A DNA stretch of 38,103 bases from IMG/VR virus record IMGVR_UViG_3300001242_000057, positions 1-38,103 of that record. One strand, given 5' to 3'. Below the pieces are notes generated by a model. That model did no database searches and was not told where the DNA came from. It was given only the letters and a program-made list of their open reading frames with translations. Source of the stretch: a virus. How positions within the stretch are numbered: position 1 is the first letter of the stretch; every line of letters starts with the position of its first letter. Positions 1 through 38,103 of the stretch are shown here, in pieces. The position numbers were made by a program, and so were the translations under genes.

Positions 1-42
1 AATATAAACTAAGAAATACAAGGGATTAAAAGTAGAATTCTC

Positions 43-73
43 TTGACAAACAGTATTTTTTGTTGTATATTTG
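43..73 (+). promoter_or_regulatory. Bacteroidota-type promoter P1
   Basis: TTGAC at 43-47 and TATATTTG at 66-73 match the Bacteroidota primary-sigma consensus (TTG near -33, TAnnTTTG near -7). Twenty bases lie between the TTG and the -7 element, the same spacing as the other two promoters in this window. The transcript would begin near 80 and first meet the small ORF at 99. Nothing coding is visible in 1-42. The sequence match is direct; activity is inferred. Confidence 0.8.
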
Positions 74-98
74 TAGTGGTTAAAATAAGGAATATTTG

Positions 99-197
99 AT
101 GCGTTTAAATAAACTTGTAATCTGGTTACTAGAAGTGCTTTTAATAGCTTCAATTGTAGCTGGAGAAATGTTCCTCATAAATTGGTTATTTTTATGA
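99..197 (+). CDS. 32-residue single-pass membrane peptide
   Basis: An ATG at 99 opens 32 codons ending at TGA 195-197. The peptide starts MRLNKLVIWLLEVLL and is almost entirely hydrophobic after a short basic N-terminus, as expected for one membrane-spanning helix. It is the first ORF after promoter P1, has an AAGG at 87-90 eight bases before the ATG, and its stop overlaps the next start in an ATGA junction, which indicates translational coupling. I recognise no family. It could be a membrane-active phage peptide or only a leader peptide. The ORF and its couplings are directly visible; function is unknown. Confidence 0.6.
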   Translation: MRLNKLVIWLLEVLLIASIVAGEMFLINWLFL

Positions 198-490
198 AGA
201 AACTAGAGGTTCCAGAAGATGATTTGTATACTCTTGAAAAGAAGAGCAAGGGTGAGGTGGATGATCTAATAGAGGCTCTTATTGATTTAAGAACCTCTAT
301 TAACTCTAAAGAGCACCAACGATCATTAGACAGACTCATCAAAATAGAGGATGCGTTAAAGCATTTGAAAGAGGCCAGACGGCTGATAAGAGTGGCTCTC
401 AAGTCACAGAATGTTAGGTATTTAAAAGAAGTAGCAATTGATATTAATACAGAGTTGGATGAAGGTCGATATATTATAGAACAATTATAG
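194..490 (+). CDS. hypothetical helical protein, 98 aa
   Basis: The ATG at 194 is preferred because it overlaps the upstream stop (ATGA); an in-frame TTG at 182 would begin inside the upstream ORF. The 98-residue product is highly charged and predicted almost all-helical, with heptad-like spacing of Leu and Ile through EVDDLIEALIDL and LDRLIKIEDALKHLKEARRL. It looks like a small coiled-coil or helical-bundle protein. It has no cysteines, signal peptide or membrane segment. It is second in the P1 operon, eight bases before the next gene. I do not recognise the family. Confidence 0.7.
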   Translation: MKKLEVPEDDLYTLEKKSKGEVDDLIEALIDLRTSINSKEHQRSLDRLIKIEDALKHLKEARRLIRVALKSQNVRYLKEVAIDINTELDEGRYIIEQL

Positions 491-497
491 AGGAAAT

Positions 498-797
498 ATG
501 ATATTAACAAATGAAGAGACAAGAGAAAAATATGGTTATATTATAAATGACTCTGCCCCAAATAAAGAGTTGTTAGGTGTAGCCGCATTATACTCTGCCA
601 AGCTAGGAGAGCTAGCTGAAAAGATATTTACTGGAACTGCCTCTAAGGGTGGTTTCTCTTGGAAGTACCCCAAGAATTTTAAAGAAAGAAATGATTTTAT
701 AACATCTGCTAAGATTTTGAAAAGCAGAATATTAGGTAAGTTCGAAGATGTTAGCCCCAGAGAAATGGATAATATATTTAGAACATATGCACCATAA
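498..797 (+). CDS. hypothetical protein, 99 aa
   Basis: ATG at 498 is preceded by AGGA at 491-494. The 99-residue product begins MILTNEETREKYGYI and has a predicted helical middle (LLGVAALYSAKLGELAEKIF), a Gly/Ser/Trp loop and a Lys-rich C-terminal half. No motif or family is recognised. Its TAA stop (795-797) lies inside the Shine-Dalgarno of the next gene, so it is transcribed and probably translated with its neighbours upstream of the packaging genes. A non-structural accessory role is only a guess from position. Confidence 0.7.
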   Translation: MILTNEETREKYGYIINDSAPNKELLGVAALYSAKLGELAEKIFTGTASKGGFSWKYPKNFKERNDFITSAKILKSRILGKFEDVSPREMDNIFRTYAP

Positions 798-806
798 GGA
801 GGGCTT

Positions 807-1067
807 GTGAAAACGAAAATATGGACTTTCCCAATAGTTTATGATAAAGATGACAATTATCGGGCTTATCGTTTAGGCATGGTAGTCCCCATTAAAAACC
901 ATAACCACAGGGATAGACACTATAGAATTCATGAAGCTTTTGATAATTTGCTAGAAGAAGAAAAAGAATATATTTTAGAACGCTATAATGAGCTGCAGCA
1001 CGGCATTAACAAAATTTACGATATAGTGTCAGAGGTTGGAGAAATAGAAATCGAGGAATTCACATGA
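807..1067 (+). CDS. hypothetical protein, 86 aa (GTG start)
   Basis: GTG at 807 follows a strong AAGGAGGG Shine-Dalgarno (796-803) that overlaps the previous stop, which fixes the start. The 86-residue product has a beta-like N-terminal half rich in aromatic, Arg and His residues (IWTFPIVYDKDDNYRAYRLG, NHNHRDRHYRIHE) and an acidic helical C-terminal half (LEEEKEYILERYNEL). I recognise no family. The stop overlaps the next start (ATGA at 1064-1067). The full-consensus ribosome-binding site suggests high expression, but the role is unknown. Confidence 0.7.
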   Translation: MKTKIWTFPIVYDKDDNYRAYRLGMVVPIKNHNHRDRHYRIHEAFDNLLEEEKEYILERYNELQHGINKIYDIVSEVGEIEIEEFT

Positions 1068-1261
1068 GAAAAATACAGTTAAAGAATAACATGTCTTTAC
1101 TACTCTGTTCTTTAGACGAGTTTGCGCATTCTCAGGATGATATAACACCTGAATCAATATTATTTTGTGATAAGGTGGATAATACAGAAATAGTAATTAC
1201 AATAATAGACGATGAGGCTAACAAGAGTAATGAAGAAGATATATTTGGCGAGCCCTTATAG
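1064..1261 (+). CDS. hypothetical acidic protein, 65 aa
   Basis: ATG at 1064 overlaps the upstream TGA stop (ATGA), typical of coupled genes. The 65-residue product begins MRKIQLKNNMSLLLCSLDEF and is strongly acidic towards its C-terminus (DDEANKSNEEDIFGEPL). No domain is recognised. Its last 30-50 bases overlap the start of the DUF1937-like gene in another frame, so one of the two may use a different boundary. The moderate confidence reflects small size and overlap. Confidence 0.55.
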   Translation: MRKIQLKNNMSLLLCSLDEFAHSQDDITPESILFCDKVDNTEIVITIIDDEANKSNEEDIFGEPL

Positions 1262-1601
1262 TCATCCAGACATAGGTATAAAGATAGGAAGATTCAGGCG
1301 AATAGCGGAGATACAAGCAGATTTAATGAGAAAGAACCCAAAAGACTTGTTCTTCTCGCCAATTGTCGCTAGTCACCCCGTAGCTTTATACGGTAAGCTA
1401 GAAGGCTCTTGGGATTACTGGAAACGTATTGATTTAGAGTTTATTAATTTCTGCTCTGAGGTTTGGGTGGTTATGTTAGATGGATGGAAAGAATCTAAGG
1501 GTGTACAAGAAGAAATTAGATATGCGTTAGATAGTGGCATGACAGTGAGGTTTTATCAAGCAGATTTAGATACGTTTATAGAGTATGATGAATATGAATA
1601 A
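1230..1601 (+). CDS. DUF1937 protein, nucleoside deoxyribosyltransferase-like fold
   Basis: The product begins MKKIYLASPYSHPD, the signature opening of DUF1937 proteins (distant relatives of nucleoside 2-deoxyribosyltransferases), with the LASPYS loop where related enzymes bind nucleotide. The C-terminal segment VMLDGWKESKGVQEEIRYAL followed by DSGMTVRFY matches the family pattern of substrate-loop Asp, a Glu near a helix start, then a strand after Gly-Met. The protein is 123 residues from ATG 1230; an in-frame ATG at 1212 would add six residues and deepen the overlap with the previous gene. Family placement is fairly secure. Activity (base exchange or nucleotide binding) is inferred and unproven for DUF1937. 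Confidence 0.75.
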   Translation: MKKIYLASPYSHPDIGIKIGRFRRIAEIQADLMRKNPKDLFFSPIVASHPVALYGKLEGSWDYWKRIDLEFINFCSEVWVVMLDGWKESKGVQEEIRYALDSGMTVRFYQADLDTFIEYDEYE

Positions 1602-1613
1602 TATGAAAGAATT

Positions 1614-2438
1614 ATGGACGTTATAAAGAAAAGACGTAAGGGTAAGAGAGAGCAATATAAAGTTTATCATAAGTTAGAAGCTGATGAGCTTCAAATCCAG
1701 TACAAGCACTGGCAAGAATTTGACACAATCAAAGAAGGAGATTGGGTTCTAACGGATGATGATTATATATGTGAAGTTATACAGATACGCTCTTACAAAA
1801 ACAAGAAAGCACAAGTGAATAGAGAGTATGTTTATTCAATAGGCAGAATGTGGGAAAGCAAAACAAACAAGCTTGAATATTTGCCTAGGAAAGAATTGCA
1901 TAACTTCTCTACGGTTAAACCTCAATCTCATGTAGAAAGAGAGTTGAAGACGAGACGAGCAAAAGATACTATTATGGCTTATACTCAAATGATGTTAAGC
2001 GGTAAGGTAAACTACGAAATGCTTGGGAATATATATCGTCCTGACCAGTTAGTCCCAGAGGCTACGGTTAGAAGATTTTTAAGACAAGACAAAGTGAGAG
2101 AACAAGTGGCAGAAGAACTAGAAAAGATTTTAGTAGATAATGGAGTTACAAAAGAATTTGCAGTTAAATTAATATTGGAAGCTATAGATGCTGCAAGAAT
2201 TAAGGGTAGCTCTGGAGATTTATTGAAGTGTTCTCAAGAGATTCAAGAGTTGTTGGGAATGAAGAAAGATAAGAAGATGATTAAAACAACTGAAACTCAA
2301 GAGATAGAAGGAGCCGCTAGCTTCTTTGGGTTAATAGACTCAGAGAGCGAGCGTAATGAAAAAGTAAAAGCCAAGAGGCAATTACAACATGAAATAGAAG
2401 TGGAGGATTTTAATGACATCAGTCTCGGACAAGATTAA
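1614..2438 (+). CDS. probable terminase small subunit
   Basis: The 274-residue protein has a basic N-terminus, a beta-rich segment around 35-100 (EFDTIKEGDWVLTDDDYICE) and a helical region around 137-216 containing PEATVRRFL, KVREQVAEELEKILVDNG and LKCSQEIQELLGM. That last pattern (DNA-binding-type turn, VR..V..EL..IL...G, then a LL-G-M helix) is common in phage small terminase subunits, which recognise packaging DNA and regulate the motor. It lies about 2.3 kb upstream of the large terminase in the same operon, with small genes between. The acidic C-terminal tail overlaps the next gene. Function is inferred from pattern and location, so moderately sure. Confidence 0.6.
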   Translation: MDVIKKRRKGKREQYKVYHKLEADELQIQYKHWQEFDTIKEGDWVLTDDDYICEVIQIRSYKNKKAQVNREYVYSIGRMWESKTNKLEYLPRKELHNFSTVKPQSHVERELKTRRAKDTIMAYTQMMLSGKVNYEMLGNIYRPDQLVPEATVRRFLRQDKVREQVAEELEKILVDNGVTKEFAVKLILEAIDAARIKGSSGDLLKCSQEIQELLGMKKDKKMIKTTETQEIEGAASFFGLIDSESERNEKVKAKRQLQHEIEVEDFNDISLGQD

Positions 2439-2631
2439 AGAGTCGATAGAGGTACTGGAAAAAACAAACTTGAATGTAGTCACAGATATTTTGGCTTTGG
2501 CTGCATTGCATTATTTGCTGGGTCAATATACGAAACCCGCAGAGGAAGTGGCAGAAGCAGACTTCTCAGAGCTAACAAAGGAGGCAGAGGCTTCCGTAGA
2601 TTCCCTTAAACAAACAAGAGGTAAGAAATAA
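2413..2631 (+). CDS. hypothetical protein, 72 aa
   Basis: ATG at 2413 follows a good GGAGG at 2402-2406 and overlaps the end of the preceding gene by 26 bases. The product has a helical N-terminal half with a hydrophobic stretch (VVTDILALAALHYLLGQY) and an acidic, Ala/Glu-rich tail ending in KQTRGKK. The hydrophobic stretch is too short and mixed to call a membrane segment with confidence. No family is recognised. The stop overlaps the next start as TAATG. Confidence 0.65.
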   Translation: MTSVSDKIKESIEVLEKTNLNVVTDILALAALHYLLGQYTKPAEEVAEADFSELTKEAEASVDSLKQTRGKK

Positions 2632-2861
2632 TGACGTGTGCAGTTGAATATTCTAATAAGGATTTAAAAACAACGATATTATCTAAGGTTAGTTCTGCTA
2701 ACAGAGCAGACGGTTGGTTGTCTGTAGTACATGCGAATGGCAGAACAGATATCCCTGAACATTTGATTAAATCTGTTAATCTTGTATATGATCAAGAAGA
2801 TATAGATGAATACAAAAAGAATGCGGAGAAATCAGGAAATGAAGATCAGGAGAACGGCTAG
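2631..2861 (+). CDS. hypothetical protein, 76 aa
   Basis: ATG at 2631 shares one base with the previous TAA (TAATG), so translation is probably coupled. The 76-residue product starts MTCAVEYSNKDLKTTIL, has a short beta-like core (ADGWLSVVHANGRTDIPEHL) and a very acidic and Lys-rich tail (EDIDEYKKNAEKSGNEDQEN). I recognise no domain. Its 3' end overlaps the next gene by up to 56 bases depending on that gene's start. Nothing beyond its place in the packaging operon indicates function. Confidence 0.6.
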   Translation: MTCAVEYSNKDLKTTILSKVSSANRADGWLSVVHANGRTDIPEHLIKSVNLVYDQEDIDEYKKNAEKSGNEDQENG

Positions 2862-3315
2862 GTATCATTTTGTAGAATTTGAACCACCTGATTGGAGAAA
2901 TGGCTTGGCCCCCAAGATAATTGAGGGGCTTAAGCTTATCCATTACAGGGAACGCAAATATGACCCAGGCACAAAAGAATGGTCGTTTACGCCAACCACC
3001 CACAATATAGATTTAATGAATAGGGCTTGGAAAGCATATAAAGAAAACAAGCCCATAGAGTTGGATGAAGATAAAACAAAGGTACTTATGGAAGCATGGA
3101 TGAATACTTTTAAAGCTTGTACCAACGAAGAGTTTGATTTAGAAATGAAGCAGGTAAGAGCTATGGAAAAAGACCCTGAATGGTCTGATGGATTCAAAGT
3201 GGAACCAGATCAATTATTTGGTATTGACCCAGTTGAATTTAGACAGACATTAATGGAAGAAGGGGTAGTAGGAATAACAAAACGTTTTACTTTAACTAGG
3301 AGAAATTATGAGTAA
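2806..3315 (+). CDS. hypothetical protein, 157-169 aa
   Basis: Two in-frame starts are plausible: ATG 2806 (169 aa) and ATG 2839 (157 aa, MKIRRTARYHFVEFEPPDW), the latter having GGAG at 2825-2828 at better spacing. The N-terminal part (IIEGLKLIHYRERKYDPGTK followed by EWSFTP) resembles the short strand-helix-strand 'R.YD...K.W' module found before some helicase-type domains, but no helicase follows. The C-terminal two-thirds is helical and charged. It sits directly before the exonuclease gene and overlaps it by 8 bases, so a link to DNA metabolism is possible. I would not assign a function. Confidence 0.65.
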   Translation: MNTKRMRRNQEMKIRRTARYHFVEFEPPDWRNGLAPKIIEGLKLIHYRERKYDPGTKEWSFTPTTHNIDLMNRAWKAYKENKPIELDEDKTKVLMEAWMNTFKACTNEEFDLEMKQVRAMEKDPEWSDGFKVEPDQLFGIDPVEFRQTLMEEGVVGITKRFTLTRRNYE

Positions 3316-4240
3316 TAATTGTCCGTATTGTGGCTCTAAGTCTCATAGAGCTAAGAAAGTTAATAACAATAAGGTACAGAGGAAATGTCAAAATGATAAA
3401 TGCGGACGATATTTTACTACGATAGATGAAGGTTTAAGACCTGAGATAAAGGCAAAGTTGCCGAAAATATTAATCTTTGACATAGAGACAGCACCATTAA
3501 GAGCATTCGTTTTCCAAATGAGTGTATGGGGAGGTAATGTAAGAGATGACCAAGTTATCACAGAATGGTTTATGCTCACATGGTCAGCCAAATGGTTATT
3601 TGATGATAAGGTTTATTCCGCTAAATTGACGGGAGAAGAGGCTAGAGTTGAAGACGATAGTAGGATAACAAAGAGTTTGTGGAATCTGATTAACGAAGCA
3701 GACATAATTGTGGCTCACAATGGTGGACGTTTTGATGTCCCTAATATAAATACTAGATTTTTAATGAATGGACTTCCTCCATGCGCTCCGTATCAACAGA
3801 TAGATACAAAGAAGATAGCCTCTAAGCAATTTGGGTTTACACATAACAGTTTAAATGGATTGGCTAAAATCTTTAATCTACCTCAAAAACTAGACACAGA
3901 TTTTGAATTATGGAAGAGATGTTTAAATGGAGAGAAAAAAGCGTTATTAGAAATGGAAACATATAACAAACAAGATGTTGAGATTCTAGAAGAGGTTTAT
4001 TTAAGATTAAGACCTTGGGTTAAAAGTCATCCAAACGTTGCTTTATATGTCGAAGCAGATAGACCAATATGTACGCATTGTGGTAGCGATGATTTAACGC
4101 CAGTCAACAAAGATTATCATACGATGACTGGAAGATACGCAACTCATAGATGTGGTAATTGTGGGACAATCGTAAGAGAACGTAAGACGCAATACCCTAA
4201 AGACAAAAGTAAAGCATTATTATCAAGTTTAGCGAGGTAA
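3308..4240 (+). CDS. DEDDy 3'-5' exonuclease with two zinc ribbons
   Basis: This 310-residue protein has an RNase H-like DnaQ/DEDD exonuclease core: motif I LIFDIETAPL (D58, E60), motif II VAHNGGRFDVPNINTRF (D143), and motif III YNKQDVEIL with Tyr219 and Asp223, the DEDDy arrangement. The core is bracketed by zinc ribbons: N-terminal C5-x2-C8 with C27 and C32, and C-terminal C255-x2-C258 with C282-x2-C285. Such enzymes remove nucleotides from 3' ends. The flanking ribbons probably bind DNA or a partner. It lies between packaging genes and overlaps the previous gene by 8 bases. The fold is secure; the substrate and the role in packaging, recombination or repair are inferred. Confidence 0.87.
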   Translation: MSNNCPYCGSKSHRAKKVNNNKVQRKCQNDKCGRYFTTIDEGLRPEIKAKLPKILIFDIETAPLRAFVFQMSVWGGNVRDDQVITEWFMLTWSAKWLFDDKVYSAKLTGEEARVEDDSRITKSLWNLINEADIIVAHNGGRFDVPNINTRFLMNGLPPCAPYQQIDTKKIASKQFGFTHNSLNGLAKIFNLPQKLDTDFELWKRCLNGEKKALLEMETYNKQDVEILEEVYLRLRPWVKSHPNVALYVEADRPICTHCGSDDLTPVNKDYHTMTGRYATHRCGNCGTIVRERKTQYPKDKSKALLSSLAR

Positions 4241-4241
4241 A

Positions 4242-4556
4242 ATGGATCGTCAGTTTGATAGAAAATTTGACCAGGGTAAGTTAAGGCATGATTTAGTTAT
4301 GCCAGAGGTAATTAACGAGTTAGCAAAAGTAATGACATATGGGGCTGAGAAATACAGCCCTAACTCGTGGCAGTTAGTAGATGATGCAGAGAATAGATAT
4401 TATGCAGCTTTACTTCGACATATATACGCCTATAGGCTTAAAGAAAAGGAAGACCCAGAATCTGGCATAAATCATCTATCACATGCAATGGCTAATTTAC
4501 AATTTTTATTATATTTCCAAAACAAAGGAAACGAAGATGCCCCTATATCAATTTAA
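4242..4556 (+). CDS. MazG-like dATP/dGTP pyrophosphohydrolase family protein
   Basis: The 104-residue all-helical protein matches the phage dATP/dGTP diphosphohydrolase family (DUF5664-like): D-x-V-M-P-E near 17-22, YGAEKY at 33-38, the LLRHIYAY segment (R59, H60), then DPESGINHLSHAMANL at 71-86. The acidic and His residues in these helices bind metal and phosphates in MazG-type enzymes, which hydrolyse dNTPs to dNMP and pyrophosphate. In phages this can adjust nucleotide pools or support modified bases. No base-modification gene is visible here. The family match is strong from motifs; the actual nucleotide preference is unknown. Its 3' end overlaps the next gene by 20 bases. Confidence 0.8.
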   Translation: MDRQFDRKFDQGKLRHDLVMPEVINELAKVMTYGAEKYSPNSWQLVDDAENRYYAALLRHIYAYRLKEKEDPESGINHLSHAMANLQFLLYFQNKGNEDAPISI

Positions 4557-4731
4557 ATGTGGTTCTTGTGGCTATGACTTTGAAGAGGTTCTAAGCTTTA
4601 AAGAACATGACACATTCAAAAAAGAAGGTAAACTCTGTCCCAATTGTGGTAAATTAAATGTTAAGCAAAGAATGTCTAACCCAGTATTTAACACACATGG
4701 ACGAGGATTTGAAAAAACTGGAAGAGTATAA
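4537..4731 (+). CDS. FmdB-type zinc ribbon protein, 64 aa
   Basis: The true start is ATG 4537 (MPLYQFKCGSCGYDFEE), preceded by AAAGGAA at 4525-4531; a longer in-frame opening further upstream would lie inside the previous gene. The PLYQFKCGSCGYDFEE opening and the later CPNCGK pair give a four-cysteine zinc ribbon of the FmdB/CxxC_CxxC type. The length of 64 residues is typical of the family. The role is unknown; such proteins are presumed regulatory or nucleic-acid binding. It abuts the large terminase gene in a TAATG overlap and could assist the packaging machinery, which is inference from position only. Confidence 0.8.
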   Translation: MPLYQFKCGSCGYDFEEVLSFKEHDTFKKEGKLCPNCGKLNVKQRMSNPVFNTHGRGFEKTGRV

Positions 4732-6293
4732 TGGATAGATTAGCACGTATTCAAGAACTAATACAAATAGCAAAAGAAAAGTTAAGGCGGGACGTACTCC
4801 TCATGGGCAAGGTGGTATCTCCCGCTACTTGCGTTGTACAGACCCCCGATTTCCATCATGAAATCTCTGAATTATGGCACGCCGATGAACAGAGAGTTAA
4901 TATTATAGCTCCTCGTGGTCATGGAAAATCTTCTCTTATTAAGTTTATGATTCTCCATCACCTTATGTTCCACCCATCTAAAACCAAAGTAATCGTAATT
5001 GTTTCTAAGAATCAAGGTCATGCCAAAAAGATTCTTGATGACATTAAAACAATTCTAGAATACTCATCCAACTTTAAAAGGATATTTGGTTATTGGGGGA
5101 AAGAGGTCTCAGAGAGATGGTCTGATGAGGAAGTGGTGCTAAAGGACGGATCGCTACTCACTTGCAAGGGTGCAGACATGCAGATTGTGGGATTAAACTG
5201 GAGAAGCCAGAGACCTACCTTTGTTATCTATGATGATCCTCAAGATCACAAAAATACCTTAAACCAAGAACAAATGGAAAAAACATTAAAGACTCTTATG
5301 AAAGACGTAGAGCCTGGTGTCGATCCTAAACATGGTAAGATATGGTTAATTGGTACTCCACAAAGAGAGGGGTGTCTTGTCCTGAAAGTAAAAGAAATGC
5401 CAGGATGGAAAACCCTGCATTACGATGCTATAGTAGATGAAGACAAGAAAAAGGTACTATGGCCTGAATGGATTAGTTACCAAGCATTAATGGATAAATT
5501 AGAATCCTTTAAAGCCATCAATAGAGTTTCTATATTCTACTCTGAGTATAGATGTCAAATTATAGGTGATGAAGATCAATTATTTCTTCCTAAAGATTTT
5601 AGATACTGGGATGGAGAATTCCGTTTAGACAGCCGTAAGAAAGCTTATATAAAACTCACAGAGGTGGGTACAAACGAAAAAGATGGTCTAGATTGGATTA
5701 GGACATACAAAAAGGTAGATAGTCCCATCTGGAAGCCCGTAAACCTTTTTATGGGGGTTGACCCTGCGAGTAGCGTAAGCAACACGGCGGATTATTCTGC
5801 GATTATGGTTATAGCGGTAGACAAGGATAAAAACCTATATGTTCTAGATTTGTTTAGAAAACGAGTAAAACCAATGGAATTAGCTAGAACTATTATGGCG
5901 AAGTATAAACAATATTATCCAATGAAGACAAACATAGAAACTACAGGTTATCAAGAAATGTTGAGGGATTATTTGAAAAATGAATCAGATGTTTATATCC
6001 CAGGGTTAGAAGTTAAAAATCAACCAAGAAATGCAAAATCAAGACGTATTGAAACGTTGCAGCCATTCTTCTATAATAAACAGGTTTATTTCAAGAAAGA
6101 GATGATAAATTTAGAAGCATTGGAATCAGAACTGCAATTATATCCTAGAGTTCAAAATGATGATACTCTAGATGCGATGTTTTATGCAAAGAAAAATATA
6201 TATATACCATACCACACAGTTGAAGATATGGATAAACCTTCTGGTGGTTTTAAGTCACGATTCAGAAGCATAGGCGATTGGATGACGGCGTAG
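4731..6293 (+). CDS. terL: terminase large subunit (DNA packaging motor)
   Basis: The 520-residue protein has the two-domain architecture of large terminases. The ATPase has Walker A PRGHGKSSL (61-69), Walker B VIYDDP (165-170) and the coupling segment WLIGTPQREG (205-214). The RNase H-like nuclease has acidic residues at GVDPAS (D344), NIETTGYQE (E403) and DDTLDAMFY (D478, D481). It translocates DNA into the prohead at the portal and cuts it at the end of packaging. The start overlaps the previous stop (TAATG). Length is normal and all key residues are present. It belongs with the portal gene 490 bases downstream, although a separate promoter lies between them. Confidence 0.95.
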   Translation: MDRLARIQELIQIAKEKLRRDVLLMGKVVSPATCVVQTPDFHHEISELWHADEQRVNIIAPRGHGKSSLIKFMILHHLMFHPSKTKVIVIVSKNQGHAKKILDDIKTILEYSSNFKRIFGYWGKEVSERWSDEEVVLKDGSLLTCKGADMQIVGLNWRSQRPTFVIYDDPQDHKNTLNQEQMEKTLKTLMKDVEPGVDPKHGKIWLIGTPQREGCLVLKVKEMPGWKTLHYDAIVDEDKKKVLWPEWISYQALMDKLESFKAINRVSIFYSEYRCQIIGDEDQLFLPKDFRYWDGEFRLDSRKKAYIKLTEVGTNEKDGLDWIRTYKKVDSPIWKPVNLFMGVDPASSVSNTADYSAIMVIAVDKDKNLYVLDLFRKRVKPMELARTIMAKYKQYYPMKTNIETTGYQEMLRDYLKNESDVYIPGLEVKNQPRNAKSRRIETLQPFFYNKQVYFKKEMINLEALESELQLYPRVQNDDTLDAMFYAKKNIYIPYHTVEDMDKPSGGFKSRFRSIGDWMTA

Positions 6294-6334
6294 CCCAGCC
6301 CACCGCAGGTGCTAATAAACCCAAAAGGAGAAGC

Positions 6335-6535
6335 ATGGGGAACAGAGACTTCTTGTTAGCAATTAGCTCCCAATTCCGCTTAACACCAGTAGAAAATATA
6401 CCCGCTATTCACCGTATGGTTATAGAGAAAATGGCAGAGGGTTATGCTGCGGAGACAGAGAAAATGAGATTTCAACAAATCTTGTCAAGTAAAAAATGCA
6501 AAATTGCGAAAAAAAATTTTCAATATTTTTATTAG
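6335..6535 (+). CDS. hypothetical protein, 66 aa
   Basis: ATG at 6335 has an AAAAGGAG Shine-Dalgarno at 6323-6330, which decides the start; an upstream in-frame TTG at 6278 would overlap the terminase and lacks such a site. The 66-residue product is helical in the middle (IPAIHRMVIEKMAEGYAAET) and ends in a basic, aromatic tail (KKCKIAKKNFQYFY). No family is recognised. It is the last gene of the first operon. The tail is encoded by an A-rich run that continues into the noncoding gap, so the last residues may not be functional. Confidence 0.6.
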   Translation: MGNRDFLLAISSQFRLTPVENIPAIHRMVIEKMAEGYAAETEKMRFQQILSSKKCKIAKKNFQYFY

Positions 6536-6593
6536 CTTTTTGAATCATAATCGCAATATTTAAAGAAAAAGTAAAAATAATTAAAAAAAAGAC

Positions 6594-6624
6594 TTGACAA
6601 AATCGATTTAATTTTGTATCTTTG
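6594..6624 (+). promoter_or_regulatory. Bacteroidota-type promoter P2 for the virion operon
   Basis: TTGAC begins at 6594 and TATCTTTG occupies 6617-6624, a complete TAnnTTTG -7 element, with 20 bases between the TTG and the -7 element. It lies in the noncoding gap before the portal gene and is the best candidate for driving portal-to-tail expression. The AT-rich stretch 6536-6593 upstream contains no gene I can support and could act as an UP-like region. Confidence 0.85.
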
Positions 6625-6781
6625 CATATGGGGGTTTTATACACTAGTGTATAATTGAATATTTGATGGAGAGTTTAAAACCCAGTGTTGATAAAATATT
6701 CTTCTCCGTGGCGAGGAAAAGGGTTGCATGAGTTAAGGCAAGTTAGCTCAAATTTAATTTAAATATTTTATATGGAGTAAT
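6625..6781 (+). promoter_or_regulatory. structured leader upstream of the portal gene
   Basis: About 150 bases separate P2 from the portal ATG. Besides the palindrome, GGGTTTTA (6632-6639) can pair with TAAAACCC (6676-6683). GAGTTAA (6730-6736) can pair with TTAGCTC (6743-6749) across a 6-base loop with one G-U pair. A 21-codon ORF runs from ATG 6666 to TGA 6729-6731 without a Shine-Dalgarno. GGAG at 6774-6777 is the portal ribosome-binding site. No known riboswitch class is recognised; a regulatory leader is possible. Confidence 0.4.
6637..6654. promoter_or_regulatory. 18-bp perfect palindrome, candidate operator
   Basis: TTATACACTAGTGTATAA is an exact 18-base palindrome starting 12 bases after the -7 element of P2, so it covers roughly +5 to +23 of the transcript. 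That size, symmetry and position fit a dimeric repressor or activator site. As RNA it has no loop and would make a poor hairpin, so a DNA-level operator is favoured. No regulator gene is visible in the window. Confidence 0.55.
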
Positions 6782-8905
6782 ATGGCAGAGAAATCTCTTG
6801 CTAAGCAAATAAGGGAAAAATTTCTAAAATATCAATCTTCAAGAGCAAAATGGGATGTTTCAGCTCAGGAGGATGAAGATTTTAAAAATGGCAATCAGTG
6901 GAGCGCTGCGGCAGTGGCTGAATTAACAGCTAGACGGCAATCCCCGATAGTCGTTAATGTTATTGCTCCCACGGTTGAACAGGGTGTAGCCTTGCTAACC
7001 ACAAACAAACCACGATTCACTTCCACAGGACGAGACGATTCAGATACCAAAACTGGTAGAATTTTTGCAGATATATTATCTTATGTATGGGAAATATCGG
7101 ATGGCAATAGAGAACTAAAAACAGCGATAGAGGACTATTATGTTCGAGGTTTGGGTTATCTTATGGCTTATTCTGATCCATACTCAGATTTTGGTAAAGG
7201 TGATGTAAAAATTTGTTCACTGGATAGTTTTGATGTTTACGTTGACCCCTCCTCTAAAAAAAGAAACTTCAGCGATGCTGATTCAATTATAGTTTCTCAG
7301 ATACTCACAAAGGCCGAATTAGAAAGAAGATATCCAGATTTTAAGCAATGGTCAGAAGCCAAAAGAGAAATGGATATCGATAATGGTCCAGGTTCGCTTC
7401 GTTATGACTTAATGGAAATTGGGAATGTTGCTAACGATTTAGACACTGACAAGTATCGTATTATCGATATGTATTCTAAGATAAAGAAAAAAGTTCATAG
7501 AGTTTTTGATCCTATGACTGTTTCTGAAAGAATTTTAAATGATGAACAATATCGAGAATATTTAGGACAGCCAGCCTTTATAGCTCAAGCTCAAGATGAG
7601 GTACGTGGCATATCAGACCCTAGAGAGGTTGCAGAAATGGGGGCTATTTATGATCGTACTGGCGGAACTTTCCACATCGACCAACAAGGTCAGATGATAC
7701 CAGGTCCAGGAGACCCGCTTACCACAACAACACTTAAACCAGTTTTAATCAACGATCTCTTAGAACAAGGCTTTTTAAAATATTTTTATGTTTGGGCAGA
7801 TAGAATTAAGAGAGTTATTACGATTGGTGATGTTCTATATTATGATGGTATTATCGATATAGAAGGCTACCCAATAGTACCATTAGTCAATAATCACAAA
7901 AGAAATCCATATCCATTTTCGGATGTTAGAAAAAGCAGAGGATTACAGGAGTATATTAATAAAACTAGAAGTTTAATTATAGCTCATGCGTCTTCATCTA
8001 CTAACGTTAAATTGTTAATGCCTAGAGGCGCAACCGATAGGGATATGCTAGAAGAACAGTGGGGAAGATCGGGTACTGCAGTAATAGAATTTGATGGAGA
8101 GATTGGTCAGCCTATTGTAGCTGGCCCAATAGCATTGCCTAATGAACTTTATAAAAATGAGGCAGATGCCAAAAGAGATATTGAACTGATTTTTGGTATT
8201 TGGAGTATGATGCATGGGGAACCAGGCTCGGCACCAGATAGTTTTAAAGGTACGGTAGCATTAGACGAAATGGGCCAAAGGCGTATTAAGTCAAAGAAAG
8301 ATGATATCGAAGCCTGTATAAATCAGTTATCGAAAGTTTGTGTAGAGTTAATTCAGCAAACATATACAGACGAAAAAGTAATTAGACTGCTTCGACCCAA
8401 TAACGCACCTAAAGAAGTTTCCATTAACCAAAATATTTATGATGATGTTACTGGAGCTTTATTGGGTAGAGTGAATGATATTACAATTGGCAAATATGAT
8501 GTAATTGTGGTGTCGGGTTCTATGCTTCCGTCTAATAGATGGGGCGTTTTGCAGCATTATTTAGATTTATATTCTGCAGGAATTATAGACCAGGTAGAAG
8601 TACTAAAGAAAACAGAAGTGGCGGATGTCGAAGGAGTTCTTCAAAGAACTGGACATCTACAGCAATTACAAGCAGCTATGGAAGAAGCTTCGCAACAAAT
8701 ACAAGAGTTACAAGGCGATTTACAAACCCTAACTCGCGAAAACCAACATTTGATGCAGAAAGCAGAATTAGAGAAATTCAAAGCTAAACTTGCAGAAGCG
8801 GGTTCAGCAATACAGCATGCCTCGGCATTATATAATGAGAGGCTAAACGATGACCTTGCAAAGCGCAAGGAATTCAAAAAGAACCAAGAAAACAAATCAA
8901 AATAG
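6782..8905 (+). CDS. portal protein, P22-like
   Basis: The 707-residue protein opens with a helical segment and the pattern DFKNGNQWSAAAVAELTARR then QSPIVVNVIAPTVEQ, characteristic of the P22-like portal family. It continues through a clip/wing region with D-Y-Y-V-R-G-L-G-Y, SFDVYVDPSSKKRNFSDAD and a crown-like C-terminal coiled coil (about 620-700, QLQAAMEEASQQIQELQGDL). Portals form the dodecameric ring at the capsid vertex that docks the terminase and the tail. Start ATG 6782 follows TATGGAGTAAT. It is first in the P2 operon and directly before the scaffold. The length matches this family (about 700). Confident. Confidence 0.9.
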   Translation: MAEKSLAKQIREKFLKYQSSRAKWDVSAQEDEDFKNGNQWSAAAVAELTARRQSPIVVNVIAPTVEQGVALLTTNKPRFTSTGRDDSDTKTGRIFADILSYVWEISDGNRELKTAIEDYYVRGLGYLMAYSDPYSDFGKGDVKICSLDSFDVYVDPSSKKRNFSDADSIIVSQILTKAELERRYPDFKQWSEAKREMDIDNGPGSLRYDLMEIGNVANDLDTDKYRIIDMYSKIKKKVHRVFDPMTVSERILNDEQYREYLGQPAFIAQAQDEVRGISDPREVAEMGAIYDRTGGTFHIDQQGQMIPGPGDPLTTTTLKPVLINDLLEQGFLKYFYVWADRIKRVITIGDVLYYDGIIDIEGYPIVPLVNNHKRNPYPFSDVRKSRGLQEYINKTRSLIIAHASSSTNVKLLMPRGATDRDMLEEQWGRSGTAVIEFDGEIGQPIVAGPIALPNELYKNEADAKRDIELIFGIWSMMHGEPGSAPDSFKGTVALDEMGQRRIKSKKDDIEACINQLSKVCVELIQQTYTDEKVIRLLRPNNAPKEVSINQNIYDDVTGALLGRVNDITIGKYDVIVVSGSMLPSNRWGVLQHYLDLYSAGIIDQVEVLKKTEVADVEGVLQRTGHLQQLQAAMEEASQQIQELQGDLQTLTRENQHLMQKAELEKFKAKLAEAGSAIQHASALYNERLNDDLAKRKEFKKNQENKSK

Positions 8906-8940
8906 TAAACCCTTAATAGGCTACTATAACAGGAGATTAT

Positions 8941-9897
8941 ATGGCAGTAAATGACTTCAATGAGATACCTGAAGACTTTAGCTTCTTTTTAGATGTTGAA
9001 GATTCGACACCAGCAGCTAAACCCGATGCTCTCAAATCTGAAGATCAAGATGACGTTCCAGAGGTCGCATCAGTAGGGACACCCGTAGAAGAACCAGAGG
9101 ACGCTCCGGTAGATGACACGGCTCCGACAGAAGACAGCAATGAGAACAACCCTCCTGCACCAGAGGGAAAGCCACAAAAAAATGATGAGGTGCGTTATGA
9201 ATTTTGGCAGAGCGAGGCAACCAAATATAAGCAAGAGCTCGAAAAGCTTAATCCTTATGTGGACATAGCCAAATTCCTCAAAGAAAATCCAAATGCTTTA
9301 GATGCAGTTAATAATGTTCTTTCACAAGACATTAAACCAAAAGCTCAGGAAAGACCTGATGTAACCAACACAATACCAGAACCTAAAAAACCAGAACCTC
9401 CTCAGAGGCCAGAAGGTTATAATAGGTCTGATTTGTTAGACCCAGATTCGGCTACATCTAAATACGAGGATGCCCGTGCTCAATATCAAATAGATATGAT
9501 TAATTATTACGAGCAAAAAGAAAATTTCAAAGAAACCCAGCGAGCTAGGGCTTTTCAAGAAGAGCAGAATAGACTTGCTGAAACTCAACGTAAAGCAGAA
9601 TTTGATAGACAGTTATTGGCAAACGGATTGAAACCCGAAGAAATTGAAAGATTCTATAACGTCATGAACGATCCTAGATCGGTTGACCCAAAGAATGTTA
9701 TCTCATACTTTAGAGTTTTAGAAGGAGCTAGTACTCAATCTAACAATCGGCAAAATGAGTTTGAAAGACAACAGAAAAGAGCGTCAGTTCCCCCTCCAGC
9801 AGGCTCAGGCGGTGGTGGCGAAGCTCCTAAAACTCTTTCGGAAGAGGAAATGTTCAATAGTGCTCTCTTATTCGCAGGAAATAAAACTAGGAGTTAA
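8941..9897 (+). CDS. capsid scaffolding protein
   Basis: The 318-residue protein has an acidic, Pro-rich disordered N-terminal third (many D/E, then PPAPEGKPQKN), a helical coiled-coil centre rich in Glu, Gln and Arg (NFKETQRARAFQEEQNRLAE) and a Gly-rich linker before a short helical C-terminus (LSEEEMFNSALLFAG) that would contact the capsid protein. Composition and position between portal and major capsid genes are diagnostic of tailed-phage scaffolds, which guide prohead assembly and then leave. A GGAGATT ribosome-binding site precedes ATG 8941. No protease motif is seen, so it is scaffold alone. Confidence 0.82.
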   Translation: MAVNDFNEIPEDFSFFLDVEDSTPAAKPDALKSEDQDDVPEVASVGTPVEEPEDAPVDDTAPTEDSNENNPPAPEGKPQKNDEVRYEFWQSEATKYKQELEKLNPYVDIAKFLKENPNALDAVNNVLSQDIKPKAQERPDVTNTIPEPKKPEPPQRPEGYNRSDLLDPDSATSKYEDARAQYQIDMINYYEQKENFKETQRARAFQEEQNRLAETQRKAEFDRQLLANGLKPEEIERFYNVMNDPRSVDPKNVISYFRVLEGASTQSNNRQNEFERQQKRASVPPPAGSGGGGEAPKTLSEEEMFNSALLFAGNKTRS

Positions 9898-9900
9898 TAA

Positions 9901-11211
9901 ATGTCAGCAAAAAATCTTGGTGCTTTGGGCGTTCTGTTTAATGAACGTAGAGATTTCTTTATCTCCCCTCAGGTTACCAAAGAATTCTTCGCATCTGTAA
10001 CACCCTTATTCACATTAGCTATGGATCAGGGCGTTGACACTAATCTGAAAGACCCTTTGTTCAAGATGTTTTATCATCGTGACCCTTGGATTGATCAGTA
10101 TTTCACCGCTGGTGGCTCAGCTACTATCGGGGCAGACAATACAGCAGTTGCTGTTACTATCGCTGCTTCATCTATCGTTGGTCTTGCCAATGAGGGTGGG
10201 AATACTGCAGATAGTTCAATGAAAGGTTTACAGTTTGAAGTATGGGATTCTACTAAAACTACCAGAAAAGGCGTTGTGTTAGCAATTGATACCGTTAGCG
10301 GACAAGCAGCACAACTAACTTTCAAAAATCAATCTCCAAGTGCTATCTCTGTTGTTTCTGGTGACTATTTTATAGTTGCTGGTGATGCTAGAGGTGAGGG
10401 AACTGAAAGTCCTGAAGCATGGGCGGATGAATTGAGTGTGATCTTTGGTTCCACACAAATTTTTAAAACACCTATTGAAATAACAGGTACTTTATACGAA
10501 GCGGCTTTACGTGGTTATTCTGATGAATTAGCTAGACTTAGAGTTCAGAAACAGAAAGAGCATAAATTCCATATTGAAAATGCATTATGGAAAGGCGATT
10601 CTGTTATGGGTCTTGGACTTGGCTCAGGCGAAACATTAGATGATTCTGCTAGAACAGACGTTGATGGCAATAAAGTAAGAACCACAATGGGTATAATCAC
10701 TGCTATTAATAGATACGGCAATACATCCGGTGACGAACAGAATGTATTTACAATTAATAGAACTGATTACAATTATGGCAATTTACAAGAAGACCTTGCA
10801 AAAGTAATGCAGTGGGATTTTGAGAAAGGTATGCGTACAGCAATGTGCGGTATGAAAGCTAAAAACTATTTCTCGAATCTTGCTAACAACCAAGGTTTTG
10901 TTGGAAAGTCTGGATGGCAAGTAAAAGTAGGCGATATCAAGAAAGATACGCTTGGTTATGATTTTCAAATGCTAGAAACACCTGCTGGCATTTTGAAATT
11001 AATCTATGCCCCAGCTTTAAGAAAACAGTATGATGGACATATGATTGTCTTGTCTCCAGAAGACTTGAAAATTAAACAATATCGTCCTTCTAAATTTCAG
11101 GCTAATATTAAAACTGAAAATGCATATGACGGTGTTAAAGACCAATACTTTAGTGATTTAGGAATTGGTTTAACTAATATTGACAAATTTGCATTATTCA
11201 AAGTTGTATAA
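9901..11211 (+). CDS. major capsid protein, SU10/DUF5309-type HK97 fold
   Basis: The 436-residue protein lies immediately after the scaffold with AGGAG 6-8 bases upstream of ATG 9901. The segment TLYEAALRGYSDELARLRVQ followed by KQKEHKFHIENALWKG is the long spine-helix signature of the SU10/DUF5309 branch of HK97-fold capsid proteins. The part between about 85 and 165 (Ala/Val/Gly-rich with repeated strands) reads like an inserted surface domain. No N-terminal delta domain is evident, consistent with a separate scaffold. It should be the most abundant virion protein. The family is assigned by eye, the role with high confidence. Confidence 0.9.
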   Translation: MSAKNLGALGVLFNERRDFFISPQVTKEFFASVTPLFTLAMDQGVDTNLKDPLFKMFYHRDPWIDQYFTAGGSATIGADNTAVAVTIAASSIVGLANEGGNTADSSMKGLQFEVWDSTKTTRKGVVLAIDTVSGQAAQLTFKNQSPSAISVVSGDYFIVAGDARGEGTESPEAWADELSVIFGSTQIFKTPIEITGTLYEAALRGYSDELARLRVQKQKEHKFHIENALWKGDSVMGLGLGSGETLDDSARTDVDGNKVRTTMGIITAINRYGNTSGDEQNVFTINRTDYNYGNLQEDLAKVMQWDFEKGMRTAMCGMKAKNYFSNLANNQGFVGKSGWQVKVGDIKKDTLGYDFQMLETPAGILKLIYAPALRKQYDGHMIVLSPEDLKIKQYRPSKFQANIKTENAYDGVKDQYFSDLGIGLTNIDKFALFKVV

Positions 11212-11230
11212 CTATAACAAAGGAGAATAA

Positions 11231-11611
11231 ATGTCTTGGGTAAAAGTAGGAGCAAATAACGTTCCTTGTCAAAAGGAAGTTATAACACTCCCAGCAGAAG
11301 CAGGTTCTGCATATTCTAGCGTTATAGATTTTGTTGGGCCTAATGAGTTGAAGGATAATAGATATGTCAATATAACTTTTCAGGCTTCAGCAGTATCAGG
11401 AACTAATGTTGATTTGGCTTTATTTGGTAGTGAAACCACAGATTCGGCAGATGCCGTTGATACTGGGTTCTCTATCGCAGCTTTGACAGATGCGACAGTG
11501 TTGTTAAAGAATATAAATCTCAATCAATATGGTTTCCCGTACTACTTTATTAAGTATACGGCAGACGCAGACGAAAGTTCAAATACTCTTACAATAAAAG
11601 TATTTGGTTAA
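11231..11611 (+). CDS. probable small head (decoration-like) protein
   Basis: ATG 11231 follows an AAAGGAGAATAA ribosome-binding site. The 126-residue product is predicted all-beta with alternating hydrophobic strands (RYVNITFQASAVSG, VDLALFGSETTD, SNTLTIKVFG) and no membrane segment. Position straight after the major capsid gene and before an intrinsic terminator suggests it is made in comparable amounts, as for head decoration proteins. A minor head or connector role is also possible. I recognise no named family, so the function rests on position and beta-rich character. Confidence 0.6.
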   Translation: MSWVKVGANNVPCQKEVITLPAEAGSAYSSVIDFVGPNELKDNRYVNITFQASAVSGTNVDLALFGSETTDSADAVDTGFSIAALTDATVLLKNINLNQYGFPYYFIKYTADADESSNTLTIKVFG

Positions 11612-11617
11612 TTTAAT

Positions 11618-11643
11618 GGGGGAGGTCAACGCCTCCCCTTTTT
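11618..11643 (+). terminator. intrinsic terminator after the capsid genes
   Basis: GGGGAGG (11619-11625) and CCTCCCC (11632-11638) form a perfect 7-bp GC-rich stem with loop TCAACG, followed by TTTTT (11639-11643): a textbook rho-independent terminator. It begins only six bases after the stop codon at 11611. The following gene starts at 11660 with no promoter visible between, so it probably acts as a partial terminator that lowers expression of the tail genes relative to the capsid. Confidence 0.9.
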
Positions 11644-11659
11644 ATTATATGGAGTTTAA

Positions 11660-12994
11660 GTGGGTACATTTTTACAAAGAATAGAAGGCTATATAGGAAC
11701 TCTATCAGATACTAATTCATTGCAAAATTGGTTAGACGCTGGTGTTGCTTTGGTCGTAGAGGCCTCTAAGCCCGACAAATTAAAAAAATTGATTAGAGAC
11801 GTAACGGTTGAAAGTGCTGGGCTTTCTGTTGCTGGTCTCAAGATTCTAGGTGCTCACAAAGCGAACATCGGAGCTCGCGAGGCACCATATACATTAAAAG
11901 CAAAGCTAGAAGACACTGCTTCGATTTACAAAGCCACTGCTACCGATCCAGCATATTGCATAGGCAATGGTAAAATTTTTGTTATACCAGGTGGTGGTAC
12001 AGCTATCACGGTTACATATCCAACAGTCACTTCCGCCTCTAGTGATATTACAGAGTTTGAAGCAAATCAAGAGCAGGGAGTGGTATTATATGCTGCCATC
12101 CAGGGGTTAAACCACAAAGCACAACTTGCTATTACTGCAAATGATGCTTTAACGGTAACGGTAGAGGATATCCCAACTGCACCTTCTTTGAGTGACTTAG
12201 AGTTAGCTTTAGTGCCAACATCTTATACATCTGCCTCTGTAGCAGACGCAATAACTTCTTCCGGCACGTATACGCCAATTGTGGCTGTCGGTGATTTAAC
12301 ACCACCTACAATATCTGCTAGCGTGATCACAACACTAACTAGTCCACCAACATACACTAAAGATACTACGACTTTTGATTTTACCGATGCAGACGCAAGA
12401 CTTGCTAATGATGATTCAGAGTTAACACAAGCAGAATTGATGCGAGTCCAAACTGAGTTGGCAACGATTAATAAAGCGATACAGGATGAGTTGAATGAAT
12501 TTAGCAAAGATAGTGTTATTTTCCAAGGGGAATTACAAAAAGCCGTCCATAATAGCAACCAAGCTTTACAAGCGTCTATCGAACAATCACAAGCAACGCT
12601 AAATGCCAATATCCAGAATTTAAGAAAAGACTTAGAAATTGCTGTGGCTGATGCTAGAAATGCATTAGAAACAGAACTCTTTAATACTGGCAAAAGTGTA
12701 GATGTAGAGCTAGCTAATTTAAGAAAAGATATGGAAGTGGAGTTACAGAACAAGATTAAAACCCTTGAATCTGATTTCTTTGATTCTAAAAATGCTTTAG
12801 AGGCAGCTTCTCTTAATAATGAGTTTGCACTAAAACAATTTGCAGCAGAAGTTCAAGCTTATTCAGCAAAAGTAATGGCAAATATACAGGCTTTTCAGGG
12901 AAGAATTCAAAACAAAAGTCTTACTATACAATCTTACATAGGTCTTGGACAGAGCTTAAGAGAAGAATTAAAATTAATTTTGGAGACACTATAA
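11660..12994 (+). CDS. virion structural protein with long C-terminal coiled coil
   Basis: GTG 11660 with GGAG at 11651-11654 starts this 444-residue protein. The N-terminal half (1-190) is mixed alpha/beta and contains EANQEQGVVLYAAIQGLNHK, the type of segment seen in structural proteins next to phage head-tail adaptors. The C-terminal half (about 250-444) is one long coiled coil with two related segments beginning NLRKDLEIAV and NLRKDMEVEL. Between them lies a Thr/Pro-rich linker. It could be a head-tail connector component or a fibrous appendage. It overlaps the adaptor gene by one base (TAATG), suggesting coupled translation. The family name is unknown to me. Confidence 0.65.
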   Translation: MGTFLQRIEGYIGTLSDTNSLQNWLDAGVALVVEASKPDKLKKLIRDVTVESAGLSVAGLKILGAHKANIGAREAPYTLKAKLEDTASIYKATATDPAYCIGNGKIFVIPGGGTAITVTYPTVTSASSDITEFEANQEQGVVLYAAIQGLNHKAQLAITANDALTVTVEDIPTAPSLSDLELALVPTSYTSASVADAITSSGTYTPIVAVGDLTPPTISASVITTLTSPPTYTKDTTTFDFTDADARLANDDSELTQAELMRVQTELATINKAIQDELNEFSKDSVIFQGELQKAVHNSNQALQASIEQSQATLNANIQNLRKDLEIAVADARNALETELFNTGKSVDVELANLRKDMEVELQNKIKTLESDFFDSKNALEAASLNNEFALKQFAAEVQAYSAKVMANIQAFQGRIQNKSLTIQSYIGLGQSLREELKLILETL

Positions 12995-13542
12995 TGACAG
13001 TAAAAAACTTAATTGAGCTTATACAGAGTTCTGCTCCAGAATTAGGCGAAACGCTATGTTTGATTGAAATTAATAAAGCTCAGAAAGAGTTTGTAAACGC
13101 CACTGGCATTCTAAGAGATGAAGAAACCTTTGACTTTGATGCATTTTCGGATGGGAGTATAACATTAACTGGAACACCAACGGAAATATTAAAAGTAGAG
13201 TTGGTTTCTTTGACACGTTCCTTTAAAGTTCCATTTGAAAGAGATGGACAAACAATTACTTTTGATACTGCTTTATTGAATTTGGGCACGTTTACAGCTT
13301 TAAATATAGCTTATAGAAAAGACGCAGGTACAATAGATGCTTTGACGGATGAGTTGGAGATACCAGAACAATTTCAGGAAGCCATTGCTTGGAGAGTTTT
13401 ATGGAAAGCAGGTCTAAGAGGAAGTAAGGAGAGGATTATTTTTTATAAATCAGAGTGGAAAGAGGCGGTACGTGATGCAAAGATATATGCTAATGTACAA
13501 AGCGGTTCCAGAACTATTAACTTCGAACAATACGGGTTTTAA
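12994..13542 (+). CDS. probable head-tail adaptor protein
   Basis: The 182-residue protein opens with an alpha-helical part (LIELIQSSAPELGETLCLIE, then INKAQKEFVNATGIL), passes through a beta segment (GSITLTGTPTEILKVELVSL) and ends in helices (PEQFQEAIAWRVLWKAGLRG, YKSEWKEAVRDAKIYANVQS). This pattern is typical of adaptors that bind below the portal in short-tailed phages: helices pack around the portal clip while the C-terminal arm reaches the ring. Position between connector-like and tail genes agrees. It has no catalytic motif. I am fairly sure of the role class but not the exact family. Confidence 0.65.
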   Translation: MTVKNLIELIQSSAPELGETLCLIEINKAQKEFVNATGILRDEETFDFDAFSDGSITLTGTPTEILKVELVSLTRSFKVPFERDGQTITFDTALLNLGTFTALNIAYRKDAGTIDALTDELEIPEQFQEAIAWRVLWKAGLRGSKERIIFYKSEWKEAVRDAKIYANVQSGSRTINFEQYGF

Positions 13543-13543
13543 T

Positions 13544-13834
13544 ATGGGGACTATGGAGGCAAACGAGATAAAACAATTTATTGTTAGCGCGATAAAAGAA
13601 GAGACAAGTAGCATTAAAGAAGAAGTTAAAAAGCTACATGTCATTACAATAAAAGATTCTGATGGGTTTGAAAAAACAATGAATCGCGATGATTTTTTCC
13701 AACTACTTCACGATAGAGGCAGTATACGATTTAAGAAAATTGTAAAATATGCTTGGGATTGGGAAAGATTAGTACAGTTTTTACTAACGCTTAGTACGTT
13801 AGGTGGAGTAATTTATTTATATATTAAGGGATAA
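13544..13834 (+). CDS. small membrane-anchored protein, 96 aa
   Basis: ATG 13544 lies two bases after the adaptor stop; in-frame ATG codons upstream from 13472 would overlap the adaptor by 71 bases and are less likely. The 96-residue product has an amphipathic charged helix at the N-terminus (IVSAIKEETSSIKEEVKKLH), a short loop, and a single C-terminal transmembrane helix (LVQFLLTLSTLGGVIYLYI). This layout (coiled-coil cytoplasmic part, one C-terminal membrane segment) is seen in small phage lysis-associated proteins, and the endolysin and holin genes lie about 1 kb downstream. Its role could be holin-like or virion-associated; unresolved. Confidence 0.65.
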   Translation: MGTMEANEIKQFIVSAIKEETSSIKEEVKKLHVITIKDSDGFEKTMNRDDFFQLLHDRGSIRFKKIVKYAWDWERLVQFLLTLSTLGGVIYLYIKG

Positions 13835-13836
13835 CA

Positions 13837-14904
13837 ATGATCTCAGATAACAAATATGTTTTAAATAACCTAGAATCAGATTTAGGTTTAGAGGTTTCGG
13901 CTAGTAAGGTCTGGGGAATTACTCCAGTTACACTGCTGGGCTATAACACTGATTTAGATAGCGCTGGAGCAGAAGATGTATGGGATGGCGGGGGTACTTA
14001 TACTTTTGGTACCACTGCAGAGGAGCTCTTCATTTCAAGCTCTAGCGCAAGCGATACTACAGAAGTAACGGTTACTGGATTAGACGCTAACTACATTGAA
14101 CAAAGTGTCGCAGTAACATTAGTAGGTCAAACAAAAACTAGGGTTGGTACTACTGAAACATTCAGAAGAATCAACGGTTTAGAGATGAGCACAGTAGCAG
14201 ATAATGTCGGTGATGTTTATGTATATGCTAATGGCAATGTAGCTCAAGTAGACACAATTACATTAACGGGTACAGCAGGAACAGCAGACGTAACTGTAGC
14301 AGGCGGGCTAACCAAAACAGCGACATTCAATACCGATCTAAGCACAACAGCAAGTGATTTTGTTACAGCGCACGCTGCCGCTTACTTAGCTGAAGACATA
14401 GTTGTAACAAGCGATGCGGAAGACATTATTTTTACAGCGAGTGTAGCTGGTACTGGTTTTGATAGTCCGGTTATAACTAACGCTACAGGTGATTTGGCTG
14501 GTTCGGTTGCGAACACTACTGCCAATTCAAATGGGGTGTCTTCGGGAGTTCCTGCAGTAGCAACGCTTATTAGAGGTAAGATTAATGCCGCAGAGAATAA
14601 GACTTATACAAGTGTTTATACTGTTCCTGCAAACAAAACATTGTTCTTAAAAGAGCTTTTAATAGGAGAGTCTTCTTTAGCGACTGGCGTGGTGGCTGTT
14701 ACACTAAAGGCTAGAGAATTAGATAATAGGTTTAAAGATGTTGGCAAGTATGCTTTAAAGGCAACAGGAGATTCATTATGTAAAGTTGTGTATGAGATTC
14801 CTAAAAGCTTCCCAGCTAAAACAGATTTAAAAATAACAACAACAACTTCGGTAGATAATGCGTCTATAGTTACAGAGTTAAATGGATTGTTGAGGGATAG
14901 TTAA
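13837..14904 (+). CDS. virion structural protein with inserted beta domain
   Basis: The 355-residue protein has an outer frame of beta strands split by a Gly/Thr/Ala-rich insertion at about 138-235, which starts DTITLTGTAGTADVTVAGG and continues TASDFVTAHAAAYLAEDIVV. After it, the parent domain resumes with ENKTYTSVYTVPANKTLFLK, a strand pattern frequent in phage head or tail structural proteins. Removing the insertion would leave one continuous beta domain. There is no signal peptide or enzyme motif. It shares its last base with the endolysin start (TAATG). Structural role is likely; whether head fibre or tail is not clear. Confidence 0.65.
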   Translation: MISDNKYVLNNLESDLGLEVSASKVWGITPVTLLGYNTDLDSAGAEDVWDGGGTYTFGTTAEELFISSSSASDTTEVTVTGLDANYIEQSVAVTLVGQTKTRVGTTETFRRINGLEMSTVADNVGDVYVYANGNVAQVDTITLTGTAGTADVTVAGGLTKTATFNTDLSTTASDFVTAHAAAYLAEDIVVTSDAEDIIFTASVAGTGFDSPVITNATGDLAGSVANTTANSNGVSSGVPAVATLIRGKINAAENKTYTSVYTVPANKTLFLKELLIGESSLATGVVAVTLKARELDNRFKDVGKYALKATGDSLCKVVYEIPKSFPAKTDLKITTTTSVDNASIVTELNGLLRDS

Positions 14905-15479
14905 TGGCAGATTTTTTACAAGCATATAACAAAACGATGAGCCATGAGGGTGGTTATAGCTTTGATCCCAACGATGCGGGAGGAGAGACCTATAAAGGTG
15001 TTTCTCGTAGGGCTCACCCTAATTGGTTTGGTTGGCGAGTGGTAGATGAAGCAAAGAAGTTTAAAGATTTTCCTAATAATTTAACCAAAAACAAAGATTT
15101 GCAAGATTTGATTTTAGAGTTTTATAAAGACAAGTTTTGGGATATTTTAAATTTAGATCACTATTCGCAAGAGATAAGCGAAGAATTATTCGATACTTGC
15201 GTAAACGTGGGTGTCTTTAGAGCCGTAACTTTTTTGCAATCTACTATAAATTTATTAAATAGAAATGGTCAAAAATATGATGATATTGTTATTGATGGTA
15301 AGTTCGGCCCTAATACAGAAAAGTATTTTAATTTGTGTCTGCAAACCAATACGGAAAAATTAATTTTAAATGTTCTTAACGGCTATCAAATAAAACACTA
15401 TATTACCTTGATGGAAAAAAATCCAACTCAAGAAATATATATAGGATGGTTTAATCGAGTAGAAATAACGAGGAGTTAA
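14904..15479 (+). CDS. endolysin, GH108 lysozyme with peptidoglycan-binding domain
   Basis: The 191-residue protein begins with the GH108 signature MSHEGGYSFDPNDAGGETYK (catalytic Glu15), then GVSRRAHPNWFGW and KFWDILNLD, matching the N-terminal lysozyme domain. Residues about 110-175 (TFLQSTINLLNRNG, VIDGKFGPNTE, GWFNRV) match the PG_binding_3 domain usual in this family. It cleaves peptidoglycan during lysis; the target is the thin Gram-negative wall. There is no signal peptide, so it needs the holin encoded immediately downstream. Start ATG 14904 overlaps the previous stop. Family and catalytic residue are clear. Confidence 0.93.
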   Translation: MADFLQAYNKTMSHEGGYSFDPNDAGGETYKGVSRRAHPNWFGWRVVDEAKKFKDFPNNLTKNKDLQDLILEFYKDKFWDILNLDHYSQEISEELFDTCVNVGVFRAVTFLQSTINLLNRNGQKYDDIVIDGKFGPNTEKYFNLCLQTNTEKLILNVLNGYQIKHYITLMEKNPTQEIYIGWFNRVEITRS

Positions 15480-15480
15480 A

Positions 15481-15897
15481 ATGTTAGAATGGGTTAAAGC
15501 CCTAGTTACACCCATCACAGATTTGATTGACGATTTATTTACGTCAGACGAAGAAAGAGATGAGGCTAAAAGAAGATTAATGTTGGTAGAACTAGAAATG
15601 CAAATTAAAGCCCAAGAGATAGAGGCTAAGATTGTCGAAGCAAAGAAAGATGTTATGGTTGCCGAACTACAACAAGGTGATAACTATACCAAAAGAGCTC
15701 GACCAACGGTTGTATATGCTGGACTAGTTGCTTTATTTTTAAACCACATATTGTTGCCATGGGTTACTTTTTTTACAGGAAAGGTTCTCCCCACTATAGA
15801 ATTACCAACTGAGTTTTGGTTTGCTTGGGGTGGCGTAGTGGGTGTGTATGCGTTTACCAGAGGCCAAGAAAAGATACAGGCTTCTAAAAATAAATAA
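15481..15897 (+). CDS. holin of the 3-TM/GTA family
   Basis: The 138-residue product has a short hydrophobic N-terminal segment, a long charged amphipathic helix (DEERDEAKRRLMLVELEMQI, then KAQEIEAKIVEAKKDVMVAE), the conserved NYTKRARPTVVYAGLVALFL and two C-terminal hydrophobic helices ending WFAWGGVVGVYAFTRGQEK. This is the GTA_holin_3TM pattern. Holins of this family make the inner-membrane hole that releases the endolysin. It starts one base after the endolysin stop, so the lysis pair is co-expressed with tail genes rather than in a separate cassette. The length is typical. Confidence 0.85.
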   Translation: MLEWVKALVTPITDLIDDLFTSDEERDEAKRRLMLVELEMQIKAQEIEAKIVEAKKDVMVAELQQGDNYTKRARPTVVYAGLVALFLNHILLPWVTFFTGKVLPTIELPTEFWFAWGGVVGVYAFTRGQEKIQASKNK

Positions 15898-15905
15898 GGA
15901 TGGTA

Positions 15906-18248
15906 ATGCCAAAAGAAAAATTACAAATATCTGAGTTTAATTATGGGATTATCCGCAATGTAGACGTTAAGGATATTCCTTTGAATGCCGCAAGTGATTC
16001 TCAAAATATAGAAACAATCACAGAGTCTGGTCTTTTAAAGGGAATCCCTGCGTCTACCACTGTATCTGGGATATCCTCATCTATTAAAAAATCTGTTTGG
16101 TTGTCTAATTCACAAGAAACAGTTAAGTCTCTTGTCTATTGGGATGGCAGCGCTATACGCGTAATAGAAGATTTTTATGGAACAAAAACAGCTATTAACA
16201 CTGGTATTACAACTGCCGTAAAGCCCAGCATGATTGTAAGTAATAATAGAGTTTATATTGGGACTGGTATAGAAACTTATGAGGTTGGGTATAGGGTTAA
16301 TTCTCAGCTATCAACAAGCGTTACATCTGTCTCTGCCGATCAAGATTACTTGTTAGTAGAGGGCATACCCCAATCGTCTGCGAGTTATGTTGTTGGGATT
16401 ACAGCTTCTAATGATACAAAGCACACTAGTAAAACAGTACAAGAATATAATGGTAATCTAGCAATTCAGCACACTTCCCATGGTATATCTGGTTTGGGTG
16501 CGGTTGTTGATGTTCATATGACTTTTAGGTCTACGGGAAGCGCAACAAGTATGCGTGGTAGAATTACAGAAATTCCTTCAGCAGACTTATTTGTTTTATC
16601 TATAGAGTGGAATCCTCCGACCAACATCCCAAATGGTACTAGACAATTTGATATTCTTTACAATTCAACTGTAGATTATACGCTTATAGGCGCAAGCGGT
16701 AACTTTAGTATTACGCAGACTAGCCCTAGCAGCCTAGTTGTCAAGACTGGCGCTATAGATACCCAGAAATATTATGATTTACCCAATGGTTTGGTTGTGG
16801 GATTTTTACAAAAAGAGGGTTATACAACCTCTCAATCGTGGACAATCACTTCTACAATATCGGCTTCTGAAACTCTGTATGCGCAGAATGCGAAGCTATC
16901 TTACTTAAAAGATAGTATTGGTTCTTTAACTAATAAATTTACTGGTAGTGGCGAAAATTTTGTAAGTGGGAAATCATACTTTTATACACATTCTTTTATT
17001 TATAATAATTTAGAAGAATCGCCACTGGCAATTGATTATGCAGCTCGCTTCACTATTGAAGATAGTGCTACCAGCAATATCTTAACACTAGCGTTAGATT
17101 CTAGCGAACTTGATACGAGAATTACAGGTATTAACATATATGTAGCTTCTGGCGAAGCCAACGCGACATCCCCTAACGAAGAGTATAGATTATTAAAATC
17201 TATTAGTTTGGTAGGTGGTGCCTGGAGAGTTAGCGGCACAACTGCTACTACAAAAATCATAGACGATGGAATTAGAAGAACTACTTATTCTGAAAATACG
17301 GGGATATACGAAACCGAATCGGATTTACATGTGGGCTATAAAGTAGGGGCTGTTGTTAATAACGAACTGTTTGTAGGTGATTGTTACCAAGAAGGTTTGT
17401 CGACAGATGCAGCAAACATGATATTTAAAAGCAAACCATTTCGCTACAATGTCTTTGATTGGTCTAACGAATATTTAAAACTTCCAGATACCCCTATTGC
17501 AATGGTTGGTTTTGAGGGAAGACTTTATATTTTTATGCGTAACACAATTTATAGAATTAATCCAGATGGTTTTTTTGTAGAAGATATAATAAATAATATA
17601 GGAATTATAAATAGTGACGCTTTGGTCATTACAGATTCTGGATTATATTGGTCTGATGATACCAATGCATACTCATTGTCTCAGGGGAAAATAAACCCCA
17701 TATCGTTCCCTATAAATTACTCTGTGCAGAATTGGCATGGACAATCATATAGCTATCATTTTGTTGGATTTGATTCTTCTCGGTATGCTATTATGTTCTG
17801 TTTTGCATCTAGCACACAAATTGTTGTTTGGACATACAACACAATCTTAACAAGATGGGATAAATATGTATTACCAATTACTAACGCTTATAGCATTTTC
17901 ACTGGTGTTGAGGGTGAGGTTTATATAGGAACGAGCACAAGCCCTAAAGAATTATTTTCATCATCCTCTGAATTGGCCTGGTATTGGATTTCAAAAAACG
18001 AAGACTTTGGAGATAACACACAATCTAAAATCTTTTATAAAATAGACGTTTTAAGTGAAGGCACCGTTGTTATTTATTATTCTATTGATGACGAAACTTT
18101 TCAATCTATTACAAGTGGAGCAGATATACAATCTGCAGGAGCATGGAGAGAGGGCGCTAGACTAAAATTAAAATTTGATTGTCCTTCTGGAGTAGGAAAA
18201 GTGAGAGACGTTAGAGTAGTATATCGAAACAAAGTAGGAGTTTTATAA
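15906..18248 (+). CDS. tail nozzle/tubular-type protein (gp10/gp12-like), tentative
   Basis: ATG 15906 has AAGGA at 15896-15900; an ATG at 15900 would add two residues. The 780-residue protein begins with the pattern 'QISEFNYGIIRNVDVKDIPL, then NAASDSQNIETITESGLLKG', which opens the beta-propeller-like tail nozzle proteins of short-tailed phages: a list of nodes, then G-x-L-x-K/R-x-x-G. Long stretches of repeated beta strands follow (YIGTGIETYEVGY, LYIFMRNTIYRINPDGFF, GLYWSDDTNAYSLSQG). In such phages this protein forms the hexameric tube tip under the adaptor. The order adaptor, lysis genes, nozzle is slightly unusual. Fold and role are inferred from pattern and position. Confidence 0.65.
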   Translation: MPKEKLQISEFNYGIIRNVDVKDIPLNAASDSQNIETITESGLLKGIPASTTVSGISSSIKKSVWLSNSQETVKSLVYWDGSAIRVIEDFYGTKTAINTGITTAVKPSMIVSNNRVYIGTGIETYEVGYRVNSQLSTSVTSVSADQDYLLVEGIPQSSASYVVGITASNDTKHTSKTVQEYNGNLAIQHTSHGISGLGAVVDVHMTFRSTGSATSMRGRITEIPSADLFVLSIEWNPPTNIPNGTRQFDILYNSTVDYTLIGASGNFSITQTSPSSLVVKTGAIDTQKYYDLPNGLVVGFLQKEGYTTSQSWTITSTISASETLYAQNAKLSYLKDSIGSLTNKFTGSGENFVSGKSYFYTHSFIYNNLEESPLAIDYAARFTIEDSATSNILTLALDSSELDTRITGINIYVASGEANATSPNEEYRLLKSISLVGGAWRVSGTTATTKIIDDGIRRTTYSENTGIYETESDLHVGYKVGAVVNNELFVGDCYQEGLSTDAANMIFKSKPFRYNVFDWSNEYLKLPDTPIAMVGFEGRLYIFMRNTIYRINPDGFFVEDIINNIGIINSDALVITDSGLYWSDDTNAYSLSQGKINPISFPINYSVQNWHGQSYSYHFVGFDSSRYAIMFCFASSTQIVVWTYNTILTRWDKYVLPITNAYSIFTGVEGEVYIGTSTSPKELFSSSSELAWYWISKNEDFGDNTQSKIFYKIDVLSEGTVVIYYSIDDETFQSITSGADIQSAGAWREGARLKLKFDCPSGVGKVRDVRVVYRNKVGVL

Positions 18249-19444
18249 TGAGTTTTGGTAGACCTCAAAAAACAAATAATAACGCTACTGACAGAGCACT
18301 ACAAGATGTTTATAGAAAACTAAATTTACTAAGAGAAGATAATGATAGATTAAAACTTCAAGTAGAGTCAACTAAACCAACATCTTCTAGTACGCCAAAA
18401 ATTAAGCCAGTGGCGGTGAAAGACATAACGGCAATAGATGTCCAAAATCTAAAAATATCTATGAATGCAGGCGTGGATGATGCAACACCAGCCTGGGATA
18501 AGTATTCGTGTATTACTTCTAATTTAGTTAACCCCAAAAATTATACGGTGGCTAGCAGTAGAATAACCTTAGAGTGGGATGATGTTTTAGGTTATGATAG
18601 TTATACCAAGTGGACTAGGCGGCTATATATCAATTGGGAAAAGTTTGATAATATTTGGAATGACAGCTACCCAGCCCCATCGCGTTATAATTTTTGCAAG
18701 CCTTCTAGGGCCGATTTAGACAAAGCAACAGAATATGTTGTCTTTTATAAGGTTATGGACGAAGATTATTGGGGTGGGTTTGTTGGCTATCCTAATTATA
18801 CTTATGCTGCAGAATTTACAAGTAAATATATTTATCCATTAGAATATAATGAAGATTTAGGGGAAGACCAAAATTGGCAGATATTAACAACATTGCCAGT
18901 AGCGAAACCCCCCGTAATAGATGAGGATGTGGTTGTTAGCAAGACGAGAAAGTTAAGTATATTGACATCTAGTTTACCCTTGGGTAAATATGTTGTTTTT
19001 TGGGTAGGGATTAATATTCCTGGAGCTATTACTAGTGAAATTATATCTCAAAAACAAAGAGATTATTTTATTTTTGATAATCCTAATCATCCAGAACTAT
19101 ATCCTAAAACAGCAGACGAATTTATACCAATAGCAACCTTTGCTAACTTATACATCAAACAACACGGAAGCGATACATTCGTTTCTGATATAGTTCCCGA
19201 AGGCGATAAAGGGGCGGCTAGAGATAGTGGTATAGGAGAGGGAGAAGGTTATGCAATAAGCGCAGTAAACAACCCAGACCCAACATCCACCCGTAAAAAA
19301 CTATACGAATTAGAGGTAGACAACTTAAGGGTTCGGAATAGGTTTGCGGTAAAGGAATTAATATTTCAATCAGTAACAGCAACAAATGGTAGTGTATTAG
19401 TTTCAACAACAGGTAAGGTTAAATTTTTAACAAAGAAGGAATAA
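18248..19444 (+). CDS. tail-associated protein, unknown
   Basis: ATG 18248 overlaps the previous stop (TAATG). The 398-residue protein has a short N-terminal coiled coil (LQDVYRKLNLLREDNDRLKL) which would trimerise or anchor it, then a long beta-rich, aromatic-rich body (WDKYSCITSNL, WTRRLYINWEKFDNIW, YVVFYKVMDEDYWGGFVGY), and a C-terminal strand segment (VRNRFAVKELIFQS, GSVLVSTTGKVKFL) similar in style to tail-fibre tips. I know no family. Position between nozzle and fibre genes suggests an adaptor or shaft for the fibres. Expected to be virion-associated. Confidence 0.55.
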   Translation: MSFGRPQKTNNNATDRALQDVYRKLNLLREDNDRLKLQVESTKPTSSSTPKIKPVAVKDITAIDVQNLKISMNAGVDDATPAWDKYSCITSNLVNPKNYTVASSRITLEWDDVLGYDSYTKWTRRLYINWEKFDNIWNDSYPAPSRYNFCKPSRADLDKATEYVVFYKVMDEDYWGGFVGYPNYTYAAEFTSKYIYPLEYNEDLGEDQNWQILTTLPVAKPPVIDEDVVVSKTRKLSILTSSLPLGKYVVFWVGINIPGAITSEIISQKQRDYFIFDNPNHPELYPKTADEFIPIATFANLYIKQHGSDTFVSDIVPEGDKGAARDSGIGEGEGYAISAVNNPDPTSTRKKLYELEVDNLRVRNRFAVKELIFQSVTATNGSVLVSTTGKVKFLTKKE

Positions 19445-19447
19445 AAG

Positions 19448-19879
19448 ATGAGTCTAGTTTACAATATTGCAAAACAAAAATTTGCAAATGGTGATATGGA
19501 TTGGGAAGCCAATACCATAAAAGTCTTACTATTAAATTCTGGTTATACGGCAGACGCAGACCACGCTACAGTTGACGCTATTATAAGCGTTAGCAATGAA
19601 TGCTCTGGGACTGGTTATGTACGTAAATCATTAGCAAATAAAGTCTCAGATAATGATACTACTAATGATAGAACCGAACTGAAAGCTGATGATATTAGTT
19701 GGACTGGTTTGAGCGTAGGCACTGTAGCTGCATTTTTAGTATACCAAGAAATTGATTCTGGCAATGACGCCCTAAACATACCGATAGCTTATATTAACAC
19801 TGGCGGGTTTCCTACAACAGCTAGTGGTGGGGATGTAGCTATAGCTTTCAGTGCAGACGGAATTATACAATTAACATAA
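19448..19879 (+). CDS. phage tail/baseplate-like structural protein, 143 aa
   Basis: The 143-residue protein fits a widespread phage family whose members start 'Y-N-x-A-K-x-x-x-x-x-G-x-x-x-W' and carry 'IKVLLLNSGYTADADHATVD', GYVRKSLANKVS and a C-terminal GGDVAIAFSADGIIQL. They occur beside tail fibre genes in many tailed phages and are annotated as structural. The sequence is all-beta, soluble and lacks membrane segments. It precedes the fibre gene by 10 bases and shares its operon. The family assignment rests on the conserved pattern; exact place in the tail is unknown. Confidence 0.65.
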   Translation: MSLVYNIAKQKFANGDMDWEANTIKVLLLNSGYTADADHATVDAIISVSNECSGTGYVRKSLANKVSDNDTTNDRTELKADDISWTGLSVGTVAAFLVYQEIDSGNDALNIPIAYINTGGFPTTASGGDVAIAFSADGIIQLT

Positions 19880-19889
19880 GGATTAAAGA

Positions 19890-21266
19890 ATGGCTGTTGA
19901 TAGAGGGAAAAATTTTACAACGGTAACGCTCGCTACTGGCGTAACAAATACCGACACCACTTTTGTATTAAGTAGCGGTCATGGAGCTTTATTAGAAGAC
20001 CCCTCCTCTTTCGGAGCCTATAATTTAGTTCTATATGATAAGACTCTTGGCAACTCTCCTATGATGGATGATGATAGGGAAATAGTTAGGGTAACGGCTT
20101 TAACTGGTGATTCGATAACTGTAACAAGAGCTCAAGAAGATACGGTTGCGGTTAATCACAATACTGTAGGTCACAATTATGTTTTGGATTGGAATATTAC
20201 GGCTATATTGTTAGACCAGATACGCTCTAGTTATTTACAGTTATCTGATCTAACCGATGCGAATATACCGAATGATTTGACTATAAACACTACAAGTCAA
20301 ATTACAGCCCCATCGATTGTGCTGAATGGTTACTATACAGACAACAGTGACATAAGAAGTATATATTCCAACGCGACATGGAGCGATACCTCTTATTCAC
20401 ATCACCCAGTTAGAATACAAACCTTCCATACGCTTGGGACTGCTAAATCTTTAGCTGTATATGATGCGCAAGCAACAACAGCGGGCGCAAACAACAGCGG
20501 GCACATTGTCAATTTCCAAGGTAGGTCAACTCACGATTCTGATGGGACATTGCAACAAATGTATGGGTTATATAATACGAACACTAACAACGGCGGATTA
20601 GTAACATCAAGCTACGGTGCTTATTTAGCAAATGCTACTGGGACTGGTTCATTTACAAATCAGTATGGTGTTTATGTTGAATCGCTGGATAAAGCAACCA
20701 CTAATTATGCTTTTTATTCTGCTGGTTTAACTCCTTCTTATATGGGTGGGAACTTAACCGTTGGGACTGGCAATACGTCTTATTCAATAAGTAAGGTGGT
20801 TAATTCAACATCTACATTAGCATCTATTTTACAGTTGAGAAATGATGTTAACCGTGGTTTAGAGAACTGGATGTTCTCATCAAATCACGCAACATCTTAT
20901 GCTGGCATCACTGGTGGCGATTTAGGCATGATATACTATACTGGACAGAAAGCCTTGCTACTGAATGTTTCTGGTGCTTACCCACTGATTTTAGCAACAA
21001 ATGGGACTGAAGCATTAAGAGTAAATTCATCACAAGAAATCATAGTAGGCATAACCGACAACGGCCCATACTCTCTCCAAAACAACGGGGATTTTTATAA
21101 CTCCGGCTCAGGCACGTTTGGGGGTGCTCTTACTGGTACGAGTGCTACAATGAGCAACGACATAGAAGTAACCAATAGCACGAAAGGCTTAATATTCAAT
21201 TCTGTCACAAAAAGGTGGAGGATTACTATAAACGACAACGGAAACTTAGAAGTGGAGGAATTATAA
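19890..21266 (+). CDS. tail fibre protein
   Basis: The 458-residue protein has an N-terminal beta domain with the pattern GVTNTDTTFVLSSGHGALL and IVRVTALTGDSITVTRAQED (a tail-attachment motif that occurs in many fibres). A middle of short Asn/Thr/Ser/Gly-rich repeats follows (YGLYNTNTNNGG, YGAYLANATGTGSF, YGVYVESLDKATTNYAFYSA), three related units beginning YG(L/A/V)Y. The end is a terminal strand-rich segment (KGLIFNSVTKRWRITINDNG). Such repeats form trimeric beta-helical shafts. It immediately precedes the candidate DGR target. No chaperone/autoproteolysis motif is visible. Host-binding role inferred. Confidence 0.7.
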   Translation: MAVDRGKNFTTVTLATGVTNTDTTFVLSSGHGALLEDPSSFGAYNLVLYDKTLGNSPMMDDDREIVRVTALTGDSITVTRAQEDTVAVNHNTVGHNYVLDWNITAILLDQIRSSYLQLSDLTDANIPNDLTINTTSQITAPSIVLNGYYTDNSDIRSIYSNATWSDTSYSHHPVRIQTFHTLGTAKSLAVYDAQATTAGANNSGHIVNFQGRSTHDSDGTLQQMYGLYNTNTNNGGLVTSSYGAYLANATGTGSFTNQYGVYVESLDKATTNYAFYSAGLTPSYMGGNLTVGTGNTSYSISKVVNSTSTLASILQLRNDVNRGLENWMFSSNHATSYAGITGGDLGMIYYTGQKALLLNVSGAYPLILATNGTEALRVNSSQEIIVGITDNGPYSLQNNGDFYNSGSGTFGGALTGTSATMSNDIEVTNSTKGLIFNSVTKRWRITINDNGNLEVEEL

Positions 21267-21267
21267 A

Positions 21268-22986
21268 ATGGCTAAAACAATATTACCTATAATAAATGTA
21301 ATGACCGAGAAAACAGAAGTTCACCCTCGTGATTTAGTTATGATAGAGGATTACCAAGATAGCAATGCAAAGAAAAAGGTAGAGGTTGGAAATCTTATGG
21401 GTGTAGAATATAACGATATTGGCGTGGCTGGTCAGGCCGGCTTCGGAGTAGGGCTTTGTCCACCAGAATTACTACCAACTTATATAATTCCACTTGAAGG
21501 TTATACCTCTAAAACAAACGACAATTACGGTAACTATAAATGCACAATAGATAACTCAATAATGGTTTGGATACCGGCGTTTTGGTTTAATATTGTTCAT
21601 GACGGCGGATCAAATGTAAACAAGGTAAATATAAAGAGTTACAAAACATACGCAACAGAAGCAGAGGCAATTGCGCAAGGCTATCAAATACACCGCATGT
21701 TTATTGACGGCGGAGTAATTAAAGAAGGCGTATTTGTAGATAAATACGAATGGAGCTTAACAAACTTTGTAAACGGCGTTAGCGGAGTTGCAAGCTCAAT
21801 TAAAAACGGCAATCCGATATCATCACAAAACGTTTCTAAGAGAATTATAAATGGGACAAACGATACTTTTGCTGGGTCATTTTCAAATTGCATTTCAAAC
21901 GGTCAAACGCCAGCAGATAACTACGGCGGCGCATGGTCAGTTGCAAAAAGTAGAGGTAATGATTTTTCTTTATGGTCAATATTTGTAGCAAAAGGTTTAG
22001 CATTACTTTCATTAGCGCACGGGCAAGCGGTAAGCAGTACAGCAAACTGCGCATGGTATCATGCGACAAACAATTTTCCTAAAGGCAACAATAATTACGG
22101 TGCGGATATAAACGACGCAACATGTACCTTTACAGCTTGTGACGACGGCTATTGGGCAAGCCGCAACGAAGCGCGTAAAACCGGCAGCGGAAACATCTTT
22201 GCAAAAACAACACACAACGGGCAAAATTGTGGAGTAGCAGATTTGAACGGGAACCAGTGGAAAATTATGCAAGGTATAACAACTCTTAACTTTGCAACAA
22301 AAACAATTACCGCCATTACTCGTGCTGCTGAAGCAGTATTATCTATTAGCTCGCATGGATATTCAAACGGACAAATAATCCAAGTGCAAGGTTCGGCAGC
22401 CGCAGAGTGGAATACAAAATTCCAATACAAATTTTGCGAAGTTGAAGTTGTTGACGCGGGCAGTATTAAATTAAAGGTGGACGGGGCTTATGTAGACACA
22501 TCAGCATTATCCGCCGATTATGTTAGCGGCTTAACCACAACATTTGCGAACCATTATTTGCTTAAAGAATCGGTCTCACTAAAAAATGTAACCGGCGGGA
22601 ATTCTTTAACAGCAAGCGATCACTTTAATAGTACTTTTGTAAATAACAATTTCGATCAAATAACTTTAGCATTTGCCGAGGGAGGTTATGCGTTTAGGTT
22701 TGGTAACAGTACCAACCAAGTCCTTGGCTTTAATACAGACCGCACGCACGCAGATTATAAAAAAGGCGCGGCTGGTTTGGCGTTGGCTAAAACATCAGTT
22801 AGCGGCGGAGGTTCTAACCAATTCGGTGCGGACTATTATTATCAATGGTTTTTGGCCGAGCTTTGCGCTCTGTCCGGTGGCAGTTGGTATTACACTACTT
22901 ATGCCGGCGTTTGGTATTTGTCCCTGGCTAACAATCGCACTACTTCTGCTAGAGATGTTTCGGCGCGCGCGTGCCTTTATGTGTAA
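21268..22986 (+). CDS. tail-tip receptor-binding protein with DGR-type variable C-type lectin fold
   Basis: The 572-residue protein has an N-terminal tail-attachment part, a C-type-lectin/formylglycine-generating-enzyme-like core (SIMVWIPAFWF near 97-107, DGYWASRNEARKTG and GVADLNGNQWKIMQG near 290-340), an inserted beta domain (about 347-425, ISSHGYSNGQIIQVQGS) and a lectin C-terminus. That C-terminus, GGSWYYTTYAGVWYLSLANN at 537-556 and then RTTSARDVSARACLY, matches the variable-region pattern of DGR target proteins (GGSW-xx-xxx-AGV-W-x-L-x-L-x-N-x-R-x-x-S-xxx-V-x-x-R). Such proteins display mutable loops for host binding. Codon usage here is richer in GGC/GCG/CGC than in neighbours, suggesting transfer. 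Lectin fold is fairly sure; active diversification is unproven. Confidence 0.75.
   Translation: MAKTILPIINVMTEKTEVHPRDLVMIEDYQDSNAKKKVEVGNLMGVEYNDIGVAGQAGFGVGLCPPELLPTYIIPLEGYTSKTNDNYGNYKCTIDNSIMVWIPAFWFNIVHDGGSNVNKVNIKSYKTYATEAEAIAQGYQIHRMFIDGGVIKEGVFVDKYEWSLTNFVNGVSGVASSIKNGNPISSQNVSKRIINGTNDTFAGSFSNCISNGQTPADNYGGAWSVAKSRGNDFSLWSIFVAKGLALLSLAHGQAVSSTANCAWYHATNNFPKGNNNYGADINDATCTFTACDDGYWASRNEARKTGSGNIFAKTTHNGQNCGVADLNGNQWKIMQGITTLNFATKTITAITRAAEAVLSISSHGYSNGQIIQVQGSAAAEWNTKFQYKFCEVEVVDAGSIKLKVDGAYVDTSALSADYVSGLTTTFANHYLLKESVSLKNVTGGNSLTASDHFNSTFVNNNFDQITLAFAEGGYAFRFGNSTNQVLGFNTDRTHADYKKGAAGLALAKTSVSGGGSNQFGADYYYQWFLAELCALSGGSWYYTTYAGVWYLSLANNRTTSARDVSARACLYV
22840..22974 (+). other. candidate DGR variable region (VR) with GC-rich 3' end
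   Basis: The last 45 codons or so of the lectin gene show VR hallmarks. Bases 22876-22974 have only 16 A in 99 bases although the phage is AT-rich, as expected when template adenines are replaced. Residues 541-545, 550, 552, 554, 558-563 and 565 fall where templates normally carry AAY codons. The VR ends in a GCGCGCGCG-containing stretch (about 22960-22974), similar to an initiation-of-mutagenic-homing site. The start at 22840 is approximate. No template repeat or reverse transcriptase was found in this window. Confidence 0.6.
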
Positions 22987-23011
22987 AGCGAAATGTAAAA
23001 GGAATATTAAT

Positions 23012-23344
23012 ATGTTTTACGTTTATATATTAGAGTGTAGTGATAATAAATATTATGTTGGAATGACATCCGATTTAAGACACAGACTTATTTCTCATTT
23101 ATCGGGTAATGGTTCAGTATTTACAAAAAAGCATCACCCAACAAGTCTTTATTACGTTGAAGAAATAAAATCAAGAAAAGACGCAATTATTTGTGAAACA
23201 TTTTATACAAAATTATTCAAGTTAAATAAACAAGAACTGCAACTTGAAAAGAGATACCAAAACATATTTAAAGAAACAAAAGAATTTATTAATAAACACG
23301 GCAATGATTGCTGGCATAAAATAAGGTCAGGAGAATTACAATGA
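23012..23344 (+). CDS. GIY-YIG nuclease-domain protein, 110 aa
   Basis: ATG 23012 follows AAAAGGAAT and gives a 110-residue protein; the longer open frame upstream overlaps the lectin gene in another frame and is not coding. The start MFYVYILECSDNKYYVGMTS with DLRHRLISHLSG is the GIY-YIG core (YVY, YVG, then Arg), and CETFYTKLFKLNKQE carries the conserved Glu of the family. A C-terminal NKHGNDCWHKIRSGEL extension is unusual. GIY-YIG domains cut DNA in homing and repair enzymes. It sits 25 bases after the VR of the lectin gene and its stop overlaps the next start. Homing endonuclease or accessory nuclease; target unknown. Confidence 0.78.
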   Translation: MFYVYILECSDNKYYVGMTSDLRHRLISHLSGNGSVFTKKHHPTSLYYVEEIKSRKDAIICETFYTKLFKLNKQELQLEKRYQNIFKETKEFINKHGNDCWHKIRSGELQ

Positions 23345-23751
23345 GATATTTCAAAACTAAAATAGTCGTTGAAGATTATACAACAAAGAGAATAATCATC
23401 CCGGAAGGAATAACAAATTATTGCTATGCCGAAATTGATCGATATGAATATAGCGGAGTAGATACAGAAGATGAAAATTTTCTAATAAATCAACATCCCG
23501 AATGCGAAGCAGAAGAAGTAACATTCGCCGAAATAGAAACAATATTAAAAAGCTGCAAACTTTACGCGGATGTTAATGAATTAGTTGTAAACAAAATCCG
23601 TGAAAAATATGACGTAAACGCAGAAGCTGAAATGCTTAATAAAGGTATTATAAACTCGTCAGACGCGGCTTATTTGACTTATCGTACTTATGTTGAAGAA
23701 TGTATTGCTTGGGGGAATTTGAAGAAACAAGATTATGGGTTGGTAGAATGA
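23341..23751 (+). CDS. hypothetical protein, possible tail-fibre assembly/XkdW-like, 136 aa
   Basis: ATG 23341 overlaps the GIY-YIG stop (ATGA). The 136-residue product has an N-terminal beta part (YFKTKIVVEDYTTKRIIIPE), an acidic middle, and a C-terminal helix NKIREKYDVNAEAEMLNKGI followed by AAYLTYRTYVEECIAWGN. That helix resembles the 'YS.NDE..LLR..........YL.Y..YVE.C' end of XkdW-like proteins and fibre-assembly proteins that follow tail fibre genes. Its location behind the variable lectin gene fits a chaperone or spacer for that protein. The match is by eye and weak. Base composition matches the lectin gene more than the flanking operon. Confidence 0.55.
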   Translation: MRYFKTKIVVEDYTTKRIIIPEGITNYCYAEIDRYEYSGVDTEDENFLINQHPECEAEEVTFAEIETILKSCKLYADVNELVVNKIREKYDVNAEAEMLNKGIINSSDAAYLTYRTYVEECIAWGNLKKQDYGLVE

Positions 23752-23834
23752 AAACAATAATAGCAACAATAATATCCGCCATAATCTTGTATTGGGCGGC
23801 AACACAAATATTACTCAAAATGTGGAGTGAATAA
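23748..23834 (+). CDS. 28-residue membrane peptide
   Basis: An ATGA overlap with the previous stop starts a 28-codon ORF (MKTIIATIISAIILYWAATQ...). The Ile/Ala-rich core would make one membrane helix with a Lys at the start and a polar end. It ends in TAA that shares its last base with the next ATG. Coupling on both sides supports translation. It could be a small membrane toxin, lysis helper or remnant; no family is recognised. Confidence 0.5.
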   Translation: MKTIIATIISAIILYWAATQILLKMWSE

Positions 23835-23947
23835 TGGAAGTTCTGAAATCCTTTTCAAACGAAATATTGGTTTTATTGGCTTCCGGTTTATTAACTGTGG
23901 GACAAATGTACAGAACATCAACTGGTGAAGTAAGGGTTAAATTATAA
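23834..23947 (+). CDS. 37-residue small protein
   Basis: ATG at 23834 overlaps the previous TAA (TAATG). The 37-residue product opens MEVLKSFSNEILVLLASGLL and ends with a polar tail (MYRTSTGEVRVKL), so it has a short hydrophobic helix with a soluble C-terminus. It completes a run of four genes coupled by ATGA or TAATG overlaps behind the variable lectin gene. The next fibre gene starts 12 bases later with its own AGGAG. Function unknown. Confidence 0.5.
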   Translation: MEVLKSFSNEILVLLASGLLTVGQMYRTSTGEVRVKL

Positions 23948-23959
23948 TAGGAGTTAGAG

Positions 23960-26053
23960 ATGGCAGATATTTTTGGTAAAGTTAAGTTTGGTGATAATGA
24001 TTTTAATTATTATCGAATTTCTCCTAGCCCTATAGAAATAAATTTTATAACAAAAGACCCAAGAATATTATATACATCTAATATCCCAAGTCTTGGCTTA
24101 GCGTTTTCAATTACTAGTGGTGGTTTGAGTTATGTGTTAAATCCATTACCAGTTATCAGTAATTTAATAGAAGTTCCAAATCCATTATTAACATATACTA
24201 TTAACCCAACAAGCTTAACTGCGGGTTTTTCAGTGACGGAACCAACGTTATCTGGATTTGTTACGTCTCTTAATCCCAATGCTTTAACTATAAATTTAGC
24301 TCTAAATAATAACTATCAAAACACCACAATTAAACCAACCCCACTTACTATTTCTTTTGGTTTCCCTAGTGACACAATAGTTCATAAAATGCAATATACA
24401 ATGCAGTGGGAACAGGGTGGCCCTGGGTTTTTGTTAGACGATTTATTATATGCAAGAATGCAGGATTATGATAAAGATGGTAATTTAGTTGGTATGTTTG
24501 ATGTTAAAGCTAAGGTTATAGGTAATTCTGTAGAGGGATTTAATGATTTAGAATTAATAGAAGGCGCTACTAGTTGGCAAGAATTGGAAAAGAATAGAGA
24601 TGGTATTGAGTTTGTTAGAATTGGTAATTTAACAAATACAGCTAGACAGGGCTCTGTAATAATTACTGCAGATGGCATTGCCCCAGACGCTGCTGATTTA
24701 CCGCCCTATATAGATGTTAAAGACCAGATAGATAGTTTTGATGATTTCTTTTATGGGTTACCCAAGGTTAGACTAGGACGATTAGATGGAATTACAGACC
24801 CTGACTTTGGAGTTTTAAGCGGGTATGGATTGTATGGGCAAAACATATATTTAAAAGGCAATATATTAATATCTAATCCTAGCGCAATAGATGCAACAGA
24901 TTTAGCCAACGCTCTACATGATGCGAATGGCGAGATAATATTTAGTTTAACACCGACTGGCGCTGGTTTGTTTATAGGCGCTACTCACCTAGGTTATTAT
25001 GATACGTCTGCTTGGAAAACCTATATGGATAATTCTGGTAACTTTTATTTGGGTGGGACTAGTGGAAAATTACAATGGGTTTCGGGGACGAACACTTTAA
25101 CTATTAGCGGAAGTGTAACCATAGATAATCCGAGTACATTTAACGGTGGCGCACCCTTAGACGCAACTGACCTAAATAACGATGCTGGATGGGATGGAAC
25201 TGCGGCGACATTAAACAGCGGTGTTTCTTTAACTGGTGGGGGGATAACATTAGGCACTACTTCAAGAATAAATTCTGGACAAAGTGCATACGATACCGGG
25301 ACTGGTTTTTGGTTAAGTGCTGGTTCGGGAACTCCGGTTTTTTCTTTAGGTAATTCTGCTGGTAATAAGTTAACTTGGAATGGTACTGCGTTGGGTATTG
25401 TTGGTGCTATAACTGGTTCTACAATAACGGGCTCTTCTTTCCAAAGCATTATAGATGCAGATGGGTTAAGAACTAATATAAACCCAGAAGGTATAGAAAT
25501 AGCCAGTGGTTCTGTAGCTGCGTCAATAGAGCTTGCTCATCCTTCTGGTATATTAACGGTTACAGGATCAAGTGATGTAGATTTTAATATAGCTGGCAAC
25601 GTTACAACTTCAGTGTTTTCTGCAAGTGTTGGCTTTCGTCAAGGCACAATGACTGCGGGTAGAATATTAATGAGTAATGGCTTTAATTTTGTGTCAACAG
25701 CGTTTCCTGATTTAAGTGGCAGCTATGATGTGGCGGGGACAGCTTCTGGATTAATGTCAACACATAATTCAACCTATACTCACGCAAACATAGCAAATGG
25801 ACAAACAGCTTATGGATGGGGTAATCATGCATCTGCTGGATATATAACAGATGCTTATTCTGATTTAGTGGCAGATAGCAAAATAGGAACGGGAGCGACA
25901 CAAGTTGCTTATGGCAACCACACACACACGAGCGTTTATCATCCTTATGTAAGCGGTGGAACAAATTCAACTGTGAATATACCAGGCAATGATGGGTTGA
26001 CCTATTCGTTGACTTTTACTAATGGTGTATGCACGGCAATAGACGTAACTTAA
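23960..26053 (+). CDS. large tail fibre protein
   Basis: ATG 23960 has AGGAG at 23949-23953. The 697-residue protein begins with repeats of roughly 25-30 residues containing N-P-x-x-L-x-x-x-F/L (SLGLAFSITSGGLSY, NPTSLTAGFSVTEP, LNPNALTINLAL, KPTPLTISFGFP). A globular domain follows (QYTMQWEQGGPGFLLDDLLY), then fibre-like Thr/Gly/Ser repeats. Near the C-terminus is STYTHANIANGQTAYGWGNH followed by ASAGYIT, the WGNHA.AGY motif frequent in phage tail fibres. It is the last gene before promoter P3. It probably acts with the lectin-type protein in host adsorption. Structural role likely; receptor unknown. Confidence 0.75.
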   Translation: MADIFGKVKFGDNDFNYYRISPSPIEINFITKDPRILYTSNIPSLGLAFSITSGGLSYVLNPLPVISNLIEVPNPLLTYTINPTSLTAGFSVTEPTLSGFVTSLNPNALTINLALNNNYQNTTIKPTPLTISFGFPSDTIVHKMQYTMQWEQGGPGFLLDDLLYARMQDYDKDGNLVGMFDVKAKVIGNSVEGFNDLELIEGATSWQELEKNRDGIEFVRIGNLTNTARQGSVIITADGIAPDAADLPPYIDVKDQIDSFDDFFYGLPKVRLGRLDGITDPDFGVLSGYGLYGQNIYLKGNILISNPSAIDATDLANALHDANGEIIFSLTPTGAGLFIGATHLGYYDTSAWKTYMDNSGNFYLGGTSGKLQWVSGTNTLTISGSVTIDNPSTFNGGAPLDATDLNNDAGWDGTAATLNSGVSLTGGGITLGTTSRINSGQSAYDTGTGFWLSAGSGTPVFSLGNSAGNKLTWNGTALGIVGAITGSTITGSSFQSIIDADGLRTNINPEGIEIASGSVAASIELAHPSGILTVTGSSDVDFNIAGNVTTSVFSASVGFRQGTMTAGRILMSNGFNFVSTAFPDLSGSYDVAGTASGLMSTHNSTYTHANIANGQTAYGWGNHASAGYITDAYSDLVADSKIGTGATQVAYGNHTHTSVYHPYVSGGTNSTVNIPGNDGLTYSLTFTNGVCTAIDVT

Positions 26054-26092
26054 AAATGAATTATTGTTAGGTGGGTTTAGTAAAGATTTTAC

Positions 26093-26122
26093 TTGACTTT
26101 TAATTAAATATTTATTATATTG
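26093..26122 (+). promoter_or_regulatory. candidate promoter P3 for the ejection-protein operon
   Basis: TTGAC begins at 26093, and 20 bases after the TTG comes TATATTG (26116-26122), one base short of the TAnnTTTG consensus. A small inverted repeat, AGTAAA (26079-26084) and TTTACT (26088-26093), abuts the -33 element and could be an operator. The gap 26054-26142 is otherwise noncoding, and the transcript would start near 26130, just before the first ejection gene. Weaker than P1 and P2 but with the same spacing. Confidence 0.6.
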
Positions 26123-26142
26123 CATATATAATGGAGAATTAT

Positions 26143-26766
26143 ATGGCTTTATTCGATTTCTTGGGTTTCAATAACCCAAACTCAGAATTTAAAGGGTTAG
26201 CAGAAGGCTTTAGTAATAGAGCTAAACAATTTGAAAATCTTGATTCTGATTTTTATAAACAAAACTTAAAATCTTTTGCAGATTACTTAGGCAGACAAAT
26301 CAGCAAATCTACACCCACCTTAAATACTTTGTTGTCAGCAGCAAGAGCTTCTGGTGTTTCTGGGACTAGTTCGAGCACCATAGCAAATAGACAAAGAATA
26401 GAGAGTGAGGGGCGTAATAGAGAAGCTGTCGCTGGTGGAGTTAACCAATTTTATACTGGGTTAGCTCAAACAGGATTGGGGTATGCGTCTAGTTTAAATA
26501 ATAGTGCAACAGAACTATACGGGCAATACGCTACTGGCCAAAGACAAGCACAGGGTAATCAAGTGGGGTTTGCTAATTCTATTTTAAGTATGGGTGCAAC
26601 ACTAGGAGCCTCGGCATTAGTCCCAAAACCAGCACCAACTAATTTTAATTATAATCCTTATTCTAGTTCTGGTAATAGTGGTTTTGGTCAGCCAGGAAGT
26701 TTTGGAGGACAACCCAATTCGTTTGATCCTGGACAACGTAAATTTACTTTACCTAAATTTTATTAA
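26143..26766 (+). CDS. probable internal virion (ejection) protein, 207 aa
   Basis: ATG 26143 has GGAG at 26133-26136 and is preferred over ATG 26131, which would sit at the transcript start. The product opens MALFDFLGFNNPNSEFKGL, continues with an Ala/Gly/Ser-rich, weakly hydrophobic helical centre (LLSAARASGVSGTSSSTIAN, LAQTGLGYASSLNN, SILSMGATLGASALVP) and a Gly/Asn/Pro/Phe-rich disordered tail. This composition is common to small ejection proteins of short-tailed phages that insert in the host envelope. Position directly upstream of the large virion proteins agrees. No homologue is named; the role is inferred. Confidence 0.65.
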   Translation: MALFDFLGFNNPNSEFKGLAEGFSNRAKQFENLDSDFYKQNLKSFADYLGRQISKSTPTLNTLLSAARASGVSGTSSSTIANRQRIESEGRNREAVAGGVNQFYTGLAQTGLGYASSLNNSATELYGQYATGQRQAQGNQVGFANSILSMGATLGASALVPKPAPTNFNYNPYSSSGNSGFGQPGSFGGQPNSFDPGQRKFTLPKFY

Positions 26767-26778
26767 TAGGAGTTACAA

Positions 26779-27855
26779 GTGGCAGAATATAATTTTGGCG
26801 ATGTATTCGCTAGAGTTTTAGAAACAGAAAAAGACAGAGTTTCTAGAGAGAAGGAAGCTGAAGTAGCTAGACAAGTTCAACTCCTACAATTAAAAACTCA
26901 AGTAAAAGAGAATTCTTTAGGTAGAGAACTCCAAACCAAGCTACAACAAGAGAGTTTGGCTTCTAATAAGGAACTAGCTCAGATTAGAGAAATAGGGGAT
27001 GATAAGAGACTAGAAAAAAGCATAGAATCTAATAAAGATTTAACTCAGATGCAAATCGATTCTGCTCAAAGTATAGCCGATAAAAATCTAGCAGCTCAAG
27101 AAACTAGATACAAAATACAAGATGCTCAACATAAAAAAGCAATGGATTTGCAATACTTAACCCTTAGAGCTAACTTGTACAGAGAAGGGCTGAGTTTAAG
27201 TGATGATGGTAAAAAGATTATTTTTCCAAGTGGCGATAGCAAAGACGTAGATTTAGCTCAATTTGCAGAATTAACTCAATTTGATGAAGAGAATTTTGAA
27301 TCACAATTTGAAAGAGTCGATACTAAAATTAAAAAAGAATTGGATATACCAAATACTTTTTTAGATAAAGTGGGTTCGGTAACAAAATCGAAGGATGTTG
27401 TTACTAATTTTGCCAATTTAATAGAGGGTGATAAAAAGCAAACAAAAGCATATGGCGAAAAAATATATGAATATGCAAATAAAGAAGTTGAAAAGGCCGC
27501 TAAAACACTAGAATCAATTAATGGCATTATGGGTAAAACCCCAACGGAAGATCAGCAGAAAGTAGCAATGATGTTACTAGGCGCTTATGGCGCAAAGTAT
27601 ATGGATTCTCAAGAAGTAAGAAACGAAGAGGGAGAAGTAGTACAGGATGCCCAAAACCGTTATCTTACCAATCTTGTTCAAAAATTGAATCAAGCTGGTG
27701 TTAATAGAGAAGCAATTAAAAAGCTAGAAAATAAGATTAACACAACTGCGCTATTATATAACACAACAGCAATAAGAACTGGGCTTAATACACAACCAGC
27801 CAATAGTCCTTATCCGTTTTTTAAACAACCAGGAACCATTAACGCAACAAGGTAA
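26779..27855 (+). CDS. coiled-coil ejection protein, 358 aa
   Basis: GTG 26779 has AGGAG at 26768-26772, which fixes the start. The first 125 or so residues form a long charged coiled coil (EKDRVSREKEAEVARQVQLL, LQTKLQQESLASNKELAQIR, ADKNLAAQETRYKIQDAQHK). The rest is helical, with an acidic patch (FDEENFESQFERVDTKIKKE) and a C-terminal Asn/Pro tail. No enzyme motif or membrane helix is visible. It sits between the small ejection protein and the giant polymerase-like protein, as in phages where three adjacent proteins are packaged and ejected together. The role is inferred from context. Confidence 0.65.
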   Translation: MAEYNFGDVFARVLETEKDRVSREKEAEVARQVQLLQLKTQVKENSLGRELQTKLQQESLASNKELAQIREIGDDKRLEKSIESNKDLTQMQIDSAQSIADKNLAAQETRYKIQDAQHKKAMDLQYLTLRANLYREGLSLSDDGKKIIFPSGDSKDVDLAQFAELTQFDEENFESQFERVDTKIKKELDIPNTFLDKVGSVTKSKDVVTNFANLIEGDKKQTKAYGEKIYEYANKEVEKAAKTLESINGIMGKTPTEDQQKVAMMLLGAYGAKYMDSQEVRNEEGEVVQDAQNRYLTNLVQKLNQAGVNREAIKKLENKINTTALLYNTTAIRTGLNTQPANSPYPFFKQPGTINATR

Positions 27856-27857
27856 TT

Positions 27858-30800
27858 ATGGCAAAAATAGGTACAATTGATTTTAATAATAATCAAGTTT
27901 CTAATATAGCCAACGAGTTCGCAAACTTTGCGAGCCTAAAGAGCACAGAGTCTGCACAAGATTTTAGTGCTCTTAGTGTATTAGGAGCTCTTGCTAAGGG
28001 TTATGTGCAAGGCTTCACTACATTTGCTATAGGAGAACCAGTTCAAAACCCTGTTGAAGCGGTAGCGCATTCGATAGGTTCGTTAGCTGGTTTTATTGGG
28101 TGGGCTCCTGGAGCTAGCAGCTTAGGCGGAGCTTTAACCAAGGGTCTTGGTAAAACAGTAAGTATGGCGTTTAAGGGTGAAAAGGCATTAGCTTTAACAC
28201 AAGCTACGGCAAAAGCTGGTTTGTTTTTACCATCAATACCAATGGGAGCTGCTAATTTAATATTCAAGGGCGCAGAAGGACTTGGGGTAAAAACAGCCAT
28301 CCAATCTGCTGAGAAATATCTATTATCCCAAGGGATAAGCAAGGAAGCTATAAACATAGGGGGCCACGCCATTCATCAAGGCGCCCACATGGGTACAGCT
28401 ATGGCTGTAAGTTCTTGGCAAGATGGTGTAGACGCAATGTTTTCTTCATTCACCTATGGTTTTACATTTGCTTCTGGTTCTGCTATACTAGGACAATATT
28501 TGCCTACGGCTGGGAGAGCTATAGAAGCACCTAGACATGTTCAACTACTACAGGATATTCAAGACCCTCGTGGTATAGCTAGAATTATGTCCTCTGCTAT
28601 GTTTTCAGCTATTCCATCTTATGTATCGGACGCACCTTTTGAATTACAGGTTTATGAGTTATTGTTAGGCGCTTATTTCGGCGCAATAGAAATGCCATTA
28701 TCCGAAAGAAGAGCATTAGGATTTTTAAGATATGCCCCTATGAAAGCACATGGTGGTGTAGAGATGCATAAAGCAAGCCAAGATATTTCTTTGCATGGCT
28801 TTAGTGACCCAACCACAAAGATTGGTGCTAGATATGCAGCCCTTAAAAGAGTTGACCCACAAGCAGCAGAAATCGTAGCGCAACAGATAGAGTTAAAAGG
28901 TTTAAAGTGGATAGGAGATGCAGAGTCTGGTGTATCTTTGGCTGGTATAGAGGTGGCTCAAAGCATAGAGAATGTCTTAAAAACCAAAGAAGGCGCTATC
29001 CCAGAAGAAACTATGCGTTCTATGTTGTCTACAGAACTGTATAATTCAGCAGTAAAGCTAGCTCAAGAGCGTACTGGACTAGAAGCTAATGTAGAAGACC
29101 CAGAATGGAATGTAGCTCTACATAGAGCCTCTATGGACGTATTAAAGCAATCAGCAAAAGACATAGATGATTATAGTAGAACCGTAGAATACAGAATCAA
29201 AGACATTAAGGAACATGTGAAATTCATGGATCAGTTTAAAACTAATACTGATACGCGTGAAATAGCTGTTTTAGAAGAAGAATTATCTCAAGACAAAGAC
29301 TATCCTCGTTCTTTAATACCAACATCTAAAAAATTAGCAAGAACTATATTTAATACAGAAAAAAAGAAAGGTACAGAAATAAAAGTTGAAGACTTTTTAA
29401 AAACTCAAATTAAAGTGAAAGATGTTTTTAAAAAACATATAGCAGACAAAGATAACCCAAAAGCTTTTGATAATTTGATTAAAGATATTCAATCAGAGCT
29501 TGGTTTAGAGTTGGTAGAGGGTAAGGGCTCTTTATGGAGAGATGTAAGGAAATCTTGGAATTGGTCTACCAGATTAGAGCCAATGCTACAAAAAAGTCTT
29601 CATAGATCGGGTGGAGAACTCATCACTCAAATTCAGAACGAATTAGATATGTACGGTCATAACGTTACTAAATTTGTTGAGCGTCCGTTCTTATGGGAAA
29701 AGCTGGGTAGGGGCGTTTTTAATATTAAAAATAGTAGAACAGTTAAGGTTACAGAAAACGAAGCTACTAGTGAAAAATTATTTGAAACAGAGGAAGTGAA
29801 ACCTTTTGATGACCCCGACTTTAATATTGTAGAATTAATGTTAACTTTAGACCAAAACAATGAAACGTTATTGTTTGCTTCTAAAGATTCTGGTGTTTTA
29901 ATAGGGATGCCTTATTTAGATAATGCCAAAGACCCCGTGGCAGTTAAAGAATATATTGAAGCAATAAGAGAAGAAATTCCCACTTTTGATGCCGAGGTTA
30001 AGCTATTGCAAGAAGACTTTATGAATGAGTTTAAGGCACTAAAAGGCAAAAAGTTTACAGAAAAACAAGCTCATGCAGCATTCTGGAAAAGCTTAATGAA
30101 TACAATGATGGCTAGAGAAAAACTTGAAGGTGTAGACATTATTACTATTATGCAAAATCCAGACAAATTTATGTTGTCAAAAAACACTCCTGCTGCAGAA
30201 TGGAACAAACGTACTTCATTGCTTAACAATGGATTTTTAAGATTAGACCCCACCTACATGTCTAGAGTTGAGGGTGCTGAGAATGGTTTAAATACCGTCA
30301 TTATTAATGCATTGAATAAGAACGGCATGGATATGGTAGAGGGCTCCCCAGACCTGACGGACTGGGTGTTGGATAAGAGTGGAGAATATATTAATCGTAA
30401 AACAGAAACTCATGTTGATGGTGTTATTTATTTAAGAGATGATGTTTTTGATATGTTGGTGTTACAGGGTGGCTTAGAGGGTGGTACGGGAGCTCAGAAA
30501 GGAACCCTATTACACTCAGAGCCAAAACAAGGGTTACTGATTGGTAAGTTTGCTTATCATAAAGCTGGCGCTAAGATTAGTGAGTCTATGAAATCTAAAA
30601 ACATTCATACAATTATTAACAGTACAGCAGCTAAACAAACTGGTTTGCGAATAAAACATGATGCTCAATGGTCTAATAATAAATTAAAATTCTATAATGA
30701 GGGTAAAAGAAAAACTGTTACTCCAACAATATACACTATACCTCATGATTCTTTTACTTACACAGAGGGTGGTGAGCATTTAGATAGAGCTTTAGTTCCA

Positions 30801-33800
30801 CAAAAATTAGCTTCACAGTTTATGAGTGGGATTGACTCTCAAAGATTTCCAGAAACAACTAAATGGCTTAATGAAATATCGAACACTAATTTCCGAGGTT
30901 CCGCTACTCACGAAGATTTATTTAGTAAATGGGCTCAAGGCGATACTAGAGTAGACCCAAATAAAATAGACGTAGAACAATTAGGGATACAAACATTATT
31001 AGATATATTTACATCTGGCAAGAAAGACATAATGTGGAAAAGAGTCTTTGAAACTTATATTAAAGACTATGATGATATAATAGATGGCGATACTCCCTGG
31101 GATGATCCCGAAGCATTTCTCTTAAAAGAGACGACACAAAAGAGGGCTGCTGCAGATAGAATTTTAGATTTAGCAGAAGCTTCGCCTGCGTTGTTGGCTA
31201 GTCCAATGGTGCAAAAGTATGTCGAAACTATCTTTAAAAGTGCTTTAACAAAAAGAATTTCTCGTCCTAAGCTTACTGGTTCTGCAAGCTCTATAATGAA
31301 TCCTTATAGGTGGGATTTAATTTCTAAATTGAAAGAAAGGGGTGGTTTGCAGGAAGGCGAGATGTTGTTGGGTGACGCTTACAAAGATTATACCAATTTC
31401 CCTTGGAGAGGGCGTAGTCCAGAAACTAATGAGGTTAGATTAGAGGATGCTTATAATGAATATTTGGCATTAAAAGAAAACCCTAATAAAAACAAAGAGT
31501 CTGAGAAATTATTAAAACAAATGGAAGAGGATATAACTTTTTTGGTAGAAAGAGTACCTACAGATTCACCGTCTGGGGTTAGACCAATTAAGTTTATTGG
31601 CTTCAGCGATATTGCTGGAAGCGGGGTTGTATTGCATCCAGAGGATATGATAAATCTTGGTGGAGCTGACCTAGATATAGATAAAGCTTATTTATATAAT
31701 GGTATGCCAGGTTCTGTTAAAAAAGAATTTGAAAAAACTAAATACGAATGGTACGATTTTTTTGATCCATCTACAAAGAAAAAAATAACAGAAGAAGAAT
31801 ATCGAAGCAATCCCAAAAAATTTATTAAAATATTAAGAGATTCTAAACCTACAGATTCGCCTTTTCTAGCAGAATCTAAAGCGACTTGGAAGAATACAAA
31901 ATTAAGCGCTTTCTCTCCATTGCACCTTAACCAAATAGGACGAATGGCATATGAGGGAAATAGACTATTAGGTCCTGCTATATCTATGGCGAAGAAATTG
32001 AATGGTTTATTAGAAGCCCAGACAAAAGAGTTAAGTGTATCAGATGTAAATGCTTTTAGAGAACTAAAGCGTCAAATGATTAATTATGGTGCAGATGCTG
32101 CTAATGGTACTGAATTAGTTTCTCATGAAAGAGCATTAGAAATTCTAACGTCTAGTTTATTTAAGAAAAAACAGATTAAAGAAAAACAAAAATCTGGTGA
32201 ACAGCCAGTATTAAGAGACGAAACTGATGCCGAACTACTGAAAAGAGTTAAGGGCAATAAACTATATAAACAAATATCAAAATTAGAGGCATTTAACCGC
32301 GGTAAAGATTTTGAAGGCAAATTATATAATTTTGGTGATTTTGTTAGTATCGCACAAGAAGCTAATAGATATTTAGATAAAGAATCACTAAAGTTTAATA
32401 GCGCTTATTATCGCAACTTCTTGAGAATGAGTGAAATTAACCTGTCTAGGATAGGTGAAGTCCCATTTATGGATGCTTCTGCTCCAGAAAAGTTAAATGA
32501 AATTAGTAGTCAAATCAGACTATCAGAAACCTTTTTAAGATTAATAGGAAGAAGCGCTGAAGGTATTAGGTTTTATAATAACTTTAGAAACGCAAAAGGC
32601 AGCCCTTATGCTAGCGCACATTCCAAATATGATAAGATGATTATTGCTAATGAACTAACGGCTCAATCTGGGTTAGACGCTGCGAACGCTGTAAATATTT
32701 TATTCCAAGCCCCAAAAGACAAGTTGGGCAAGCTTGATTTAGACTTAAAGGTTACGGATGATTTATTGCGGAGAGCCGATGAACTAAAGAAAGAATTTAG
32801 TACTCTGTTAATCACAAAAGATAAAGCAAAAAGAAGTGGTGAAGATGTCAATACGTCTGCATTAAAGTTGCAGATAGATAAGAAAATCGAGCAAATCACA
32901 AATGGATTACCTCAAGCTTACAGAAAACTTTTTCATGCGTATATGTTAAGCTCTTTGTCTTATCAAAAAGACTCCCTACCGGATTTTGTTAAGAAATATA
33001 CTGATGCTATTAACAAAAAATACGATCAGCAAGCGGCCATATTTCAAAGCAGGATTGATAAACGTAATGCAGAGGGGAAAGCAACAAATAAACTCAAGGT
33101 TAAGTTAGACCAGGTAGATGTTGCTAGACAGGCCGAACTAAAAACAGCCACTGCAGAGGCTAAAAGGGAATGGTGGAGCACAAATCAAAATACTTGGGTA
33201 TATGAATTAAATAGTATTGATCCAAGCGTTGTAAGAGATCAATTGTTTATATACGAAGATATTATACAAAAAACAAATACCCATATTCCTGATGACTATA
33301 TTACACAGCTTGATCACTATTTAGATACGCCCGCTATTACCACTGGCGTGGAACAACCAAGTGTAGAAAAAGCAAACTTAAGGTTTCTTAATTTTGTCCA
33401 AGATTATGCGGAAAGAGGAAAAACAGTTGATAAGAGCAAGGTTGACCCAAAGATTTTAGCACAACTAAAAACTGCAGGCGAAACTATTGCTAAGTACTAT
33501 AAGAAACACCCCGAAAAAATCAAAGACGTAGAGGCCATGTTCGCCAAAGAGTCTCAATTGCAAAAAGCTTTATTGGGTTTTGAGGGCGGGAACACCTTAA
33601 GGTTAGCCACACCCGAACAGGTTATAGAGTTTGCTAGAATTCTTCAGTTAAAGTTAAATAATGCTGGGAAAAACTTTAAACCTGAGTGGTATCACTATTT
33701 CTGGAGACCAGAGACTATAGGCGAGAAAATGAGAACCTATGAAGATTCTGGAGAAACACCAGAAGAAATACCAATCCAAGTTTCGCGTGGTGTTACTGGT

Positions 33801-36689
33801 TTTGGGGAAGTTAAACAATCTATGTCAACATTCCAAAAAATTAATTCTATTTGGAATTGGGGCGAAAAAGCATACGAAGGAGCTTTCCGCTCTACAGAAT
33901 ACAAGTATAAAACGCACCCTTTATTAATAGGGTTAAGAGATTTAGATAAAAACAAAGATGAAATAGGCAAGGAGTTATGGGATTTAGCCGTTCGATATAG
34001 AGAGCGTGATTTAGCAAAAGTTAAGGGGGCTAAAGGCCATAGAACAGAAACATACCAAGAATACTGGAAAAGAGTAGAGCCAAGATTTAAGGAATTAATG
34101 GGGTCTTCCGAAACAGTTTTGATTCCAGGCATCAGCTCTAAACCTATCGCTATTCGCGAAGTATTTGATAAAATTGTGGAATTTCAAAACACTACAATGA
34201 AAGAGATACTTCAAACAAAGATGGTAAACAAAATAGCCGAAGAAGCTTTTTTCGCAAAAGTGACTGACGAGAACGGTAACGTTGATACGGATAAAGCTTT
34301 TGAAATATTGGCAGGTGAATTATCTGCTAATAAATTTATCTTTAGAGGCGTTAATTTTATAAATAAGTTGATGCATCACGAGATGTTAAATAAAATCAAA
34401 ATTCGTGGTGATACATTTATGAAATATCTCTATAAAAAAACTAGCGGCTTTGATGTTGAGGGCGGTAGCGTCAGCGAGTTTCTGTCTGATAGTGGGTTTA
34501 AGGATTTTTGGAACAACTTATTTAAAGGCACTACTCCAGACAACTTTAGCAGAAGCGACAATGAAGTGTTGGATATATTCCTGAAAAAATATAATGATTT
34601 TGTAGAGTCTGGCGAGGATTTCTCTTTGGTGTTAGAGGAGATACAAAACCCCGCAACTCGCTCAAGATTGTTATCCCAACTAAAAGCGTCAAGATTTAAT
34701 GAGAGCGGTTGGATGGATTACAAAGATTTTGGAGTTCAAGACTGGTTCCATAAATATTACTATCCACACAATACGTTCTTAGAAAAGGCAACAAAGAAAT
34801 ATCTTCTTGACAAAATATCTAAAATGGTGATGGGAAAAGATGAAATAGGCGGGACAGAGAATGATATAGCTCTTGTTAGAAGGCAAGTAGAGGGACAGAC
34901 AGAAAATCCAGAAGATCGTGCAAACAGCGTAATTAGACATCTTGAAGACATAATGGATTCAAAGGGAATAGAAGCAAAACACATAGAAAACTTTACTCAA
35001 CACTTATCTAGTTCTTTAGCAAGAGATACAGACGATCCTCTTCCTGGGTGGTCTACAGACAGAGATGTTTTGATTAAATATGAAAACCAGATGGATAGAT
35101 TCTATTATTCTTATCTGGCTTCGGGTATCAGTCGACACCAGATCAAAAAACTTAATCAAACAAAAGCTCTTGGTGACTTTACAGAGTCCTGGGGAAGATT
35201 CTTTTCTTTATACAACAGAGATCAACTTGGCCACGCCTCTAAATTTCCAGATGCTTGGCTTAATGATCCAAATCTTCAAATTAGACACAACCCCTACTAT
35301 GCATTAACTGATGATTATTGGATTAGAAGAGCAGATAAGGTTGGTAAGAAATTCTTTAATGGCAAGAAGTTTTATAAAGATATTAAAGAGGCTGGTTTAG
35401 AGGACAAGTTTACTCCTGAGCTAAAGACTCGTATTCAGAATGACCCTAAAGTTAAAGAGTTACTAGATACTATTTACGCGAATAGCGTGGATAAACGATT
35501 AACTTGGTGGTCTCAACTTGAGGGTAAGTTTGAGTTGTTAACACTTTTGTCTCATCCCAAAACCATGATAAACAACTTCTTTTCTGGCGACATGAATACA
35601 TTGAGTCAGACGGGAATGAGACATTGGAAAAAAACTTTTGACCAAAACTACATGATTAATAATTTATTCCCAGGAGCTAAAAACAAAGCTGATATCGATG
35701 CTATTATAGAAAAGAATGGTGGTGTTGAGGCGATGTTCTTTAGTGAGTTTGGATTAAACAAATTATTTAATACTGGGGTTTATAATAAAGTTTTTAAACA
35801 GGTTATGGCCGTAATTAAGAAAGAAGGCTATAATGAAAAGAAAATAACTGATGTGTTAAAAGAAAATGGCTTAGGCGAAGCATTTCTTAATACTGCTGGT
35901 TATTTTATGAGAACCTCAGAGGTTCAATTAAGAAGACGCTCATGGCTAGCTCATTATAATCAAGCTAGAGAAGTGCTGAGTGTGAATGGGATGCATTTAG
36001 AACCAGAGCATCCTTGGTTAGTGCAATGGGCAAACAAAGGTGTTGGAGCAACACAATTCTTATATAATAACGCTAATCGCCCAGCATTTGTTAGAACTAA
36101 TCTAGGGAAGATGTTTGGTAGATTCCAGTTATGGGCGTGGAACTCTTTGTATTTTAGAAGAGAGGTTCATAAAATGGCTTATGCTTCTGGCTATAAACCA
36201 GGGACTGCTGAATTCTCTAGGTTAAGAAACTTAATGACTGCTGATTTATTGGTGTTGGCATTGGGAGCAGCTTTACCATATTCTATGTTTGATTCTACAG
36301 TAGCTCCTCCATTAGGGTATGTACAGGATTTATCGGCTTGGATGTTTGGTGACCAAGAAGAGAGAGATAAGGCGTTTTTTGGAGCCTTACCTTGGCCAGC
36401 TAATATAGTTGGGATAGCAACTCCTCCGATATCTAGGTTCGCTTTTGCGCCCATATCGTTATTGCTTAATGGGAATCTTGATGCAACGGCTAGAGTTCTT
36501 ATGACGGCAATACCGTTTGGTAGATTGGGGACATCAACATACAGAACGTTTGAATCTCCTATAATGGCAATTGATAATTTTACGGGATTACCGTTTGTTA
36601 AAACCGCTTCGTTCTTTAAAAAACAATATAAAAACAAAGTCCCATACAATATCAATCCATTACTAAGCTCCCTTTCTAAGACCGAATAA
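27858..36689 (+). CDS. giant virion protein with crAss-like two-barrel RNA polymerase motif
   Basis: This 2943-residue protein (about 330 kDa) starts at ATG 27858 after AAGG. Residues 1232-1235 are RVPT and 1271-1275 are DLDID, with VVLHPEDMINLGGADLDIDK in between. This lines up with bacterial RNA polymerase beta-prime (RAPT, then HP, then NADFDGD about 35 residues on) and the DFDID signature of crAss-like virion polymerases. About 400 residues earlier, DGVIYL (from 854), AQKGTLL (K881) and IGKFAYHK (K897) fit the Lys-bearing second barrel. The N-terminus (about 40-230) and C-terminus (about 2760-2900) have Gly/Ala-rich hydrophobic segments suited to membrane passage. It would transcribe early phage DNA after ejection. 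Motif evidence is strong; activity is inferred. Confidence 0.82.
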   Translation: MAKIGTIDFNNNQVSNIANEFANFASLKSTESAQDFSALSVLGALAKGYVQGFTTFAIGEPVQNPVEAVAHSIGSLAGFIGWAPGASSLGGALTKGLGKTVSMAFKGEKALALTQATAKAGLFLPSIPMGAANLIFKGAEGLGVKTAIQSAEKYLLSQGISKEAINIGGHAIHQGAHMGTAMAVSSWQDGVDAMFSSFTYGFTFASGSAILGQYLPTAGRAIEAPRHVQLLQDIQDPRGIARIMSSAMFSAIPSYVSDAPFELQVYELLLGAYFGAIEMPLSERRALGFLRYAPMKAHGGVEMHKASQDISLHGFSDPTTKIGARYAALKRVDPQAAEIVAQQIELKGLKWIGDAESGVSLAGIEVAQSIENVLKTKEGAIPEETMRSMLSTELYNSAVKLAQERTGLEANVEDPEWNVALHRASMDVLKQSAKDIDDYSRTVEYRIKDIKEHVKFMDQFKTNTDTREIAVLEEELSQDKDYPRSLIPTSKKLARTIFNTEKKKGTEIKVEDFLKTQIKVKDVFKKHIADKDNPKAFDNLIKDIQSELGLELVEGKGSLWRDVRKSWNWSTRLEPMLQKSLHRSGGELITQIQNELDMYGHNVTKFVERPFLWEKLGRGVFNIKNSRTVKVTENEATSEKLFETEEVKPFDDPDFNIVELMLTLDQNNETLLFASKDSGVLIGMPYLDNAKDPVAVKEYIEAIREEIPTFDAEVKLLQEDFMNEFKALKGKKFTEKQAHAAFWKSLMNTMMAREKLEGVDIITIMQNPDKFMLSKNTPAAEWNKRTSLLNNGFLRLDPTYMSRVEGAENGLNTVIINALNKNGMDMVEGSPDLTDWVLDKSGEYINRKTETHVDGVIYLRDDVFDMLVLQGGLEGGTGAQKGTLLHSEPKQGLLIGKFAYHKAGAKISESMKSKNIHTIINSTAAKQTGLRIKHDAQWSNNKLKFYNEGKRKTVTPTIYTIPHDSFTYTEGGEHLDRALVPQKLASQFMSGIDSQRFPETTKWLNEISNTNFRGSATHEDLFSKWAQGDTRVDPNKIDVEQLGIQTLLDIFTSGKKDIMWKRVFETYIKDYDDIIDGDTPWDDPEAFLLKETTQKRAAADRILDLAEASPALLASPMVQKYVETIFKSALTKRISRPKLTGSASSIMNPYRWDLISKLKERGGLQEGEMLLGDAYKDYTNFPWRGRSPETNEVRLEDAYNEYLALKENPNKNKESEKLLKQMEEDITFLVERVPTDSPSGVRPIKFIGFSDIAGSGVVLHPEDMINLGGADLDIDKAYLYNGMPGSVKKEFEKTKYEWYDFFDPSTKKKITEEEYRSNPKKFIKILRDSKPTDSPFLAESKATWKNTKLSAFSPLHLNQIGRMAYEGNRLLGPAISMAKKLNGLLEAQTKELSVSDVNAFRELKRQMINYGADAANGTELVSHERALEILTSSLFKKKQIKEKQKSGEQPVLRDETDAELLKRVKGNKLYKQISKLEAFNRGKDFEGKLYNFGDFVSIAQEANRYLDKESLKFNSAYYRNFLRMSEINLSRIGEVPFMDASAPEKLNEISSQIRLSETFLRLIGRSAEGIRFYNNFRNAKGSPYASAHSKYDKMIIANELTAQSGLDAANAVNILFQAPKDKLGKLDLDLKVTDDLLRRADELKKEFSTLLITKDKAKRSGEDVNTSALKLQIDKKIEQITNGLPQAYRKLFHAYMLSSLSYQKDSLPDFVKKYTDAINKKYDQQAAIFQSRIDKRNAEGKATNKLKVKLDQVDVARQAELKTATAEAKREWWSTNQNTWVYELNSIDPSVVRDQLFIYEDIIQKTNTHIPDDYITQLDHYLDTPAITTGVEQPSVEKANLRFLNFVQDYAERGKTVDKSKVDPKILAQLKTAGETIAKYYKKHPEKIKDVEAMFAKESQLQKALLGFEGGNTLRLATPEQVIEFARILQLKLNNAGKNFKPEWYHYFWRPETIGEKMRTYEDSGETPEEIPIQVSRGVTGFGEVKQSMSTFQKINSIWNWGEKAYEGAFRSTEYKYKTHPLLIGLRDLDKNKDEIGKELWDLAVRYRERDLAKVKGAKGHRTETYQEYWKRVEPRFKELMGSSETVLIPGISSKPIAIREVFDKIVEFQNTTMKEILQTKMVNKIAEEAFFAKVTDENGNVDTDKAFEILAGELSANKFIFRGVNFINKLMHHEMLNKIKIRGDTFMKYLYKKTSGFDVEGGSVSEFLSDSGFKDFWNNLFKGTTPDNFSRSDNEVLDIFLKKYNDFVESGEDFSLVLEEIQNPATRSRLLSQLKASRFNESGWMDYKDFGVQDWFHKYYYPHNTFLEKATKKYLLDKISKMVMGKDEIGGTENDIALVRRQVEGQTENPEDRANSVIRHLEDIMDSKGIEAKHIENFTQHLSSSLARDTDDPLPGWSTDRDVLIKYENQMDRFYYSYLASGISRHQIKKLNQTKALGDFTESWGRFFSLYNRDQLGHASKFPDAWLNDPNLQIRHNPYYALTDDYWIRRADKVGKKFFNGKKFYKDIKEAGLEDKFTPELKTRIQNDPKVKELLDTIYANSVDKRLTWWSQLEGKFELLTLLSHPKTMINNFFSGDMNTLSQTGMRHWKKTFDQNYMINNLFPGAKNKADIDAIIEKNGGVEAMFFSEFGLNKLFNTGVYNKVFKQVMAVIKKEGYNEKKITDVLKENGLGEAFLNTAGYFMRTSEVQLRRRSWLAHYNQAREVLSVNGMHLEPEHPWLVQWANKGVGATQFLYNNANRPAFVRTNLGKMFGRFQLWAWNSLYFRREVHKMAYASGYKPGTAEFSRLRNLMTADLLVLALGAALPYSMFDSTVAPPLGYVQDLSAWMFGDQEERDKAFFGALPWPANIVGIATPPISRFAFAPISLLLNGNLDATARVLMTAIPFGRLGTSTYRTFESPIMAIDNFTGLPFVKTASFFKKQYKNKVPYNINPLLSSLSKTE

Positions 36690-36700
36690 TCTTTTTAAAA

Positions 36701-36738
36701 ATAGGTAAGGTTTAAAAATTAACTTAAACCTTACCTAT
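36701..36738. terminator. bidirectional hairpin between convergent operons
   Basis: ATAGGTAAGGTTTAA (36701-36715) and TTAAACCTTACCTAT (36724-36738) are a perfect 15-bp inverted repeat with an 8-base loop. It lies 11 bases after the giant gene and 23 bases before the end of the minus-strand gene at 36762, so it faces both. A short T run (TTTT) follows it on the minus strand, but none on the plus strand. A shared terminator for converging transcripts is the natural reading. Confidence 0.75.
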
Positions 36739-36761
36739 ACGGTCGCCACAACCAATTTATA

Positions 36762-37013
36762 TTAACCAATCAACACAAAACGACTTTCGATATTATACAA
36801 ATTAAGATAAATATCTTTTCCCGTTCTAGTTTTTACGGAATATAATTCATGTCCTGAATCGAAGCCAGATACAAAACTAGTTATAGTATATATTTTATTT
36901 ATTCTTAATTGATTCTCACACCAAAAAGAATCGACACATTTTAATTTGGTGCCTACCGGATATTTAGGTGTTTTTTGCGATGCAAAATTTTTCTTTTTTA
37001 TTTTTAATTTCAT
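36762..37013 (-). CDS. hypothetical small beta-barrel-like protein, 83 aa
   Basis: The minus-strand ATG at 37013 overlaps the end of the RusA-like gene by 50 bases; no later Met exists in the frame. The product has a very basic N-terminus (MKLKIKKKNFASQKTPKY) followed by a strand pattern VGTKLKCVDSFWCENQLRIN, YTITSFVSGFDSG and LYSVKTRTGKDIYLNLYN, like small SH3-like or ribosomal-type barrels in phage early genes. I recognise no family. It lies at the end of the minus-strand operon just before the hairpin. If the overlap is real, its translation is coupled to the nuclease gene. Confidence 0.6.
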   Translation of the reverse strand: MKLKIKKKNFASQKTPKYPVGTKLKCVDSFWCENQLRINKIYTITSFVSGFDSGHELYSVKTRTGKDIYLNLYNIESRFVLIG

Positions 37014-37407
37014 CGGATTTCCATATAATAATTTCTATTCTTGAGTTGTCTTTATCGTAACCTCCAAAATCAGAAGTTGTTTTTTTGATATATTGATGTG
37101 AATCATCCTCTATACAGCCATAATGTACCAAAGCATCACAGAAAAATTTATTAACTATAGCACAAATATTGGCTGTATCAAAAACTTTCTTACCTCCCTG
37201 AATTGCATTAGCATATAAAATAAATTCAATATCTATTGGAGTAGGCAAAACTAATCCTTCTAATTGATCTTTCATTAGTTCGTTATAGATTTGTTTTATT
37301 TTATTATTTTTAATCCAATGTAAATTTCGGTAAGTATTCAAATTTAAATATACCGTTTCATCTTTTTTTCTTTTCTTTGGTAAAATAATTTTTATGGGAC
37401 TAACCAT
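36964..37407 (-). CDS. RusA-like Holliday junction resolvase
   Basis: The start is the minus-strand ATG at 37407 (MVSPIKIILP), which overlaps the upstream stop by 8 bases; the longer reading would run into the ATP-grasp gene. The 147-residue protein has the RusA-family pattern: FDTANICAIVNKFFCDALVH with D77, N80, K87 and D91, then YGCIEDD (D101, D102), and an alternating strand end NSRIEIIIW. RusA enzymes cut branched DNA and would help resolve junctions before packaging. The family's catalytic acids are present, though DTAN differs slightly from the DVDN of E. coli RusA. Function inferred from motifs. Confidence 0.72.
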   Translation of the reverse strand: MVSPIKIILPKKRKKDETVYLNLNTYRNLHWIKNNKIKQIYNELMKDQLEGLVLPTPIDIEFILYANAIQGGKKVFDTANICAIVNKFFCDALVHYGCIEDDSHQYIKKTTSDFGGYDKDNSRIEIIIWKSDEIKNKKEKFCIAKNT

Positions 37408-38103
37408 CTTCGCCAGAGGGCCTTCCGTATCTTGACACATAACCATTTTCATCAAACCTCATTCCACATAATTCGCTGATCGCTTTGACATAAGCCTTGT
37501 GAACAGTTAAGCCAGGTTTCATTCCAATTGCAGTATTCACTTCCAATACATATGGAGTACGATTATCTTTGTTATAGATAATATCTACTGCTCCAAAATC
37601 TAACCCAAGAGCAGTTACTGCTTTAATACTTAACTCTTTTACAGAGTCAGGAGCATTGACTCCATCCCGTCCAAACGTCCAACCTTTTTTCAGATTTCTA
37701 ATTTCTGAACTAAGATTATTGCTATTTAATCCAAGCTCATTAATTTTTTCTTCTGACATTTTCTTTTTGCGAACTATATCAATTATATTATTGTTAAAAA
37801 CATGCACTCTATATTCTTTGGAATTCATAATTCCCATCGTATATAAAGGAGCAGATACTACTTCTCCAACAGTTTTAGCTACTACTATACCCCTACCTTC
37901 ACTACCTCGTGTTAGAGTTCTACAATACACAACATTTCCTTCTTCTATCCAGGCTTTTGCGACATTAGATTGTTGAGTAAACCTTAATGTATTTATATTA
38001 TGCTCGGCAAATTTGCTAAAGGCAGCAAGTTTATTACTTGCCAACAAAACCGATTCTGGTTTGTTTAGCAATCGACCCCTACCATTTAAAATAGAAATTC
38101 TAT
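37400..38103 (-). CDS. ATP-grasp ligase-like protein, N-terminus beyond window
   Basis: The reading frame stays open to the right edge (residues RISILNGRGR precede the LNKPESVL segment), so the start lies beyond the window and the gene is partial here. Visible motifs are LLASNKLAAFSKFAEHNI, RGSEGRGIVVAKT (nucleotide loop), KEYRVHVFNNNIIDIVRKKK, GWTFGRDGV and FGAVDIIYNKDN with VLEVNTAIGM, the order of an ATP-grasp carboxylate-amine ligase domain (RimK-like). Such enzymes join a carboxylate to an amine using ATP; the substrate cannot be told. It is the first visible gene of the minus-strand operon and overlaps the nuclease. Family confident, substrate unknown. Confidence 0.8.
   Translation of the reverse strand, partial: RISILNGRGRLLNKPESVLLASNKLAAFSKFAEHNINTLRFTQQSNVAKAWIEEGNVVYCRTLTRGSEGRGIVVAKTVGEVVSAPLYTMGIMNSKEYRVHVFNNNIIDIVRKKKMSEEKINELGLNSNNLSSEIRNLKKGWTFGRDGVNAPDSVKELSIKAVTALGLDFGAVDIIYNKDNRTPYVLEVNTAIGMKPGLTVHKAYVKAISELCGMRFDENGYVSRYGRPSGEDG

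Follow-up and report, generated by a model that had tools for sequence, protein, structure and literature searches.

A giant cysteine-free phage protein proposed to be a virion RNA polymerase of the two-barrel type

The giant gene and the phage that carries it

The window analysed here, which spans an entire IMG/VR virus record (38,103 bases), carries an ATG-initiated open reading frame encoding 2,943 amino acids without any internal stop (Table 1). As no end repeats were reported for this record, it may be a fragment. The first-pass annotation took the product for an ejected protein with a two-barrel RNA polymerase active site, and the elements on which this idea was based are all present, namely RVPT at residues 1232-1235, Asp at 1271, 1273 and 1275 in GGADLDIDK, and the lysines K881 and K897. 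Its description of large hydrophobic terminal domains needs to be softened: residues 1-300 and ~2700-2943 are indeed Gly/Ala-rich and mildly hydrophobic, but only 2792-2815 reach a transmembrane-like score. The sole D.D.D of the giant protein is that at 1271-1275. DxDxD by itself is not significant (0.65 expected; present in 892 of 2,000 shuffles), whereas R[VI]P[ST] and DxDxD at a fixed distance have a joint expectation of ~1.4e-5. The R-to-D spacing is 39 residues in both the giant protein and gp66, the RNA polymerase of phage phi14:2, and 35 in E. coli beta-prime.

The head genes of the window belong to families distinct from those of phi14:2 (Crass_capsid PF23898/phrog_11589, phrog_6547 and phrog_6681), as had been proposed from the sequence alone. 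Judged by capsid, portal and terminase, the window does not qualify as crAss-like (Crassvirales), and the window phage and its relatives, with a P22-type portal and an SU10-type capsid, are not crAss-like phages. The SU10-type capsid was found in seven, and the phrog_156 portal in eight, of 11 records (the window plus relatives); the remaining records are mostly short fragments. The closest relative is syntenic in the head module, with identities of 44% for the terminase, 50% for the portal and 41% for the capsid. An RNase H-like exonuclease gene (PF13482; phrog_403, DNA polymerase exonuclease subunit) lies at 3308-4240, shortly before the terminase gene.

Table 1. Features of the window, and integrase genes in related records
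Feature	Position	Strand	Basis or remark
Terminase large subunit	4731..6293	+	PF17289, phrog_38
Portal protein, matches P22-type portals	6782..8905	+	phrog_156
Major capsid protein, SU10 type	9901..11211	+	PF17236, phrog_1328
697-aa protein, same block as the giant gene	23960..26053	+	kept in two relatives
211-aa cysteine-free protein, candidate co-ejected partner	26131..26766	+	also precedes the giant gene in a relative
358-aa cysteine-free protein, candidate co-ejected partner	26779..27855	+	immediately precedes the giant gene
Giant protein gene (2,943 aa, cysteine-free); proposed virion (ejected) two-barrel RNA polymerase	27858..36689	+	homologues
N-terminal module, residues 35-290, Gly/Ala-rich	27960..28727	+	conserved block, composition
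DPBB-B (beta-like barrel), residues 783-975	30204..30782	+	K784-R785, D854-G855, K881, K897, K926 invariant; alignment; model; 6vr4 top
K897, proposed catalytic Lys 1	30546..30548	+	aligned with gp66 K1027
K926, proposed catalytic Lys 2 (replacing K881)	30633..30635	+	aligned with gp66 K1065
DPBB-A (beta-prime-like barrel) region, residues 1137-1304	31266..31769	+	model, fold matches
RVPT, residues 1232-1235	31551..31562	+	motif in sequence, family conservation
DLDID metal-binding triad (proposed), D1271/D1273/D1275	31668..31682	+	motif, invariant in homologues
Candidate bridge helix, residues 1354-1386, invariant G1372	31917..32015	+	low confidence; pLDDT ~35-57
C-terminal module, residues 2300-2920, function unknown	34755..36617	+	most conserved part of the family
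Tyrosine integrase genes	L170:7611-8546, L172:8505-9413, L173:8130-9026	same as giant gene	PF00589

Giant homologues and their conserved residues

As a direct query, the giant protein found no Pfam, significant PHROG, PDB sequence, GenBank-phage or first-pass IMG/VR relative, and relatives were instead reached by searching for back-translated patterns of the active-site codons. The pattern GADxDIDK occurred in at least 120 IMG/VR stretches, and ~100 among the 120 matches listed were large open reading frames with R.P. at the same distance as in the window. The DFDIDK proteins belong to the crAss-like polymerase family: their profile is matched by phi14:2 gp66 at 1.4e-101, and a search with one of these proteins gave GenBank crAss-like genes that carry an RNA polymerase annotation (3e-11). 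In a separate record (L055, IMGVR_UViG_3300025133_000168), a 3,763-aa open frame has RVPS 40, not 37, residues before GADFDIDK, and possibly represents a third lineage of the polymerase family.

A narrower pattern, GGAD[FL]DID, identified the subfamily of the window protein itself. One locus (L122) encodes a full-length homologue of 2,925 aa with 29-33% identity over the whole length, and eleven further giant loci were found in IMG/VR (L142, L147, L149, L150, L151, L153, L155, L157, L158, L162 and L164), some of which are near-identical contigs. All eleven except L158 were recovered by phmmer with the window protein at E 1e-22 or better, and complete members of the subfamily range from 2,807 to 3,244 aa. 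Nine long members share K784, R785, D854, G855, R1232, P1234, G1256, H1260, M1264, GGADLDID at 1268-1275, G1372 and D1413 as well as many C-terminal residues, and K881, K897, K926 and G929 are invariant in the alignment of barrel B. We conclude that the RVPT/DLDID motif is not a product of chance, as (i) it is invariant in the homologues and (ii) R.P. lies at the same distance in the ~100 of 120 listed, pattern-picked IMG/VR loci mentioned above.

In a comparison between profiles, the window subfamily matched the DFDID family with a probability of 85.5 (E 5.7e-6). With the columns of the GADxDIDK pattern used for selection masked in both profiles, the probability was 29 (E 6e-4), against 0.1 for the reversed control. 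DPBB-B alone gave no significant local match to the crAss-like profile (probability 1.7); its global alignment, which starts by pairing NKR with KR, reached a probability of 39 (E 5e-5). The GenBank phage collection contained no match. An absence of relatives from public protein data cannot be claimed, since unnamed UniProt viral entries match the core model (e.g., A0A516LW39 at E 6.7e-22), and members of the family may accordingly have been deposited without being recognised.

Pairwise matches within the family form three blocks, at ~35-290, ~780-1380 (the polymerase core) and ~2300-2920. Profiles of the N- and C-terminal modules matched only within the family and found nothing in the crAss-like loci examined, and the C-terminal module had no match among GenBank phages. 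We propose, by analogy with the layout of the N4 virion RNA polymerase (vRNAP), that the N-terminal module is a membrane or channel part; as the end modules match nothing known, any channel role for them remains a guess.

Most of the chain is not polymerase, and conservation is higher in the C-terminal module than in the core, so that one might suspect an ejection or tape-measure-like structural protein whose polymerase domain is degenerate and dead, serving in DNA binding or scaffolding. Nevertheless, core sequences sharing only ~15-35% identity have few invariant residues, and these include the Asp triad, R1232, P1234 and the Lys pair, which suggests selection for catalysis, and we regard a dead domain as very unlikely.

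Predicted fold of the two-barrel core

An AlphaFold2 model of residues 698-1698, built from an 11-row alignment, had a mean pLDDT of 53; values of ~70-88 were reached over much of the barrel strands. In a Foldseek search of the PDB with this model, phi14:2 gp66 (6vr4_A) ranked top (E 1.8e-6, probability 1.00), followed by QDE-1 in second and third place and then by phage AR9 and plastid or bacterial beta-prime. VIA-align placed the model on 6vr4_A with Z 10.6 and an rmsd of 9.6 over 345 residues, a value so high that the relative placing of the parts must be considered poor. Residues 1137-1304 alone fitted chains of the Rpb1/beta-prime type with Z 8.8-9.9, mostly at 2.4-3.0 A. When the Lys barrel was searched apart from the Asp barrel, gp66 was again the best match: the separate model of residues 765-1035 (pLDDT 65, pTM 0.62) hit 6vr4_A at E 1.5e-4, against E 0.22 for the runner-up, and resembled gp66 892-1106 with Z 9.8, followed by maize and Arabidopsis RDR2 and QDE-1 (657-785) with Z 5-6. 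The matched ranges run co-linearly, 773 pairing with 878 and KR 784 with KR 893. All of these models are of low to middling confidence and rest on alignments of 10-11 sequences. Still, both barrels were predicted where the first reading of the sequence had put them.

In the two-barrel superfamily, the second barrel supplies two basic residues (PMC7824862). By its model matches to gp66 and QDE-1 and the invariant K897 and K926, the giant protein has this feature. It also has the other feature, an Asp barrel with DxDxD, as judged by the invariant triad and the fit to beta-prime/Rpb1. With regard to a T7-type (palm) RNA polymerase, sequence comparison with Pfam, PHROG and the PDB gave nothing significant of any kind, and the fold matches are to two-barrel enzymes instead. 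A single-chain two-barrel RNA polymerase core is therefore well supported at the level of sequence and model, as motif spacing, conserved residues and 6vr4 as the best PDB match for both barrel regions point to it. Chance or convergence in a short motif would be an easy objection, since a protein this large will often contain DxDxD by chance, but it can hardly be upheld against a joint expectation of ~1e-5, the conservation across the family and two separate fold searches that were both led by the phi14:2 polymerase.

The likely catalytic lysines are K897 and K926. This assignment is inferred without distances in space; it is based on the landmarks KR - DG - GK - AKQ - RVPT - DLDID of the giant protein, the order of which corresponds to KR - DAQ - LKYS - VKVG - RIPN - DFDID in gp66. 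Since the local profile alignment of DPBB-B is not significant, the pairing of K897 with K1027 and of K926 with K1065 rests mainly on the fold match and this order. K881 and K897 had originally been put forward as the pair; K897 is kept, but the alignment to the crAss-like family makes K926 the more likely partner, K881 being invariant in the subfamily without a clear counterpart in gp66 or the DFDID family. After the Asp barrel, where two-barrel polymerases have a bridge helix and a trigger loop, a long helix is predicted at 1354-1386, and this helix and the invariant G1372 and D1413 fall in a stretch of low pLDDT.

The giant protein would be of the same catalytic kind as gp66. Both are single chains with the Lys barrel before the Asp barrel, D(L/F)DID preceded by R.P. 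at the same distance, and an identical order of the K-K and KR landmarks; both genes lie beside tail or cargo genes, and gp66 is nearly cysteine-free (two in 2,180 residues). They differ in that sequence identity is very low, so that the relationship is detected only by profile or fold, in that the giant protein has GGADLDID with an invariant HP..M-type lead where gp66 has GSDFDID, and in the N- and C-terminal modules and the portal, terminase and capsid families described above. P23-45 gp96, fused to the tail tape measure, likewise joins a two-barrel RNA polymerase to a giant virion protein, but it is the tape measure of a siphovirus with the polymerase in the N-terminal part and no clamp, whereas the polymerase of the giant protein is central and its phage has a P22-type portal. 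QDE-1/RDR (by fold search) and YonO (by literature) share the fold of both barrels; unlike the giant protein, they have no ejection-type modules fused and are RNA-templated or intracellular. In the literature searched, phi14:2 gp66 and P23-45 gp96 are the solved single-chain two-barrel virion polymerases. What is new here is the subfamily, the phage lineage, the fusion modules and the probable lysogeny in some members.

Packaging, ejection and lysogeny

The giant protein contains no cysteine in 2,943 residues, where ~18 would be expected at the rate of its neighbours (P ~1e-8), and every homologue of the subfamily is likewise free of cysteine. Most of the giant DFDIDK frames (L002-L121) have 0-3 cysteines in 1,800-4,860 residues, and cysteine avoidance is thus common to the crAss-like polymerases too. 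In the N4-like phages LUZ7 and LIT1/PEV2, the virion RNA polymerases also lack cysteine, which the authors of that study link to passage through tail and periplasm (PMC3715699). N4 vRNAP consists of N-terminal, RNA polymerase and C-terminal domains and is accompanied by two smaller ejection proteins (PMC12633501). The giant protein shares with the vRNAPs of N4-like phages (Schitoviridae gp50) a length of ~3,000-3,500 aa, an N-terminal module, a central polymerase, a large C-terminal domain, the lack of cysteine and, as proposed for the 211- and 358-aa proteins, small ejection proteins encoded alongside; the catalytic domain of N4 is of the T7 (palm) type, however, which makes the two-barrel protein an analogue rather than a member. 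phi14:2 gp66 is a virion component (PMC7886860), and a mass spectrometry note in its database record supports this. Packaging and ejection of the giant protein are inferred, in the absence of proteomics, from the gene position, the N4-like three-part architecture and the zero cysteine.

A two-barrel RNA polymerase could also be made late in infection, without being packaged, and merely be encoded beside structural genes, like SP-beta YonO or P23-45 gp64. Intracellular single-chain enzymes of this kind have precedents, one of them in a prophage (YonO, PMC5467207), and proteomic data exist for no member of the family; but the YonO/gp64-type enzymes are compact, whereas the giant protein is extended at its two ends by ~2,000 residues, no member has a cysteine, and the giant gene is the last of the tail block in the window and in the relatives with enough sequence. 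A non-packaged enzyme appears improbable to us on these grounds. We consider it highly probable that the giant protein is a single-chain two-barrel DNA-dependent RNA polymerase, packaged in a short-tailed phage and ejected into a Bacteroidota host, where it transcribes the first genes. The enzyme would be carried in the capsid and leave through the tail into the Gram-negative cell ahead of or with the DNA; its N- and C-terminal modules may form or bind a channel in the envelope, and the catalytic core in the middle (~780-1400) would then transcribe the first phage genes, with D1271, D1273 and D1275 binding metal ions and K897 and K926 of the other barrel stabilising the reaction. Catalysis, early transcription and the host of the window phage are inferred, as are the roles of the end modules. 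The two-barrel core occurs in phages with unrelated head genes and is flanked, in an arrangement like that of N4, by end modules of the ejection type; the giant ejected polymerase therefore seems to have evolved on the basis of two catalytic folds that are unrelated to each other. The family-wide absence of cysteine offers a simple sequence clue to such ejected giants.

crAss-like phages have been described as strictly lytic (PMC10136315). In three relatives (L170, L172 and L173), a tyrosine integrase of 298-311 aa is encoded directly 3' of the giant gene, and in another (G003) such a gene lies near the contig end; no integrase was found in the window, a linear fragment, or in six other records. 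The closest relative occupies the end of a contig of 142,620 bases from a Bacteroidetes MAG, and its IMG/VR record (50,573 bases) has the same sequence, with the cut at contig position 92073. This cut is ~270 bases from a tRNA-Ser, with a gene for a TonB-plug outer membrane protein on the other side. No attachment-site repeat of at least 14 bases was found at the tRNA-Ser, and the contig ends inside the element. Among 395 Bacteroidota genomes, one further genome carries a decayed polymerase piece (R.PAPSLSG...GGADLDIDSAY; L179, L180/L181; G363:C1:2471628-2472365), which comprises barrel A only, in a 264-aa open frame followed by stops on a 2.8-Mb contig, and is likely a relic prophage. Because of the integrases directly downstream and the relative inside a Bacteroidota contig, at least some members of the family are probably temperate; this lysogeny is inferred and does not cover the lifestyle of the window phage.

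With integrase genes lying next to the polymerase gene, it becomes testable how lysogeny can be reconciled with a virion polymerase. That temperate short-tailed Bacteroidota phages package their own two-barrel RNA polymerase, giving one genome two start programmes, is an attractive idea to which we would give somewhat less than an even chance. If this is the case, the injected enzyme would begin to transcribe an incoming genome immediately, an induced prophage, having no injected enzyme present, must begin with the host RNA polymerase, and a protein delivered by the virion would influence the choice between lysis and lysogeny. In the open-licence literature searched, a two-barrel virion polymerase is not described for any temperate phage, an absence that is weak evidence.

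Three further observations concern neighbouring genes. At the right end of the window (37400-38101, minus strand), opposite to the structural genes, lies a RimK-like ATP-grasp gene (phrog_2599, ribosomal protein S6 glutaminyl transferase), which is either a phage moron or host flank. The portal gene of one relative (G006:C1:39872-41002) reads through a TGA, which may reflect sequencing error, decay or recoding. In the relative from the Bacteroidetes MAG contig, a protease gene of the Clostripain family (Peptidase_C11) follows downstream of the giant gene (JAHISV010000010.1 138358-139497; L136:18358-19497).
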